The notes under the pieces: model-generated
Databases searched by the model: none
Seen by the model: the letters and a program-made list of their open reading frames with translations, nothing else
What the model was told of the DNA's origin: nothing
Made by a program: the position numbers and the translations under genes
Shown: positions 1 to 64,000 of the stretch, in pieces
How the letters are laid out: each line of letters opens with the position of its first letter
How positions within the stretch are numbered: position 1 is the first letter of the stretch
NCBI RefSeq assembly: GCF_018069755.1
Contig: NZ_JAGQDE010000011.1
Span: forward strand, 1 to 64,000
DNA from: Ideonella aquatica
GTDB taxonomy: Bacteria > Pseudomonadota > Gammaproteobacteria > Burkholderiales > Burkholderiaceae_C
Reading direction: 5' to 3'
Length of the DNA: 64,000 bases

Positions 1-1
1 C

Positions 2-223
2 CACCGCATCCGGCACTACGGACTTCTGGCCAATGGCAGCCGCCGAGCCGACCTGGCCAAGGTGCGCCAGGCGCTACAAGTAGAGCCCAAGCCTGCAGCG
101 CAAGATGCCGTGGCGCTGGCTACGCCAGCACCTGTCTTCGTGTGTCGCCACTGTGCTGGCCCCATGCAGGTGGTACAGACCTTCCTGCGCGCACAGACCA
201 TCCGCGGGCCGCCGACATCATGA
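2..223 (+). CDS. IS91-family transposase, C-terminal end (cut by the window edge)
   Basis: The frame open from the window edge to the TGA at 221-223 begins HRIRHYGLLANGSRRADLAK, the hallmark C-terminal block of IS91-type (Y2, rolling-circle) transposases. It ends with a CRHCAGPM segment, half of the Cys-pair zinc motif usual at the C-terminus of this family. Only about 73 residues are visible, so it cannot be told whether the element is intact upstream. It suggests that one edge of the capsule/sulfate region was shaped by a mobile element. The recognition rests on motif memory, not on a search. Confidence 0.72.
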   Translation, partial: HRIRHYGLLANGSRRADLAKVRQALQVEPKPAAQDAVALATPAPVFVCRHCAGPMQVVQTFLRAQTIRGPPTS

Positions 224-643
224 ACCGCCGCAACACGACCCTCGTTGAGATGCCGACAAGCCGCAGACGCGCCTCGGCCGGGATAGCCTGCGCCGCCAGT
301 TCGTGCAAGCCTTCCACGGGCCTCACGACGCGTCTTGAAGCTTGCTCCGTCAGGCCTCAGCGCAAGAAGGCCGCCGTGCAATGGACACCACCAGGCCACT
401 GCCGGCGCCATCCAGTGAACGTGCCGAACCTGCAATCCCCATAGGCCGACGCGTCAAATCAACGCCCGTGGCATGCGCCGCGGTTTCCTCCCTCGAGGCT
501 TGTGCGACACCTGCCCTCAGGTCAGCATCGACTCGATGCGCCGCCGCATGCGCGGGCAGGTATCCCACAACCCTAAACATAGTGAACCCTCGGGGTCTTT
601 CGGTCGGGTGAAAGCGTGACCTATGACTGCTTTGCGGCGACTA
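224..643. other. Non-coding flank between IS91-type transposase and kpsC
   Basis: About 420 bases without a convincing gene. The short frames here lack the codon bias of the neighbouring genes. The stretch probably holds the terminal (terIS-like) end of the IS91-type element and the region downstream of kpsC. I could not locate an exact element boundary or a clear intrinsic terminator. Confidence 0.45.
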
Positions 644-2671
644 TCAACGCCCACGCAAACGGCGTGCCCACCCCAGTAACCAGCGCCGCGCCGCCCGCCG
701 GGCGCGCCCCTCGGCCGGGCGCTCACGCCAGGCCAGTAGCGCGTCGATCGCCCGCTCGGGCGGGCAGGGCAGGCCGCTGGCCGGGTCCACATAGCGCGGG
801 TAGAGGATCAGGCTGGCAGCCACCAGGCTGTCCAGATCCAGCCGGCGTTGGCGCCGCGGCAGCGCCACGCGGTCCTCGGTCAGGCCCCAGCCGGCGTAGA
901 ACGGCGCGCCCCAGCAGACCACGCGGCGCTGGCGCAGCAGGGCCTCGAAGCCCGCCAATGAAGTGAGCACATGCACCTCATCCACCTGATCCAGCAGCTG
1001 GTCGATCGGCACATCCACCACCACCTCGTCGGCCAGCGCATGGGCGTTGGCCTCGCCGTCACCGGCGCGGCGCAGGCCGGCCACCACGTCGGGGTGGGGC
1101 TTGTAGACCAGCCAGGCGTCGGGCCGCTCGGCGCGGGCGGCGCGCAGCAGGTCGGCATTGCGGCGCAGGCCGGGTGCGCCCCAGCGCAGCGACTCGTCGG
1201 CCTCCACCTGGCCCACCACCAGCAGCACCGGCCGCTCGCCGGCCGGGCGCTGCCAGGCGCGGCCGGCCAGGTTGTATTTGGTCAGGCGCGCCGCCAGGAT
1301 GCGTTGGCGCAGCGCGGCCGCCCGCTCGCGCAGGGCGGCGGACACCTCGCCCGACTGCAGCCACTGCTCCAGCTGCGACGGCGCCGTGGCGTCGTAGTAC
1401 AGGCCCTGGGCGTCGATCACCCAGGACAGCGGCTGACGCATCTCGGCGCCCAGGCCCACCGAACGCAGGAAACCATCCTCCACCCGCCGCACACTGGCCG
1501 GCGCCGCCCCGGCGGGCGGCGTGGCGCGGCCCCACAGCACCAGGTGCTCGCCCCCGGCCAGCGGCTGGCGTGCCGACTGGAAGCGCACCTGGCTGCCCGG
1601 CATGAAACGCTGCAGGATGGGCCGCTTCCACCACGAGAAACCCACTGCGGTCACGCGCTCGGGATCCTGCTGGCGCTGCTGGCGCAACCAGCCCACGGCC
1701 TGCACCAGCGCCTCGGGCGTGCAGCGCGCGCCGCCATGCGGATGCACCTGGCGCGGATAGTCCACCAGCGCCGCATGCACCAGCGCCTGCAGGCGCGCCG
1801 GGGGACGGCGCGCCAGGGTCTGTTCGTCGCGGCTGAGGCCCCAGCCGGCGTAGAAGGGCAGACCGAAGCAGCGCAGCGGCCGGCGCCACAGCAGCGCCTC
1901 GAAGCCCATTTGCGAGGTCACCACATACACCGCCGCCACCTGCTGCAGCAGGTCGGGCGGATGCACCGGATCGGCCAGCCACACCACGCGCTGCGCGGCG
2001 CCCGGCGACAGCGTGCCCGGCGAGAAATGCCCGCTCTTGCGCCCGGCCATGACGTCTGGATGCACCTTCAACAGCACGCGTGCGCCGGGGTGCTCGTCCA
2101 GCGCAGCCTCCAGCATGCGGGCAAAGCTGCGCGCGTCGGCGCCGCCGTGGGCGATCGCGGCGTCGCCAGCGGTCTGGTCCACCACCAGCACGTCGCCCTC
2201 GCGGGCCAGTTGGGCCAGGCTGGCGGGGTCGCGGTCACGCGCCAGGTTGTACTTGGAGACGCGCGCCTCGCACCAGGCCTGGCGCAGGGCCTCGGCGCGC
2301 GCGGCCTGGGCGGCGTCCACCCCAGCGGCGATCAGGCGCTCCAGGCGCGAGGGCTGGCTGGCGTCGTAGTAAATGCCTTCGTCGTCCAGCACCACCGACC
2401 ACGGCGGCGCGTCCGGCCCCAGCGCCAGCGAGCGCAGAAAGCCGTCCTCCAGCCGCAGCAGCGGCAGGCCGTGGCGGCGGGCCTGGGCCTCGGCGCGCTC
2501 GGCGCTGGGCTTGCGGCCCCAGGCCAGCACGGCGTCGGCCTCGGCCGGCGAGCGCACCAGCCGTGCGCCGTGCAGCAACTCAGGCAGCGTGGCGATGCGG
2601 GCCACGCCCGCGGTGGGCGCCCACAGGCGGCGGCCGCTCAGCAGCGCCGCGCAGGCGTCCAGCTCGGGCAT
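644..2671 (-). CDS. kpsC: Capsule polysaccharide beta-Kdo transferase KpsC (LipB family)
   Basis: 675 residues, close to the usual KpsC length. The protein is an internal duplication. The first half carries [14 protein letters not shown] near residue 75 followed by an IYYDAS block. The second half repeats this near residue 395 as [14 protein letters not shown] and LYYDAT, each followed by a KYNL segment. In characterised KpsC the two halves are the retaining beta-Kdo transferases (GT99 and GT107) that build the poly-Kdo linker on phosphatidylglycerol for ABC-exported capsules. I chose the ATG at 2671 because the open frame further upstream runs into cysQ and has poor codon use. It lies 22 bases after cysQ on the same strand. 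The rest of the export machinery (kpsDETM) is about 57 kb away at the other end of the window. Confidence 0.88.
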
Positions 2672-2693
2672 GGCGCGGGCGCGGCGCGGCGGA

Positions 2694-3473
2694 TCAGAGA
2701 CCGGCGGCAGCGAAGTGCGGGTTGTCGAAGCCCGGCTTGCCGTAGCGCAGGTCGGCGCCGTCAGCCACCACGGTGACGCGGCCACCGGCGGCGCGCAGCA
2801 CCGCATCACCGGCGGCGATGTCCCACTCCATGGTGCGGCCCAGGCGCGGGTACAGGTCGGCTTCGCCCGCGGCCACCAGGCACAGCTTCAGCGACGAGCC
2901 GGCGTTGGTGCGCGAGGCCACCTTGCGGCCCCCCAGGAAGGCGTCGAGCGCGGTCTCGTCGCCATGCGAGCGGCTGGCCACCACGGTCAGGCCCTCGGCC
3001 GGCACGGCACGGCAGCGGATGGCGCGGCGGCCCTGGGCGTCTTCCAGCCAGGCGCCCTGCCCGGCCACGCCGCCGAACAGGCGGCCGATGGCCGGCGCAT
3101 AGACCAGACCCAGCACCGGGCGGCCCTGCTCGATCAGCGCGATGTTCACGGTGAACTCGCCGTTGCGGCTGATGAATTCCTTGGTGCCGTCGAGCGGATC
3201 GACCAGAAAGAAGCGGTCACTCACATCCGGAATATTGCCCGCCGACACGGCCTCTTCGGCCACCACCGGGATGCCCGGGGCCAGGCGCGCCAGGCCAGCC
3301 AGGATCACCGCCTCGGCGCGGCCATCGGCCTGGGTGACCGGCGAATCGTCGCCCTTCTTGGTGACATCAAAGTCGGTGGCGTAGATGTCCATGATGACCT
3401 GACCCGCATCGCGGATCAGCGGCACCAGGCTTTCCAGCAGGGCGGACAGGTCGGGGGTGGTGGCTGCGTTCAT
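2694..3473 (-). CDS. cysQ: 3'(2'),5'-bisphosphate nucleotidase CysQ
   Basis: 259 residues, typical for CysQ in the inositol-monophosphatase superfamily. The metal-binding motif DPLDGT is at residues 92-97, followed by [17 protein letters not shown], and the second motif [11 protein letters not shown] is near residue 217. The enzyme hydrolyses PAP to AMP, relieving product inhibition after PAPS is used by a reductase or sulfotransferase. It is transcribed divergently from the cysD/cysNC genes and leads into kpsC. The ATG at 3473 is preferred because the in-frame extension upstream would overlap the divergent promoter region and looks non-coding. The context ties PAPS turnover to capsule genes. 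Confidence 0.92.
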
Positions 3474-3482
3474 GGTGGGGTC

Positions 3483-4478
3483 ATGCCAAACAAGGGATGC
3501 CCGATTGTGCAGCGCCCATGGCACACTCCCACCCCTAAAACATTTATTGACCAGACCTTGTCCACGCACGCACCCGACGTTTCTGCGCTGAATTCACGCC
3601 GCCGGCGTGCGGTGCAGCTGCGCGTGGACGGTCTGAGCCTGAGCCAGATCCAGGCCGCCACCGGCCTGAGCGTGCCCACCATCATCAAGGCCTACCAGGC
3701 CTTCGAGCAGGGCGGCTGGCAGGCGATCGACGTGGCCGCGCGTGGCCGCCCGCGCGGCAGCGGCCGCGTGCTGGACGCCGCCCAGGAGGCCGCGCTGCGC
3801 CAGGCCGCGCTGACCCAGGCCCCTGAATCGGCGGGCCTGCCCGCCGGCCTGTGGGACACCACCGCGCTGCAGGCGCTGGCCCGTCAGCGCTGGGGCCTGA
3901 GCCTGGAGGCGCGCGCGCTGTCGCGCCTGCTGGAGCGCTGGGGCCTGGCCCTGCACAGCCTGGCCGACGCCGCGCCCCAGCGCGGCCCCGGCGCCGACTG
4001 GCTGCGCGAGGGCTGGCCCGCGCTGCAGCGCGAGGCCCGCGCCCAGCACCGCAAGCTGCTGTGGGTGGGCGCGTTGGCGCACCACAGTGGCGCAGCCGCA
4101 GGGGCCGGCATCCTGGTCGCCCTGACACCTCGCGGCAGCCTGCGCTGGCTGCCGGTGCAGCGCCTGTCGGCGCTGGACGGCTGGCGCCGCCTGTTCGAGC
4201 GCCTGGCCGCCGACCCCGACGGCCCCTGGCTGCTGGCCCTGCACGGCCCCGACCTGCGCCGCGCGCCCACTCTGACCGATTGGCTGGCCACCCAGCCCGC
4301 GCTGGCGCTTCAGGATTGCCCGATCGCGCCGATACGCCGGACAGCGCCCGAAGCGGCGCCCGTGACCAACGCCACAACAAACGATCCCCCGCGTGCCGCG
4401 CCAGCGGCGAACATCCCGTCCTTCGACAGCCGGGCCCGCCCCGCCGTCGCCAACATCCCATCTGCGCAGGAAAAACCG
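3483..4478 (+). CDS. IS630-transposase-like helix-turn-helix frame, continuous with cysD
   Basis: A reading frame with strong coding bias and no stop codon before the cysD ATG. It encodes a helix-turn-helix ([20 protein letters not shown], then a recognition-type helix), a GRPRGSGR hinge and a second winged-helix-like part ending SRLLERWGL. This order matches the N-terminal DNA-binding region of IS630-type transposases. The following segment resembles a worn DDE domain ([12 protein letters not shown], then [17 protein letters not shown]) but I see no intact acidic triad. It then enters an Ala/Pro-rich linker. The start is uncertain: ATG 3483, TTG 3558 and GTG 3612 are in frame. It may be a domesticated transposase-derived regulator, or the N-terminal part of a fused CysD. 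The end given is simply the base before the CysD start. Confidence 0.5.
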
Positions 4479-5378
4479 ATGAGCCTGACCCACCTCCAAC
4501 GCCTGGAAGCCGAGAGCATCCACATCATGCGCGAGGTTGTCGCCGAAGCCGACAACCCGGTGATGCTGTACTCGATCGGCAAGGACTCGGCCGTGATGCT
4601 GCATCTGGCGCGCAAGGCCTTCTACCCGGCGCCGCCGCCGTTCCCGCTGCTGCACGTGGACACCACCTGGAAGTTCCGCGCCATGTACGAGCTGCGTGAC
4701 CGCATGGCCAAGGACTCGGGCATGGACCTGCTGGTCTATCACAACCCCGAGGCGATGGAGCTGGGCATCAACCCCTTCACCCACGGCTCGCAGATCCACA
4801 CCGACATGTGGAAGACCCAGGGCCTGAAGCAGGCGCTGGACAAGTACAACTTCGACGTGGCCTTTGGCGGCGCCCGCCGCGACGAGGAGAAGAGCCGCGC
4901 CAAGGAGCGCATCTTCTCGTTCCGCAGTGCGCAGCACCGCTGGGACCCGAAGAACCAGCGCCCCGAGCTCTGGCGCCTCTACAACGGCCGCAAGCACAAG
5001 GGCGAGTCGATCCGCTGCTTCCCCATCTCGAACTGGACCGAGCTGGACATCTGGCAGTACATCTACCTGGAAAACATCCCCATCGTGCCGCTGTACATGG
5101 CCGCCGAGCGCCCGGTGGTCGACCGTGACGGCACGCTGATCATGGTGGACGACGACCGCTTCCCGCTGCGCGAGGGCGAAGTGCCGATGATGAAGAGCGT
5201 GCGCTTCCGCACCCTGGGCTGCTACCCGCTGTCGGGCGCGGTGGAGTCCACCGCCAGCACGCTCACCGAGATCATCCAGGAAATGCTGCTGACCAAGACC
5301 AGCGAGCGCCAGGGCCGCATGATCGACCACGACTCGGCCGCGTCCATGGAGAAGAAGAAGCAGGAGGGGTACTTCTAA
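4479..5378 (+). CDS. cysD: Sulfate adenylyltransferase subunit 2 CysD
   Basis: 299 residues, the usual CysD length. The PP-loop SIGKDS is at residues 32-37, and the conserved [16 protein letters not shown] and [14 protein letters not shown] segments follow. CysD is the catalytic ATP-sulfurylase subunit that makes APS from ATP and sulfate, driven by GTP hydrolysis in CysN. I chose ATG 4479 because it has a GCAGG ribosome-binding-like sequence about 9 bases upstream and gives the family-standard N-terminus [20 protein letters not shown]. Unusually, the same frame stays open for more than 300 codons upstream with a transposase-like sequence, so an N-terminally extended product is formally possible. 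cysNC follows after 44 bases. Confidence 0.95.
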
Positions 5379-5422
5379 CCCCACCCGCATCAGCTTCAAC
5401 ATCTACCCGAACAGGAAAGACC

Positions 5423-7327
5423 ATGGCACACGTTTCCGACATGATCTCGGTCGACATCGAGAAGTACCTGAAGCAGCACGAGAAAAAGAGCCTGCTGCGC
5501 TTCATCACCTGCGGCTCGGTGGACGACGGCAAGTCCACCGTCATCGGCCGGCTGCTCTATGAATCGAAGATGCTCTTCGAGGACCAGCTCGCCGCGATCG
5601 AGAACGACTCCAAGAAGTGGGGCACCCAGGGCGGTGACATTGACTTCGCGCTGCTGGTCGACGGCCTGGCCGCCGAGCGCGAGCAGGGCATCACGATCGA
5701 TGTGGCCTACCGCTTCTTCAGCACCGACCGCCGCAAGTTCATCGTCGCCGACACCCCGGGCCACGAGCAGTACACGCGCAACATGATCACCGGCGCGTCC
5801 ACCGCCGACGTGGCCGTGATCCTGATCGATGCGCGCAAGGGCGTGCTCACGCAGACCCGCCGCCACAGCTACCTGGTCAGCCTGATCGGCATCCGCAAGG
5901 TGGTGCTGGCCATCAACAAGATGGACCTGGTCGATTACTCGCAAGAGGTGTTCGACCGCATCAACGAGGAATACCGCGTCTTCGCCAAGCAGATCGGCCT
6001 GAACGACATCACCAGCATCCCGCTGTCGGGCCTCAAGGGCGACAACATGCTGGCCGCCAGCGAGCACACGCCCTGGTACCACGGCCCCACGCTGATGGGC
6101 TTCCTGGAAACCTGCGAGATCGACGAGGCGCGCCAGCAGCGCGAGGCCTTCCGCCTGCCGGTGCAGTGGGTCAACCGCCCCAACCTCGACTTCCGCGGCT
6201 TCTGCGGCGTCATCACCGGCGGCAGCATCAAGCCGGGCGACCGCATCCGCGCCCAGCCCTCGGGCCGTGAGAGCAAGGTGGCGCGCATCGTCACCATGCA
6301 CGGCGACCTGCCGATGGCCGTGGCCGGCCAGAGCGTGACCATCACGCTGGAAGACGAGATCGACATCTCGCGCGGCGACGTCATCTCCACCGCCGACAGC
6401 CCCGCCGAGGTGGCCGACCAGTTCGAGGCCACCATCGTCTGGATGACCGACGAGCCCATGCTGCCGGGCCGCCCCTACCTGCTGAAGGTGGGCACGCAAA
6501 CGGTGACCGCCACCATCACCGAGCCCAAGTACAAGGTCAACGTCAACACGATGGAGCACCTGGCGGCCAAGCAGCTCGAGGTCAACGAGATCGGCGTGGT
6601 CAACCTGGCGCTCGATCGCCCCATCGCCTTCGACCCCTACACCGCCAACCGCGACACCGGCGGCTTCATCCTGATCAACCGCCTGACCAACAACACGGTC
6701 GGCGCGGGCATGCTGCACTTTGCGCTGCGCCGCTCGCACAACATCCACATGCAGCATGTGGACGTGGACAAGGCCGCGCGCGCCACCGCCAAGGGCCAGA
6801 AGCCCGCGGTGCTGTGGTTCACCGGCCTGTCGGGCGCGGGCAAGTCGACCATCGCCAACCTGGTCGAGAAGAAGCTGCACGCCATGGGCCGCCACACCTA
6901 CCTGCTCGACGGCGACAACGTCCGCCACGGCCTGAACAAGGACCTGGGCTTCACCGAGGCTGACCGGGTGGAGAACATCCGCCGCATCTCCGAGGTGGCG
7001 CACCTGATGGTGGACGCCGGCCTGATCGTGCTGACCGCGTTCATCTCGCCGTTCCGCTCGGAGCGCGCCATGGCGCGCAGCCTGATGGGCGAGGGCGAGT
7101 TCGTCGAGGTCTATGTGGACACCCCGCTGGACGTGGCCGAGGACCGCGACGTCAAGGGCCTGTACAAGAAGGCCCGCCGCGGCGAGATCACCAACTTCAC
7201 CGGCATCTCCAGCCCGTACGAAGCGCCCGAGAACCCCGAGATGCGCGTGAACACCACGAACCAGTCGGCCGACCAGGCTGCTGACGCGGTGATCGCGGCG
7301 CTGCGCCAGCGCGGCATCATCGACTGA
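5423..7327 (+). CDS. cysNC: Bifunctional sulfate adenylyltransferase subunit 1 / adenylylsulfate kinase CysNC
   Basis: 634 residues with two fused parts. Residues 1 to about 440 are the CysN GTPase: G1 loop GSVDDGKS at 31-38, then [12 protein letters not shown] and an EF-Tu-like beta-barrel region. From about 455 on is APS kinase (CysC), with P-loop GLSGAGKST at 468-476, [15 protein letters not shown] and the FISPFRSER motif. Together with CysD it converts sulfate to APS and then PAPS. PAPS is required for assimilatory reduction through a PAPS reductase or for sulfotransferases; a sulfotransferase gene lies at 56.3-57.1 kb. The ATG follows an AGGAAAGACC ribosome-binding sequence. Confidence 0.96.
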
Positions 7328-7355
7328 GGCGCTCAGCCCCAGGCCTCTAGCCCAA

Positions 7356-7379
7356 CCGGGCGCACGCGTGTGCGCCCGG
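7356..7379 (+). terminator. GC-rich hairpin between cysNC and the permease gene
   Basis: A perfect 10-bp inverted repeat (CCGGGCGCAC / GTGCGCCCGG) with a 4-base loop lies 28 bases after the cysNC stop. No T-run follows, so it is either a weak or Rho-assisted terminator or an mRNA-stabilising hairpin separating cysNC from the next gene. Confidence 0.45.
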
Positions 7380-7396
7380 CCTGACGGAGTCATGTC

Positions 7397-9130
7397 ATGA
7401 GCTGGCAACAAGCCGTGGTGTTCGCCACGCTGGCGCTGCTGATCGTGGAGCTGGTGCGCGGCCGCCGCGCGCCCGGCACGCTGTTCGCGGGCGCGGCCTT
7501 TCTGTTCGTCATGCTGAACTTCATCAGCATGGGCAACGCGCTCAAGCAGTTCACCAACAACGGCCTGATCACCGTGGTGGTGCTGCTGCTGCTGTCCATC
7601 GTGCTGGACAAGTCGCGCATGCTGGAGCTGATGGCCGAGAAGCTGGTGCGCGGCCCCTACCGCTGGGCGCTGGTCAAGCTCTACGGCGCCACCGCGGTGT
7701 ACAGCGCCTTCCTGAACAACACCGCCGTGGTGGCCTCGTTGATCGGCCCGCTCAAGGGCAACCGCGAGCACAGCGCCGCGCGCCTGCTGATCCCCATGTG
7801 CTACGCCGCCACGCTGGGCGGCATCCTCACGCTGGTGGGCACCAGCACCAACCTGCTGGTCAGCAGCCTGCTGGCCGGCCGGCACATGCCCGAGCTGCAC
7901 CTGTTCGACCTGTTCCCGGTGGGCATCCTGATCGTGCTGTCCTGCGGCGCGGTGATGATCCTGCTGTACCCGCGCCTGCTCAAGGCCCAACCACCGGCCG
8001 AGGACGAGACCAGCGACTACTTCCTCGAGGCCGAGGTGCTGCCTGACTGCCCGCTGGTCGGCAAGACCATCGAGCAGGCCGGCCTGCGCAACCTGGGCCA
8101 CCTGTTCCTGACCGAGATCGTGCGCGGCGACAACCTGATCGCCCCGGTAGAGCCCGACCGCTTTGTCAATGCCGGCGACATCCTGGTCTTCACCGGCGAT
8201 GTCACCCGCATCGACCTGCTGGCCCAGTTCCCGGGTCTGCGCCCGCACGGCCACCATGATGATCTGCCGCTGACCAACCTGGTGGAGGTGGTGGTGGCCG
8301 CCGGCTCCACGCTGGCGCGGCGCACCATCCGCGAGGTGGACTTCCGCTCGAACTTCGACGCCGCCGTGGTGGCCGTGCGCCGCGGCGCCGAGCGCCTGGG
8401 CGGCAGCATCGGCAACACCCGGCTGGAGGTGGGCGACGCGCTGGTGCTGGTGGTGGGCCAGGACTTTGAGAAGCGCAACAACCTGGGCCGCAACTTCGTC
8501 ATCGTCTCCAAACGCGAGGTGCAGAAGTTCGTCGACCCGCGCAAGGGCTGGCTGTCGATGATCGGCTTTGTGGCGGTGATCGCGCTGGCCGCCTTCGGCC
8601 TGGTGGATTTCCTCAAGGGCATGCTGCTGCTGCTGGTGCTGTTCCTGGCCAGCGGCCTGGCCAAGGTGGCCGACCTGCGGCGCAATGTGCCCTGGGAGCT
8701 GATCATGATCATCGCGTCATCGCTGGTGATCTCCGAGGTGATGCTGGGCACCGGCGCCGCCAAGCTGCTGGCCGGCGGCCTGCTCAGCGGCGCCGAGCAG
8801 TTCGGTCCCTATGCCGCGCTGGCCGTGCTGCTGCTGGCCACCTGGATCCTCACCGAGCTGATGACCAACAACGCCGCCGCGGCGCTGGCCTTCCCGATCG
8901 CGCTGGGCGTGGCCGAACAACTGGGCCTGTCGCCCATGCCCTTTGTGATGGCGGTGCTCTACGGCGCCAGCTGCAGCTTTGCCACCCCCTACGGCTACCA
9001 GACCAACCTGATGGTCATGGCCCCGGGCCGCTACCAGCTGCGCGACTACCTGCGCGCCGGCCTGCCGGTGGCGCTGACCTTCCAGGCCGTGGCCCTGGTC
9101 GCCATCCCGGTCTTCTTCCCCTTCCGCTGA
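7397..9130 (+). CDS. SLC13-type (DASS) permease with two TrkA-C domains, probable sulfate transporter
   Basis: 577 residues. Hydrophobic helices occupy residues 1 to about 200. Two RCK_C/TrkA-C-like soluble domains follow, the first around LPDCPLVGKTIEQAGLRNLG and the second around STLARRTIREVDFRSNFDAA. A second helical block from about 385 to the end contains the family-like ELMTNNAAAALAFPIALG and FATPYGYQTNLMV segments. The matching first-half signature is FLNNTAVVASLIGPLKG. This two-half layout with inserted TrkA-C domains is typical of the SLC13/CitMHS group, which includes sulfate permeases of algae and bacteria. Position 69 bases after cysNC supports sulfate as substrate, but specificity is inferred. 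Start chosen at ATG 7397 with GACGGAGT upstream. Confidence 0.82.
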   Translation: MSWQQAVVFATLALLIVELVRGRRAPGTLFAGAAFLFVMLNFISMGNALKQFTNNGLITVVVLLLLSIVLDKSRMLELMAEKLVRGPYRWALVKLYGATAVYSAFLNNTAVVASLIGPLKGNREHSAARLLIPMCYAATLGGILTLVGTSTNLLVSSLLAGRHMPELHLFDLFPVGILIVLSCGAVMILLYPRLLKAQPPAEDETSDYFLEAEVLPDCPLVGKTIEQAGLRNLGHLFLTEIVRGDNLIAPVEPDRFVNAGDILVFTGDVTRIDLLAQFPGLRPHGHHDDLPLTNLVEVVVAAGSTLARRTIREVDFRSNFDAAVVAVRRGAERLGGSIGNTRLEVGDALVLVVGQDFEKRNNLGRNFVIVSKREVQKFVDPRKGWLSMIGFVAVIALAAFGLVDFLKGMLLLLVLFLASGLAKVADLRRNVPWELIMIIASSLVISEVMLGTGAAKLLAGGLLSGAEQFGPYAALAVLLLATWILTELMTNNAAAALAFPIALGVAEQLGLSPMPFVMAVLYGASCSFATPYGYQTNLMVMAPGRYQLRDYLRAGLPVALTFQAVALVAIPVFFPFR

Positions 9131-9180
9131 AGGCGCCGCGGCGCTGCGTGCTACAACCCGGTCCTCTCAGGAGGACCTCC

Positions 9181-11253
9181 ATGCTGCACCGTGCCCTGCG
9201 CGCGGCCACGCTCGCCGCGTCGGCCGCCCTGTTCACCGCCCTGCCCCACGTCAGCGCCCAGGCGCAGAGCGCCGCGCCGGCCGCCAGCCCGGCCCCGGCC
9301 CAGGTGCCGCTGATCGAGCGCGCCCGCTTCTTCGGCAACCCCAGCAAGGTGGCCGGCCGCATCAGCCCTGACGGCCGCTGGCTCAGCTGGATCGCGCCGC
9401 GCGACGGCGTGCTCAACATCTGGGTGGCCCCGGTCAACCAGCCCGAGCAGGCCCGCGCCCTCACGGCCGAGACAAGCCGCCCCATCCGCTCGTACTTCTG
9501 GGCCCCCGATTCGCAGCGCATCCTGTTCATCAACGACAAGGGCGGCGACGAGAACTTCCTGCTCTACGGCGTGCCCGTGGCCGGCGGCGAGCCGCGCCTG
9601 CTCACCCCCTTCGAGAAGACGCGGGTGCAGATCGTCAAGATCAGCCGCGAGCGCCAGGACCGCATCCTGCTGGGCATCAACAACCGCGATCCGCGCTGGC
9701 ACGACATCTACAGCCTGGACCTGGCCAGCGGCCAGCTCAGCCTGGTGCTGCGCAACGAGCAGGGCTGGGCCGGCTTTCATGCCGACGAACAGTTGGTGCT
9801 GCGCCTGGCCGAAAAATCCCGCCCCGACGGCGGCACCGACTACCACCGCGTGAAGGACAACCAGGTCGATGCCACGGCGCTGAGCAGTGTCTCGATGGAG
9901 GACTCCACCACCACCGGCCCGCGCGGCTTCACGCCCGACGGCCGCACGCTGTACTGGACCGACTCGCGCGGCCGCAACACCGCCGCCCTGGTGGCCCAGG
10001 ATCTGGTCACGGGCAGCACCCGCGTGGTGGCCGAAGACCCGCGCGCCGACATCGGCAGCGTGCTCACCGATCTGCGCGACGGCCGCGTGCTGGCCTGGCA
10101 GGTCAACTACCTCACCGAGGAGTACGTGGCCAAGGATCCGGCCGTGGCGGCTGACCTGGCCTACCTGCGCGGCGCACTCAAGGGCAGCTTCACGCTGACC
10201 GCCCGCACCAATGCCGACGACCGCTGGGTGCTGGCGGTCGATCCGGTGACCGCGCCGTCCTACACCGTGCTGTTTGACCGCCAGGCGCGCCGCCTGACGC
10301 CGCTGTTCGTCAGCCGCCCCGAGCTGGACGGCGCGCCGCTGGTGCCCATGCAGGCGCTGGAGCTGAAGGCGCGCGACGGCCTGACCATGGTGAGCTACCT
10401 GTCGCTGCCCAAGGACGCTGATCCGCCCGGCAGCGGCCGGCCCGCCAAGCCGGTGCCGATGGTGCTGCTGGTCCACGGCGGCCCCTGGGCGCGCGACGAC
10501 CACGGCTACAACAGCTACCACCAGTGGCTGGCCAACCGCGGCTATGCGGTGCTGTCGGTCAACTTCCGCGGCTCCACCGGCTTTGGCAAGGCCTTTGTCA
10601 GCGCCGGTGACCTGCAATGGGGCCGGCGCATGCACGACGACCTGCTGGACGCCGTGGACTGGGCCGTCAAGAACGGCATCACCACCCGCGAGCAGGTGGC
10701 CATCATGGGCGGCAGCTACGGCGGCTACGCCACGCTGGCCGGCCTGACCGTCACGCCCACCGCCTTTGCCTGCGGCGTGGACATCGTCGGCCCGTCCAAC
10801 CTGTTCACGCTGCTGGAATCGATCCCGCCCTACTGGGAAAGCTTCCGCCAGCAGCTCTACCGCCGCATGGGCGACCCCACCACCGAGGCCGGCAAGGCCC
10901 TGCTCAAGGAGCGCAGCCCGCTCACCTACGCCGACCGCATCGTGCGCCCGCTGCTGATCGGCCAGGGCGCGAATGACCCGCGCGTGAACGTGCGCGAGTC
11001 CGACCAGATCGTGCAGGCCATGGCCGAGCGCAACATCCCCGTCACCTACGTGCTGTTCCCCGACGAAGGCCACGGCTTTGCCCGCCCGGTCAACGCCATC
11101 GCCTTCAACGCCGTGACCGAGAACTTCCTCGCCCGCTGCCTGGGCGGCCGGGCCGAGCCCATCGGCGACACGCTCAAGGCCTCGACCGCGCAGGTCAAGC
11201 ATGGGGCGGCGTACACGCCGGGGGTGGCGCAGGCGCTGCCGGCGGGGCGCTGA
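9181..11253 (+). CDS. Secreted S9-family prolyl oligopeptidase-type peptidase
   Basis: 690 residues. A signal peptide ([20 protein letters not shown], then SAQAQS) precedes a beta-propeller-like half with repeated ISPDGRW and [12 protein letters not shown] motifs and an alpha/beta-hydrolase half. The catalytic triad is visible: Ser512 in GGSYGGYA, Asp599 in GANDPRVN and His631 in DEGHGFARP. The family cleaves short peptides in the periplasm or outside the cell. I prefer ATG 9181 over the in-frame start at 9148 because a perfect AGGAGG lies at 9169-9174 and the signal peptide then starts properly. It lies 50 bases after the permease but probably has its own role. No link to polysaccharide synthesis is evident. 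Confidence 0.9.
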
Positions 11254-12441
11254 TCAGACCTGCGCGCTGCGCGCCTGCAGCGCCGCCACCAGGGCGGCCA
11301 AGGGGAGCACTTGCACGTCGTTGGCCATGCGCCAGGAGTCCGTGCCCGGGTACACCAGCCAGCGCCGGTGGGGCTGCAGGTCAGCGCAGGCGCTGTGAAA
11401 ACCGCGCTCCAGCTTCGGGCTCAGGCTGCGCTTGATCTCCACCGCCCAGCATTCGCCGTCAGGCAGTGTGAGCAACAGGTCCACTTCGGCGCCGGCCGCG
11501 GTGCGGTAGAAGTGGGCTTGGGTAGTCGGCCCCGCTGCGGTCAACAGGTTGTCGATCACCCAGGTTTCCCAACTGGCGCCCAGCGCCGGGTGCGACAGCA
11601 GAGCCTCCTTGTGAGGTATGCCCAGCAGGGCGTGCAAGATGCCGCTGTCGCGCACATAGAGCTTTGGCGAACGCACCAGCCGTTTGCCCAGGTTGGCGTG
11701 CCAGGGCGGCAAGCGGCGCAGCAGCATCAATTGCTCCAGCAGGCTCACCAGGCCATTCACCAGCTTGACGTCCACGCCCAGGCTGCGGCTCAGCGCGGCG
11801 CTGTTCAGCAGCCCCCCTTGCTGGTGCGCCAGCATGGTCCACAGTCTCCGCAACAGATCGGCGTTCACACCAGCGCGAAACTGCAAGACTTCGCGTTCGA
11901 CATAGCTGCGGATGAAGTCGCGCCGCCAGGCCAGGCTGTCGGCATCGTTGGCCGCCAGCAGGCTGTCGGGAAATCCGCCGCGCAACCACAAGGTGTCGGC
12001 GTCCGTGCTGCCGGTTTCAGCCAGGGTCAAGGGCGCCAGTTCAAGAAACGCAATGCGGCCGGCCAAGGACTCCCCCGCTTGCGCCAGCAACTCCACCGAA
12101 GCCGAGCCCAGCAGCAGGTACATCCCAGCCCGCCGCCCGCTGCGGCGCCCCTTGTCGATCAGCCCCCGCAACACCGGAAACAAGCCCGGCGCACGGTGAA
12201 TCTCGTCCAGGATCACCAGCTTGTCGGCATGATCCGACAGGTACAGCTCAGGCTGCGCCAACTTGGCCCGGTCGGCCTCGGATTCCAGGTCCAGGTACAC
12301 CGACGCGCGCTCTGCGCTCAGTGCCGCACCGGCCGCCAGCGCCAAGGTGGTCTTGCCCACCTGACGCGGGCCCAGCAACGCCACTGACGGCTGACGACGC
12401 AGCGCACTGAGCAGCCCATCGTGGAGCAAACGCTGAAACAT
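11254..12441 (-). CDS. DUF4143-type AAA ATPase
   Basis: 395 residues. Walker A GPRQVGKTT is near residues 24-32 and Walker B LVILDEIHRAPG near residue 75. A sensor-like LLLGSASVELLAQAGESLAG follows, and then the C-terminal half typical of DUF4143 proteins (LYVRDSGILHALLGI, and the nuclease-like GAEVDLLLTLPDGECWAVEI). Such stand-alone ATPases are widespread, often sporadic accessory genes whose function is not established. The gene is convergent with the S9 peptidase: the two stop codons are directly adjacent with no intergenic bases. I see no toxin or antitoxin partner beside it. Confidence 0.85.
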   Translation of the reverse strand: MFQRLLHDGLLSALRRQPSVALLGPRQVGKTTLALAAGAALSAERASVYLDLESEADRAKLAQPELYLSDHADKLVILDEIHRAPGLFPVLRGLIDKGRRSGRRAGMYLLLGSASVELLAQAGESLAGRIAFLELAPLTLAETGSTDADTLWLRGGFPDSLLAANDADSLAWRRDFIRSYVEREVLQFRAGVNADLLRRLWTMLAHQQGGLLNSAALSRSLGVDVKLVNGLVSLLEQLMLLRRLPPWHANLGKRLVRSPKLYVRDSGILHALLGIPHKEALLSHPALGASWETWVIDNLLTAAGPTTQAHFYRTAAGAEVDLLLTLPDGECWAVEIKRSLSPKLERGFHSACADLQPHRRWLVYPGTDSWRMANDVQVLPLAALVAALQARSAQV

Positions 12442-12495
12442 CCTTGTAATTCTGCCATCCGAAGGCAGAAATGCAAGGTTATCCAGGCCGGATAC

Positions 12496-13317
12496 TCAGC
12501 GCCGCGCCCCCAGAAACCCCGACAGGATCCTTGACAGCCGGCTGGGCCGGCTCAGCACGGAGGCGGTGGCCGCTGGGCTCAGGGCGACGGGTTGCGTGTC
12601 GGCCGGCTGGGAGGCCGGCGGCCGCAGCGGCACCACCTTCGCCGCCAGGCGCAGACTGGGGGTCAGCGGATCGTCCTTGGGCTGCGGAAAGAACACCGGC
12701 TCGGCCCAGTTCAGCAGCGGCTGCCATTGCTCGCGGTCGGTGGCACCCACGTTGTCGGGCATGTCGAAGAGGCTGATGCCGTTTTCCACCGCGCGCACGT
12801 AGATCTGCGCCATGCGCAGCGAGGTGATGTAGGGGATGTTCACGCTGGCCGCCCATTCGGCGGTGATGCGCTCGACATGCGTGCGTGAATCCACCCGCAT
12901 GCCCACGGCGGCCACCCGGCACTGGCCCTTCATGATGCGAGGCTGGCTGCGCAGCTCGTTCCAGCAGTCGGAGGCAGACTCGCGGTCAAACACCGAGCCA
13001 CCCACCGGCAGCAAGATGGCGTCGGCCACCATCACCACCCGGGCCAGGCCCAGACCGTGCAGGCCGCCAGGCGTGTCCAGCACCAGGTGCTGGGTGCCCA
13101 GGGCGGGACGCGACAGACGCACGGAATCGCCCACCCAGCCCACGATTGGCGGCGCCGCTGAGGGCCGGCGCGCCAGCCACACCCGCATCGATTGCTGGTG
13201 GTCCAGGTCGCCCAGCGTGACCGACCCGGTGCTGCGCGCCAGGTACACGGCCAGGTTGGTGGCCAGCGTGCTCTTGCCGCTGCCCCCTTTGCGACTGACG
13301 ACTGCCAAGGTGCCCAT
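12496..13317 (-). CDS. Orphan ParA/MinD-type P-loop ATPase
   Basis: 273 residues. It starts MGTLAVVSRKGGSGKSTLAT, with the deviant Walker A KGGSGKST at 10-17 including the signature lysine of ParA/MinD ATPases. LGDLDHQQSMRVWLARR and LVLDTPGGLHG follow as the Walker A' and B regions. The C-terminal 60 or so residues are Pro/Ser/Ala-rich and probably disordered. No ParB-like gene or obvious parS cluster lies next to it, so plasmid-style partitioning is unlikely. ParA-like ATPases also place other cargo such as chemosensory arrays or polysaccharide machinery. The gene sits directly upstream of, and divergent from, the exopolysaccharide initiation gene. A role in positioning that machinery is only inference. 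Confidence 0.82.
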   Translation of the reverse strand: MGTLAVVSRKGGSGKSTLATNLAVYLARSTGSVTLGDLDHQQSMRVWLARRPSAAPPIVGWVGDSVRLSRPALGTQHLVLDTPGGLHGLGLARVVMVADAILLPVGGSVFDRESASDCWNELRSQPRIMKGQCRVAAVGMRVDSRTHVERITAEWAASVNIPYITSLRMAQIYVRAVENGISLFDMPDNVGATDREQWQPLLNWAEPVFFPQPKDDPLTPSLRLAAKVVPLRPPASQPADTQPVALSPAATASVLSRPSRLSRILSGFLGARR

Positions 13318-13640
13318 GGCGGCGCAAGTTACATGGTCTTACAGGTGGGGTCAATCCGCCATTGTGCTCAGGGGCGCCGCTGGCGTGCGCTTGCGCACAC
13401 TTGGCAGGCCCGGGTGTCCACCCGGGCATGGCGCTTGCGGCTGCCTACGCATGAACCCCAGGACCGTGTCAAGTGGGCGCACTCATCAGTTCCGTGGACA
13501 CCGCCGCACACAGAGGCCTTGCATTCGTGAACTGATTAGCACCCCTTCGCAGCCCGCTATTTACAATCCGACTGTTGTTACCAAGGGAGTGCGCCGATAG
13601 GTTGCAGGCCACCAGGGCCTGACCACCTGCGGCACCGCCA
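13318..13640. promoter_or_regulatory. Divergent intergenic region with two consecutive palindromes
   Basis: 323 bases separate the divergent parA-like and wcaJ-like genes, so the promoters of both are expected here. Two perfect inverted repeats follow one another: GTGCGC-TT-GCGCAC at 13385-13398 and GCCCGGGTG-TC-CACCCGGGC at 13408-13427. They could be operator sites or small hairpins. A TACAAT hexamer lies near 13563-13568, but I could not pair it with a good -35 box. No gene is evident in the stretch. Confidence 0.4.
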
Positions 13641-15035
13641 ATGTTTGAAGACCACAGCGCCCGCAAGCGATTCCTGAGTTCGCCGCCGTCCGTGCCCACG
13701 GCGGTGGCGGCCATCATGGAGCCGGTGGTGGCCTGCGTCACGCTGGCGTTCTGCCATTCGTTGTTCCGCCAGCCGTTCAGCGGCATCTCCACCGCGCTGA
13801 TGGTGCTGCTGCTGGTGCTGATGTTCCCGGGCGCCAACCGCTTTGGGCAGACCGGCGTGGGCGTGGTGATCGGCACCCTGCTGTCGTGGCTGGGCGTGCT
13901 GCTGGTGCTGCTGCTGCTGGGCTACGCCACCAACACGCTGCAGCAGTTTCCGGCGCGGATGCTGGCCACCTGGATGGTGCTCACGCCCGTGATGCAACTG
14001 CTGCTCACCGTGGTGGGCACCAGCTGGCTGCGCCACCACGCGTCATTGCCCAGCTCGCGGCGGCCGGCGGTGGTGGTGGGGGCCAACCACAGCGGGCAGC
14101 GGGTGTCGGCCATGCTGCAGGCGCGGCGCTCGTTTGGCCACGACCTGATGGGCTATTTTGACGACCGCACGCCCGAGCGCACCGAGCTGCCCCCCGGCGC
14201 CACGCTGCTGGGCCGGCTGGCCGACCTGCCCGCCTACATTGACGAGCACGGCATCAAGGACGTGTTCATCACGCTGCCCATGAGCTCGCAGCCGCGCATC
14301 CTGGACCTGATGGAGTCGCTGCAAAACACCACCGCGTCGCTGCACTACGTGCCCGATGTGTTTGCCGTGAACATCATCCAGGGCCGCCTGACCGACATGG
14401 GCGGCGTGCCGGTGGTGGGCCTGATCGTCACGCCGTTCACCGGCGTGAACGGCCTGATCAAGCGCATCAGCGACATCGTGCTGGCCGCGATCATCCTGGT
14501 GCTGATCTCACCCATCCTGCTGGCGGTGGCCATTGGCGTGAAGCTCAGCTCGCCCGGGCCCATCATCTTCAAGCAGCGCCGCACCGGCCTGGACGGCGAG
14601 GACATCAACGTCTACAAGTTTCGGTCCATGGTCACCCAGGACAACGGGCCGGTGGTGCAGCAAGCCACCCGCGGAGACCCGCGCATCACGCGCTTCGGGG
14701 CCTTCATCCGCAAGACATCGCTGGACGAGCTGCCGCAGTTCATCAACGTGTTGCAGGGCCGCATGAGCATTGTGGGACCGCGCCCGCACGCCGTGGCCCA
14801 CAACGAGCAGTACCGCCAGCTGGTCAAGGCCTACATGGCGCGCCACAAGGTGAAGCCGGGCATCACCGGCTGGGCCCAGGTGAACGGCCTGCGCGGCGAG
14901 ACCGACACGCTGGACAAAATGGCCGCCCGGGTGGAATACGACCTGGAATATCTGCGTAACTGGTCATTGGGCCTGGACCTGCTGATCATTGCCCGCACCG
15001 CCAAACTCATGTTCTTCGACCGTGGCGCCTACTGA
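13641..15035 (+). CDS. wcaJ: Undecaprenyl-phosphate glycosyl-1-phosphate transferase (WcaJ-type initiating enzyme)
   Basis: 464 residues. The N-terminal half has several membrane helices and a CoA-binding-like Rossmann part (RRPAVVVGANHSGQRVSAML). The C-terminal catalytic part, from about residue 275, has the bacterial sugar-transferase signature: ISDIVLAAIILVLISPILLA, IFKQRRTGLDGEDINVYKFR, KTSLDELPQFINVLQGRMSI and GPRPHA. It loads the first hexose-1-phosphate onto undecaprenyl phosphate to start the exopolysaccharide repeat unit. The next gene overlaps its 3' end by 14 bases, so the two are translationally linked. The gene symbol is by family; the sugar (glucose or galactose) is not determined by what I can see. 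Confidence 0.92.
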   Translation: MFEDHSARKRFLSSPPSVPTAVAAIMEPVVACVTLAFCHSLFRQPFSGISTALMVLLLVLMFPGANRFGQTGVGVVIGTLLSWLGVLLVLLLLGYATNTLQQFPARMLATWMVLTPVMQLLLTVVGTSWLRHHASLPSSRRPAVVVGANHSGQRVSAMLQARRSFGHDLMGYFDDRTPERTELPPGATLLGRLADLPAYIDEHGIKDVFITLPMSSQPRILDLMESLQNTTASLHYVPDVFAVNIIQGRLTDMGGVPVVGLIVTPFTGVNGLIKRISDIVLAAIILVLISPILLAVAIGVKLSSPGPIIFKQRRTGLDGEDINVYKFRSMVTQDNGPVVQQATRGDPRITRFGAFIRKTSLDELPQFINVLQGRMSIVGPRPHAVAHNEQYRQLVKAYMARHKVKPGITGWAQVNGLRGETDTLDKMAARVEYDLEYLRNWSLGLDLLIIARTAKLMFFDRGAY

Positions 15036-16251
15036 TCTTCTCCTCACCGCCGTGCGCCGCGCCGTGCTGGCGCTGCCGCTGCTGTCCGCCACCGCCGCGC
15101 TGGCCGAAGGCAACCCCTGGGGCATTGCCGGCGAGCTGGACATCACGCATGACAGCAATGTGCTGCGCGCGCCCACGGGCGGCGCGGTGTCTGACACCAT
15201 TTTTTCGGCAGGGCTGCGAGGGCAGCTGGATCAGGGCATTGGGCGCGAGCGGCTGCGGGTTAATGCACTGCTCGAGCACAACCGCTTCCAGAACCAGCGC
15301 GCGCTGGACAACCTCAGCCATGAGGTGACCGTGGGCCTGAGCTTTGAGCCCGGCAACCTGGTGTTTGGTGAGCTGAACCTGCGCAATGCCCGCAACCTAG
15401 CCAATCGCACTCTACAAGATGGCAGGGTGCTGACCCAGGGCAATCTAGAGCGACAGACCCAGACCACGCTGCGGCTGAGCAAAGGCGTGGTCAGCACCTG
15501 GACGCTGGTGGGGGGGTTTGACGCCTTCCAGCGCCGCGAGTCTGAGGCGGCCTATGCTCTCAGCGATCTGAGCTACCACAGCCTTGACCTTGGCGTGCGC
15601 TACCAGTCCACGCCCGAGCTGCGCCTGACCGCGCTGCTGCGCCGCAGCCAGGGCGAGTACCCCAACCTGGGCAGTGGCGACGACTACTCGCGCAACGACC
15701 TGGAGCTGCGCGCCCTGTGGGAGCCCACCGGTGCCAGCCAGGTGGACACGCGCCTGGTGTGGGGCAACTCGGATCACTCATTGTCGACCATTCGCTCCGG
15801 CACGCAGTGGTCAGGGGCCGTGAGCTGGACCTGGCAGGCCACAGGCAAGACACGCTTGTTGGCTCGCGCTGCGCGCTACAGCGACACCGGCGCGCGCGAC
15901 ATCGGCATCGGCAGCACCGACATCGTCAAGAATTACAACGACGCGCTGATCCGCACCACCGTGGATGTGGGGGCGCGATGGCGGGCCACAGGCAAAATAC
16001 TCCTTGAGGCCACAGCCAGCCGCTCGCAGCGCAGCCTGAGTGCCAGCCTGCAAAGTGGCACCGCCAGCAGCACCGGCTCAGACCGCAGCCACACGCTGCA
16101 GCTGGCCGTCAGCTACCAGGCCCTGCGCAACCTGCAGCTGGCCTGTCAGGCCGGGCGAGAGTCACGCAGCATCAGCGGCAACGTCGCGGGGCGGTCTTTT
16201 CCGTATTCCAGCACGACCTTCGGCTGTTCGGTGCAGGCCTGGCTGCGCTGA
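15022..16251 (+). CDS. Outer-membrane beta-barrel protein of the exopolysaccharide system (EpsL-like)
   Basis: 409 residues from a GTG start at 15022, which overlaps the wcaJ stop. A signal peptide (VRRAVLALPLLSATAALAEG) is followed by GELDITHDSNVLRAPTGGAV, a motif common at the start of betaproteobacterial outer-membrane barrels in exopolysaccharide loci. The rest is a series of alternating, Arg/Trp/Tyr-containing strands and ends in a barrel-like SCVQAWLR-type tail (as written, CSVQAWLR). Family members are annotated as EpsL or exosortase-associated polysaccharide transporters. I see no exosortase in the window. Likely role: outer-membrane passage or anchoring of the polymer together with the EpsE/Wza protein downstream. 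Confidence 0.75.
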   Translation: MAPTDLLLTAVRRAVLALPLLSATAALAEGNPWGIAGELDITHDSNVLRAPTGGAVSDTIFSAGLRGQLDQGIGRERLRVNALLEHNRFQNQRALDNLSHEVTVGLSFEPGNLVFGELNLRNARNLANRTLQDGRVLTQGNLERQTQTTLRLSKGVVSTWTLVGGFDAFQRRESEAAYALSDLSYHSLDLGVRYQSTPELRLTALLRRSQGEYPNLGSGDDYSRNDLELRALWEPTGASQVDTRLVWGNSDHSLSTIRSGTQWSGAVSWTWQATGKTRLLARAARYSDTGARDIGIGSTDIVKNYNDALIRTTVDVGARWRATGKILLEATASRSQRSLSASLQSGTASSTGSDRSHTLQLAVSYQALRNLQLACQAGRESRSISGNVAGRSFPYSSTTFGCSVQAWLR

Positions 16252-16328
16252 GGCCTCTGTATCGTCGTAACCTAGTCGGTCTGCTGGGCCCCGGGGGCCC
16301 TCAGACCCTTTACTGAGCCCGCTCATTC

Positions 16329-17168
16329 ATGTTTCGCTCCCTGATTGCCTTGTTGTCGGCGCTGCTGCTGTCGGCCCTGCCGGCGGTGGCCCAGCCCACC
16401 ATCACCATCCCCGCCTCCGACCTGGCGGCCAGCACCGCGCCCGAGTACCGCCTGGGCCCGGGCGATTCCATCCGCGTGCAGGTGTACCAAAGCCCCGACC
16501 TGAGCCTGGAGCTGCGCCTGAGCGACGCCGGCATGGTGAGCTACCCGCTGCTGGGCGCCATCCGCCTGGGCAGCCTGACGGTGAGCGAGGCCGAGCAGTT
16601 CATTGCTGAAGGCCTGAAGCGCGGCGAATACATCAAGAACCCCCAGGTCACCGTGCTGCTGATGCAGGCGCGCGGCAGCCAGGTGAGCGTGCTGGGTCAG
16701 GTGGCCAAGCCCGGCCGCTACCCGCTGGAGCAGGGCGGCACGCGCCTGAGCGAGCTGCTGGCCCAGGCCGGCGGCGTGCTGCCCACCTCCGGGGCCGACC
16801 GCATCGTGGTGGTGGGCACGCGCGCGGGCAAGCCGTTCCGCGCCGAGGTGGATTTGCCCTCGGTCTTTGACACCGCCGAGCGCCCGGGTGATCTGGTGCT
16901 GCACGGCTATGACACGCTGTGGGTGGAGCGCGCGCCCCTGTTCTACATCTACGGCGAGGTGCAGCGCCCCGGCCAGCTGCGCCTGGAGCGCGGCATGACC
17001 CTGCTGCAAGGCCTGGCCGCGGGGGGTGGCCTCACCCTGCGCGGCACTGAAAAGGGCATCCGCATCCACCGCCGCGGGCCCGATGGCGCCATCCAGATTC
17101 TGCAGCCCGACATGGCTGCGGCGCTGCGCGATGGCGACGTGATCTACGTGCGCGAGAGCCTGTTCTGA
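16329..17168 (+). CDS. epsE: Polysaccharide export outer-membrane protein, Wza/EpsE type
   Basis: 279 residues. A signal peptide (LIALLSALLLSALPAVAQP) precedes a Poly_export domain starting EYRLGPGDSIRVQVYQSPDL. Two SLBB-type soluble beta-grasp segments follow, around VSVLGQVAKPGRYPLEQGGT and FYIYGEVQRPGQLRLERGMT. The protein forms the periplasm-spanning outer-membrane channel that works with the Wzc co-polymerase. The window's Wzc is at 32.4-34.7 kb. There is no lipobox Cys at the signal cleavage site in the chosen start, unlike E. coli Wza. The gene is 77 bases after the EpsL-like gene, on the same strand and probably in the same operon. Confidence 0.88.
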   Translation: MFRSLIALLSALLLSALPAVAQPTITIPASDLAASTAPEYRLGPGDSIRVQVYQSPDLSLELRLSDAGMVSYPLLGAIRLGSLTVSEAEQFIAEGLKRGEYIKNPQVTVLLMQARGSQVSVLGQVAKPGRYPLEQGGTRLSELLAQAGGVLPTSGADRIVVVGTRAGKPFRAEVDLPSVFDTAERPGDLVLHGYDTLWVERAPLFYIYGEVQRPGQLRLERGMTLLQGLAAGGGLTLRGTEKGIRIHRRGPDGAIQILQPDMAAALRDGDVIYVRESLF

Positions 17169-17225
17169 ACGTGCAGCGCCGCGCTGCCCCTGCAGCGTTG
17201 GCGTCCCGGTGTCGAAGTAGTCCCC

Positions 17226-17948
17226 ATGATCGACCTGCATTGCCACCTGCTGCCCGGCATTGACGACGGCCCCGCCACCCTGGACGACGCACTGGCCCTG
17301 GCCCGCGCCATGGTGGCCGATGGCATTGTGCAGGCCGTGGCCACGCCGCATGTGTTTCCGGGCCGCTTTGACAACACCCGCGGCAGCATTGCCCCGGTGC
17401 ACGCCGCGTTTTGCCAGCGGCTGGCGCAAGAAGGCATTGCGCTGCGCCTGCATGTGGCCGGTGAGCTGCGCCTGAGCGCCGAGCTGCTGGACCGCTTGGG
17501 CAGCGGCGATCTGCCCTTTTTGAACCAGGACGGCCCGCGCCCGCGCGCCATGCTGCTGGAAATGCCCGACGGCCAGGTGCCGCTGGGCACCGATCGGCTG
17601 TGTGCTGCCTTCTCGCGCCAGGGCATCGTGCCCCTGATCGCCCACCCCGAGCGCAACCGCGGCGTGATGGAGCGGCTGGACCGCATCCTCCCGCTGCTGG
17701 ATGCGGGCTGCCAGCTGCAGGTGACCGCCGGCTCTTTGTTGGGTGACTTTGGCGAGCGCGCCCAAGACACGGCCTGGGACCTGCTGGATCGTGGCCACGT
17801 GGCCGTGGTGGCCAGCGACGCGCACAACCTGCGCGGCAGGGCGCCCCGCATGTCGGCAGCGCGCGAGTTGCTGGCGCAGGAGTGCGGCGAACCCATGGCC
17901 CGCCGCCTGACCCAGGACAACCCCGCCCGGCTGTGCGGCCTGGCCTGA
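17226..17948 (+). CDS. PHP-type tyrosine-protein phosphatase (CpsB/YwqE family)
   Basis: 240 residues with metal-binding motifs of the PHP phosphatase family: MIDLHCHLLPGIDDG at the N-terminus, ATPHVFPGRF near residue 40, LIAHPERNRG near residue 140 and VASDAHNLRGRAP near residue 198. CpsB/CapC/YwqE enzymes dephosphorylate the tyrosine cluster of bacterial polysaccharide kinases. The likely substrate is the Wzc kinase at 32.4-34.7 kb. In enterobacteria this job is done by the unrelated low-molecular-weight phosphatase Wzb, so a PHP-type partner in a Gram-negative locus is notable. Last gene of the plus-strand group; it faces a convergent operon 9 bases away. Confidence 0.88.
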   Translation: MIDLHCHLLPGIDDGPATLDDALALARAMVADGIVQAVATPHVFPGRFDNTRGSIAPVHAAFCQRLAQEGIALRLHVAGELRLSAELLDRLGSGDLPFLNQDGPRPRAMLLEMPDGQVPLGTDRLCAAFSRQGIVPLIAHPERNRGVMERLDRILPLLDAGCQLQVTAGSLLGDFGERAQDTAWDLLDRGHVAVVASDAHNLRGRAPRMSAARELLAQECGEPMARRLTQDNPARLCGLA

Positions 17949-17957
17949 TCCGCTGAG

Positions 17958-18833
17958 CTACTGAGCAGCCGTGCTGGCCGCCGCGGGTGCTGAGGCCGGC
18001 CCCGATGCCGCCGCCTGCCCGGCTGTGGGCGCTGCGCCAGCCGGGGGGGTGTCGTCCTCAGCCACAAACTCCTTCTTGTAGCCCATGGCCACGTTGTTGA
18101 TGCGCACGCGGTCACGGGTGTCGGCGTCCAGGTACAGCTGGATGGCCCAGTCGCGCACATCAGCGGGCGCGTTTGGCCAGTCCTGCAGCGCATAGCGCAG
18201 ACCGGCTTTCTGCACCGCCCACTCATTGGGCCCCAGTGCCCGGGCTCGGCGCCAGTCGTTCCACAAGCCTTCGGTGTTCTTCAGGTCGTCCTGCACGCTG
18301 GCCGTGCGCAGCCACATCCAATACGCGTAGGGCTGCAGCGCAAGCGCCTGGCGGTAGTCCGTCAGGGCCTGGTTCAGCAGTTGCTGTTGGCGAGCGGCGG
18401 CATCAGGCGCCGTGGTCACCGATGGCGCGCCACTGCGCGCGACATTCAGGTCACCAAAGGCGACGTAAAGCTCCGGCGAATTCGGCGTCAGGCGCGCCGC
18501 CACCGCCAGGCCCTGGGCCACCTCGTCCAGCACATCGTCCTGGGGAGGCACCTTGCCCAAGCGGACCAGCTCCAAGAGGTGGCGGGCCTCGGCCGAAGCC
18601 AGATCCGCCCGCAGGGTTGTGCCGCCGTACCAAAACACCCAAGCAGCCATCGGCAGCACCAGCAGCGCCATTGCGCGCACCCACCAGACCGGGCCCGGAA
18701 CCGGCAGGCTAGCGGACGACTTCGAGGACCGCCGCCGCCGACCCTCGGTGCTCCGGCCGCCTTCATGAGCGTTGCCGCCATGGCGGCTGTCGCTGGAACC
18801 GCTGGGCCATACCTGCAATCCATCAGTGCGCAT
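17958..18833 (-). CDS. Single-pass membrane protein with TPR-like periplasmic domain, partner of the ligase-like protein
   Basis: 291 residues. A charged Ser/Arg-rich cytoplasmic start leads to one hydrophobic helix (ALLVLPMAAWVFWYGGTTL), then a helical-repeat region (VAQGLAVAARLTPNSPELYV; ALTDYRQALALQPYAYWMWL) resembling tetratricopeptide units. The protein ends in a low-complexity Ala/Pro tail. It starts inside the 3' end of the O-antigen-ligase-like gene (11-base overlap), so the two are translationally coupled. TPR domains often accompany Wzy/ligase enzymes either fused or as neighbours. I do not recognise a specific family; a role in polymer-length or ligation control is inferred. Confidence 0.7.
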   Translation of the reverse strand: MRTDGLQVWPSGSSDSRHGGNAHEGGRSTEGRRRRSSKSSASLPVPGPVWWVRAMALLVLPMAAWVFWYGGTTLRADLASAEARHLLELVRLGKVPPQDDVLDEVAQGLAVAARLTPNSPELYVAFGDLNVARSGAPSVTTAPDAAARQQQLLNQALTDYRQALALQPYAYWMWLRTASVQDDLKNTEGLWNDWRRARALGPNEWAVQKAGLRYALQDWPNAPADVRDWAIQLYLDADTRDRVRINNVAMGYKKEFVAEDDTPPAGAAPTAGQAAASGPASAPAAASTAAQ

Positions 18834-20376
18834 GCGGCACCTCCTTCGCGGCGGGCGCGGCTTCGGCCGCGCCGTCGTGGGCCTCATCGTCGCCCGGTGC
18901 ATCATCGGGCTGCTCGGGCAGAGTCGCCGCGTCGGAGCGCCCACGCTGACGCGCCGAGGGGCGCACCGGCACTGTGTATGGCAGGGCCAGCAGCACGGTG
19001 AACAACATCGCGTTGGCCGGCATCTGCAGGTTGAAATCCACCAGGCTGTGCAAGCCCAGGCAGCCCAGCGCCACCAGCGTACACACCGCCACGCCACGGC
19101 TCAGGCGCGGCTGGTCATCGCGCAGCAGGCGCACGGCGCGCCAGCCCGCCAGCAGGCCCACGCCCACCCACAGCAGCATGCCCACCAGCCCCACCTCCAC
19201 GGCTTGCTGCACATAGTCGTTGTGGGCGTAGTCGAACTTGCCCCAGTAGATCTCGGGCGTGCGCACCCGCGGAAATACCCGGTCAAACACTCCGCCGCCC
19301 CAACCCCACCAGGGCTGCTGCTCCACTAGCTCGAGTGACACCCGGGGCGTGCGCAGACGCGCCTGGAGCGACTCTTCGCGGTAATTTTGTGGCCGCGGCC
19401 CGGCCACGGCGCTGGCCGCAGCCGCCGAACCAGGCGGCGCATCAGGATCGGCCTGGATGGAGTAATCGGTGTCCTGTAGGCGATCGACCACCCGGTCCAG
19501 GCCCACCAGTTGCCCCAACACCACGATGTCGACCACCACCATGCTGGCCACCACCCACAAGGCCGGCCGCCGCAGCTTGAGCGAGCGCCAGGCCGTGAAC
19601 AGGCCCACCAGCAGCAGCGTGATGAAGAAAGCCGCATTGCCCATGCGCGAATGCGTCATGACCAGCGCCACAACCATTACTACCATCAACAGGCGCAGCA
19701 TCATCTTGGGCGATAGCATGAACCGCAGTACAGCCAGCAGCCGGTCCTGCCAGCGGCTGACTTTGCGGCCCTCGTCTCCCAGGTTGGCCACAAGCAGCCC
19801 CAGACCCGCGGCCAGGCTCAATTCCATGAAACCGGCCAGATGATCGGGGTTGGCAAAGGTGCCGGCCGCCCGTGGGCCCACCTCCACCGCCGAGTAAAAC
19901 AGCGTCCACCGCAGGTTAAGCGACTTCAGCGCGATGGCCAGGAAGGCTTGGACCAGGCCCGCCACCACCGCAGCCAACAGAATCTTGCGCGCCAGCTCTT
20001 CGCGCGGCACCGCCACCAGCGTGAGCGCAAAGGCGGCCACGCACAGCAAGGTGCGCACCAGGTAGTTGCTGGTCAGGAACGGATCCACAGTGGTGAGCAC
20101 CCCCGCCAGCTGGGCTGCAGGAATCAGCGCCAGCAGCAGCAGCAGCGCTAGCGGCCACACCGCCCCCGGCGCGCCGCGCACCTGGGCCCACACCGGCCCA
20201 GGCAGCACCCGCGGCGCAAACACCACGCCCACCATGGCCACCACCAGCAGCGCGGCCCACAGCAGCAGCGACACCAGACCCAGCGCCCAGGGGCGGTTGC
20301 CCCCCAACATCAACGGAAAAGCGACCATCAGGGTGGTCAGCAGGGCCAGTGCCCCGCGATTCAAGAGATGCAACAT
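18823..20376 (-). CDS. O-antigen ligase / Wzy-type polymerase family membrane protein
   Basis: 517 residues with about 12 hydrophobic helices. The Wzy_C/O-antigen-ligase signature is visible: GTFANPDHLAGFMELSLAAG, MTHSRMGNAAFF, a long periplasmic loop with LELVEQQPWWGWGGGVFDRV, and YAHNDYVQQAVEVGLVGMLL with the conserved HND. Such proteins polymerise or ligate undecaprenyl-linked glycans. A second, shorter Wzy-like protein lies at 24.0-25.2 kb in the AT-richer block. This one may therefore be the exopolysaccharide polymerase of the conserved core, or a ligase. The C-terminus is an Asp/Glu/Ala-rich tail that overlaps the TPR-like gene. Confidence 0.85.
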   Translation of the reverse strand: MLHLLNRGALALLTTLMVAFPLMLGGNRPWALGLVSLLLWAALLVVAMVGVVFAPRVLPGPVWAQVRGAPGAVWPLALLLLLALIPAAQLAGVLTTVDPFLTSNYLVRTLLCVAAFALTLVAVPREELARKILLAAVVAGLVQAFLAIALKSLNLRWTLFYSAVEVGPRAAGTFANPDHLAGFMELSLAAGLGLLVANLGDEGRKVSRWQDRLLAVLRFMLSPKMMLRLLMVVMVVALVMTHSRMGNAAFFITLLLVGLFTAWRSLKLRRPALWVVASMVVVDIVVLGQLVGLDRVVDRLQDTDYSIQADPDAPPGSAAAASAVAGPRPQNYREESLQARLRTPRVSLELVEQQPWWGWGGGVFDRVFPRVRTPEIYWGKFDYAHNDYVQQAVEVGLVGMLLWVGVGLLAGWRAVRLLRDDQPRLSRGVAVCTLVALGCLGLHSLVDFNLQMPANAMLFTVLLALPYTVPVRPSARQRGRSDAATLPEQPDDAPGDDEAHDGAAEAAPAAKEVPHAH

Positions 20377-20632
20377 CCGCTCACACTAACGCGCACCCAC
20401 GGCGCCTAAAAGCCCGAAAAACCCAGCCCTTCAGGGCGTTTCCTGCGGCAAATGCACGCACTGACGCCTTCGAGCGCTGCGCGCTGGCTGGGCGTTTCAG
20501 TACAGGGAGTTGAGCCGCGCGCTAGCCGCAGCGTTGCCGAGGCCTTAGGGCAGACCAGGAGCAAGGACGCCACGGCACACCACCAGCCGGCTGCGGCCCC
20601 GATGGATCGACGCAAAGTGCGACCCCAAAATG

Positions 20633-20668
20633 CAAACAGCCAGCTCGACGCGGCCGGCTGGCTGTTTG
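20633..20668 (-). terminator. Intrinsic terminator-like hairpin downstream of the small secreted-protein gene
   Basis: A perfect 12-bp inverted repeat, CAAACAGCCAGC (20633-20644) and GCTGGCTGTTTG (20657-20668), with a 12-base loop. On the minus strand it is followed by CATTTTGGGG, a short T-run. It sits 47 bases after the stop of the minus-strand gene at 20716. The remainder of 20377-20715 holds no convincing gene; it should also contain the promoter of the ligase-like gene. Confidence 0.6.
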
Positions 20669-20715
20669 TAGCTGCCGGGTGGCCTACTGGGCCACCCTGG
20701 CCGCGGTGTGAAGAC

Positions 20716-21033
20716 TCAGCTCAGGCTGGCAGAGCAGATCGGCAGTGCCGGATCGATGCTGCACTTGCACAGCTTGGCGTTCTTGGGCGAGAGCATGTCG
20801 CACTTGTCCAGCGCCTTGTTCTTCGCTTCTTCCTCGCGCACAGCGATGTTGGCGCCGCGGTTTTCAACGCAGGTGGCGTAACGCTTCGGGTCCGCAGGCC
20901 ACTTCGCGGCGCAGATGTCTTCTGCCACCGGGAGATCGCGCACCTCACCCTTGCCAGCGAAAGCCGAGGTGGACATGCCGCCAGCGACCACAACCAAAGC
21001 AGCCAGAACCGCTGCAAAACCCTTGATAGCCAT
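20716..21033 (-). CDS. Small secreted cysteine-containing protein, unknown function
   Basis: 105 residues from the ATG at 21033, which has a strong GGAGGG ribosome-binding site upstream. A clear signal peptide (GFAAVLAALVVVAGGMSTSA, then FAGKG) precedes a mature part of about 80 residues. The mature part contains six cysteines in CAAKW, ATCVENRG, KCDML, LCKCSI and PICSAS. That pattern suggests disulfides in the periplasm or outside the cell. I do not recognise the family. Between the exopolysaccharide core and the serotype block, it may be an accessory, but nothing shows this directly. Confidence 0.78.
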   Translation of the reverse strand: MAIKGFAAVLAALVVVAGGMSTSAFAGKGEVRDLPVAEDICAAKWPADPKRYATCVENRGANIAVREEEAKNKALDKCDMLSPKNAKLCKCSIDPALPICSASLS

Positions 21034-21339
21034 GAGAACCCTCCGATAAAACTGCAGATCAACTTGCCCAGCTTCTGATGACGAACCTTGACCCGACGGC
21101 TGGGGCGAAGAGATCAGTCGCTGTGACGGAGTGTAGCTTAGCAAGGCCCGGGCCGCACCCCTATTGCACCCTTCATACAGGGGATGCGGTGGGTGGGCCC
21201 TGTGACGAACTTGGCACCTCGCACGCCATTCCTGAGTGGCTTGCGTGGGCATTGGCACACCCTTGGGGCAACCACGCGCACTGGCGCAGTGCACCAGACG
21301 ACCACCCGCCCAGACAGGCGCCGGCGGCCTGCCCAGGCC

Positions 21340-21557
21340 TCAGCGCTTGCGCCCTGCGCTCGACCGGGCGGTGTCAGACCCAAGCACACCGCCGATGATC
21401 GTCATCCGCGTTTCGTACTTCTTCTTCATGCCCAGCGCAGAGCAGGCATCCAGGCGCGACCAGTCGGTACAGGTGTTGGCGTTGCCATCGTTGTCAAAGA
21501 GCACGTCTGACGTGAAATCGCAGCAGTGGATGGAACCGTGTCGTGTAGCAATGTGGC
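21340..21557 (-). pseudogene. Possible 3' remnant of a coding region
   Basis: In one minus-strand frame ending at 21340 the translation looks protein-like (VLFDNDGNANTC, DWSRLDACSALGMKKKYETR, MTIIGGVLGSD) and codon use is plausible. There is no good start codon or ribosome-binding site before the epimerase gene whose 3' end it touches. It may be the tail of a gene truncated when the AT-richer block was inserted, or a chance frame. The flank 21034-21339 shows no gene to me. Confidence 0.25.
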
Positions 21558-22535
21558 TCAGGTCCCGTAGTGCTGGCGGTACCAGGCCGCGAACCGGTCG
21601 ATGCCTTCGCTCAACGACGTGTTGCGCGGCTGCAAACCCGTCCACGCCCGAAGCGCAGACACATCGGCGTAGGTGGCCGGTACATCGCCAGGCTGCATTG
21701 GCAGGTGGATCTTCTTGGCCTCACGGCCCAAGGCCCGCTCCAGCTCGCCAATGAAGTCCGCCAGCTTCACCGGCGTTTCGTTGCCAATGTTGAAGACCTT
21801 GTAGGGTGGTGCGCCCTCGCCAGCCACCGGGGGCTTGTCCACCGTGGCCACCACACCATCCACAATGTCGTCGATGTAGGTGAAGTCGCGCATCATCTGG
21901 CCTTCATTGAAGACCTTGATGGGCTCACCCGCCAAGATGGCCTTGGTGAACAGGAAGTAGGCCATGTCAGGCCGTCCCCAGGGCCCATACACCGTGAAGA
22001 AGCGCAACCCCGTGGTGGGCAGGCCGAACAAGTGGCTGTACGTGTGCGCCATGAGCTCGTTGCTCTTCTTGGTGGCGGCGTACAGGCTGACCGGGTTGTC
22101 CACCCTGTGTTGCTCGCTGAATGGCATTTCCTTGTTGCCACCGTATACGCTGGAGCTACTTGCGTAGACAAGGTGCTGCGGCGGGTAGGCGCGGCACATT
22201 TCAAGCAAATTCAAGAACCCGACCAGATTAGAGCTGGCGTACTCATGTGGCCTTTCGATTGAGTAGCGCACACCGGCCTGCGCGGCCAAATTGATTACCA
22301 CATCGAAGCGGTTAGCCTCAAAAACTTCGCGAAGTCGCGCCAATTCAGACAGGTCACCCTCTACAAAGCTAAACGCAGCACTTGCTCGCAGCTCACTAAG
22401 ACGCCCAAATTTAAGGTGGGGATCGTAGTATGGATTGAGGTTGTCGTACCCGACAACTTCGTCACCCCGGGCCAGCAGCCGCTGACTCAAATGCATGCCG
22501 ATAAAGCCCGCGGCACCAGTGACAAGAACTCTCAA
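21558..22535 (-). CDS. NAD-dependent epimerase, probable UDP-glucuronate 4-epimerase
   Basis: 325 residues from a TTG at 22535. I prefer TTG because AAGGAGA lies 6 bases upstream and the protein then begins with the nucleotide-binding strand LRVLVTGAAGFIG. The in-frame ATG at 22565 would add ten unlikely residues. SDR catalytic elements are present: YASSSSVYGGN with Ser, and the YAATKKSNE YxxxK motif. The pattern (NLNPYYDPHLK, RPDMAYFLFTKAIL) matches UDP-glucuronate 4-epimerases, which make UDP-galacturonate. Ugd at 35.2 kb would supply the UDP-glucuronate. Downstream-most gene of the serotype-type minus-strand block. Confidence 0.88.
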   Translation of the reverse strand: MRVLVTGAAGFIGMHLSQRLLARGDEVVGYDNLNPYYDPHLKFGRLSELRASAAFSFVEGDLSELARLREVFEANRFDVVINLAAQAGVRYSIERPHEYASSNLVGFLNLLEMCRAYPPQHLVYASSSSVYGGNKEMPFSEQHRVDNPVSLYAATKKSNELMAHTYSHLFGLPTTGLRFFTVYGPWGRPDMAYFLFTKAILAGEPIKVFNEGQMMRDFTYIDDIVDGVVATVDKPPVAGEGAPPYKVFNIGNETPVKLADFIGELERALGREAKKIHLPMQPGDVPATYADVSALRAWTGLQPRNTSLSEGIDRFAAWYRQHYGT

Positions 22536-22712
22536 CTCGATCTCCTTGTGTAGATAAAAGACCAAAACTCAGAGAAATAGCGGTTGCACCCAAAGAGAGA
22601 CAATTCACCCACTCTACTAGCAGACCAGACTTAAGCTACTTACCTATCAATTGCCATTGGATACCAACGTGATTTACAAATATAAGGGCGCCCAATTCAC
22701 GGAACGATCGAT

Positions 22713-24005
22713 CTAGTGGCTGAAACAAACTGACCGCCCTTGGTTATCACCAACACAACGAACGGATCGCTCGTCGAAGTCACATGCCGACACGGTCAGC
22801 CTGAAATTGCCGCTAGCATCCAGCAAATCAAAACAAGCCACGGGCGCTAACTGCACACTCCGTCCGTGATCATCTGCGCCACTGCGAACTATTACACTGG
22901 AAAGCAAGAGCAACCCGTCACCCGCACACTTGAAGTGAGCACCATCGCCAGCGCGCCCATTGCGCCGAATCACACTTCCACTAATTGCCACCTCCGAATC
23001 CCTTATCTCAAAGCCAAACCTACCTACCGCCCTGTCAGTTACGCCACCAACTATTGTGACATTCCTAGCACCCACAAATCGCCAATTCAAGGAGTTCCAT
23101 TCGCACTTGGTCCCCATAAATGTATTGTCGTTAGCGCCTCGCAGCATCTCGATGCCGACATCATTGGCATTAATCTCACATGAAATAAAGTGACTGTCCA
23201 CGGCAGAACCAAGCCCAACAACACACTTCGTCGCATGACATCGCGTAAATCTTGAATTTCGCCAATACGCTCCCGCCGAGCCAAATCCATAGCGGAAGTT
23301 TGCCACCGAAACATCCTCAAAGGTTATCCCATTCATATCCCCCCTGCCGAACACATCCGTATCCCGCCTTCCCCAAAGCGAAAGTCTTTGAATAGTGTTC
23401 AATCCGGACGGCAGAAAGACATGATGGGCACGCGGCGCCAGATGAATCAGAGGGAGCCGCCCCCCATAATTTTCAGGACCGGACGGAGAGTATACGCGCC
23501 TGTAGCCAATACCAGAAATAGTAATACCAGTGGGCAGAGGCACCCCGCCAACAATATAAGCAACCCTAGCCGGCGGAATGACGACTGAATTGGCACCAGA
23601 GTGAATCGCACGATGAAAGGCATCGCTGTCGTCGGTTACTCCATCACCAGTCGCACCATAGTCCTCAACATTAACTTGACCGACACCACCAACCCGCTGC
23701 CAATGATACCCCTGCACATTCGAAGGGAAGCGCTTCCCCCAATCAACCTCCCCCTTCTCAGGCACCAGCTCAAAATACCCGCCCCCCCCGGGCATACCCG
23801 CATGATATGAGCGAACATAGGCGAGTGCCCGCAGTACACGCTCACCACCTTCTTGATCGAATCTGTATGAGGACATCTGGCCTATGAAATCAAACCACAG
23901 CACCCGAAATCCGGCAGAATCACCGACTATCGCAGAGTTAGCACCCAGATTCACCGAGGAAAGAACAAATCCAAAGAATGATCGAAATAAATCACGCCGC
24001 AGCAT
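22713..24005 (-). CDS. Right-handed beta-helix protein of the pectate-lyase superfamily, possible polymer lyase
   Basis: 430 residues. The N-terminus MLRRDLFRSFFGFVLSSVNL looks like a twin-arginine or ordinary signal peptide. From about residue 105, VNVEDYGATGDGVTDDSDAF is the classic opening of the pectate_lyase_3/GH28-like beta-helix, followed by many short repeating strands. Encoded inside a Wzx/Wzy locus, it may cleave or edit the polymer during secretion, as alginate and other exopolysaccharide lyases do. The catalytic type (lyase or hydrolase) cannot be read from the sequence. Base composition is markedly more AT-rich than the flanking genes, as for the next eight genes upstream on this strand. 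Confidence 0.72.
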   Translation of the reverse strand: MLRRDLFRSFFGFVLSSVNLGANSAIVGDSAGFRVLWFDFIGQMSSYRFDQEGGERVLRALAYVRSYHAGMPGGGGYFELVPEKGEVDWGKRFPSNVQGYHWQRVGGVGQVNVEDYGATGDGVTDDSDAFHRAIHSGANSVVIPPARVAYIVGGVPLPTGITISGIGYRRVYSPSGPENYGGRLPLIHLAPRAHHVFLPSGLNTIQRLSLWGRRDTDVFGRGDMNGITFEDVSVANFRYGFGSAGAYWRNSRFTRCHATKCVVGLGSAVDSHFISCEINANDVGIEMLRGANDNTFMGTKCEWNSLNWRFVGARNVTIVGGVTDRAVGRFGFEIRDSEVAISGSVIRRNGRAGDGAHFKCAGDGLLLLSSVIVRSGADDHGRSVQLAPVACFDLLDASGNFRLTVSACDFDERSVRCVGDNQGRSVCFSH

Positions 24006-24047
24006 AATCTGGGACCTTCAGCAGAAGTAAATGTTATCCTTCGGAAT

Positions 24048-25229
24048 TTACCTTGAACCAAGCCGGCGCACACCATTCGCACTGAGAACGCTCGATACTT
24101 CCCCGCTTGACGAAAATATCAACAGCATTGAGAAGAAGAAAAACGTACTATTCATGGAGGAAACTGACAACCCATTAAGGATCAGGATGAAAATAATAGA
24201 TATCGCAGCAAGGCGACTACGTAATTTATAATACGAGACAACGTACATTCCAAGAAGCAACACCATGAGGCCTATAAGTCCATGGTCGAAGACAGCGCGC
24301 AAGACAAAAGAATGAAGAACAACTGAGAAGCAATTGCCCTCGCCAAACTCGCTGAAAAGCCGTGAGTAGAAGGCAAGCTGAATGCATGAGACATCGGACA
24401 GCGCCGTAATTGTCGGATTTCCCAGGAGCCAAGTCCCAACAGACTCCCCTCGCATCTCAGCAAGAAAGACCTGCAGAAACTTCACCCGATCGATATCATC
24501 CGCGGAAGAGTAACGCTCCGTGCGGCTTCCAACGGCGATCAAAGCAGTCAGCGACGCGAAGAATATTGCGCTGTAGCGAAAGGCCAAACTTGAACGTCTT
24601 GCCCAGATGAACAACAGGATGCTGAAAGATGCTGCTCCAGACAGCGACCCACTCGCCATGACAATAAACGCAATGCACAACTTCCTAATAGTGCCTATAT
24701 CAACACCATCCACCAGGTGAAGTTTAAGCGCTAGAAATAGTGGAAGCATCAACTCAAAATTATTCTCCGCAAAGAGGCCTGGACGGGGTATCTCGAAGAG
24801 CAAACGCGCAGCAAAATACTTCAACGCCATAAGCGCGATTACACAATCCAGAACTCGGCGTAGCCCGTGACTTGAAATACCACCACCCCTATTTAGGGAA
24901 AGTACGGCTAAGTAGAAAAAGCTCTTATAGATGTAAAAGAAGTCCGACCAATCGCCATTCCTATCATCCCATGCAAATCTAATAGCTCCAACCAAAATGT
25001 AGGAGAAAGATGCGACTGAGATGATGAAAAGAAATTGGTTTGCCCTGCTCGCTCTTTGCGTCAGGAGCAAGATAAAGCAGCCGACCTCTATAGCCGCAGT
25101 GGCTGGCAATAAGTTATGGCGATAGTATGTTGCGGTCAGCTGCTCATAAGATAAGAGCCCACCAATCCCAAGGACTACAAGGAAGGCTATCAGCGCCCTC
25201 TCAACCAAGTTTAGTTTCGTGGTGCTCAT
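24048..25229 (-). CDS. wzy: Wzy-like polysaccharide polymerase
   Basis: 393 residues, mostly hydrophobic, with roughly ten predicted helices (LIAFLVVLGIGGLLSYEQL; AIFFASLTALIAVGS; AISIIFILILNGLSVSSM). Its place between glycosyltransferase, flippase and epimerase genes is the standard setting for a Wzy polymerase. Wzy proteins are poorly conserved, so the call is by topology and context. Several charged loops include RDxxD-like and FDHGLIGLMVLLLGMYVVSY segments; HG-containing loops are common in this family. Its ATG overlaps the stop of the upstream GT26 gene (ATGA). Confidence 0.72.
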   Translation of the reverse strand: MSTTKLNLVERALIAFLVVLGIGGLLSYEQLTATYYRHNLLPATAAIEVGCFILLLTQRASRANQFLFIISVASFSYILVGAIRFAWDDRNGDWSDFFYIYKSFFYLAVLSLNRGGGISSHGLRRVLDCVIALMALKYFAARLLFEIPRPGLFAENNFELMLPLFLALKLHLVDGVDIGTIRKLCIAFIVMASGSLSGAASFSILLFIWARRSSLAFRYSAIFFASLTALIAVGSRTERYSSADDIDRVKFLQVFLAEMRGESVGTWLLGNPTITALSDVSCIQLAFYSRLFSEFGEGNCFSVVLHSFVLRAVFDHGLIGLMVLLLGMYVVSYYKLRSRLAAISIIFILILNGLSVSSMNSTFFFFSMLLIFSSSGEVSSVLSANGVRRLGSR

Positions 25230-26008
25230 CGCTTCGGACGAACGAATGAAAAGGGCTTTATAATTATCAATATTAATGCCTGCGCCAGAAACGGAAGGTA
25301 CTGTACTGTGTATCGGCGCCAGAGCCGAGCTGGCTCTTTATATAAACGATACAGCGCACGGATATTCCACCTATTTACCCATCTTGGATAATACTCATTA
25401 CTCTTGCTTTCGACCACCTGATCGAAGTACCCTCCACAAGTGAAAGCAAGTGCGTTGTACCCTGAGGCCCGTAGGTCTAACAAGAATTCCTCTTGAAACG
25501 GTGCACCCATCCCACACACCACAAGTTCAGGCTGATCAGAAGCAACTAACTTCCTGCAGTACTCACCTCGCTGCTCTCTACCATCAAAATAGCCCGAGCG
25601 GGTAGAGACAATCTTCAAATCAAAGACCCCTTGAAGAATTCTTCCGGCTTCAGCAGCAATGCCCTCGGCGCCCCCGACAAAAGCTACCTTGCGACCTGTT
25701 TTGCCTGCCCACATCAGTACATCTGTTGCAATTGAATTCCCATCAAAGGAAATTCTGGTTACTTCGCGCCCCTCAACAAGGGAGCATACCTTTGCCATCA
25801 GAATGCCATCGGCAAATACATAGTCGAAGTCATGAAGATGCTTTATATGTGCTTGATTTAGCTTCGCGGTTCTTACCGAGAGCGGATTGACAAAGGTAAT
25901 CAAGACTGCCCTTTGCCTAGCGCTGGCTTGGTCAACTAACTCTTCCCAGTTTGGGACAGCACCCTTTACGAGTGGCAGTATTCCCGCAAGACCAGACAAT
26001 TGTTTCAT
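25226..26008 (-). CDS. WecG/TagA/CpsF-family glycosyltransferase (GT26)
   Basis: 260 residues. The family landmarks are TFVNPLSVRTAKLNQ near residue 40, DYVFADGILMAKV near 62, FVGGAEGIAAEAGRIL near 110 and VVCGMGAPFQEEFL near 165, with a basic hydrophobic C-terminus that would peripherally bind the membrane. GT26 enzymes transfer N-acetylmannosamine or its uronic acid to undecaprenyl-linked acceptors. Here it is one of only two glycosyltransferases in the serotype block, so it probably adds the second or third sugar. The sugar donor is not evident, and no ManNAc-forming epimerase is in the window. Confidence 0.88.
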   Translation of the reverse strand: MKQLSGLAGILPLVKGAVPNWEELVDQASARQRAVLITFVNPLSVRTAKLNQAHIKHLHDFDYVFADGILMAKVCSLVEGREVTRISFDGNSIATDVLMWAGKTGRKVAFVGGAEGIAAEAGRILQGVFDLKIVSTRSGYFDGREQRGEYCRKLVASDQPELVVCGMGAPFQEEFLLDLRASGYNALAFTCGGYFDQVVESKSNEYYPRWVNRWNIRALYRLYKEPARLWRRYTVQYLPFLAQALILIIIKPFSFVRPKR

Positions 26009-26022
26009 ACAATGCTCATGCG

Positions 26023-27015
26023 CTATTTCGAAGCGAACGATCTGGCGGCAGTAATCAAGCGATCAGGTGCAAGACCGAAACTACCAAGGACCCTAGCCAT
26101 TAGTGCCTGGACCTCATCTGAGAATGCCGAATGATACTCGGTCTTAATTATTCTTCCCAAGTCGTCAGCCTGTCTGTGCCTGCCCATGAAGTGCAGTTTA
26201 ACTCGACGCCTCGAGAGATCCCGAGCAATTTCCCTCTCGAAGACGCTCACAACCTTTTTTAGATCCTTAGCTGCAGCGCTCAATATCGCGTCCCTCTCTG
26301 ATTCCGGTGAGGAATCTACAAGTGCTACCAAATACTTATATCGAATTTGCTCAAGTGATTTTTCCGGGTTGTAGCTCACGCCATCCAGCCTGGCATATCT
26401 GCGGTAAAGCACCTTGTTCAAATAGATCCCACGCGAGGCCTTCAGCAGGCGATGAAAGAGATCCCAGTCTGAGCACCACTTATATCGAGTATCATATCCA
26501 CCAACACCCTTCAAGTTCTCTGCCCGATACATTACTGAGCCATGGGTGAACGGCACTGCGCGCGTCAAGTCTCCATTGTCTACATATCTCTTTCTATGCG
26601 TTTCGTCCCTAAAACTATTGCCGGTCACCTCATCAATGGTTTCTGTTGCAGTAGCCACAAAGGATGCGCCCCAATCCTCGTCTAGTGCAGCCACTTGTTC
26701 AGCTAGACGGCTAGGAAAGCACTCGTCCCCAGAGCCCACAATTGCAACATAGACGGAGTCGGCAAGGTCACTATACTTCTTAAACCCCGCAGTCATTCCA
26801 ATATTTTGCTCCTCTCGAAGCACCATAATTCTCGGATCACTTAGTAACTTAGCCACTCGTTGGAGCTCATTCCATGTGGAATCTGACGATGCGTCGTCCC
26901 AAACTATGGCAATGAAGTCCTCATAAGTCTGCGCAGCTAGACTGCGAAGCGTCCGTTCAACCACAGCGCTCCGATTGTGGAATGGACACAGTGCAACAAC
27001 CTTTGCTTGAATCAT
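26023..27015 (-). CDS. Family 2 glycosyltransferase
   Basis: 330 residues from ATG 27015. The GT-A fold start VVALCPFHNRSAVVERTLRS and VWDDASSDSTWNEL, then VAIVGSGDECFPSRL (in place of the usual DxD), match GT2 inverting transferases. The C-terminal part, rich in Arg/Lys/Glu helices, is typical of acceptor-binding tails. The ATG is preferred over the longer frame because the extension would overlap wzx by about 48 bases and a purine-rich AAGGT lies upstream. It probably extends the lipid-linked repeat unit; donor and linkage are unknown. Confidence 0.85.
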   Translation of the reverse strand: MIQAKVVALCPFHNRSAVVERTLRSLAAQTYEDFIAIVWDDASSDSTWNELQRVAKLLSDPRIMVLREEQNIGMTAGFKKYSDLADSVYVAIVGSGDECFPSRLAEQVAALDEDWGASFVATATETIDEVTGNSFRDETHRKRYVDNGDLTRAVPFTHGSVMYRAENLKGVGGYDTRYKWCSDWDLFHRLLKASRGIYLNKVLYRRYARLDGVSYNPEKSLEQIRYKYLVALVDSSPESERDAILSAAAKDLKKVVSVFEREIARDLSRRRVKLHFMGRHRQADDLGRIIKTEYHSAFSDEVQALMARVLGSFGLAPDRLITAARSFASK

Positions 27016-27023
27016 AGTTGCGA

Positions 27024-28382
27024 TTACCTTGCTTCGTAGAGCCTTCTTAGTGCGGCAGAAAGCCGAATCCAAATTTCCTCAAAATCAGATCGACGAGCAA
27101 TGAGAAAATAGCTGGGCCTAGTTGCTGTAGCTAGAGTTAAGTAGCTTATTGCACAAACAAATGCAGCCAAGTAGCCAAACACAACTCCCAGAGATGCGTT
27201 CTTTACGGTTCCAGCCCCTGGCAAAATGTAATTTAGGCAGATCGCAACAATAAATCCCACACCATAAATCACCAAGCCAAATCGCCTGTCGCCAGTCCCC
27301 GAGAATCCAGCATATATTATCTTAGTCACCACTATTAGGGGAGATCCGATTGATAGGACAACAAAGGCAGTGAGCATATCTGCGCTAGCGCGCCCGAAGA
27401 GCAAGTGACAGACCATCTCAGCCAAAAGCGCAAAAATAACTGCAGGGACTGTGAGTAAGGCAAGCAGTAAACGAGAGATCTTAGCTATGCGCGCAACTGC
27501 GTCCCCAGGACTCTTAGCTCTCGTTGAGTCTGAGAACAACACTAAGCCAATCGCTGCGGCTACTTCGAATAGGATCTGATTTGCTTGTAGCGCCGCGAAG
27601 AAGTTGCCGGCCGCCTCCGAGCCCTTCGCCTGTTGCACACTCCACACGCCAACTCTGTCGATCGATGTAACCAAGAGGACAGCAAGCGCGAAGGTAACGC
27701 CACTTTCGATCAGAATACGGGCGTCACTTGCCGATTTCGTCAACGTGGAATCTTTGGCGTCATTGCCGCTTGGGTCCAGAACCTCTTGGCTAGGTGTATC
27801 GAACCTTCGGCTCAATCGTATTATAAAGAAGGCAACCGAGGTTGCCACCAAAAACGACTGCAGCAGAATCAAAGATGTTACCGAGAGTCCCCCACCAGCA
27901 CTTGGAAACATCCATGCAACGAGTAAGCAAGCCGCAAAGAGCGCCCTTGGTAACGACTCAATTAAATTAAACGAACTGAAATCATTTAGGCCCAACATCG
28001 CGCCCTGCAACCAACCTACCAGTGTTAGCGTAATTACCCACACAGTACCTGATACGAATATGTCTATTGGGACGTTAGCCTTGTATAGCAAATGGTAGGT
28101 GGAACCAAGAACCACAATCAGTAGTAACGGGCTGGAGAGCATACTCGCACGGTAGTACTGCCCCAGCTCAATTGACCCAGAACCAAGAAGCTGCGCTCCA
28201 GACTGGCGTACGCCAAGATGCCCAATCGCAGAGATAATTGCACCAGCACTGACAACTAACCCGAAGAGTCCAAAATCACTCGCATCGAGAATTCTCGATA
28301 TCAGAATTATAGAAATTAGGTTTGCACCCTTCAGGACAAACCTTCCTGATATGGTTAATATTAAATTCTGGGCGAATCTCAA
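27024..28382 (-). CDS. wzx: Wzx-type oligosaccharide-lipid flippase
   Basis: 452 residues with about 12-14 membrane helices and the polysaccharide-biosynthesis-protein opening SGRFVLKGANLISIILISRI and LDASDFGLFGLVVSAGAIIS. The family moves undecaprenyl-linked repeat units across the inner membrane. The only suitable start is TTG 28382, which overlaps the murB stop by two bases, so translation is probably coupled. It lies 8 bases before the GT2 gene. Base composition is AT-richer than genes outside the block, as usual for acquired Wzx/Wzy cassettes. Confidence 0.86.
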   Translation of the reverse strand: MRFAQNLILTISGRFVLKGANLISIILISRILDASDFGLFGLVVSAGAIISAIGHLGVRQSGAQLLGSGSIELGQYYRASMLSSPLLLIVVLGSTYHLLYKANVPIDIFVSGTVWVITLTLVGWLQGAMLGLNDFSSFNLIESLPRALFAACLLVAWMFPSAGGGLSVTSLILLQSFLVATSVAFFIIRLSRRFDTPSQEVLDPSGNDAKDSTLTKSASDARILIESGVTFALAVLLVTSIDRVGVWSVQQAKGSEAAGNFFAALQANQILFEVAAAIGLVLFSDSTRAKSPGDAVARIAKISRLLLALLTVPAVIFALLAEMVCHLLFGRASADMLTAFVVLSIGSPLIVVTKIIYAGFSGTGDRRFGLVIYGVGFIVAICLNYILPGAGTVKNASLGVVFGYLAAFVCAISYLTLATATRPSYFLIARRSDFEEIWIRLSAALRRLYEAR

Positions 28383-29338
28383 TTCAGAACCTTGTGAGCC
28401 GGCGAAAAAATCCCATTCTCATCGACATACCTAACCTCAGCCGCCAACAGGTGACCAGTTTCCTCGTAGACACGCGTGCGGATAATGTGTATCAGGCTCA
28501 ATATGTCTGCAGAAAGCGCACCGCCGCAGTTAACTATGAAATTTGCATGCCTTTCAGAGACCTGCGCTCCTCCGACTCGATATCCTTTGAATCCCAACTC
28601 TTCAATTATCTTTCCAGGTGGGCCCACGCGCTCATACAGTGTTGGATCGCTAACGAATGTAGAACCGCAATTCGGCTGCTGCAGCGGAAACTTAAGTCGC
28701 CTCGACCTCAGAATGCTTAGCATCTCCTTCCTTGCGACCGACCGCCCAACATGGTCGTTTAGTTGCAAGGTTGCTGAAGCGATGAACTCTCCGTTGGATT
28801 GAAAGCCCGACCATCTGTGCGCAAAGCCAATTTCCCCAGGCTGCTTCTCCAGGCATTTGCCCTCTTTGTCAACTGAAGTTATGGCGGCAAGTGAACTTGA
28901 GATTGATTGTCGGCATGAGCCTCCATTCATGTAGATCAACCCGCCCAAGGTTCCTGGTATTCCGACAATATGCGCCAGATCCCGATAACCGAGGCTCATG
29001 GAGATCCTCGCAAGCCTTTGAGCGCTTACGCCCGACTCGGCGCAAATGGTATCGCGAGTTACGCGGGTTGACGCGAACCATGGCCCAATCTGAATGCACG
29101 GGCATCGCAGCCCCCTGTCCGAAAACAGAAGGTTGCTAGTGCTGCCAATGACAATTGGTGTAGTTCCTGCCCGCCGGAAATAAGCCTGGACATCCAAATA
29201 GCTAGCTATCGACTTGGGGCGTATGATAACGTCAGCGACTCCTCCAGTTCTCCATTGACTTATATCCGAGAGACGTACATTTGTATGAAGTATTTCTGGG
29301 AATCTGTTAACAAGACCCCCGATGAGCTCCTCATCCAT
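28379..29338 (-). CDS. murB: MurB-type UDP-N-acetylenolpyruvoylglucosamine reductase within the polysaccharide locus
   Basis: 319 residues, the size of a compact (type II) MurB. FAD-binding landmarks are PIVIGSTSNLLFSDRGL near 75 and AHIVGIPGTLGGLIYMNGG near 120. The active-site Ser is in NCGSTFVSDP and the C-terminal glutamate in AAEVRYVDENG. The enzyme reduces UDP-GlcNAc-enolpyruvate to UDP-N-acetylmuramate with NADPH. ATG 29338 is chosen because GGAG lies 6 bases upstream. It follows a MurA homologue by 38 bases, so the pair would make UDP-MurNAc. The essential cell-wall copy is expected elsewhere. I infer that this copy serves a muramic-acid-containing surface glycan. Confidence 0.85.
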   Translation of the reverse strand: MDEELIGGLVNRFPEILHTNVRLSDISQWRTGGVADVIIRPKSIASYLDVQAYFRRAGTTPIVIGSTSNLLFSDRGLRCPCIQIGPWFASTRVTRDTICAESGVSAQRLARISMSLGYRDLAHIVGIPGTLGGLIYMNGGSCRQSISSSLAAITSVDKEGKCLEKQPGEIGFAHRWSGFQSNGEFIASATLQLNDHVGRSVARKEMLSILRSRRLKFPLQQPNCGSTFVSDPTLYERVGPPGKIIEELGFKGYRVGGAQVSERHANFIVNCGGALSADILSLIHIIRTRVYEETGHLLAAEVRYVDENGIFSPAHKVLN

Positions 29339-29376
29339 TATCAACTCCGTTGAGCTGTAGTATCGTACGTATTTTC

Positions 29377-30648
29377 TTAATTCTGGATTGTTACCTGACC
29401 GCCAAGCGCCTGCATTTTTTCGACGATGTTCATATATCCCCTAGATATTTGCCAGGCGTCAGAGATCTCGGTCTCTCCGGACGCACCCAAGCCGCAGAGC
29501 ATCAGCGCGGCGCCGGCTCGTAGATCTAGCGCTCGCACTTGCGCCCCTCTTAAGCCCCCCCCCTGCCCGAATATCTTCAGCATGTCGCCCTCAACTGCAG
29601 TGCGAAGACCCATTTTGGAGAGTTCTTCGGCATAGCCATATCTTCCTGGAAATCGTAGATCTGTTATCCTTGATTCTCCATTGGCGAAGGCGCCCCACGA
29701 TGCCAATACAGGCTGCACATCAGAGTTTATGCCCGGATGTGGCCCGGTGCTAATTTCGATGGGATAACACTTACCGCCGCGAATGATAAGAGAGTCCTCT
29801 CCAGCATAGAATCGTGCTCCCGCAGCTCTCAAATGTGCCATTACCACTTCTAAGTCACCGAAGGGGAAACCCATAATTTCGATGTCTCCCTTGGTAATCG
29901 CAGCGGCCGCTACCCAGGTTATCGCCTCCATATTGTCGTTTATTACAGTGTGCTCGGCGCCATCCAGTTCCGAGACGCCGTGAATTTCTATTTGTTCCTG
30001 ACCATGAACAAAGATCTTTGCTCCCATCTTTCGGATCATCGCAATAAGGTCAAGGATCTCTGGCCGCACATGTGGATTCCAAATTCGAGTGACGCCTTTC
30101 GCCAGAGCCCCCATTAGTATTGCGTTCTCCGTTGCGCCTGTAGATCTCAGCGATAAATGTATATCAGCACCCGTGAGTCCCGACGGAGCCTCCGCGCAAA
30201 GATAGTCTCCTTCCTCCCAGACTCTCGCCCCCAACCGCTCCATCACCATTACATGGAGGTCATATTTTCTTTCCCCAAGTTTGCAGCCCCCAGGCAGGGG
30301 AACTGAGCCTACATGATGGCGCGCTAGAAGACCGCCTAGAATGAGCAAAGTGTTTCTGATTGAACGTTTGCTCCATTCAAGGCGCGTAGGCGGCGCTTGA
30401 CCCCTATCAATCGCTGAGATCTCTATTGAATCCTCATTCGTTACAACACACGATTTACCGAGGAGCTCCAGCATCTCAACGTGCAGTTCTGCGTCCAGTA
30501 GTCTCGCTGGATAGTTCTTCAGTCGAACTGTTCTTTTGGTCAATAGACTTGCCGCCAGTAGTCTAAGGGCCGAGTTTTTTGCCCCACTCAACGATACGAT
30601 GCCTTCAAGTCTTGAAGGCTTAACCAAAATTCTCTGAAGTTCAGACAT
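29377..30648 (-). CDS. murA: MurA-type UDP-N-acetylglucosamine 1-carboxyvinyltransferase within the polysaccharide locus
   Basis: 423 residues, the normal MurA length. The catalytic residues of the EPSP-synthase superfamily are kept: Lys24-Asn25 in SGAKNSAL, catalytic Cys122 in LPGGCKLGERKYDLH, and the general-base-type Asp in HPGINSDVQPVL. MurA moves enolpyruvate from PEP to UDP-GlcNAc. A good AAGGA ribosome-binding site precedes ATG 30648. The gene is flanked by murB and an acetyltransferase gene, deep within a Wzx/Wzy cassette of lower GC content. It is therefore probably an acquired second copy for polymer synthesis rather than the housekeeping enzyme. Confidence 0.9.
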   Translation of the reverse strand: MSELQRILVKPSRLEGIVSLSGAKNSALRLLAASLLTKRTVRLKNYPARLLDAELHVEMLELLGKSCVVTNEDSIEISAIDRGQAPPTRLEWSKRSIRNTLLILGGLLARHHVGSVPLPGGCKLGERKYDLHVMVMERLGARVWEEGDYLCAEAPSGLTGADIHLSLRSTGATENAILMGALAKGVTRIWNPHVRPEILDLIAMIRKMGAKIFVHGQEQIEIHGVSELDGAEHTVINDNMEAITWVAAAAITKGDIEIMGFPFGDLEVVMAHLRAAGARFYAGEDSLIIRGGKCYPIEISTGPHPGINSDVQPVLASWGAFANGESRITDLRFPGRYGYAEELSKMGLRTAVEGDMLKIFGQGGGLRGAQVRALDLRAGAALMLCGLGASGETEISDAWQISRGYMNIVEKMQALGGQVTIQN

Positions 30649-30650
30649 AA

Positions 30651-31130
30651 TTAGTCCTTGTTAGTGAGAATACAGCGTGCCGGCGCACCTACTGCCACAG
30701 AATATTCGGTGATATCTGTTAGCACAACAGCGTTAGCACCAATTGTGACGCCATCTCCGATATTAACCCTTCCGACAACGATGGCGCCAGCGAAGATGGT
30801 TACATTACTTCCTATGACGGGATAATTGCCCTCGGCGTAGTCACCTAATCGGGCCCCGCCAAGGGTAACACCCTGATAAATGGTGACGCCTTGGCCGAGG
30901 ACTACACCGTCGCCAATTACTATTGCTACAGGGTGAGGAAACTTGGTCCCTTTGGGGATCACCGCGTTCTCCGATATGAAGACACCCAGCTTCCTTTGCA
31001 TTCGTAGCACCAGAAGTCTGCTTAGCTTGACCATTCCTCTAGTTTTAGCCCACCTAGGCAAAGAGAGGTAGTTCTCCAGAACTGACCCAGATCCTCCAAG
31101 CATGTGTCCTGCGATTCTTCTTATCAGCAT
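30651..31130 (-). CDS. Serine-acetyltransferase-like hexapeptide O-acetyltransferase
   Basis: 159 residues from ATG 31130; a TTG at 31139 is also possible and neither has a strong ribosome-binding site. Left-handed beta-helix hexapeptide repeats are clear (VAIVIGDGVVLGQGVTIYQG; NYPVIGSNVTIFAGAIVVGR; VNIGDGVTIGANAVVLTDI). The arrangement resembles CysE-type LbH_SAT proteins but lacks most of the CysE N-terminal helical domain, so an acetyl-CoA-dependent sugar O-acetyltransferase is more likely than cysteine synthesis. First gene of the minus-strand serotype block, two bases before murA. Confidence 0.8.
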   Translation of the reverse strand: MLIRRIAGHMLGGSGSVLENYLSLPRWAKTRGMVKLSRLLVLRMQRKLGVFISENAVIPKGTKFPHPVAIVIGDGVVLGQGVTIYQGVTLGGARLGDYAEGNYPVIGSNVTIFAGAIVVGRVNIGDGVTIGANAVVLTDITEYSVAVGAPARCILTNKD

Positions 31131-32394
31131 AAGTCGCAACGAATTTTCTGTATTGTGGTTAGAAAGATTAGAGATTCGCAGTTAAATCGCGGGCCCGACG
31201 ACTCCACACCATCTTTATATTAGGACTTCTTTTGCAGGCTTTGTGGAATTCTGGCGATGAAGATCCCTTGCGACAATTAGGCCCAGTTCAGCGTCACAAC
31301 CGACGCCAGACTCGTCATGCATAAACAAGTTCTTTGCATTTATCTGAGTTTTTTAATCATGGGTGCTGATGCCCACCTCGCATCAGTGCTAAATAGACCA
31401 GAAGCATCACGATGTCGTCTCTGGATTCAGCTTAACTGATTTCTTATTCGCATAGTTGAATGAAGAAGTGCGCTATGTGACAGGACGCTGGTCGTAAGGG
31501 GTGAACGTAAATTTGACCGTTCAATCTCTTTACTTCCAAGGGTCGGCAGTTATCCCTTTTCTATCTAGATTCAACCTACGCATGCGGTTATGTAATTTCA
31601 GCCTGGAAAACCACAGTTAAAGCTTGCTCAACTGCTCATTATAGGTTCGCCACTTGGATTAAGAACGAAGGCGCCTTTGGCAGGCTCGTACCCCGGTTGC
31701 GTTCTGTTTGAGGACACTTCCATAGGTTATTGAATTTTCCATCAGGCACACGTCCAAGTGCATGGGACTGCAATTGAACTGCGCTAAGCACCGAGGTGCG
31801 CCACGTACGATCGCGTTTCTACCTGCGCTACCATGAGTATTCCTGGGCAGCGACTTGTTACTGCTGAGGGCGACGATTCATTCTGCTTACACCGTTACCA
31901 TCACACGTCCGAACTAAGACTGCATGGGCCTTGCCTCTTGGCTTCAGTCACCGCTCGTGTGATGCAAGTCCAGAAATAGGAAAGATTCCTCGCAATGGCC
32001 TCAAAACCGTCCAGTCGCGTTACCGCAAGCACCGGTTCGAGAAATTTTTTGAAACAGTGTTATGTACTGTCCATCTTGCGCTACGAAACCAGTGTCGATA
32101 GTTAATTTGAGGGCCGTGCACATTGCTAAGCAATTCGAGGCTGGCGCTAGCCCTTTAGTTAGCTTGAAGGTGGAGGCTAGCTTTGGGGCAGTGGTCCGGC
32201 TAGCTCGCGATTAAGGATTCCTTTATCAATTCTTACTCGCCCTGTACATGACAATTAACTCTAATGAAATTTGAAGTTTGAATACTTCGTACCGCTGCGC
32301 TATTTACTACTTCACGTGTACCGAGTACCAATCAGGGCGGCAATCTATCGGACAGTCAGGATGCGCCAATTCTCCCCAGAACAAGGCGACATTA
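31131..32394. other. Long gene-empty stretch upstream of the serotype-type block
   Basis: About 1.26 kb with no frame that looks coded on either strand, in a window that is otherwise almost gap-free. Base composition resembles the AT-richer block rather than the GC-rich core. It should contain the promoter of the minus-strand block. A TAATAT hexamer lies at about 31214-31219 on the minus strand, but I find no good -35 partner. Several GCTAGC-type short palindromes cluster at 32145-32205. It could be a long leader, a decayed gene region or a recombination scar. I see no recognisable RNA gene, and JUMPstart was not found. Confidence 0.5.
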
Positions 32395-34659
32395 TTAGCT
32401 ACGGCCTGGGTCTATCACATCGTCCTTCGCGGCGTAGCCAGCACCTGTGTAGTTGTAACCATAATCTGCTTGATAATAGCTGTGGTACCTTCCTGCTTTA
32501 TTCATGTCCAGCTGGTTGAGCACCACGCCCAGCATCTTGGCGCCTGCACGTTGCAACCGGGTGATGCTCTTGCGCACCATGGGGGTGGGCGTGCTCATGG
32601 CCTTGGCCACCAGGATGGTGCTGGTGGCCAGCGGCGCCAGCACCAATGCCTCAGACACCAGATCAACCGGCGGAGAGTCGATGACCACGATCTCAAATTG
32701 CCCGGTCAGCTGAGCAAGGATGGCCTTGAAGCGCTCAGACAGCAGCAGCTCCAGCGGGTTGGGCGGCAAGTCACCCACGGGCATCACCAGTAGGGTGGAA
32801 TCGGCCACGGTGTGCAGGCATTCGTCCAACGTGGCATCACCAGCCACCAGATTGGCCAGACCCTTCAGGCCGGGCGCCAGGCCCAGGCGGCGGGCCACCT
32901 GGGGGCGGCGCATGTCGGCATCAATCAGCAGGGTGCGGCGGGTTTGGGCGTGGGCAAGGGCCAGGTTGATGGACACAGTGGTCTTGCCCTCACCCGGGAT
33001 GGTGCTGGTCACCAGCAGGCTCTTTTGCGGTTGGTCAATATTGCTGAGCAGCACGCCGGTGCGGGCGGTACGAATGGCTTCGGCATGAGCAGACTGGGGC
33101 TCGTGCAGGAACAGCAGGGCCATGGCCGCCTGGTCATGCGCTTGCAGGCTGGGCAGCACAGTCAGTGTCGGCAGGCGAAGGCGCGCCTCGGCATCATCGC
33201 CACCCTTGATGGTGTTATCCAGCTTATCCATCAACACCGAAACGAGTGATCCAAGCAACATTGTCATCAACGACGCCAGCGCCACCATTTGAAGCTTCTT
33301 GGGGCGTACCGGACTTTGCGGCGCGACGGCGGCATCAACTACACGGCCTATAGCAGCCTGCACCTCGCCGGCCACATCCGTCTCTTTAGCGCGATTGACG
33401 AACATGTTGTACAGGTCGCGGTTGGATTGCACCTCGCGCTCCAGCACGGCCAGCTGGAATTCCTCCTTGTTGACCTCGGCCACGCCGCTGCGGGCGGCGC
33501 CCAGGGCGCGCTCCAGGCTTTGCTCGGTGGCGCGGGCGGCGCTGTATTCACGGGTGACGGCGTCCACCGCGGCCGCCTGTTGCGTGCGCAGGGTGAGCTG
33601 GGCGGTGTCCAGCTCGGCCTGCAGTTGCAGCAGAGCGGGGCTCTTGGCGCCCTGGGTTTCAGACAGCTGGGCCTGGCGTTGCAGCAGGTCATTCACCCGG
33701 GCCTGAGCCTGGATGACGGTGGCGTCGCGGGCCACCCAGGGCACGCCGGAATAGTTGCCCTTGGGGGCGGCCTGCACCTGCTGGTAGGCCGATTCCAGTT
33801 GTAGCCGGCGCGCGCGCGCGTCCACCAGCTGGGCGTTGGTGCCACCTACCTGCTGGCCCGCCAGCGTTTGGGCCGATCCGCCCAGGCTGACAATGCCCTT
33901 GCTTTGGCGGTAGTCCTGCAGGTCTTGCTCGCTCTTGGCCAGCGCGTCACGCAGGGCGCCTAGGCGGTCTTGCAGGAAGCCGCTGGCCTGCTGGCTTACC
34001 TTGAAACGGGCCTCGCGGTCGTTCAGGATGTAGTTGTCGGCCAGGGCATTGGCCAGCCGCGCGGCCAGGGCTGGGTCAGCGCTATCAACGTTCACTTTCA
34101 CCAGTTGGCTCAGGCGCACCGGCTCCACCGTGGTGGCTTCCATCAGCGTTTTGGTGGTGGCGGCCACCAGGGCGGCCTCGTCTTGGCCATCCAGGCGGGT
34201 GATGCCCAGGGCCTGTTTGAGCGTTCCCACCACGCCATCGCTGCCGCGCAGGGGGTCAAACTCGGGGTGCTGCCACAGCTTCAGGACGCGCACGGTGCGC
34301 TCGGCCACCTCGCGGGATTTGAGGATCTCAACCTGCGTTTGGTAATGCTCTTTGACCTGGGCGCCGGCGCTGTAGATGTCTTGAATGGACACCAGCTTGC
34401 CAGGGCCCGATTCAATTTGCACCGTGGCCGTGGCCTGGTAGATGGGCGTCATGGCCAAAGACACGGCGCCGGCCACCACGGCGGCCACGCCGGCCAGGCC
34501 CAGGATGGGCCACTTGCGCTTTTTGATGCTGCGCCAGTGCTCCAGCAGCTCCAGCTTGTGTTCGTCGCTCAGCTGAAAGCCGATGGGCTGGAAGGCGGCG
34601 GGGTCGGCCACGTCAGTGCGGGCGGGGGTGGGCGGCAGGCTGGGCAGATTCATGGACAT
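32395..34659 (-). CDS. wzc: Wzc-type polysaccharide co-polymerase and tyrosine autokinase
   Basis: 754 residues. A Wzz domain with two membrane helices (near residue 60, ILGLAGVAAVVAGAVSLAM, and near 450, LASLMTMLLGSLVSVLM) flanks a long coiled periplasmic region. The cytoplasmic BY-kinase part has Walker A GEGKTT (Lys559), Walker A' LLIDADMRRPQ and Walker B IVVIDSPPVD. A C-terminal tyrosine cluster (YHSYYQADYGYNYTGAGY) holds the autophosphorylation sites. It controls polymer length and export with the EpsE/Wza protein. The CpsB-type phosphatase at 17.2 kb is the likely counter-enzyme. ATG 34659 gives the standard N-terminus; the frame upstream is poor. Its last codons extend to the edge of the AT-richer, gene-empty stretch. 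Confidence 0.92.
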   Translation of the reverse strand: MSMNLPSLPPTPARTDVADPAAFQPIGFQLSDEHKLELLEHWRSIKKRKWPILGLAGVAAVVAGAVSLAMTPIYQATATVQIESGPGKLVSIQDIYSAGAQVKEHYQTQVEILKSREVAERTVRVLKLWQHPEFDPLRGSDGVVGTLKQALGITRLDGQDEAALVAATTKTLMEATTVEPVRLSQLVKVNVDSADPALAARLANALADNYILNDREARFKVSQQASGFLQDRLGALRDALAKSEQDLQDYRQSKGIVSLGGSAQTLAGQQVGGTNAQLVDARARRLQLESAYQQVQAAPKGNYSGVPWVARDATVIQAQARVNDLLQRQAQLSETQGAKSPALLQLQAELDTAQLTLRTQQAAAVDAVTREYSAARATEQSLERALGAARSGVAEVNKEEFQLAVLEREVQSNRDLYNMFVNRAKETDVAGEVQAAIGRVVDAAVAPQSPVRPKKLQMVALASLMTMLLGSLVSVLMDKLDNTIKGGDDAEARLRLPTLTVLPSLQAHDQAAMALLFLHEPQSAHAEAIRTARTGVLLSNIDQPQKSLLVTSTIPGEGKTTVSINLALAHAQTRRTLLIDADMRRPQVARRLGLAPGLKGLANLVAGDATLDECLHTVADSTLLVMPVGDLPPNPLELLLSERFKAILAQLTGQFEIVVIDSPPVDLVSEALVLAPLATSTILVAKAMSTPTPMVRKSITRLQRAGAKMLGVVLNQLDMNKAGRYHSYYQADYGYNYTGAGYAAKDDVIDPGRS

Positions 34660-34930
34660 GACTTCGGATGCGCCGCCCCAGAACTTCAGGGGGCGACACC
34701 TCAGGGCCCGCAGGCAGTGCCTGTGGCCCGAGATGGGGACGAGAACCTGGCCAGGGCGCCCCACCGCCAAAACGTGGGCCACACAGGGCCCACACGGCGT
34801 GGCCAGGGCGCTCCTGACCGCAGATGACGCAGGGAACAGCACCAACGTAGTGCGCCATACCCTCGCAAACCCTGAATGATCGCATGGGCACCGCGCTGGC
34901 GGGGCGGGTACACCGGAGGAACCTGTGGGT

Positions 34931-35056
34931 TCAGGTGGCAGACCGCACGGGTTGGGTGGTGTCTTGCGCGGCCTTGCTGGGTTCGGCCTGCACGCTGACC
35001 AGGCCGATCAGGCCCAGGGCCAGCACGGCCACCAGGGCCAGTTTGGCGTTTCTCAT
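34931..35056 (-). CDS. 41-residue membrane or secreted small protein between ugd and wzc
   Basis: A short frame with ATG at 35056, a GAGGGAAG ribosome-binding sequence about 7 bases upstream and good GC3 codon bias. The product is KLALVAVLALGLIGLVSVQA preceded by MRNA, a typical signal or anchor segment, then a polar tail of about 17 residues (EPSKAAQDTTQPVRSAT). It lies between ugd and wzc on the same strand. It may be a small regulator of the Wzc complex or simply a secreted peptide; I do not recognise a family. Confidence 0.55.
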   Translation of the reverse strand: MRNAKLALVAVLALGLIGLVSVQAEPSKAAQDTTQPVRSAT

Positions 35057-35229
35057 GATGTACTTCCCTCTATTGACTTCGTTGGCTGCCGGCCAAAAGC
35101 CACAGCGTTACCGAAGTTAGCAATTGCCGGGCCAGCCGACCATCACTTGAATGGAGGAGGTTGGGGCCATTCAATCGTCACAGCCGTGACTTAGTTCACG
35201 GCCAGGCGGGCCCGGCTGGACGGCGCGGC

Positions 35230-36399
35230 TCAGTCGCCGCCAAACAGGTCGCGGGTGTAGACCTTGGCCTGCACGTCGTCCAGCTCGGGCACGTGGCGGT
35301 TGGCCACGATCAGGTCGGCCTGGACCTTGAAGGTGGCCAGGTCGCGCTCCACGCGCGAGTTGAAGAAGCTGCTGTCGGGCAGTGCGGGTTCATAGACGAT
35401 GACCTCCACGCCCTTGGCCTTGAGCCGTTTCATGATGCCCTGGATGCTGCTGGCGCGGAAGTTGTCAGAGCCGGCCTTCATGATCAGGCGGTAGATGCCC
35501 ACCACCTTGGGCTGGCGCGCCAGGATGTCTGACGCCACAAAGTCTTTGCGGGTGGTGTTGGACTCGACGATGGCGTGGATCAGGTTTTGCGGCACATCGC
35601 GGTAGTTGGCCAGCAGCTGCTTGGTGTCCTTGGGCAGGCAGTAGCCACCGTAGCCAAAGCTGGGGTTGTTGTAGTGGCTGCCAATGCGCGGGTCCAGGCA
35701 CACGCCGTCGATGATCTGGCGGGTGTCCAGGCCGTGGCTGGCGGCGTAGGTGTCCAGCTCGTTGAAGTAGGCCACGCGCATGGCCAGATAGGTGTTGGCA
35801 AAGAGCTTGATGGCCTCGGCCTCGGTGCTGTGGGTCAGCAGCACAGGAATGTCTTGCTTGATGGCGCCCTGGCGCAGCAGATCAGCAAAGCGCTGGGCGC
35901 GCTCGCTGCGCTCGCCCACCACAATGCGTGAAGGGTGCAGGTTGTCGTACAGGGCCTTGCCCTCGCGCAGAAACTCGGGCGAGAAGATCAGGTTGGGCGT
36001 GCCCAGCTCTTGCGCCAGCTTGGCGGTGTAGCCCACGGGCACGGTGCTTTTGATCACCATCACCGCGTTCGGGTTGATGGCCATCACGTCCTTGACCACG
36101 GCCTCCACGCTGCGGGTGTTGAAGTAGTTGGTCTCGGGGTCGTAGTCGGTGGGGGTGGCAATCACCACAAACTCAGCGTCGGCATAGGCCTGCTGCTTGT
36201 CCAGCGTGAACTGCAGGTTCAGGGGCTGGTGGGCCAGGTAGTGCTCAATCTCGGCATCAGCAATCGGGCTGCGGCGCTGGTTGAGCAGGGCCACCTTGGC
36301 GGGATCAATGTCCAGCGCCACCACGGTGTGGTGCTGGGAGAGCAGCACGGCGTTGGACAGGCCGACGTAGCCGGTGCCGGCAATGGCGATCTTGGTCAT
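35230..36399 (-). CDS. ugd: UDP-glucose 6-dehydrogenase
   Basis: 389 residues, the short UGD type. NAD-binding [20 protein letters not shown] is at the N-terminus, [10 protein letters not shown] near 117 and [20 protein letters not shown] near 141. The catalytic cysteine is in [14 protein letters not shown]. It oxidises UDP-glucose to UDP-glucuronate, the substrate of the 4-epimerase at 21.6 kb. A TTGGCC-N16-GACAAT arrangement about 60 bases upstream on the minus strand could be its sigma70 promoter (weak). Together with the small ORF and wzc it forms a same-strand set leading into the serotype block. Confidence 0.95.
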
Positions 36400-36584
36400 G
36401 GGCAGGAAATTGGTGAAAGAGATGCGCTAACTGGCCGGGATTGTCGGCTACCTTGCTGACAGGCCAAGCGAGTGGCGTGCCAGGGGTGTGCCAGCGGTGT
36501 GGCGCTGGTGGTAACGCGAGGCTGCGCAGGGCTGGTCGGCCCAGGGCCGTGCACCATGACCCGCCAACAGGCTTGGACAGCGCG

Positions 36585-38768
36585 CTAGATGGGCGGTCGC
36601 AGCCGCAATTCGGGCATCGGCTCTGCGCGGTACGGGCCGAACTGATCCTCCAGGCTGGTCAGGCGGGCTTCCAGGTCGCTCACGGCCTGAACGGCTTGCA
36701 GCAGTGCATCGCGCTCACTGGTGGTCAGCATGCGTCCGGCCGGGTCGCCGGTGGCCTGCTGTGTCGGGTCGGGGGCGCTGGTGCTGCGCGGGTAGCGCGG
36801 CGTCAGCGGCCAGCTGCGGGTGGCCTCGTCCAGCAGCGCGGCCAGGTCCTGGCCGGTGCTGCGGCTGCGCACGGCCTCGGTATATCGGGCCAGGTGACGG
36901 CGCAGCGCGCGCAGCTCCACCACCGCCCGCACATAGGTCTGTTCCTGCCAACCACGGCTGGGCCGCCCGTCGGCTTGGGGGGCAAAGCGCTTGAGCAAGC
37001 GGTCAGCACCACGGGTGCCATACCTGTGGGCGATGCGCATGATCACGTCGCCACGCATGGCGATGTTGAGTTGGCCCTCGCCGCGCTTGAGGGCGATGCG
37101 CAGCACGCGGTTGCGCACGATGGGCAGGCGTCCGGCGACGCGGTCGTTCCAGTCCTTCATCGTCAGCACCATGCCCAGGACAACGCCCAGCAGGCGGCTG
37201 AACGCGCCGCGTTCGGGAATGCGCCCGGTGTTGGGATCGGGCTTCTCGGCGCCCGGAACCTCGCGCTGCCAGTTGTCGGCCTGACCCTCGCGGTGGGTTT
37301 CTGGCAGCCAGATGGCGTCGTCCTTGTAATCCTGCAGCCGGCGATCCAGGAGCAGCGCAAAGGTGGGCCAGCGCGGATGGGCGCGGTCAAACAGGTGGAC
37401 CGGGAAATTGGCGCACAGGCCGCCGTCGGCCAGCAGGCAGCGGCGCAGGGCTCGCCGCGGACCGGCGTCGGCGGAGCTGGCCTGTGCCTTGTCCGGGCGC
37501 GAGGTCTCGTAGTCCATGGCGTACACCGGCACCAACTCGAACAGCAACGGAAAGCACAGGCTCAGCCGGGCCGCCACCACGATGGGCATGTCGGCCGTGG
37601 GCAGCTCGCGCAGTGCGCTGGCCGGCACCTCGTGCCGGGGGCCGCCGGCGTGGGGGCCGACGCGCACCGGCGGGGGCTCCTGGTCATCGCTGCCGGACCG
37701 GGGGGCGTAGGGCACGGCAATCCGGTCCAGGGCGCGCATCAGGGCGGGCGGAAAGATGCGCGCCCACTCTTCCGGCAGGTAGTACAGGCGGGTCAGCGGC
37801 TCATCCAGCGGCAGGCGCACCGGGCGGCCCTGGGTGACGTTGCTGGTGAACATGGTCAGTCCGATGCCGGGCTCGTCGGGCGGCCCGCCATCGGGGCGTG
37901 GCCCAGGCCCGGGGCGGCCGCCGCGCGGCGCGGCCCACAGCTCGGCGAAGCTCAGCGGCGGGTCGTCCTCGCCGCGCCCCGCCGACAGCTGCACGCCGCG
38001 GTGCATCCACTCGACCAGCGCCTCCGAGCGGCCATCCTGGCTGTTGCCGGGACACAGGCCGTAGTCGTTGTCGGCCAGCGCCCGAAGGTCACGCAGGAAC
38101 AGCAGCACCGCCAGCAAGGCCACCAGGGCCAGGCCCACCGCCAGCAACGCCACGCCCCCAGCCAGTGCCTGCAGCGGGAGCCAGCCGTGTACGCGCGCCA
38201 GCAGCCAGGCCGCCACCGGGCTGCCGATCAGCACCAGGCACAGTGGCAGCCACCAGCCGTAGACCGTGGCCACGGTCCGAAACAGCCAGGTCACGCCGCC
38301 CTTGACGTCGGAGGAGAACTCCTTGTCGGGCGGCACAGGCTGGCCATAGCGCTGCACGGCAAGCACGAACAACTTGAACAGGCGCCGCACCGGCCGGCGT
38401 GGCTGGAACAGGCGCAGCATCAGGGCCTCGCCACGCTCGTTTTCCTGGGCCAGGTCGGCCGGCATGCGGCGCAAGGCCTCGAACGAGCGGTGGACGCCGT
38501 GGCAGCGGCCGTACTCGGCGGCGGCGGCCACGGTGGCCGCCACCGCCCCCACCGAGTTGCCGCCTATGTGGCGGAAGCGGTAGTGACGCGCCAAGCCCAC
38601 CAGCGCCCAGGGATAGACCACGCCGCTGGCCACACCGCCGTTGAGCACCAGGTCGCAGAACTGATCCGCGGGCGGCTCTTCGTCCACCGGCTCAGGGATG
38701 TTGGCGTAGCTCTGGGGGTCGAACACCGCAGCACGGTCGCGCCAGAGCCAGGCCCAGCGCACGCTCAT
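36585..38768 (-). CDS. Patatin-like phospholipase with membrane insertion
   Basis: 727 residues. The patatin oxyanion loop NGGVASG is at 43-49, nucleophile Ser72 is in GGNSVG and Asp448 in LADGGLCANFP completes the Ser-Asp dyad. The dyad residues are about 376 apart, far more than in compact patatins. The gap includes two or three membrane helices at about 170-226 and a long Pro/Gly-rich loop. Patatins release fatty acids from membrane lipids. The ATG at 38768 overlaps the stop of the DyP-type gene (ATGA), and the product is the last of a four-gene operon. The C-terminal 100 residues are helical and Arg-rich. The function in this operon (lipid release for oxidation) is inferred. Confidence 0.85.
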   Translation of the reverse strand: MSVRWAWLWRDRAAVFDPQSYANIPEPVDEEPPADQFCDLVLNGGVASGVVYPWALVGLARHYRFRHIGGNSVGAVAATVAAAAEYGRCHGVHRSFEALRRMPADLAQENERGEALMLRLFQPRRPVRRLFKLFVLAVQRYGQPVPPDKEFSSDVKGGVTWLFRTVATVYGWWLPLCLVLIGSPVAAWLLARVHGWLPLQALAGGVALLAVGLALVALLAVLLFLRDLRALADNDYGLCPGNSQDGRSEALVEWMHRGVQLSAGRGEDDPPLSFAELWAAPRGGRPGPGPRPDGGPPDEPGIGLTMFTSNVTQGRPVRLPLDEPLTRLYYLPEEWARIFPPALMRALDRIAVPYAPRSGSDDQEPPPVRVGPHAGGPRHEVPASALRELPTADMPIVVAARLSLCFPLLFELVPVYAMDYETSRPDKAQASSADAGPRRALRRCLLADGGLCANFPVHLFDRAHPRWPTFALLLDRRLQDYKDDAIWLPETHREGQADNWQREVPGAEKPDPNTGRIPERGAFSRLLGVVLGMVLTMKDWNDRVAGRLPIVRNRVLRIALKRGEGQLNIAMRGDVIMRIAHRYGTRGADRLLKRFAPQADGRPSRGWQEQTYVRAVVELRALRRHLARYTEAVRSRSTGQDLAALLDEATRSWPLTPRYPRSTSAPDPTQQATGDPAGRMLTTSERDALLQAVQAVSDLEARLTSLEDQFGPYRAEPMPELRLRPPI

Positions 38769-40306
38769 AGCCAGGGCCCCCGGTCCTCGGCCCGCACAAA
38801 GTCGTTGGTCAGCAGGGTGGTCAGCGCGCCGGCACTGGGATACCACGCATACATCAGGCCGCGCGGCCGGACGAACACCTTGAAGCCCTCAAGCCAGACA
38901 TCGCGCCAGCCCGCCATCGGCAGCAGCAGCCGGGCTGAGGGGTCGTCGTGCGGACCGATCAGCGGATCGAGCGCCCGGTCGTCCAGGTCGCGGCCCGGCG
39001 GCGAGGCTGCAACCCACTGGCCCAGCAGTTCCTCGAACTGTGACTGCAGGTCAGCGCAGAAGAAGTGGCCCAGCTGACCGCGCTCGATACCATCGGTGGG
39101 CAGTTGCTCCCAGCAGGCCGGGCCAAAGGGCACGCTGCGGCGCAGCAGCGGCCGCGGACGCCATGCGCCGTCGGCATCGGGCCGAGACTGCAGGCGTCGC
39201 ACATGCGAGCCGAAGGGGCAGCCCTGGCCAAGGCTGTCGGCTTCCTCGTAAAGGGCCGGTGTTGTGGACGAGGCCTTGGGGCGCAGCAGCTGCAGGGCGT
39301 AGGCGTCGCGCTTCTTCCAGCAATCGGCACGCGACTCACAGTCCTGTTTGCTGCAGAAACTGCCCCGCGACGGGCAGCTTGGCGCGATCGTGCCGGGCTC
39401 GATGCGCCGGCCGTCTGGCCAGCGGCCGCTGAGCTTGGCCTTGATGAGCTGGCGCGCCGTGGCGAGCGGCTCGTCCTTGCCCAACAGCACCAGCAGTTCA
39501 TCGGCCCAGCGGGTGACCGCCTGCTCGAAGGCCACCACGTCCTGCACGGCCGGACGGAACGCGCCGAAGCTGGCGTTGCGGAAAAACTCGCGCACGGCGC
39601 TGGGGGCGCGCGGCAGCGCCCAGCGGTTGATCCGCATGTCGTCGGGATGGCCCAGCAGCAGCGCGCCGGGCGCGTGCTGGCGATGGTCGAGCGCCTGCTG
39701 GGCGGCGGGGATGTCGGCGAGGGGCTCGATGGCGATGTCGCTCAGGTCGTCGCGCAGGCCGAAGTGGGCCCAGCGCCCCTCCTGGCCGCTGGGCGGCGGC
39801 AGGTGTGCGCCCCGGATCAGCGCCACAAAGGGCGGCGCACTGGCGGGGGTGGTCTTGAGCGCCAGCCACGCATCACGCAGCGAGCAGGCGGTCGTCTCGA
39901 CCAGGTGCGCAGGTCCGTGCAGCGTCACCAGCACATGGGCACGGTCGAGGGACAAATCAGGCCAGTCCTCCTGGGGTGGCTGCTGGTTGGCGATGCCATC
40001 ACCCACGGCCGCACGCCGCGCGGGCGCCCCGGCGGCGAAGGACGGCGCCAGGCTGCGGAAAACGCGCAGGTACTCGTCAGGAACCTTCAGTGCCTCCAGA
40101 CCCGCACAACTGAAGCCGATGCTGCAGGTCATGTCGCCCTGAGGGCGGGCGCCATGGCTGATCGGCTGCGATCGCAGCAGCCTGGCGGCGTCATGCGCCC
40201 GCCCGGCGGGCACCTGCAGTACGACGTGTCGCACCTCGGCCCCGGCGGGGCGGCGCAGCAGCACCGACTGGACGTCGGGGAAGGCTTCAGAGGCTCGGCG
40301 GTTCAT
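38765..40306 (-). CDS. DyP-type haem peroxidase with inserted four-cysteine segment
   Basis: 513 residues. The N-terminal ferredoxin-like half has CSIGFSCAGLEALKVPDEYL, the usual DyP opening. The distal motif appears as HFGLRDDLSDI at 181-191: Asp186 of the GxxDG motif is kept but the last Gly is Asp. The proximal His368 lies in GCPFGSHVRR and the distal Arg in LLRRSVPFGP near 390, so the haem residues are retained. An unusual insertion at 309-330 carries Cys311, Cys318, Cys323 and Cys329, which could hold a metal. An AAGGA ribosome-binding site precedes ATG 40306. It lies 15 bases after the P450-like gene and overlaps the patatin gene. No signal peptide, so it is cytoplasmic. Confidence 0.8.
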   Translation of the reverse strand: MNRRASEAFPDVQSVLLRRPAGAEVRHVVLQVPAGRAHDAARLLRSQPISHGARPQGDMTCSIGFSCAGLEALKVPDEYLRVFRSLAPSFAAGAPARRAAVGDGIANQQPPQEDWPDLSLDRAHVLVTLHGPAHLVETTACSLRDAWLALKTTPASAPPFVALIRGAHLPPPSGQEGRWAHFGLRDDLSDIAIEPLADIPAAQQALDHRQHAPGALLLGHPDDMRINRWALPRAPSAVREFFRNASFGAFRPAVQDVVAFEQAVTRWADELLVLLGKDEPLATARQLIKAKLSGRWPDGRRIEPGTIAPSCPSRGSFCSKQDCESRADCWKKRDAYALQLLRPKASSTTPALYEEADSLGQGCPFGSHVRRLQSRPDADGAWRPRPLLRRSVPFGPACWEQLPTDGIERGQLGHFFCADLQSQFEELLGQWVAASPPGRDLDDRALDPLIGPHDDPSARLLLPMAGWRDVWLEGFKVFVRPRGLMYAWYPSAGALTTLLTNDFVRAEDRGPWL

Positions 40307-40321
40307 CGCGCGTCCTTGGCG

Positions 40322-42148
40322 TCAACGGCGGCACATCGGCACGTCGCGGTTGGGATAGGCGCTGTACAGGTAGCCGGCCAGCGGTGCCCGGTTGAAGCGC
40401 TTGACGGTGGCGATGAATTCCTCGGGGAACGCGCTGACGGGGTGCGGCGGGGCGTCCTCCAGGTGTTCGAACAAGCCGTCGAAGAGATCGCCAGCGCGCA
40501 GCGCGAAGTGGTAGAGGTAGGGCTCAAGTTCACCGTTGTAGATGGTGCGCAGGATCAGCTGGGTGTCGTCGTCGCTGAACTCGAACCACGCGAAATGCAC
40601 ACCGCCGAAGCTGGTCAGCAGGTGCTCGATGCGAGGCACGGCAGCGGCAATCAGGCGGCGCAGCTGGGCGACATGCTCGGCCCGCGGCGACTTCACGCGC
40701 ATCGAGACAATCAGGTTGCGCTGGGCTCGGCTGCGTACGCGCTTGTAGGTGAGCGGCAACTGTGTGCAGGCCACACCCCACAGGCGCTGCATGGGGAAGT
40801 CATCGCCGGTGAGCGGATCGATGCGGCGCGCCAGACCCGGCAGGTGCAGCACCCGTTTCACCAGCGCGGTGATCAGCGGCAAGGCCAGGTCCTTGCCCAG
40901 GCACGGGTGCGCCGCCTGGCCATGGGCGGTGTGACCCCAGGCATGGGCGCAGACCTGCGCGCGCGCCTGCTCGACGTGCCGGGCCACGTCGAGCAGCAGC
41001 AGGCAGTCGTCGCCATCGGGGATGCGGGTGCCCGTTGGCAGTTGCTGCGCGCCGATGGTTCGGCGCGGTAGCACCGGCAGCGGCGGTTGCTGGGCGACCA
41101 GGTCTGCCACCTGAGCGGCCAGTGCCGCGGCGCTCATCTCGCGAAGCTCGGCCAGGCGTGGCGCCTGGCCAGGCGTCAGCAGCTGATCAACAACCTGGCA
41201 GACGGCCGTCTGGAGATTGCCCAGCGTGCCGGCGATCAGCATGGCGCAGACCATGGCGCGGTCGTGGCCTGACAGCGGGCTGGCCACCTCGGGCAGTTGC
41301 CGCAGCAGCGGCTGACCCAGCAACTGCAGCGACAGGTGATCCAGCGGCTGGACCCCCACAGGCGTGCGCGCAAGATCGGGCGGGCCAAAGCGCCGCGCCG
41401 CGCGCCGCAGGCTGTCGTACTCCTCGACCAGCGCCGAGATGCGCGTGATCAGCGCGGCCACGGCGCGTTGCCCCTCGGGCACGGTGGCGGGCTCGCTGAC
41501 GAAGTGGCGCCCGATGGCGACGTACTGCAGCGCCCGGTAGGTGGCCTGCGCGCTGCGCTCCAGCAGCCCGTGGTCCTGGAAGCCAAAGCCGAACACGATG
41601 CCCATGTAGCGCAGCGCGGCCTGGCCGGCCCAGGCGGCCAGATCAAAGTCGTCCTGCGTCAGCGCCAGCAGCGCCGACTGCTCCACCGCCCTCTCAGCCG
41701 CCTGGGCCCACAGGACGGACGGCTGACATTGCAACAGTTGGCGCACGAAAGCCTGCTGCTCGGCATGCTCCGGGCCGGCTGACGGGTCCCGGGCCAGCAG
41801 GAAGGCGCCGCCGCCCAGCTCAGCGTAGGGCAGGTTGCTGAAATGCTGCGGCTGGGTCAGGGCGTGCTGGATGTCCTGGACGTCGGTGATCAGCCAGACG
41901 CGCCGGAAGCCCTGCGGCGGCCGATCCCCCAGTGGCGGCGCCGGATCGTCGCGGCGGTGGACGCGGCTGGGCAGGCTGTAACACGGGTCTGACCTGAGCG
42001 CTGTGATCAGCGCCGGGTGGTCATCGGGATCGCACCAGTGATCGAAGAAGCGCCGGTTGCGCTCTTCGTCGAGCTGATCGCTGGGCAGCTGGTTGAGGCA
42101 CTCCAGCAGGCGATTGGCATCGAAGGGCGGTCGATCGTGGCGTCTCAT
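40322..42148 (-). CDS. Cytochrome P450-like protein with extra C-terminal domain
   Basis: 608 residues. The haem-thiolate region is HGQAAHPCLGKDLALPLI with Cys416, compared with the canonical FGxGxHxCxG: the Phe is His and the second Gly is Ala, while His, Cys and the final Gly are kept. The helical N-terminal 440 residues fit a P450 fold (ALRYMGIVFGFGFQDHGLL; MVCAMLIAGTLGNLQTAVCQ as the I-helix region). From about residue 465 an additional domain follows (NLIVSMRVKSPRAEHVAQLR; FAWFEFSDDDTQLILRTIYN), which I do not recognise beyond a possible ferredoxin-like alpha/beta fold. The start ATG overlaps the cyclase stop (ATGA). No membrane anchor. The substrate is probably a fatty acid or other lipid, judged from the patatin partner. 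Confidence 0.72.
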   Translation of the reverse strand: MRRHDRPPFDANRLLECLNQLPSDQLDEERNRRFFDHWCDPDDHPALITALRSDPCYSLPSRVHRRDDPAPPLGDRPPQGFRRVWLITDVQDIQHALTQPQHFSNLPYAELGGGAFLLARDPSAGPEHAEQQAFVRQLLQCQPSVLWAQAAERAVEQSALLALTQDDFDLAAWAGQAALRYMGIVFGFGFQDHGLLERSAQATYRALQYVAIGRHFVSEPATVPEGQRAVAALITRISALVEEYDSLRRAARRFGPPDLARTPVGVQPLDHLSLQLLGQPLLRQLPEVASPLSGHDRAMVCAMLIAGTLGNLQTAVCQVVDQLLTPGQAPRLAELREMSAAALAAQVADLVAQQPPLPVLPRRTIGAQQLPTGTRIPDGDDCLLLLDVARHVEQARAQVCAHAWGHTAHGQAAHPCLGKDLALPLITALVKRVLHLPGLARRIDPLTGDDFPMQRLWGVACTQLPLTYKRVRSRAQRNLIVSMRVKSPRAEHVAQLRRLIAAAVPRIEHLLTSFGGVHFAWFEFSDDDTQLILRTIYNGELEPYLYHFALRAGDLFDGLFEHLEDAPPHPVSAFPEEFIATVKRFNRAPLAGYLYSAYPNRDVPMCRR

Positions 42149-45100
42149 GCGGGCTCCCAGGGGACAGGGTGTCGGGATTCAAAGGCTGCGCCTTGCGACC
42201 AGGCGGCCTGGGCCTGGAGCGCCCAGCGGTGGTCGCGGCAGCGGGCATGGCTGCGGCCTACCTGATGCAGGGCAAGGTCGAGCAGCGCAGCGGCCTGAGT
42301 GCAGCGGCCCTGCGCCGCATGCCAGGCGCCCAGCGACAGGGCGCAGCGCAGTGCCAACCCGGGCTTGGCATGCCGCTGCGCCAGCCGCAGCGCGCGCGCC
42401 AGCAAGCCGCCTGTGGTGGCGGTGTCGCCGCGCTGCCAGGCGTGCAGGCCCACCAGACGGCGCAGCTCGGCGTGGTAGTACAGCTCTCGGATGTCGCGGC
42501 TGACGCGCTGGGCCTCGTCCAGCAGCGCACCGGCCCCGGCGGTGTCGCCCAGGCGCAGCAGGATCTCGGCCCGCGTCATCAGGTAGGTGGCGCAGGAGAT
42601 CCGGGCGCCGCCGCCGGTCCACAGCGCGTAGCCACGGTCCATGTCCTGGGCGCCGATGTCCACCTGGCCCCGGTCAGCCGCGAGCTGGCCGCGCACCATC
42701 CAGGCGTGAGCCAGCCAGACCTCGAACTGGCCACGCTCGCAGACATCGACCGCCTCGTCGGCGTGGGCAATGGCCGCCGCGGTGTCGCCGCACAGACGCT
42801 TGATGCTGGCTGCAAAGCCCAGCGCGACACCCAGGCTGAACGGGTGGTCCAGCGCGCGGGCGTGCGCCAGCAGCTGGTCCAGGCGATCCAGGGCGTCGCC
42901 GGCGCGTCCCAGCTCAAACAGGATCCAGGCCGAGTAGCCCAGGCACATCACCGCCGGATCCTGCACGGCGCTGCGCGGACGGGCCATGCCGCGGTAGTGT
43001 TCCAGGCAGGTTTCGAAACCGTCCAGCGCGTGTCGCCAGTGGCCGCGGTGGAAGCGCACATTGGCCTGTGCCCAGTGGGACTGCAGCGCCAGCAGCGGAT
43101 CGCGATGCCAGTCGGTGGCGGCCACCGCTTGGTCGGCAATCTGGCTGGCACGCCGCAGGTCGCCGCGCATGACATAGCAGGCCTCCAGGCCCAACTGGAT
43201 GCGGGTGAGGACCGCAGCGTCGTCCTGGCCCTTGGCCAGGACTTCGGCCTCGCGGTAGGCCTGTTCCACCTCGGCACTGCCGTAGCCCTGCAAAGCCAGC
43301 AGCGCCGCGGCCACGAGCTGCTGGGCGCGGGTGGCAAAGCGCGCGCGCACCAGCGGGTCGGACAGCTCGCCCGCCAGTGAGAGGCTGCGCCGGCCGAGCT
43401 CCACCGCCTCGCGGTAGGCCTGCCGGGCCGCCGCGCCGCGCGCAGCGGCAAACCAGGCGCGGCGCGCCTCGTCCAGCCGGCCGGCGGCCTGCAGGTGGGC
43501 AGCGATCAGCTCCGGCCGCTCACGCGGGATTTCCGGCGATACCGCCTCGATCAGGGTGGCGATCAGGCCATGCAGACGTTCGCGGTCGGCCGTGGGCGTG
43601 GACCGGTAGGCCACATCGCGGATCAGGGCGTGGCGGAACCGATAGCCCGGCTGCGCGCCGCTCAGGGGCAGCAGAAAGCCAGACTCCAGCAAACAGTCCA
43701 GGCTGCCCTGGCGCCGCGCCTGCCGCACGAAGGGGTCGTCCAGCTCCAGCAGCCGCGCCACGTGGTCGGCCCGGCATTCGCGCCCGAAGACCGACAGCAG
43801 CTGCGCCATGGCACGGTCCAGGCCCAGCTCGTCCAGGCGCGACACCAGCAGGTCCTCGAGTGTGGCGGGCAGTTCGTCGAGGGCCTCGACGCCCCGCTGC
43901 TGCAGCATGCGCAGCGATTCTTCGAGGAACAGTGGCACGCCCTCGGCACGATCGATGATGCGCTGCAAGACCCAGGCCTGCGCACCGCCAAGCTCGCGGG
44001 CCAGTTCACGCATGGCCTCGTCGGGCAGGCCGCGCAGCGTCAGCTCGTGGGCGCCGGCCACGTGGAGCCTGGGGGCGCTGCCGGTGCGCTCGCCCAGGAC
44101 CACCACGCGGGCTTGTGGGGCCGCGCCTTGACGCAATCGATCCAGGAGCTGCAGGCTGGACGGGTCGATCCAGTGGGCGTCATCGACCACCAGGCAGCAG
44201 GGTGCGGCAGCGATGATCGCCTGCAGGCAGGCCAACAGCACCGGACCCACGCGCTGGTCAGCAGGCGCCGGCTCCAGCGCGTCGGCTGTGGGCACCAGCA
44301 GCCGCACCAGCTGTTCGACCTGCTCGGGCGCGGACTCGCCGACCGTGTGGTTGACCAGCCGGCGCACGGCGGGCATGGACGCATCGCTGCCGATGCGCCA
44401 GTGCTCGCGCAACAGGTCAATGATGGCCGCAAAAGGGCTGCGCTCGGCCAGCGGGTGGCCGCTCAGGCGCAGGCAGCCCAGGCCACGCTGACGCACGACC
44501 TGGCTGAACTCGGCCAGCAGGCGTGACTTGCCCAGGCCGGCTTCGCCGCGCACCAGGCACCACTGGGGTCCGCTGTGCTGCGCCTCGTCGAGCAAGCGGC
44601 TCAGCGTGTGAAGCTCCTGGCCGCGCCCCACAAAGCGGTGCGCGCCGCCATGCACGACGCCCTGCAGCGCCACCACATCGGTCAGGCGGTACAAGGTGGT
44701 GCTGATGCCGAAACCCTTGATGGGCACGTCTTGCGCGTGGATGTCCAGCACGAACTCCGGCCCCACCCTGGGCAGGGTGGCCGGGGCGACGACGATCTGG
44801 CCCGGCTGGGCGTGTTCGCGCGCGCGTGCGGCGAGATGCACGTCGGCGCCATAGGCCAGACGCGCATTGATGGCCACCTCTCCCGATGCCACGCCGATGC
44901 GCACCTTCAGCCCCAGGCGGTCGAGGGTCTGGCTGAGCCGCCAGGCGGCCATCAGCGCACGCTTGGCCGCTCCTTCCACGGCACGAGGAAATCCGAAATA
45001 GGCCATCAGGCCGTCATCGCCCTGCGGCATCTCGAGCGTGCCGTGGAAATGCTCGGTCACCTCGCGGCAATGGCGGTAGTAGGCCTGCATGGTCTGGCCG

Positions 45101-45816
45101 TAGCGCTCGCCCTTTTCGCTGTTGACCAAGGGCGTGGAGTCGACAAGATCGATGCTCAGCGCCGTCACCGGACGCCACGCCTGCTCTGCGTCATCCAGCA
45201 GGCCTTTGGCGTCGCCATACAGCCGACAGCTGTCGAGCGGCAGGCCCAACTGCTTCAGTGAGTGCTCCAGCGCCTGGGAGAACCACAGCGGGTCTCGCCA
45301 GTGGCTGCGCAGAAGCGTCTCCAGCAAGCTGCGCTGAGCGGGTGGCCACTGCTCGTCGACCACCACCAGCGGCCGCCCCTGCGACTGCGCCTGGGCCACG
45401 GCCACCAGGTGACCAGGGGCGTTGGCGGCGCGCGTGACCACCAAACGGGGCGCATCGGCGGCCACGGCATCCGGCAGCCCGACGTCGGTGATGTAGCGCG
45501 TGATCGCCCGGCCGGGCAGGCCGAGCTGGGTCCATTCGCGCTCCCAGGGCCAATCGTCCAACGCGGCGGGCAGTTGCAGGCTGAGTCGGTCTCCAGGGTG
45601 CTGGCAGAGGACCTGGCCCACCGAGTCCGGCAGTGCCCGTTGATGGGGTGCCGGCCAGGGGGCGTGGCCAGTGATCATCCGGGTGCGGCCGTCGCTCAAC
45701 CAGACACGCAGACCACCGCCGGGCGCCTGGTCCAGGCTGAGCAGCCAATGGACAGGGGCATGGCGGAAATGGGCCGCTACAGCACCCGCGGACGCACGAT
45801 CGACAGCCGTGTCCAT
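42145..45816 (-). CDS. Class III nucleotide cyclase / AAA ATPase / TPR regulator
   Basis: 1223 residues. Residues 1-215 are an unrecognised N-terminal part. Residues 217-380 form a class III cyclase domain: SIDLVDST with metal-binding Asp223, GDDGLMAYFGFP with Asp267, and RIGVASGEVAI. Residues 395-690 are an AAA/STAND ATPase with Walker A GEAGLGKS at 424-431 and Walker B LVVDDAHWID near 546. The remainder is helical repeats of TPR type. Similar cyclase-ATPase-TPR proteins are large signal integrators. It is the first gene of the operon, with a GGAGGGGGG ribosome-binding site before ATG 45816. The promoter should lie in the 257-base gap shared with the divergent ribonuclease gene. Whether the product is cAMP or cGMP is not shown. 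Confidence 0.86.
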   Translation of the reverse strand: MDTAVDRASAGAVAAHFRHAPVHWLLSLDQAPGGGLRVWLSDGRTRMITGHAPWPAPHQRALPDSVGQVLCQHPGDRLSLQLPAALDDWPWEREWTQLGLPGRAITRYITDVGLPDAVAADAPRLVVTRAANAPGHLVAVAQAQSQGRPLVVVDEQWPPAQRSLLETLLRSHWRDPLWFSQALEHSLKQLGLPLDSCRLYGDAKGLLDDAEQAWRPVTALSIDLVDSTPLVNSEKGERYGQTMQAYYRHCREVTEHFHGTLEMPQGDDGLMAYFGFPRAVEGAAKRALMAAWRLSQTLDRLGLKVRIGVASGEVAINARLAYGADVHLAARAREHAQPGQIVVAPATLPRVGPEFVLDIHAQDVPIKGFGISTTLYRLTDVVALQGVVHGGAHRFVGRGQELHTLSRLLDEAQHSGPQWCLVRGEAGLGKSRLLAEFSQVVRQRGLGCLRLSGHPLAERSPFAAIIDLLREHWRIGSDASMPAVRRLVNHTVGESAPEQVEQLVRLLVPTADALEPAPADQRVGPVLLACLQAIIAAAPCCLVVDDAHWIDPSSLQLLDRLRQGAAPQARVVVLGERTGSAPRLHVAGAHELTLRGLPDEAMRELARELGGAQAWVLQRIIDRAEGVPLFLEESLRMLQQRGVEALDELPATLEDLLVSRLDELGLDRAMAQLLSVFGRECRADHVARLLELDDPFVRQARRQGSLDCLLESGFLLPLSGAQPGYRFRHALIRDVAYRSTPTADRERLHGLIATLIEAVSPEIPRERPELIAAHLQAAGRLDEARRAWFAAARGAAARQAYREAVELGRRSLSLAGELSDPLVRARFATRAQQLVAAALLALQGYGSAEVEQAYREAEVLAKGQDDAAVLTRIQLGLEACYVMRGDLRRASQIADQAVAATDWHRDPLLALQSHWAQANVRFHRGHWRHALDGFETCLEHYRGMARPRSAVQDPAVMCLGYSAWILFELGRAGDALDRLDQLLAHARALDHPFSLGVALGFAASIKRLCGDTAAAIAHADEAVDVCERGQFEVWLAHAWMVRGQLAADRGQVDIGAQDMDRGYALWTGGGARISCATYLMTRAEILLRLGDTAGAGALLDEAQRVSRDIRELYYHAELRRLVGLHAWQRGDTATTGGLLARALRLAQRHAKPGLALRCALSLGAWHAAQGRCTQAAALLDLALHQVGRSHARCRDHRWALQAQAAWSQGAAFESRHPVPWEPA

Positions 45817-46073
45817 GTTGACGCGCCCCCCTCCCGTGGGTCCGACGATCGGCCCTGCATCTGACGCCAGACCATTGTGCTGCCGGCGGGTGGGGAGCGC
45901 GCAATTGGGGCCGGTCCGGAGGATCGACCGGCAGCGCCCCGCACCAACCCAGGGCCTGGCCGCTTGTTCGAGGGCGTGTGCTTGCCCGGGAGATCCCTCT
46001 CCAGTGGGATCGACGAGCTGGGGGCGCCTGGGCCAGACTGCCTGACCGACAAGCACAAGACAAGGGCAGGGAC

Positions 46074-47492
46074 ATGGAATTGCTTCACCACGGCGCCACC
46101 CGCGGCGTCACCGGCTCGTGCCACCAGTTGCTGGCCGATTGCGGCCGCTCGGTGCTGGTGGATTGCGGGTTGTTCCAGGGCGCAGAAACCTCCTCCGACG
46201 GCAGCGCTGGCGCGGGGCGGCTGGACGTGGGCTTTGCGCTGCAGGGCGTGCAGGCGCTGGTGCTCACGCATGTCCACATTGACCACGTGGGGCGCGTGCC
46301 GCAGCTGGTGGCGGCGGGTTTTGAGGGGCCCATCCTGTGCAGCCAGGCCTCGGCCGAGCTGCTGCCGCTGGTGCTGGAAGACGCCATGGAAATCGGCTTT
46401 GCGGCCGAGCGCCATCTGGTGGCGCCGCTGCTGGCGCGGCTGCGTCAGCGCCTGCAGCCGCTGCACTACGGCCGCTGGCACACGCTGTGGGACGACGCCC
46501 GCGGCCAGCTGATGGTGCGGCTGCAGCCGGCCGGCCACATCCTGGGCTCGGCCTTTGTAGAGCTGGACCTGCGCGAGCCCGGCCGCACCTCGCAACGCAT
46601 CGTGTTCTCGGGCGATCTGGGCGCCACCGACACGCCGCTGCTGCCCGATCCCGCCCTGCCGCGCGGCGGCGCCGATGTGCTGGTGCTTGAAAGCACCTAC
46701 GGCAACCGCCTGCACGATGACCGGCGCCAGCGCCGCCAGCGCCTGCAGGCCGTCATTGAACGCGCGCTGGCCAACCGCGGCACGGTGCTGATCCCGGCCT
46801 TCAGCATTGGCCGCACGCAGGAGCTGCTGTACGAGCTGGAAGACATCGTCCACACCCAGCGCCAGCAGCCCGCGGCGCCGGGGCTGGCCTGGGGCGACCT
46901 GGCCGTGGTGGTCGACTCCCCGCTGGCGGCCGATTTCACACGCGGCTACGCGCGGCTCAAGGCCTACTGGGACGATGAAGCCCGGGCCCAGCTGGCGGCG
47001 GGGCGGCACCCGCTGGACTTCTCGCAGCTGCAGACGGTGGGGCCGCATGACCAGCACCTGCAGGTGGTGAACCACCTGGCGCGCACCGGCGAGCCGGCCA
47101 TCGTGATTGCCGCCAGCGGCATGTGCGCGGGCGGGCGCATCGTGAACTACCTGAAAGCCCTGCTGCCCGATGCCCGCCACGACGTGCTGCTGTGCGGCTA
47201 CCAGGCGGTGGGCACGCCGGGCCGGCGCCTGCAGGAACAGGCGGGCCGCGCCCCGGACCCGTCCGCCCGCGTTGACCTGGACGGCCAGACCGTGCCCATC
47301 CGCGCCCATGTCCACCTGCTGGGCGGCTACTCGGCCCACGCCGACCAGGCCCAGCTGCTGGCCTGGGTGGCGGGCCTGCCGCGCCCGCCGCGCCAGCTGC
47401 GCCTGGTCCACGGCGACGCCACCGCCAAGGCCATGCTGGCCGGCCTGCTGCGCCAGCGCTACCCCGGCACCGAGGTCCTGATCCCGGGTTGA
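46074..47492 (+). CDS. Metallo-beta-lactamase/beta-CASP ribonuclease (YSH1-like)
   Basis: 472 residues. The metallo-beta-lactamase motif HVHIDH near residue 64 is followed by FSGDLGATDTPLLPDP and the beta-CASP region with LESTYGNR, IPAFSIGRTQELLYEL, SGMCAGGRIVNYL and the C-terminal HLLGGYSAHAD zinc histidines. The family includes RNA endo/exonucleases related to CPSF-73 and archaeal aCPSF. Bacterial members of this size usually act on RNA, but their physiological substrates are little known. ATG 46074 follows an AGGGCAGGGA ribosome-binding sequence. Divergent from the cyclase operon; no functional link is visible. Confidence 0.9.
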   Translation: MELLHHGATRGVTGSCHQLLADCGRSVLVDCGLFQGAETSSDGSAGAGRLDVGFALQGVQALVLTHVHIDHVGRVPQLVAAGFEGPILCSQASAELLPLVLEDAMEIGFAAERHLVAPLLARLRQRLQPLHYGRWHTLWDDARGQLMVRLQPAGHILGSAFVELDLREPGRTSQRIVFSGDLGATDTPLLPDPALPRGGADVLVLESTYGNRLHDDRRQRRQRLQAVIERALANRGTVLIPAFSIGRTQELLYELEDIVHTQRQQPAAPGLAWGDLAVVVDSPLAADFTRGYARLKAYWDDEARAQLAAGRHPLDFSQLQTVGPHDQHLQVVNHLARTGEPAIVIAASGMCAGGRIVNYLKALLPDARHDVLLCGYQAVGTPGRRLQEQAGRAPDPSARVDLDGQTVPIRAHVHLLGGYSAHADQAQLLAWVAGLPRPPRQLRLVHGDATAKAMLAGLLRQRYPGTEVLIPG

Positions 47493-47594
47493 TGTGCAAA
47501 AAGTGGGTAGAAACCCCTAGCCCTAGGGGGCGACGGCCGGCCTCCATGATCTCTATGCTGCATTGCAACAACCCTGGCATTGAAAGGACCTGCA

Positions 47595-47771
47595 ATGAAG
47601 CGCGTCTCATGGGGCAAACTGCCGGTGCTGCTGATGGGTCTGGTCATGATGCACAGCAGCATGGCAGCCGACGGAACCCTCCCCAGCACCTCTGATCTGG
47701 ACACCCTGCTGGCCGGCCTGGCCGCGGGCGTGCTGGCCGTGGGGCTGATGCTGCGCCGGCTCAAGCGCTGA
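47595..47771 (+). CDS. 58-residue membrane protein with basic C-terminus
   Basis: ATG 47595 has an AAAGGA ribosome-binding site upstream. The product has a signal-like start (GKLPVLLMGLVMMHSSMAA), a short polar middle (GTLPSTSDLD) and a final helix TLLAGLAAGVLAVGLMLRRLKR. This tripartite end (helix followed by a basic stop) resembles small sorting-type or single-pass proteins, but no PEP-CTERM or LPXTG motif is present. It lies 102 bases after the ribonuclease gene. Function unknown. Confidence 0.55.
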   Translation: MKRVSWGKLPVLLMGLVMMHSSMAADGTLPSTSDLDTLLAGLAAGVLAVGLMLRRLKR

Positions 47772-48003
47772 GCCACCAGCGGCGCCTGGCCGGGCTCGGT
47801 AGGTGCAGCACCCACCGGCCATCAAGGCCCTTGCGGCACAGCTCGCGCGGGCGGCAGGCGACCACCACGCCAGGATCGAACACGCGGCGCGCGGCGTTCA
47901 GCTGCGGCCTCATGCAGACCGTGCCGGCCACCATGACGTGCCGGACCTGGGCGCCGGTCAGGCCCCGGGGAACACGCAGATCTGTGCATTCCACCACCCC
48001 CAT
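47761..48003 (-). CDS. Possible 80-residue hypothetical protein, convergent with the 58-residue gene
   Basis: A minus-strand frame from ATG 48003 with GC3-biased codons (VECTDLRVPRGLTGAQVRHV; NAARRVFDPGVVVACRPREL). It has no strong ribosome-binding site, overlaps the 3' end of the small plus-strand gene by 11 bases and shows no recognised motif. The protein-like composition argues for a gene or a remnant of one; it remains doubtful. The rest of 47772-48090 shows nothing else. Confidence 0.35.
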   Translation of the reverse strand: MGVVECTDLRVPRGLTGAQVRHVMVAGTVCMRPQLNAARRVFDPGVVVACRPRELCRKGLDGRWVLHLPSPARRRWWLSA

Positions 48004-48090
48004 CCGCTCAAGGCGCCCGCTCGCCCGCCGATGAAGCCGTCTTGACGCGCGTCTCGTTCCGGAGGCGCGCCCGGATGGTGGGTGGCAGCA

Positions 48091-49941
48091 ATGCGGCAGA
48101 CGAATCGGCGCGACAGCGCCCGCTTGGGCGGTGGGGCCCGGCGGTGGCAAGGATGGGTGGGTGCGGGGCTGCTGGCGCTGCTGGCCGGCTGCGGCGGGGG
48201 TGACCCGGCGGCCACCGAGGCCACCGAAGCCACGGCCGATCCGGCACAGGCCGCGGACAGCACCACCGTCAGCACCTTCGAGGTGGCGCAGGCCGCCACC
48301 CCGGCCCAGCCCACCATCCGGGCCGACGCCTTCCGGCTGCTGACCCAGGCCAGCTTTGGGCCGACCGAGGCCGAGATCCAGCGCGTCATGAGCATCGGCC
48401 CGGCCGCCTGGATCGACGCGCAGATGGCGCTGCCGGTGCAGGGCTCGCACCTGTCGCGCTGGCTGGCGGATGACGCCGCGGCGCGCGCCCGCAACCCGGG
48501 TCTGACGGCCGGCGGGGCGTCGGTGGCCTCGTCCTTCTACCAGCAGGCGCTGTTCGGCCAGGACCAGCTGCGCCAGCGGGTGGCCTTTGCGCTGTCCGAG
48601 ATCATGGTGGTCTCCAGCTACGACATGTCGGGCCGCAAGGCGGTGGCCGTGGCCTCCTACCTGGACATGCTGCGCGCCAACGCGCTGGGCAACTACCGCC
48701 AGCTGATCGAAAAGGTGGCCCTGCACCCGGCGATGGGCATGTACCTGTCGCACCTGAAGAACCGCAAGGGCGACCCGGTGGGTGGCCGCGAGCCCGACCA
48801 GAACTTCGCCCGCGAGCTGATGCAGCTGTTCAGCGTGGGCCTGGTGGCGCTGAATGCCGACGGCACGCCGCGCCTGGTGGGCGGCCGGCCGCTTGAGAAC
48901 TACGGCCCCGACGACGTCGAAGGGCTGTCGCAGGTGATGACCGGGTTCTCCTGGGCGGGCCCGGACACCTCCAGCGCGCGCTTTTCAACGGCCTTTGTGG
49001 CCGCCGGTGACGCCGCCTGGCGCCCGATGCAGGGCTACCCGGCCTTCCACGAGACCCAGGCCAAGCACTTCCTGGGCACCACCGTGGCGGCGCAGGCCAC
49101 CGCCCAGCCGGCGCTGAGCCTGCGCCAGGCGCTGGATACGCTGGCCGCGCACCCGTCGGTGGGGCCGTTCATCGGCCGCCAGCTGATCCAGCGTCTGGTG
49201 ACCAGCCAGCCCAGCCGGGCCTATGTGGCGCGCATCTCGGCGGTGTGGGCCAACAACGGTGCCGGCGTGCGCGGCGACCTGCGCGCAGTGGTGCGCGCCA
49301 TCTTGCTGGACCCTGAGGCGCGCAGCGCCGCCACCGCCGCCAGCCCGGCCTTTGGCAAGCTGCGCGAGCCGGTGCTGCGCCAGACCGCGCTGCTGCGCGC
49401 GCTGGGCGCGAAGTCCGATTCCGGCCAGGTGCTGATGGAGGTGGACGACGACCCGGCCAGCGGCCTGGGCCAGACGCCGATGCGCTCGCCCACGGTGTTC
49501 AACTTCTTCCGCCCCGGCCATGTGCCGATGGAAGGCCAGTCGGGCGCCCTGGGCATGACCGTGCCCGAATGGCAGACCACCACCGAGGTCAGTGTGGCCG
49601 GCTATGTGAACCACGTGGCGCGGCTGCTGACGGTGGGCGTGGGCACACACAACCGCACCGCCCAGGGCACGCGCCCGGACCTGCACCCCGACCTGTCGGC
49701 GCTGCTGGCGCTGGCCGGCTCGCCCACCCAGCTGGTGGAGGCCACCACCGCGCGCCTGCTGGGCCCGTCGGCGCCGGCCGCGCTGAAGACGCTGGTGCTG
49801 CAGGGTGTGACCGGCATTGCCGTGCCCGCCCTGAAGGCCGACGGCAGCAACCGCGCCAAGGTCAATGACGCCCTGCTGCGGCGTGTCCAGGCCGCGGTGC
49901 TGATCACCGCCGCCAGCCCCGAATTCATCGTCCAGAGGTGA
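48091..49941 (+). CDS. DUF1800 lipoprotein
   Basis: 616 residues from ATG 48091 (GTG 48082 is an alternative). The N-terminus is WVGAGLLALLAGCGGGDPAA, a lipobox (LLAGC) predicting a lipoprotein. DUF1800 landmarks are DAFRLLTQASFGPTEAEIQR, QDQLRQRVAFALSEIMVVSS, DQNFARELMQLFSVGLVALN and PFIGRQLIQRLVTSQPSRAY. The biochemical function of DUF1800 is not established. It is almost always paired with a DUF1501 protein, which follows here with a 4-base overlap. The family is common in Planctomycetes and Burkholderiales. No direct link with the polysaccharide genes is visible. Confidence 0.9.
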   Translation: MRQTNRRDSARLGGGARRWQGWVGAGLLALLAGCGGGDPAATEATEATADPAQAADSTTVSTFEVAQAATPAQPTIRADAFRLLTQASFGPTEAEIQRVMSIGPAAWIDAQMALPVQGSHLSRWLADDAAARARNPGLTAGGASVASSFYQQALFGQDQLRQRVAFALSEIMVVSSYDMSGRKAVAVASYLDMLRANALGNYRQLIEKVALHPAMGMYLSHLKNRKGDPVGGREPDQNFARELMQLFSVGLVALNADGTPRLVGGRPLENYGPDDVEGLSQVMTGFSWAGPDTSSARFSTAFVAAGDAAWRPMQGYPAFHETQAKHFLGTTVAAQATAQPALSLRQALDTLAAHPSVGPFIGRQLIQRLVTSQPSRAYVARISAVWANNGAGVRGDLRAVVRAILLDPEARSAATAASPAFGKLREPVLRQTALLRALGAKSDSGQVLMEVDDDPASGLGQTPMRSPTVFNFFRPGHVPMEGQSGALGMTVPEWQTTTEVSVAGYVNHVARLLTVGVGTHNRTAQGTRPDLHPDLSALLALAGSPTQLVEATTARLLGPSAPAALKTLVLQGVTGIAVPALKADGSNRAKVNDALLRRVQAAVLITAASPEFIVQR

Positions 49942-51455
49942 GCCCCGTGAGCCCTTCCCTGTCCCGCCGCGCCTGGTTGCGCCAGGCCGCCCTGTACACC
50001 GCCAGCCCGATGGCGCTGAACCTGCTGGCGATGCAGCAGGCCGCTGCGGCCAGCACCAGCGGCTACAAGGCCCTGGTCTGCGTCTTCCTGTTTGGCGGCA
50101 ACGACGCCTGCAACACCGTGCTGCCGCTGGACGCGGCCTCCTGGGCCGCTTACGAAGCCGCGCGCGGCGGCGGCGGCGACCCGGTGGCCCTGGCGGCGCC
50201 GGGCACCCCGGCGCGGCCGGGTGCCTCGTCGGTGAATGCGCGCCTGGGCGGCGTGCTGCCGCTGGAGCCGCTGAGCGCCCTGCCCGGCGGGCGCCAGATG
50301 GCGCTGCACCCGGTGCTGGGCACAGTGCGCGATCTGTTTGCGGCACGCCGCCTGGCCGTGGTGGCCAACGTGGGTGCGCTGTCGCAGCCACTGACCAAGG
50401 CCGACTGGGCCGCCGGCCGCGGCAGCCGGCCCGGGCGGCTGTTCTCGCACAACGACCAGCAGGCCTACTGGCAGTCGTTTGGCAACGAGGGCAGCACCCA
50501 GGGCTGGGGCGGCGCCTTTGCGGCGCGCGCCGGGGCGTCGAATGCCCACCCGGGCCTGGCGGCCATGGGCGTCAACGGCAGCACGGTGTGGACCAGCGCG
50601 GCGGGCCTGCCCGGCGGCCAGATCTCGGGCACCGGGCCGGTGCGCCTGGGCGGCGCGGGCGAGACCCTGCTGGGCAGCGCGGTCACGCGCCAGGCCCTGC
50701 TGGCCGCGGCCAGCCGCCAGCGCGGCACGGGCGTGCTCGAGGGCGATCTGGCAGCGCTGACCCAGCGCTCGATGAACACCGAATCGCTGCTGTCGGCCGC
50801 GCTGCCGGCCTTGGCCGCGGGTCCGTGGAGCAGCGCGGGGGCCAAGAGCCAGGCCACCGATCCGCTGCTGCAGTGCCCTGACCCGCTGGGCGGCGCCGCC
50901 GCCTTCAACCCGCTGGCCGGCCAGCTGCAGGCGGTGGCGCGGGTGATTGCCGCGCGCAGTGCGCTGGGCATGGGGCGGCAGGTGTTTTTTGTCAGCCTGA
51001 GCGGCTGGGACACGCACGACAACCAGCCGTCGCGCCACGCGCTGCTGCTGGCGCAGCTGTCGCACGGCCTGGGCTACTTTGACCGCACGCTGCAGCAGAT
51101 GGGCGTGGACCAGTCGGTGACCACCTTCACCGCCAGCGATTTCGGGCGCAGCTTCGTCAGCAACGGCGACGGCACCGACCACGGCTGGGGCGGCCACCAC
51201 CTCGTGATGGGCGGCGCGGTGCGGGGTGGCGAGCTGTACGGCAGCCTGCCCGTGTACGGCGCGGCGCTGGGCAACGGCGAGTTTGACAGCCCTGACCAGA
51301 TCCAGCGCGGCGCGCTGCTGCCCAGCACCGGCCTGGCCAGCTACGCCGCCACGCTGGGGCGCTGGTTCGGCCTGAGCGACAGCGAGCTGCTGGCCCTGCT
51401 GCCGGCGCTGGGCAACTGGCCCAGCAGCTCACGCCGACTGGGCTTCTTGGGGTGA
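49938..51455 (+). CDS. DUF1501 protein with probable Tat signal
   Basis: 505 residues from a GTG at 49938 that overlaps the DUF1800 stop (GTGA); a second GTG at 49947 is possible. The N-terminus SLSRRAWLRQAALYTASPMA has a twin-arginine motif, so it is probably exported folded. Family landmarks are LVCVFLFGGNDACNTVLPLD, SGWDTHDNQPSRHALLLAQL, FTASDFGRSFVSNGDGTDHG and WGGHHLVMGGAVRGGELYGS, reminiscent of the alkaline-phosphatase/sulfatase superfamily. The role is unknown. Together with DUF1800 it forms a two-gene export unit. Confidence 0.92.
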   Translation: MSPVSPSLSRRAWLRQAALYTASPMALNLLAMQQAAAASTSGYKALVCVFLFGGNDACNTVLPLDAASWAAYEAARGGGGDPVALAAPGTPARPGASSVNARLGGVLPLEPLSALPGGRQMALHPVLGTVRDLFAARRLAVVANVGALSQPLTKADWAAGRGSRPGRLFSHNDQQAYWQSFGNEGSTQGWGGAFAARAGASNAHPGLAAMGVNGSTVWTSAAGLPGGQISGTGPVRLGGAGETLLGSAVTRQALLAAASRQRGTGVLEGDLAALTQRSMNTESLLSAALPALAAGPWSSAGAKSQATDPLLQCPDPLGGAAAFNPLAGQLQAVARVIAARSALGMGRQVFFVSLSGWDTHDNQPSRHALLLAQLSHGLGYFDRTLQQMGVDQSVTTFTASDFGRSFVSNGDGTDHGWGGHHLVMGGAVRGGELYGSLPVYGAALGNGEFDSPDQIQRGALLPSTGLASYAATLGRWFGLSDSELLALLPALGNWPSSSRRLGFLG

Positions 51456-51507
51456 TCCGGTCGGGGCGGACCGGCGATACTTCGGGTCCGCCACTTGCCC
51501 GCGAGCC

Positions 51508-52047
51508 ATGCACATTGAGACCACCGCCCTGGAAGGCGTCCTGATCTTCACGCCCAAGCGATTTGGCGATGACCGGGGCTTCTTCATGGAAAGCTTCAAC
51601 CAGCGCGTCTTTGACGACGCCGTGGGCCAGCCCACGGCCTTTGTGCAGGACAACCACTCACGCTCGGCCAAGGGCGTGCTGCGCGGCCTGCACTTCCAGA
51701 ACGCGCCGCATGCCCAGGGCAAGCTGGTGCGGGTGGCCGCGGGTGCGGTGTTTGACGTGGCGGTGGACATCCGCCCCGGCAGCGCCACCTTCGGCCGCTG
51801 GGTGGGCGTGGAGCTGAGCGCCGACAACCAGCGCCAGCTGTGGATTCCGCCGGGCCTGGCGCACGGCTTTCTGGTGCTCAGCGACAGCGCCGATTTCCTC
51901 TACAAGACCACCGATTACTACGCGCCCCAGGCCGAGGGCGCGATCCGCTGGGACGACCCCGACCTGGCGATCGCCTGGCCCGATGTGGGCAGGGCGCCGC
52001 TGCTGTCCGCCAAGGACGCCGCGGCCCCGCCGCTGAACCCACGCTGA
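51508..52047 (+). CDS. rmlC: dTDP-4-dehydrorhamnose 3,5-epimerase family protein
   Basis: 179 residues, the normal RmlC length. The cupin sequence has DDRGFFMESFNQRVF, FVQDNHSRSAKGVLRGLHFQ with the catalytic-type His, VRVAAGAVFDVAVDIRPGSA and WIPPGLAHGFLVLSDSADFL. It would convert dTDP-4-keto-6-deoxyglucose to the rhamnose precursor. RmlA, B and D are not in the window, so either they are encoded elsewhere or this is a related epimerase. First of a plus-strand group of nucleotide-sugar genes. Confidence 0.9.
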   Translation: MHIETTALEGVLIFTPKRFGDDRGFFMESFNQRVFDDAVGQPTAFVQDNHSRSAKGVLRGLHFQNAPHAQGKLVRVAAGAVFDVAVDIRPGSATFGRWVGVELSADNQRQLWIPPGLAHGFLVLSDSADFLYKTTDYYAPQAEGAIRWDDPDLAIAWPDVGRAPLLSAKDAAAPPLNPR

Positions 52048-52108
52048 TCCCTGGCGGGCGCGAATCCTGCGTTCCTTCTTCATCACCTCCCTAGACCGAG
52101 ACCCTGCA

Positions 52109-53557
52109 ATGACTGATAAGACCCCCGTCGTTCCCGTGATCATGGCCGGTGGCAGCGGCACCCGGCTGTGGCCGCTGTCGCGCGCCGGCTTCCCCAAGCA
52201 GTTCCTGGTGCTGTCGGGTGACAGCAGCCTGTTCCAGCAGGCCGCGCAGCGCCTGGCCGCGCTGGCCGCCCCGGATCTGGCGGTGCAGCCGCTGGTGGTG
52301 GTGGGCAATGCCGAGCACCGCTTTCTGACGCTCGAACAGCTGCGCGAAATCAAGCAGGAGCCGGCGGCCGTGCTGCTGGAGCCGGCCGGCCGCAACACCG
52401 CGCCCGCGCTGACCCTGGCGGCGCTGCAGGCGCGCGCCGACGGCGGCGACCCGGTGATGGTGGTCACCCCGGCCGACCAGACCGTGGCCGATGGGGCGGC
52501 CTTCAATGCCGCGCTGCGCCAGGCCGTGGCCCAGGCCGCGCAGGGCAGCATCGTGATCCTGGGCGTCACGCCCGACAAGCCCGAGACCGGCTACGGCTAC
52601 ATCCGCGCCGAGGCCGGCAGCGGCTCGCCGGCCAAGGTCGCGCGCTTTGTGGAAAAGCCTGACGCCGCCACCGCCGCGGCCTACCTGGCCGAGGGTGGCT
52701 ACACCTGGAACTCGGGCATGTTCGTGCTGCGCGCCTCGGTGTGGCTGGCGGCGCTGGCGCAGTTCCGCCCCGACATCCTGCGCGCCTGCGAGGCCGCCTG
52801 GGCCGGCCGCCAGGCCGACGGCCGCTTCGTGCGCCCGGACAAGGCCGCCTTCGAGGCCGTGCCCTCCGAATCGGTGGACTATGCGGTGATGGAGCGCTGC
52901 CCCGGCAGCGCCTTCGACATCCGCGTGGTGCCGCTGGCCGCCGGCTGGAACGACCTGGGCGCCTGGGATGCCGTGTGGCAGGTGGGCGCGCAGGACGAGG
53001 CCGGCAACGTGGCCGCGGGCGACGTGATGCTGCACGACACCGAGCGCACCTTGGTCCACGCCAGCAGCCGCCTGGTGACCACCGTGGGCGTGCGCGACCT
53101 GGTGGTGGTGGAAACCTCCGACTCGGTGATGGTGGCCGACCGCAGCCGCAGCCAGGACGTCAAGCACATCGTCAACCGCCTGGCCGCCGGTGGCCGCAGC
53201 GAGCAGCTGCTGCACCGCAAGGTCCACCGCCCCTGGGGCTGGTACGACAGCATCGACATGGGCCCGCGCTTCCAGGTCAAGCGCATCATGGTCAAGCCGG
53301 GCGCCTCGCTCAGCCTGCAGATGCACCACCACCGCGCCGAGCACTGGATCGTGGTCAGCGGCACGGCCGAGATCACCAACGGCGACAAGACCCTGCTGCT
53401 GACCGAAAACCAGAGCACCTACATCCCGCTGGGCCAGGTACACCGCCTGGCCAACCCGGGCAAGGTGGACCTGGAGATTGTGGAAGTGCAGTCGGGCAGC
53501 TACCTGGGCGAGGACGACATCGTCCGCTTCGAGGACACCTACGGCCGCACCAGCTGA
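52109..53557 (+). CDS. manC: Mannose-1-phosphate guanylyltransferase / mannose-6-phosphate isomerase
   Basis: 482 residues, the standard bifunctional type II length. The nucleotidyltransferase part starts with VPVIMAGGSGTRLWPLSRAG and includes FVEKPDAATAAAYLAEGGY and WNSGMFVLRAS. The C-terminal cupin isomerase part has VHRPWGWYDSIDMGPRFQVK, QMHHHRAEHWIVVSGTAEIT and IPLGQVHRLANPGKVDLEIV. It makes GDP-mannose, implying mannose, fucose or a related sugar in one of the surface glycans. A phosphomannomutase is not in the window. Confidence 0.94.
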   Translation: MTDKTPVVPVIMAGGSGTRLWPLSRAGFPKQFLVLSGDSSLFQQAAQRLAALAAPDLAVQPLVVVGNAEHRFLTLEQLREIKQEPAAVLLEPAGRNTAPALTLAALQARADGGDPVMVVTPADQTVADGAAFNAALRQAVAQAAQGSIVILGVTPDKPETGYGYIRAEAGSGSPAKVARFVEKPDAATAAAYLAEGGYTWNSGMFVLRASVWLAALAQFRPDILRACEAAWAGRQADGRFVRPDKAAFEAVPSESVDYAVMERCPGSAFDIRVVPLAAGWNDLGAWDAVWQVGAQDEAGNVAAGDVMLHDTERTLVHASSRLVTTVGVRDLVVVETSDSVMVADRSRSQDVKHIVNRLAAGGRSEQLLHRKVHRPWGWYDSIDMGPRFQVKRIMVKPGASLSLQMHHHRAEHWIVVSGTAEITNGDKTLLLTENQSTYIPLGQVHRLANPGKVDLEIVEVQSGSYLGEDDIVRFEDTYGRTS

Positions 53558-54772
<1,215 letters not shown>

Positions 54773-54950
54773 GCAGACCTGCGGGAGCGTGCAAATGTCC
54801 CGCACAGGGCCGCGCACACAGGCCGAAGCCCCCAGTTTTTTGACCTGCGCGCCGAATGAATGGCCGCATAATTCACCGCGTGCAGTAGCAGGCTCGTCAG
54901 AAGCAGTCCCGCCTGCACCATTCGAAAGCTGACACAAGGAAAGTATCGAC

Positions 54951-55343
54951 ATGGGTATCAAGGAACTGGCCGCCAAGGTGGCCGCCGCTCACCCCGAGAT
55001 CGCTGCACCGCAGATCAACAAGGTGCTGCGCACCGCGCTGACCGCTCTGGCCGAAGAACTCGGCAGCGCTGCCGATGGCCCGCTGAAGCTGTCTCCCCTG
55101 GGTAACTTCCAGGTGATGACCAAGCCCGTCAAGGGCGAAGAAGGTGGCGAGTCCAAGCGCCGCATCATCCTGAAGCTGGCCAAGGCCAAGGACGCCGAGT
55201 CCAAGGCTGAGCGCTCCGGCAAGAAGGCCCCGGGCGCCGAGCGCAGCGCCGCGCGCGCCGAGAAAAAGGCGGCCCGCCAGGCCGGCAAGGCCGCGACCAA
55301 GGCAGCCACCAAGGCCGCCGCCAAGGCTGCCAAGCCCGCCTGA
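54951..55343 (+). CDS. HU-like nucleoid protein with histone H1-like Lys/Ala tail
   Basis: 130 residues. Residues 1 to about 80 resemble a short HU/IHF-type fold (MGIKELAAKVAAAHPEIAAP, INKVLRTALTALAEELGSA, LSPLGNFQVMT, KRRIILKLAKAKD). The C-terminal 50 residues are almost only Lys, Ala, Arg and Glu, with AATKAATKAAAKAAKPA repeats as in histone H1. An AAGGAAAG ribosome-binding site precedes the ATG. Upstream, TTGACC and CATAAT hexamers are spaced 21 bases, a poor promoter fit. It is probably a DNA-binding protein of the HU-with-tail type known in betaproteobacteria. It lies between nucleotide-sugar and acetyltransferase genes. Confidence 0.78.
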   Translation: MGIKELAAKVAAAHPEIAAPQINKVLRTALTALAEELGSAADGPLKLSPLGNFQVMTKPVKGEEGGESKRRIILKLAKAKDAESKAERSGKKAPGAERSAARAEKKAARQAGKAATKAATKAAAKAAKPA

Positions 55344-55411
55344 GTCTCACCAGGCCCCGCCCGCGCGCCTGACAGCGCCCGGGCGCACCAGCCGGGCCGC
55401 CAGGCCCTGAC

Positions 55412-55436
55412 GGCCCGAGTGCGCTGCGCTCGGGCC
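55412..55436 (+). terminator. Terminator-like hairpin after the HU-like gene
   Basis: GGCCCGAG (55412-55419) and CTCGGGCC (55429-55436) form a perfect 8-bp stem with a 9-base loop, followed by TTGCGCTTTCTC. The T content is modest. It lies about 70 bases after the stop codon and before the acetyltransferase gene. Confidence 0.55.
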
Positions 55437-55482
55437 TTGCGCTTTCTCGACGGTCCCACCGTCCTCTCATTGCCGCCTGAGC

Positions 55483-56214
55483 ATGCCGATCAAACTCACC
55501 TCGGGACTCATGGACAAGCTGACCGCGCGTGGCGTGTCGAGCCTGCTGTCCCCCGGCGCGACGCTGCCCGACAACGTGGTCCTCGAGCCGCCCTGCAGCC
55601 TGAAGTGGATGCAGATCGCGCATTCGCTGCACCTGGGCGCGTTCAGCTACGCGGTCAGCGGCTTCTACTTCGGCTGCCGCATCGGCCGCTACTGCTCGTT
55701 CGGTGAAAACGTCCAGATCGGTCGCCACCCGCACCCGATGCACTGGTTCAGCACCTCGCCGTTCTTCTACCAGGACTACAAGGGCGTGCTGGACATGCCG
55801 CCGCCCGAGGGCTGCGCGATGCAGCCGGCCAAGGATTTTCCGCGCACGGCACCGCCGGTGACGGCCAAGCTCACCACCATCGGCAACGACGTCTGGATCG
55901 GCCACGGCGCCTTCATCCTGCCGGGCGTGACGATTGGCGACGGCGCGGTGATCGCCGCCATGTCGGTGGTCACCAAGGACGTGCCGCCCTACGCCGTGGT
56001 GGCCGGCAGCCCGGCGGTGGTCAAGAAATACCGCTTCCGCGACAAGCGGGTCGAGCGCATGCTGCGCACCCGCTGGTGGGAGTTCGCCCCCTGGGACCTG
56101 AAGGGGGCGCCGGTGGACCAGTTCCCGGCCTTCATCGATTTCGTCGAACAACTGCGTGCCGATGGCAAGCAGACCTACCAGCCCGAGAAGATCCAGCTGT
56201 CCTCGCTGGTCTGA
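55483..56214 (+). CDS. Hexapeptide-repeat (CatB/WcaB-type) acetyltransferase
   Basis: 243 residues. The left-handed beta-helix core runs from [19 protein letters not shown] to [20 protein letters not shown] and [20 protein letters not shown], ending [14 protein letters not shown]. This matches the xenobiotic/virginiamycin acetyltransferase type, whose genes in polysaccharide loci usually encode sugar O- or N-acetyltransferases. The C-terminal [10 protein letters not shown] segment is also typical. It is located before the sulfotransferase gene, so both are likely glycan decorators. Confidence 0.85.
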
Positions 56215-56257
56215 GGGTCCCTGCCGCTGAGCCGTGCTGCGGCCGGCATGCTCCTCC

Positions 56258-57052
56258 ATGCGCGTCGTCTTCCTCCACATTCCCAAGACCGCCGGCCAGT
56301 CGGTGCACGCCGCCCTGGAATCGGCCTTCGAGCCCGCGGCCATCTGCCCGGCCCGCGTCAACGACCAGCTGCGGCTGCTGAGCATCGCCGAGCTGAACCG
56401 CTACCAGGTGTTCTCGGGGCACTTTGACTGGTGCCTGCTGGACTGCCTCAAGGGACCCAGCTACCGCTTCACGATCCTGCGCGACCCCATGGAGCGCATC
56501 CTGTCGTTCTACTTTTTCCTGCGCAAGCAGGGCGAGGCGCTGTCGCCCGCAGAGCGCGCCAAGCCGCAGCACACCGGCATGCGCGCGGCGGCCGAGATGA
56601 CGCCCGACGAGTACTTCCTGGCCGGGCCGCCGCACCTGCGCAATTTCCTGAACGACCACTACGACAACTTCTACACCTACTACTTCGCCGGCCGCACCTA
56701 CCGCGGGCGCACCGGCCTGGTGGGCCTGCAAAACCGCGGCGTGTTCAGCCGCGAGAAGCTGATGGACGTGGCGCGCGCCAACCTGGCCGAGCTGGACCGG
56801 GTGTTCACGGTGGACGAGATGCCGGCGGTGTTCGAGACCATCGGCCAGCTGGCCATGCCGGGGCGCAGCCTGCCGCGCAGCGAGTTCCGCAACAACGTCA
56901 ACGACAGCCTGCCGGTGCAGTCGCGCGTGCAGCGTCTGCGCGAGCTGGGGGCCTCCGAGGAGACGATGAAGTGCATTGCCTCGTGGTGCGAGATGGACAA
57001 CGAGCTGTACGCGCACTACAGCGCGCGCCACAAGCAGCCCGGCGCGGCATGA
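56258..57052 (+). CDS. Family 2 sulfotransferase
   Basis: 264 residues from ATG 56258 (GTG 56234 is possible; no strong ribosome-binding site). The 5'-phosphosulfate loop is in MRVVFLHIPKTAGQSVHAAL and the 3'-phosphate region in RFTILRDPMERILSFYFFLR, the two signatures of PAPS-dependent sulfotransferases acting on carbohydrates. It would transfer sulfate from PAPS to a sugar. PAPS supply (CysD/CysNC) and PAP removal (CysQ) are encoded at the other end of the window. Its stop overlaps the start of the next gene (ATGA), so a secreted protein is made together with it. Confidence 0.85.
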   Translation: MRVVFLHIPKTAGQSVHAALESAFEPAAICPARVNDQLRLLSIAELNRYQVFSGHFDWCLLDCLKGPSYRFTILRDPMERILSFYFFLRKQGEALSPAERAKPQHTGMRAAAEMTPDEYFLAGPPHLRNFLNDHYDNFYTYYFAGRTYRGRTGLVGLQNRGVFSREKLMDVARANLAELDRVFTVDEMPAVFETIGQLAMPGRSLPRSEFRNNVNDSLPVQSRVQRLRELGASEETMKCIASWCEMDNELYAHYSARHKQPGAA

Positions 57053-58308
57053 CGCACACGCCGCACCGCCTGGCCCTGGCCGCCTGCGTGGCGCTGTCGG
57101 CCACGGCGGGTGCGCAGCAGCGCGCAGCGGCCACGCTGCAGGTGTTCGGGCCCGAGCACTACGCGCGCCTGGCCGCGGCCGATGTCTGGCGGTCCTGGAA
57201 CGGCGGCCCCTCTGACGCCATCCTGCGCCCGGGGCCGAAGCTGATGTTCTTTGGCGAGCTGGAAGGCTGCCCCACCGGGACCGAGGCACCGCAAGGCGGT
57301 CCGCTGCGGCAGACCGATGACGGCGGCGGCTGGCGCCGCCTGGCCGAGCTGACCGGGCTGCCCCCCGGCCGCCCGGATCAGCGCCACCACTGGGAGCCGG
57401 CGCCGCTGCCGCGTGTGTGCCGCGGCGCGGCCACCGACGCCGCGCCCGGCGAGCAGGCCTTGGCGCAGCTCAACACCGACCCCGACGAGGGCGGCCTGGG
57501 CCTGTACACGGTGACCGGCCCGCAGACGCGCTTCCAGGCCTATGGCCCGGGCGGCCAGGGTCGCACCGGGGCGAATGCGCACATCCAGGGCAGCTTCGTC
57601 CACTTTCGACAAGCCTGGAACAGCGAGCAGGCGTTCCGGCCCTGGGCCGGCGGCCCCGAGTCCGAGCTGCAGCTGCGCTCGCGCCAGGGCGTGGCCCAGG
57701 TGCAGGCCGGCTCGGCACGCACGCCCGAGGGCGAGCTGCAGGTCAAGCAGCAGCTGGGGATGACCGTCATCAACCCGCGCTGCCTGCGCGAGAACCGCCC
57801 CGGCCAGAAGCGCCTGTGCCAGATCCAGTACCTGTTCAACACCGCGGTCTACCGCAGCGGCGTGAGCGACTGGTCGCGCGTGGCGTGGTTCCAGCAGGCC
57901 TCGGTGATGACCGATCCGGCCCAGGGCGCGATGCCGGTGGTGCGTGGCCCGGTGGGCGAGGCCGGCCGCGTGGCGCTGGACGCCGCCAGCCGGCTGCCGC
58001 TGTACCGCTCCGAGGGCGCCGCGTCGCAGCACCAGCCGTTTGCCGACCGGGTGTTCGATCTGCGGGTGCGCTTTCGCGACCTGCTGGCGGCCCAGCGCGT
58101 GATCGTCGGGCGTCAGCTCAAGCGCGCCCCCGAGAACCTGCGCGCCGAGGAGCTGGAGGCCCAGTTCGGCCCCGACTGGAACCGCCCCGAGGCCTGGGTG
58201 CTGCTGAGCCTGAACATGGGCCAGGAGGCCTACAACCGCGCCGGCCGCGAGACCGCCGCGATCGGCGGCCAGCTGCGGCTGCTGGAGATCAGCAGCCTGC
58301 CGCGCTGA
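57049..58308 (+). CDS. Secreted protein of an unrecognised family (paralogue A)
   Basis: 419 residues. The signal peptide (HRLALAACVALSATAGAQQ) is followed by a region I cannot assign. Conserved points shared with the neighbouring paralogue are NAHIQGSF, FRQAWNS, QYLFNTAVYR, SGVSDWSRVAWFQ and AIGGQLRLLEI. Several cysteines (EGCPTG, RVCRG, RCLREN, RLCQI) suggest disulfides. The ATG overlaps the stop of the sulfotransferase gene, so the two are probably translationally coupled. It may bind, modify or process the sulfated glycan; this is inference from location only. Confidence 0.75.
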   Translation: MTHTPHRLALAACVALSATAGAQQRAAATLQVFGPEHYARLAAADVWRSWNGGPSDAILRPGPKLMFFGELEGCPTGTEAPQGGPLRQTDDGGGWRRLAELTGLPPGRPDQRHHWEPAPLPRVCRGAATDAAPGEQALAQLNTDPDEGGLGLYTVTGPQTRFQAYGPGGQGRTGANAHIQGSFVHFRQAWNSEQAFRPWAGGPESELQLRSRQGVAQVQAGSARTPEGELQVKQQLGMTVINPRCLRENRPGQKRLCQIQYLFNTAVYRSGVSDWSRVAWFQQASVMTDPAQGAMPVVRGPVGEAGRVALDAASRLPLYRSEGAASQHQPFADRVFDLRVRFRDLLAAQRVIVGRQLKRAPENLRAEELEAQFGPDWNRPEAWVLLSLNMGQEAYNRAGRETAAIGGQLRLLEISSLPR

Positions 58309-59706
58309 TCAGGACTGCGGCGCCACGTAGAGCTGCTTGAGGTTGCCGCCAATGCTGACGGCGCGCTGCTCCGACTCGGGGTTGTAGATCTCCTGACCGA
58401 TGGCCGAGTTGAGCAGGGCCCAGGCGCTCGGATCGTTCCAGCGCGTGCCCCAGTCGGCGACCAGCTGCTCGTCGGTCACATCGGCCGGCGCAACACCGGC
58501 CTTGCGGCCCGAGATCACCCGCAGCACGTTCTGCAGCTGGGTGAAGCTGATGCGCAGGTCAAAGGTCTTGCCGTTGAAGCTGCCGTGCTGCGTGGCGTCG
58601 CCCTTGGAGCTGAACAGGGCCAGGCCGCTGCTGGCGTCCACCACGGTCTGGCCCGAGGCCTTGACCGGGCCGTCGATCACCGGCACGCCGCCCTGCATGG
58701 GATCGAACCAGACGCCGCCTTCCTGGAACCAGCCGACGCTGGACCAGTCGCTCACGCCGTAGCGGTAGATCGCGGTGTTGAACAGGTACTGCAGCTGGCA
58801 CGGGCGCTTGGCGCTGTAGCCCTCGGCCATGCACTGGGTGTTGATGAAGCTGGTGCTGATCTGCTGCTTGGCCTGGATGGTCTGGCTGGTCACATCGGTG
58901 CCCAGGTCGGCGGCGCCCACGCCCAGCGTGGCCACCACCCGTGCAGAGGCCTGCTGCGCGGTGGACTTCAGGCCCACCCAGGGCTTGATCGCGCTGCTGC
59001 TGTTCCAGGCCTGCCGGAACGCCGAGAAGGTGCCGATGATGTGGGCGTTGCTGCCCTTGCCGTCCTGGCCTTCGGCGCCATAGGCGTTGACCAGGCCGCT
59101 GCTGCCGTCGCTGCGCGGGCCGGCATGGGTGTACATGGCCAGGCCGCCGGTGCTGTCGGTGGGGTTGAGGTAGGTGATCGACGGCCCGCTGAGCACCTTG
59201 GAGGCGCTGTTGCAGCCGGTGGACTGGCCCGAGGGCGCCCAGCGCCACAGCGTCGAGGCGCTGCTGCTGATCGAGGCCGCCGCCGCCGCCACGCCCAGGT
59301 CGCGCGCTTCGCCGGCATCGACCACGCCGTCACGCGTGCCGGGGCAGCCGCCGGCCTTGCCGAAGAAGGTGACCTTCAGGCCGGCCGACAGGAGCTTGCT
59401 GCTGCTGGCCGGGTTCCAGGCGGCATAGGTGCTGCCGCCGACGGCGCCCTTCAGCCCGGTGTCGGACGCCAGCGAGGCGCCCACCTTGAAGTGGAACACG
59501 CCAGCGCCGCTGGCCAGCGCATCGATCGTGACCGGGGTGCTGCCCTGCGGCTGGTCGACGTTGCCACCGGGGTCGGTTCCGGTGTCGCTGCCGCCGCCTC
59601 CGCCGCCACCGCAGGCACTGAGTGCCGCGGCCATGGCCAGCAGGCTGAGAGCATGAAGGGGACGGCCCGGCAGGGCCCCGCGGGCAGGAGAGACAGAGAC
59701 AGACAT
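58309..59706 (-). CDS. Lipoprotein paralogue of the same unrecognised family (paralogue B)
   Basis: 465 residues. The N-terminus ALSLLAMAAALSACGGGGGG has a lipobox (LSAC) followed by a poly-Gly linker, so this copy is probably lipid-anchored, unlike paralogue A. Shared motifs are NAHIIGTF, FRQAWNS, QYLFNTAIYR, YGVSDWSSVGWFQ and SIGGNLKQLYVA. The gene is tail-to-tail with paralogue A; their stop codons are directly adjacent. It has an N-terminal extension of roughly 50 residues relative to A, including VTIDALASGAGVFHFKVGAS. Its promoter should lie in 59707-59930. Function unknown. Confidence 0.78.
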   Translation of the reverse strand: MSVSVSPARGALPGRPLHALSLLAMAAALSACGGGGGGGSDTGTDPGGNVDQPQGSTPVTIDALASGAGVFHFKVGASLASDTGLKGAVGGSTYAAWNPASSSKLLSAGLKVTFFGKAGGCPGTRDGVVDAGEARDLGVAAAAASISSSASTLWRWAPSGQSTGCNSASKVLSGPSITYLNPTDSTGGLAMYTHAGPRSDGSSGLVNAYGAEGQDGKGSNAHIIGTFSAFRQAWNSSSAIKPWVGLKSTAQQASARVVATLGVGAADLGTDVTSQTIQAKQQISTSFINTQCMAEGYSAKRPCQLQYLFNTAIYRYGVSDWSSVGWFQEGGVWFDPMQGGVPVIDGPVKASGQTVVDASSGLALFSSKGDATQHGSFNGKTFDLRISFTQLQNVLRVISGRKAGVAPADVTDEQLVADWGTRWNDPSAWALLNSAIGQEIYNPESEQRAVSIGGNLKQLYVAPQS

Positions 59707-59930
59707 CGCGAAACCTCGGCTGGTGGCGCGCGGCGCGTGCTGCGCAGCGCATGGCCTGGGTTTCGGAGGACTGGGCTCGGCCTTTGAGGCGGGTGTGGGG
59801 GAGCTTTCTGGCGCTGTTGCCGCTCAAGTTCGACGCGGCATCGCCGATGGCGGACGGGGCCGCGCGCACTGAAACGGCGGATTCGGGCCCGATGGCCGGG
59901 CTGATCGGCGCTGGGCGCCCCAAAGACAAA
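59707..59930. promoter_or_regulatory. Upstream region of the lipoprotein gene
   Basis: The gap between the lipoprotein start and the kpsD 3' end is 287 bases in all, and this part holds no gene. The minus-strand promoter of the lipoprotein gene must lie here or in the adjoining bases, but I could not pick out a convincing -35/-10 pair. Confidence 0.35.
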
Positions 59931-59956
59931 GGGCGCCGGACTTGCGTCCGGCGCCC
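59931..59956 (-). terminator. Intrinsic terminator-like hairpin downstream of kpsD
   Basis: A perfect 11-bp stem, GGGCGCCGGAC (59931-59941) and GTCCGGCGCCC (59946-59956), with a 4-base TTGC loop. On the minus strand it is followed by TTTGTCTTTGGGG, a broken T-run. It lies 37 bases after the kpsD stop and probably ends the kps operon transcript. Confidence 0.7.
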
Positions 59957-59993
59957 TGGTCAGGCGGGGGGCTGGGGGGCGATCAGCCGGGCA

Positions 59994-61706
59994 TCACAGG
60001 CCCAGGGCCACCTTCGCCGCGATGGCGATCTGGTAGATGATCTGGGTGATGCCGCGGGTGACCTCGACGTTCTTGGAGTCGATCTTGGGCAGGACCATGA
60101 TCTCGTCGCCCGGCCCCGGCGTGCTGCCCTGGGGCGCCACGCTGCCGTTGGCGCGCAGCACCAGCACCTTGGAGGTGTCGGCCTTCTGGGTGTAGCCGCC
60201 AGCCAGCTCGACATAGTCGTTGACCGCCGCCTTCTGGCTGTAGACCAGGGCGTTGGGGAACAGCACCTCGCCGCTGACCAGCACCAGGTTCTTGGACTCG
60301 GGGACGTTGACCACGTCGCCGTCTTCCAGCAGCAGCGAGTCGGCCGACTCGCGGTCGGCCAGCACCACCTGGCCCAGCGGCTGCACCGCGCGGGCGCGCT
60401 CGACGAAGGCGATCATCAGGTCGGCTTCGGTCTTGCGCAGCGCGGCCTCCTCGGCGGTGGTGGAGCGTGCCGTCAGGGCCGAGGTCTCGAGGTTGCGCAG
60501 CGCCACGTCCAGCGTTTGCTTCTGGCGCGCCTGCACCGACTTGCGGTAGAGCTGCAGACCGGCCATGTTGGCCTGCGGCGAGGGGTTGAGGCGGGCGATC
60601 AGGTCCTTCAGCGTGGCGCCGTTGGGCAGCACGATCGAGCGCTCGCCGCGCTGTGCGCCGTCCACCCGCACCAGCAGGGTGGTGGGGTACTTGTCGGCGG
60701 TGAGGGTGACCAGGTCGCCCGACTGCACCATCACCTGGTCGGCCTTGCCGATGGCGTGGTACTCGCTCTTGAGCTCGACGCCGGTGTTGCGCACCACGCT
60801 GAGGTGGGTGGCCGAGGGCTTGGGCACGGCGTAGCGCAGCAGGTCGGCGGCCGGGATGCTGGGCTGGCGGATCTCGAACAGGTAGGGGTTCTGCGCCTCG
60901 CCGGTGACGGTGACGGTGTGGCGGCGCGGCTGCACGACGATGGTGTCGCCGTCCTGCAGCTGCGGGCGCTCGATCACGCCGTCGAGCAGGAAGCGGTAGA
61001 GATCGATCGTGGCGCGCGCGCGGCCGGCGCGCATGACCTGGACGTTGAGGTAGCTGCCGCGCTCGGGGTCGATGCCGCCGGCACGGTCGAGGTAGGCCAG
61101 CACCGAGTCGGACGACAGGCCGGCATACAGGCCGGGCGCGCGCACGAAGCCGGTGACGAAGAGCTTGACCGGCTGCGCCGAATCGAGCGTGGCGTAGATG
61201 CCCACGTTGGCGCGGAAGACGCGCTTGACGGCTTCCTCGACCTGGCGGTTCAGGTCGGTGTTGCGCACGCCCAGCACGGCCACCGGGCCGACGTTGGGCA
61301 CGAAGATGTTGCCCTGCGGGTCGACGGTCTGGTAGGCCTCGTAGACCTGGGCGCCCCACATGCGGATCATCAGCCGGTCACCGACGGCGATCTGGTAGTC
61401 GGGGTTGAAGCCGCTGAAGGTCTGCTGGGCGAAGCGGCCGGTGAACATCTGCGACCCGAAGACCACCGGCTTGAGGCTCAGCGCCGGATCGATGGGCAGC
61501 GGCGCGAGCGGCACGGTGGCGGCGGTGGCCGGCGTGACCGGGGCAGGTGCGGCCACCGCCGGGGCAGCGGTCATGGGCGGCGCGCCGCCAGGGGCAGGCG
61601 CCGGGGCCGACGCGGCCACGGGCGCCTGGGCCTGCGCCAGCGGCAGGCTCAGCAGCACCAGCGACGCCAGCAGCAGCGACAGGGCGGAGTGGAGACGTTT
61701 CTTCAT
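59994..61706 (-). CDS. kpsD: Capsule export outer-membrane protein, KpsD type
   Basis: 570 residues. A signal peptide (SALSLLLASLVLLSLPLAQA) and a long Ala/Pro linker precede the Poly_export start YQIAVGDRLMIRMWGAQVY. Several SLBB-type segments follow (VKLFVTGFVRAPGLYAGLSS; VTVTGEAQNPYLFEIRQPSI; LVLVSGEVLFPNALVYSQKA). The C-terminal stretch EVTRGITQIIYQIAIAAKVA is hydrophobic and may be amphipathic. KpsD spans periplasm and outer membrane in ABC-dependent capsule export, together with KpsE. It is the last visible gene of the kps operon on this strand. Confidence 0.88.
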   Translation of the reverse strand: MKKRLHSALSLLLASLVLLSLPLAQAQAPVAASAPAPAPGGAPPMTAAPAVAAPAPVTPATAATVPLAPLPIDPALSLKPVVFGSQMFTGRFAQQTFSGFNPDYQIAVGDRLMIRMWGAQVYEAYQTVDPQGNIFVPNVGPVAVLGVRNTDLNRQVEEAVKRVFRANVGIYATLDSAQPVKLFVTGFVRAPGLYAGLSSDSVLAYLDRAGGIDPERGSYLNVQVMRAGRARATIDLYRFLLDGVIERPQLQDGDTIVVQPRRHTVTVTGEAQNPYLFEIRQPSIPAADLLRYAVPKPSATHLSVVRNTGVELKSEYHAIGKADQVMVQSGDLVTLTADKYPTTLLVRVDGAQRGERSIVLPNGATLKDLIARLNPSPQANMAGLQLYRKSVQARQKQTLDVALRNLETSALTARSTTAEEAALRKTEADLMIAFVERARAVQPLGQVVLADRESADSLLLEDGDVVNVPESKNLVLVSGEVLFPNALVYSQKAAVNDYVELAGGYTQKADTSKVLVLRANGSVAPQGSTPGPGDEIMVLPKIDSKNVEVTRGITQIIYQIAIAAKVALGL

Positions 61707-61709
61707 GGG

Positions 61710-62837
61710 TCAGTCCTGGTGTTCGCGGATCGTCGCCAGGGTCAGGCGGGTGATCACGAAGGCCATGAAGGCCAGGGCCATCACGGTGAACAGGTTGTAG
61801 AGGCGGCGCGGGTAGAGCGCTTCCTGGGGCAGCGTGGGCGGCTCGATGACCACCACGGTCTTGAGCTTGCGCGTGGTGTCCAGCCGGGCGTGCTCGTAGG
61901 CCATCAACGAGGCCTTGTGGGCTTCCTCGGCAAAGACCGCCGTGGACAGCAGCTCCTGGAACTTGATGTTCAGCGTCGGCAGCTGGGCACTGTCGACGCT
62001 GGCGCCGGTGCTGCGTTGGCGCTCGGCGTCAAGCTGGGCGCGCGTGGCGGCCAGTTGCGAGCGCAGCGCACGCACCTGGAAGGAGTCGTCCTGCATGATG
62101 GCCAGCGCGGCGCGCAGCTCGGCCTCCTGCTGCGCCAGCTTGGCCTGCAGGCCGGCGGTCAGGGAGCTGGCCGCCGCCGCCTGAGAGCCGGGGTCGAGCA
62201 GCTTGTAAGTGGTCTGGAAGGCGGCGACCTGCTGCTTGGCTTCCTCGAGGCGCTTGCGCGAGCTCTGCAGCTCGCCCTCGGCAAAGCGCATCTTCTCGCG
62301 CGCGATGCGGTGCGAGTACTCGTTGATGAAGGCTTCGCTCTCCTGCAGGATGCCCTGCGACAGCGCCTGGGCAAAGCGCGGCTCGAAGCCCTGCACGTCG
62401 ACGGTGAGCAGGCCGGAGTAGTCGTCGCGGGTGATCTCGACGCGGTTGCGGTAGAACTCGAGGAAGGACTCCTGCGTGGTCCAGCTCCAGACGCGGTAGA
62501 TCGGATCCAGGCCGGAGCGGCTGTAGTGCTCGCGCAGCTTGAGGCGGGCGTCGAGCTTGTTCAGCAGATCCATCGAGAGGATGTAGTTCTGCAGGTAGAA
62601 GGTGTCGCTCAGCGAGGTGGCTGCCACGCCGCCGCCCAGCAGCATCGACGCGGCACCGGCCAGCCCGCCGCTGCCGCCGGAGCTGCTGCCCTCGCCGGTG
62701 TCCTTGACGCCGACCACGGCGTGGCTGACGTAGCGGTCGGCGGCCAGGCCGAAGTAGTAGACGGTACCCAGCGCCGTCGGCAGCACCAGCGTCAGCAGGG
62801 CGACGACGCGCGGGTTGAGGATCTTGAGGATGTTCAT
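61710..62837 (-). CDS. kpsE: Capsule export inner-membrane co-polymerase-like protein, KpsE type
   Basis: 375 residues with one helix at each end (NPRVVALLTLVLPTALGTVY and LYNLFTVMALAFMAFVITRL) and a long coiled-coil periplasmic region between. Landmarks are ADRYVSHAVVGVKDTG, QNYILSMDLLNKLDARLKL and QGFEPRFAQALSQGILQESE, as in the PCP-3 (KpsE/CtrB/BexC) family. It links the KpsMT transporter to KpsD. Its start overlaps the kpsT stop by one base and kpsD follows after 3 bases. Confidence 0.9.
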   Translation of the reverse strand: MNILKILNPRVVALLTLVLPTALGTVYYFGLAADRYVSHAVVGVKDTGEGSSSGGSGGLAGAASMLLGGGVAATSLSDTFYLQNYILSMDLLNKLDARLKLREHYSRSGLDPIYRVWSWTTQESFLEFYRNRVEITRDDYSGLLTVDVQGFEPRFAQALSQGILQESEAFINEYSHRIAREKMRFAEGELQSSRKRLEEAKQQVAAFQTTYKLLDPGSQAAAASSLTAGLQAKLAQQEAELRAALAIMQDDSFQVRALRSQLAATRAQLDAERQRSTGASVDSAQLPTLNIKFQELLSTAVFAEEAHKASLMAYEHARLDTTRKLKTVVVIEPPTLPQEALYPRRLYNLFTVMALAFMAFVITRLTLATIREHQD

Positions 62838-63517
62838 CAGCGAGGTGTCGCGGCGGGCGACTTCATGTTCTGGTAGACCTTCAGGCCTTCGGCGACGTCC
62901 TCGTAGAGCGTGGCGGCGCCGCCCTCGAGCACGACGACCACGTCGCAGAGGTCCTGGATGTCCTTGATGTTGTGCGACACCAGGATCAGGTTGGCGCGGC
63001 TGACCCGCTCCTTGAAGGCGGCATGGGCCTTCTTGCGGAAGATCGGGTCGCCCGCGGCCATGCCCTCGTCGACCAGGTAGTAGTCGAAGGCGAAAGCCAT
63101 GCTCAGGCCGAAGCTGACCCGCCCGCGCATGCCCGAGGACAGGGTCTTGAGCGGCATGTCGAAGAAGCGGCCGATCTCGGCGAACTCCTCGACGAAGCGC
63201 ACGCGCTCGCGCATGGCCTCGCCGTGCGCGCCATAGACGCGGCAGACAAAGCGCACGTTGTCACGCGCACTGAGCGAGCCCTGGAAGCCCGAGCCGAAGC
63301 CCACCGGCCAGGAGATGCTGTTGTTGGTGCGGACCTCGCCGCTGTCGGGCGTGTCCAGACCGCCCATCAGCCGCATCAGCGTCGACTTGCCGGCGCCGTT
63401 GCGTCCCATCAGGCCGATGCTGACACCGTCCGGGAACGTGAAGTTCAGGTCGCGAAAGACGTAGTAGCGCCCCTGCGGGGTGGGGTAGTACTTGGTCAGG
63501 TTGACGAGCTCGATCAT
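62837..63517 (-). CDS. kpsT: Capsule ABC transporter ATP-binding protein, KpsT type
   Basis: 226 residues from ATG 63517; the frame 18 bases further upstream starts within kpsM-adjacent sequence and is less likely. Walker A is GLMGRNGAGKST, the ABC signature is LSSGMRGRVSFGLSMAFAFD and the Walker B-like YYLVDEGMAAGDPIF follows, with the H-loop in LILVSHN. It powers export of a lipid-linked capsule with KpsM. The stop overlaps kpsE by one base. Confidence 0.94.
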   Translation of the reverse strand: MIELVNLTKYYPTPQGRYYVFRDLNFTFPDGVSIGLMGRNGAGKSTLMRLMGGLDTPDSGEVRTNNSISWPVGFGSGFQGSLSARDNVRFVCRVYGAHGEAMRERVRFVEEFAEIGRFFDMPLKTLSSGMRGRVSFGLSMAFAFDYYLVDEGMAAGDPIFRKKAHAAFKERVSRANLILVSHNIKDIQDLCDVVVVLEGGAATLYEDVAEGLKVYQNMKSPAATPR

Positions 63518-63524
63518 CCGACGC

Positions 63525-64000
63525 TCACGAGGCAATCAGCTGGCGGTGGCGCCAGCGGTACAGCATCAGCGCCAGCGTGACGGCGCAAATCGTCCACATG
63601 CTCGGGTACAGGATGTTGGCGCCCTGCAGCGGCCGGTAGGAAGGCAGGTAGGCCACGCGCGACATCTCGACCAGGTGCAGCAGCGGGTTGTAGAGCAGCA
63701 GCTGGATGACCTCGGGCGGCAGCTGGTCCAGGCGGAAGATCACGCCGGAGAGGATCATGATCGGCATGGTCAGCACCGAGGTGACCGCGTCCAGCCGCGG
63801 CGCCACATCCAGCAGCACCGCGAAGATGATGCCCAGCGCCAGCCCGAACAGCACGAACTGGCTCAGCACGCCCATGAAGGCCAGGATGTCGTGCGGAACC
63901 ATCGGGCCGTAGCCCATGCGGGCCAGCAGCAGCGCGGTCATCAGGAAGATGGCGATCTCCAGCACCACGTACAGCGCCGTGCGGGCGACGAAGGCATCCA
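63525..64000 (-). CDS. kpsM: Capsule ABC transporter permease, KpsM type (5' end outside the window)
   Basis: The frame is open to the window edge, so about 158 C-terminal residues are visible. They begin DAFVARTALYVVLEIAIFLM and include PHDILAFMGVLSQFVLFGLA, VLTMPIMILSGVIFRLDQLP and YNPLLHLVEMSRVAYLPSYR, the ABC-2-type permease ending of KpsM/CtrC/BexB. It forms the membrane channel with KpsT, whose start is 7 bases downstream. The operon continues beyond the window, so other kps genes (for example kpsS) may follow there. Confidence 0.92.
   Translation of the reverse strand, partial: DAFVARTALYVVLEIAIFLMTALLLARMGYGPMVPHDILAFMGVLSQFVLFGLALGIIFAVLLDVAPRLDAVTSVLTMPIMILSGVIFRLDQLPPEVIQLLLYNPLLHLVEMSRVAYLPSYRPLQGANILYPSMWTICAVTLALMLYRWRHRQLIAS

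Follow-up and report, generated by a model that had tools for sequence, protein, structure and literature searches.

Comparative analysis of a conserved bacterial module of a STAND-type regulator, a P450-like protein, a DyP peroxidase and a patatin, a candidate lipid-oxidation cassette

What could a signalling-type regulator, a P450-like protein, a DyP-type peroxidase and a patatin be doing together in one bacterial gene cluster? The question arises from a window of Ideonella aquatica DNA (the whole 64,000-nt stretch analysed here, from contig NZ_JAGQDE010000011.1) in which these four genes follow one another, in that order, on the minus strand at 36585-45816 (Table 1). A first-pass annotation made from the letters alone had described them as a regulated module for lipid release and oxidation. 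Its four genes, the ATGA overlaps at 42145-42148 (regulator/P450-like) and 38765-38768 (DyP-like/patatin), and the 15-base gap between the P450-like and DyP-like genes at 40307-40321 proved exact on recheck. The regulator starts with the ATG at its 45816 end, in a frame that stays open up to a GTG at 46056, and that of the patatin likewise continues to a GTG at 38846. GC at the third codon position is 0.85-0.89 in the four genes, higher than at the first two; the three long antisense ORFs that were checked have their highest GC at position 1. The module almost wholly occupies a variable block, and in two congeners, the nearest among them, other ORFs sit in that slot.

Table 1. Features of the module and its surroundings (window coordinates)
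Feature	Position	Strand	Basis or remark
Variable block	36406..45993		flanked by conserved genes for UDP-glucose dehydrogenase and a beta-CASP hydrolase
Patatin-like lipase, hydrophobic membrane-type segments	36585..38768	-	PF01734, GxSxG and DGG motifs
DyP-type haem peroxidase	38765..40306	-	D186, H368, R389, R390 invariant 15/15
P450-like haem-thiolate protein with C-terminal alpha-beta domain	40322..42148	-	family profile and fold
Alpha-beta domain, C-terminus of P450-like protein	40325..40738	-	common to DyP-linked proteins across the phylum
C416 codon, predicted haem thiolate ligand (H-x-C-x-G)	40901..40903	-	invariant 15/15
N311 codon, predicted I helix	41216..41218	-	invariant 15/15, no acid before it
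Regulator	42145..45816	-	CHAT-like N-terminus, class III cyclase-like domain, AAA_16/STAND ATPase, TPR region

Whether such neighbours belong together can be judged from their relatives, whose genes were called as ORFs and completed by tblastn. Fourteen other loci have a P450-like gene of full length, and in all of them the regulator, P450 and DyP genes keep the same order and strand (the sequence of L037 stops within the DyP); the patatin comes next after the DyP in 10 of them and is absent from three. A second layout, found at three loci, has a patatin followed by an [alpha-beta]-DyP-P450 fusion, and a protein of the STAND-cyclase type is encoded on the opposite strand; DyP and P450 form a single polypeptide in many relatives. 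The gene trees of module members are largely congruent. The recurrence as neighbours that the first-pass annotation had proposed to look for was thus found in two arrangements, and comparison of the loci shows the four genes (STAND-type ATPase regulator, membrane-type patatin, DyP, P450) to be a co-inherited unit. Its distribution is patchy: the P450-like query matches 20 of 299 genomes of the family, 14 of them in the long form (window included), while in the remaining six, which do not belong to type A, the match is chiefly to the alpha-beta domain. A contig search for the P450-like gene gave only two loci, one on the same contig as L006; plasmids gave no match to the window protein and viral contigs no relative of it.

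Alone, the P450-like protein of the window finds no match in Pfam (E up to 1) or in NCBIfam, PDB sequences or PADLOC (0.1 each), and PF00067 is matched by six of 15 family members at E up to 1, at best with 1.4e-08. A structure predicted for it, with a mean pLDDT of 77, resembles many solved P450s, among them 3ejd (E 1.6e-10), which points to a P450 fold and bears out the fold check suggested earlier. The family profile likewise matches P450s in the PDB (124 matches), and the 10 BFVD matches with an E-value of 0.001 or below are mainly viral P450s. The putative haem cysteine C416 is accompanied by H414 and G418 in all 15 type A P450s, and the cysteine is kept in 33/33 aligned P450s of the wider set, that is, the set left once D_L140 and D_L145 were taken out; these two had been candidate P450s and were rejected as catalase-like on further comparison. 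For most of the wider loci, P450 identity is supported by the A1 profile or Pfam; alignment and the leave-out profile (9e-41 and 3e-15) are the only support in L039 and L103, and the L104 protein matches the A1 profile at 4.4e-07 and has no leave-out match.

The I helix sets these proteins apart. In all 33 P450s the stretch from the conserved Gly to the Thr/Asn position is without the oxygen-activating acid, which disfavours an ordinary oxygen-activating monooxygenase. A T-x-G-N string occurs in 8/15 type A P450s, the window's included; the portion of PMC13049297 available to us quotes the same string for prostacyclin synthase (PGIS) Asn287 and describes the Asn as dispensable in some enzymes. 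The parallel with PGIS is one of string only, because alignment to the CYP51 profile places G310, not N311, on the catalytic threonine, a position that is Gly in 12/15 type A P450s. The K-helix ExxR is absent from the window protein. It is kept in eight of the 15 type A P450s, in 0/3 patatin-linked fusions and in 15/15 others, and its loss in seven type A proteins, the window's among them, therefore makes haem binding there less certain.

In family libraries the DyP of the window is weak on its own (TIGR01413 at 7e-06, below its cut-off), but a 15-member profile matches solved DyPs over their length (8re3, 7anv and 2d3q, E 2.8e-56 to 8.3e-42). Among the invariant residues we take D186 to be the distal Asp, R389/R390 the distal Arg and H368 the proximal His. 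The first-pass annotation had made the module idea depend on haem in both enzymes: the residues expected to bind it are invariant in 15 P450s and 15 DyPs, as predicted from sequence, but the lack of ExxR in the window P450 leaves that side weaker. No DyP known to us produces lipid hydroperoxides.

For the alpha-beta domain at the end of the P450-like protein, Pfam gives no match and the best PDB match, at E 0.069, is not credible. In a sample of the phylum the domain is carried by only 26 of 398 genomes, that of the window included, and it adjoins a DyP or is fused to one in 26/26 further loci (25 genomes), four of which (L077, L079, L082, L083) were rows of the search profile. Sixteen of these loci have a P450 as third partner, seven have a catalase-like protein and three have neither; P450 and catalase-like protein never occur together within the fetched regions. 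The P450b and CAT profiles include many of the proteins they subsequently found; leave-one-out recovered the five CAT rows (3.9e-47 or better), and the catalase-like proteins of L078 and L147 are not rows. In the PDB, the five-row catalase-like profile matches 3e4w first (2.8e-09; presumably a catalase-related protein), then coral allene oxide synthase 1u5u (4.8e-07) and catalases (3e-06 and weaker), and Pfam names catalase in only two of five such proteins scanned. By eye, L083 and L145 have Asn where the distal His is expected, and as judged from these profiles the match to allene oxide synthase is distant. Allene oxides are made both by P450s and by the structurally unrelated catalase-related cAOS, according to the section of PMC5617202 accessible to us. 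RoxA-like di-haem genes were seen near the alpha-beta-DyP pair of L080 and near the P450 of L081.

The patatin of the window matches PF01734 at 5.7e-10, and the predicted catalytic dyad (GxSxG serine, DGG aspartate) is kept in 11/11 patatins. Its profile did not find a patatin in the 26 wider loci; since it is also missing from three of the 14 loci above, lipid release would not be universal. Five of eight fetched patatin-paralogue loci are without DyP or P450 (L097, L098, L100, L101, L102; L100 ends at the patatin and L098 is cut), the paralogue of G283 lying outside the fetched set.

In the regulator, Pfam recognises AAA_16 and Guanylate_cyc above cut-off and TPR more weakly, and the ATPase has Walker A and B. 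CHAT is matched in one of 15 family members (4.5e-05), and the CHAT-like N-terminal region is, read by eye, without the usual His/Cys. The cyclase-AAA-TPR region of the TOMM kinase/cyclase STAND proteins (TIGR03903) aligns to it at 3.1e-84, but the score of 283.7 bits falls short of the 705.75 cut-off and the N-terminus looks CHAT-like. In the cyclase domain, the metal aspartates D223 and D268 and one arginine are kept in 15/15 regulators; in the columns assigned by eye to the substrate lysine and the transition-state asparagine stand Pro (14/15) or Phe (1/15) and His (14/15; Asn 0/15), respectively. This is no proof of an inactive cyclase, because some class III cyclases, such as Rv1900c, do without the usual lysine and asparagine. 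As CRP-type (cNMP-binding) genes flank four of the 14 other loci (L006, L029, L030, L035; a raw count, without a background rate), cyclic-nucleotide control may still operate. The earlier idea that a cyclic nucleotide switches the operon on thus keeps its metal and arginine residues and these neighbours, but without the usual Lys/Asn it is not established.

Taken together, the best reading of these sequence comparisons is a signal-gated lipid-oxidation cassette, which we hold with a little less than even confidence and which probably resembles the making of lipid signals in plants, animals and fungi. On sensing its signal, the regulator would let the patatin release membrane acyl chains; the DyP, docked via the alpha-beta domain, would oxidise them by a peroxide-driven or dioxygenase-like route; and the P450, like CYP74, PGIS and the fungal diol-synthase P450s, would need no electron-transfer partner to isomerise, dehydrate or cleave the organic hydroperoxide, giving an oxylipin-like signal or a membrane-modifying lipid. 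Lipid oxidation gains in likelihood because a catalase-like protein replaces the P450 in sister loci. The regulated module first proposed thus finds backing in its conserved neighbours, haem-pocket residues and P450/catalase-like exchange, though not in its cyclic-nucleotide switch. Burkholderiales usually lack polyunsaturated acids, a scarcity that counts against the lipid reading. More tentatively, and with some doubt, we propose a previously undescribed class of bacterial oxylipin-type pathway, spread through the Pseudomonadota, in which a DyP would replace cyclooxygenase/lipoxygenase and the alpha-beta domain, as a new docking domain, would serve to pass lipid hydroperoxides on to one of two unrelated enzymes, a P450 or a catalase-like isomerase; in the window family a membrane patatin would supply the lipid and a STAND ATPase would act as the switch.

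Several known systems offer partial parallels. Fungal linoleate diol synthase/Ppo, like many module relatives, combines a P450 with a haem peroxidase-type domain in a single chain, and its P450 too is outside the ordinary oxygen-activating type; the module, however, is bacterial, its peroxidase part is a DyP and not a peroxidase-cyclooxygenase, and it comes with an alpha-beta domain, a regulator and a patatin. Coral allene oxide synthase-lipoxygenase and the catalase-related fatty-acid hydroperoxide enzymes are among the nearest PDB matches of the protein that replaces the P450, but the coral enzyme's partner is a lipoxygenase instead of a DyP, and the distal residue of this distant match varies. 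CYP74 P450s use hydroperoxides without oxygen or redox partners, the trait we propose for the module P450, which differs in having a DyP partner; of the 124 PDB matches of the P450 family profile, the 60 that were listed include none recognisable from its name as a CYP74. In the part of PMC8124189 at hand, the CYP74 clan is reported also from some Proteobacteria. The Pseudomonas oleate-diol synthase pathway (PA2077/PA2078), as described in the available text of PMC4496055, is likewise bacterial and oxygenates fatty acids with two haem proteins, but these are di-haem cytochrome c peroxidases, set beside the module here by description alone. Our literature searches found no description of such a module. 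If the proposal is true, lipid-signal chemistry of the prostaglandin, jasmonate and fungal-oxylipin type would exist in bacteria, assembled independently and controlled by a STAND ATPase of the kind that runs immune and developmental switches, and the two alternative third enzymes (P450 and catalase-like) make the hydroperoxide idea directly testable. Even without a lipid role, DyP-P450 fusions, a conserved domain without a family entry and ExxR-less P450s that keep the haem cysteine would interest enzymologists.

The same gene anatomy would also fit repair of lipid peroxides, an unlikely account but one to be taken seriously, in which the patatin excises peroxidised acyl chains, the DyP and the P450 or catalase-like protein detoxify the hydroperoxides by reduction or rearrangement, and oxidative or membrane stress is what the regulator responds to. 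Consumption of peroxides is typical of DyP and catalase-like proteins, the interchange of P450 and catalase-like protein fits, and no dioxygenase activity of the DyP is required; STAND, class III cyclase and SARP regulators would nevertheless be unusual for housekeeping repair, and the distribution within the family is patchy.

Cell defence, in which the STAND protein detects an invader or a signal of conflict and the cell's own membrane is then harmed by the patatin and the oxidising enzymes, seems to us distinctly improbable. It draws on the STAND ATPase-TPR layout with its CHAT-like region, on the variable slot, on a Rhizobium relative with a restriction system and a CHAT gene nearby, and on CBASS, Pycsar and Avs, which share a nucleotide-cyclase-like or STAND sensor and, in some CBASS systems, a patatin as membrane effector. 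Against this, the window proteins match PADLOC only weakly, through the cyclase and ATPase domains of the regulator (PycC 7.6e-06, Avs2 0.00013), with nothing at 0.1 for the other three, and two haem enzymes with conserved pockets would be an odd effector. Some flanking proteins do match defence models, but at 1e-10 the 31 PADLOC families found each occur in only 1-3 of 116 proteins (raw counts, without a background rate).

A specialised-metabolite or degradation cluster, with P450 and DyP acting on a non-lipid substrate, is very unlikely: P450s and DyPs are broad in substrate, a SARP regulator (SARO_RS19860) adjoins one relative, the P450-alpha-beta-DyP fusion SARO_RS19865 of Novosphingobium aromaticivorans DSM 12444, and the RoxA-like genes noted above lie near two loci, but none of the 25 flank Pfam families listed (of 159) matches more than four of 116 proteins, and the patatin co-occurs in two distinct layouts. 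Chance clustering of unrelated genes is refuted, because regulator-P450-DyP order and strand hold in 14/14 other loci, with independent fusions and congruent trees besides.

The first-pass annotation had described four minus-strand genes joined by two ATGA overlaps and a 15-base gap, all of which were confirmed by coordinates, and third-position GC gives a coding signal for the four genes and none for the long antisense ORFs. Pfam identifies the patatin as well as the cyclase, AAA and TPR parts of the regulator. As a single sequence the DyP has a weak family match; a 15-member DyP profile gives a full-length match to solved DyPs (E 2.8e-56). The P450-like protein of the window alone has no family match in Pfam, NCBIfam or PDB sequences. 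PF00067 is matched by 6/15 members of its family (E up to 1), the family profile matches PDB P450s, and the AlphaFold model (pLDDT 77) matches P450BioI and many P450s. Among the open PMC papers that our searches listed, no title or abstract opening describes a DyP-P450 fusion, a DyP-P450-patatin cluster or the alpha-beta domain that ends the P450-like protein.

The P450-like query found a match in 20/299 genomes of the family, with the long form in 14 including the window's own, and was found in none of the 15 other genomes of the genus. We place this family group in Burkholderiales because one member is Methylibium (L046, on a contig identical to that of L006). The proposed co-occurrence across genomes was borne out in the other module loci (n = 14, counting L045): regulator, P450 and DyP keep the same order on one strand in all 14, at intergenic distances of −58 to +234 bases that vary with start choice. 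The patatin comes next in 10 of them, fused to the DyP in L035; it is absent in L029, L030 and L032, and the L037 contig ends before its position. A patatin profile matched 19 of the 299 genomes, the 11 strongest matches all lying in module genomes (that of G297 on a separate contig). Gene trees share 9/12 splits for P450/DyP, 10/12 for DyP/regulator and 7/12 for P450/regulator, and distance correlations are 0.79-0.96 among the 11 loci that hold the complete set of four.

A UDP-glucose dehydrogenase gene and a beta-CASP hydrolase gene border the interval that the module fills; in two congeners these two genes lie ~3.0 kb (G011) and ~13.6 kb (G002) apart with other ORFs between them. The block is gained or lost as one unit. 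The beta-CASP protein bordering this variable slot passes the Pfam Beta-Casp cut-off and is related to aCPSF1 and Cas14 models below NCBIfam cut-offs. On the patatin side, a stretch of 48-53% GC (61-74% elsewhere in the window) suggests foreign DNA. By raw counts, CRP-family (cNMP-binding) genes flank 4 module loci, and 31 PADLOC families occur in the flanks, each in 1-3 of 116 pooled proteins. Among the pooled proteins, two match models of SNF2-type defence helicases (ZorD/DpdE), and another three match models of PycTIR or TIR effectors.

Coordinates of features in the window and in the fetched loci (L)
Source	Positions	Feature	Basis
Window	42145-42148	ATGA overlap	
Window	38765-38768	ATGA overlap	
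Window	40307-40321	15-base gap	
Window	45978-47492	beta-CASP metallo-hydrolase	Pfam
Window	22000-32000	low-GC stretch	
L006	5130-6059	CRP-family gene	
L029	3475-4179	CRP-family gene	
L030	16347-17006	CRP-family gene	
L035	17204-18001	CRP-family gene	
L080	3384-6816	RoxA-like gene, alpha-beta-DyP pair	Pfam
L081	6675-10109	RoxA-like gene, P450	judged by eye
L157	6899-11068	alpha-beta-DyP, endonuclease/exonuclease/phosphatase-family gene	
L146	8381-13001	alpha-beta-DyP, endonuclease/exonuclease/phosphatase-family gene	
L097 (G000:C55:148001-165000)	5102-9532	NAD_binding_8 and patatin genes	

Conserved residues of the four proteins are given their usual role names. All 33 aligned P450s keep the haem Cys, and in none of them does an acidic residue stand between the conserved Gly and the position of the Thr/Asn. 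ExxR occurs in 8/15 P450s of the regulator-P450-DyP loci (type A; the window's lacks it), in 0/3 patatin-linked fusions and in 15/15 others. N311 is invariant across type A, eight of whose 15 members carry a T-x-G-N string; MAFFT aligns it with the Thr of a G-x-x-P-T-like motif in most of the other types (B, D, E), and profile alignment to CYP51 puts G310, not N311, on the catalytic Thr. DyP residues D186, H368, R389 and R390 are kept in 15/15, and the patatin Ser and Asp in 11/11, with hydrophobic segments of membrane-helix length at residues ~145-260 in 10/11. The regulator keeps its Walker motifs and, in 15/15, both metal aspartates and R331; by our own reading of the 15-sequence alignment, its cyclase domain has neither the Lys nor the Asn that are usual there.

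The alpha-beta domain matches no Pfam family and nothing credible in the PDB (best E 0.069); it was found in 26/398 genomes of the phylum, the window's own included. All 26 further loci (25 genomes) have a DyP either fused to this domain or close by, separated from it by about one gene at most. The third partner is a nearby P450 in 16 loci, in 7 others it is a catalase-like protein, three (L080, L146, L149) have neither, and no region fetched has both; the profiles used for these counts include many of the proteins they then matched. The catalase-like proteins form one family by five leave-one-out tests; the best PDB matches of their profile are 3e4w and coral allene oxide synthase 1u5u, followed by true catalases. 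In L147 DyP and catalase-like protein are one fusion. On one strand of L140, two alpha-beta genes are followed by the DyP, then the catalase-like gene and then the regulator, and there is no patatin; compared with the window, the P450 is swapped for the catalase-like gene and the regulator is last, not first. Regulator-profile matches lie near seven loci (L082, L136, L140, L142, L152, L153, L154), of which L082, L142, L153 and L154 match only its cyclase part. A P450-alpha-beta-DyP fusion adjoins a SARP regulator on plasmid pNL2 of Novosphingobium aromaticivorans and recurs in Sulfitobacter pontiacus; Skermanella rosea has the parts as separate genes. RoxA-like di-haem cytochrome c genes adjoin the alpha-beta-DyP pair of L080 and the P450 of L081. 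L157 and L146 have an alpha-beta-DyP with neither partner, and the next gene is of the endonuclease/exonuclease/phosphatase family; in Rhizobium leguminosarum such an alpha-beta-DyP has a CHAT gene upstream.

We observe co-inheritance, conserved catalytic motifs, haem-enzyme fusion and P450/catalase-like exchange. In the mechanism we propose, the patatin would release lipid, the DyP would oxidise it, the P450 would handle the hydroperoxide and the STAND protein would gate the pathway. The exchange is the main argument for it, since allene oxides are products both of P450s and of structurally unrelated catalase-related proteins (excerpt of PMC5617202), and since the P450s here are missing the oxygen-activating acid. 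Repair of peroxidised lipid, which we consider less likely, accounts for much of the evidence cited for lipid oxidation. The lack of patatin in the wider family, the loss of ExxR and the distant catalase match count against the lipid-oxidation mechanism.

We retrieved eight loci that surround weaker patatin paralogues, one of them from the genome of the window. In three (L099, L103, L104) the patatin precedes a single polypeptide that joins an alpha-beta domain, a DyP and a P450 (1177-1236 aa), and a cyclase-AAA-TPR protein is encoded on the opposite strand. The P450 is the weakest part of these fusions, the type A profile matching L099 and L104 and a leave-out profile L099 and L103; the cysteine loop is seen in all three. 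DyP or P450 was not found in the remaining five. A third layout places an alpha-beta-DyP-P450 protein (L040, L041, L043; split in L042) next to a Trans_reg_C-STAND protein, and the region fetched holds no patatin. L097, from the window's genome, holds a second membrane-patatin paralogue that starts 18 bases past the gene of an NAD_binding_8 (FAD-type) protein; the two may form a further pair of lipid-modifying genes.
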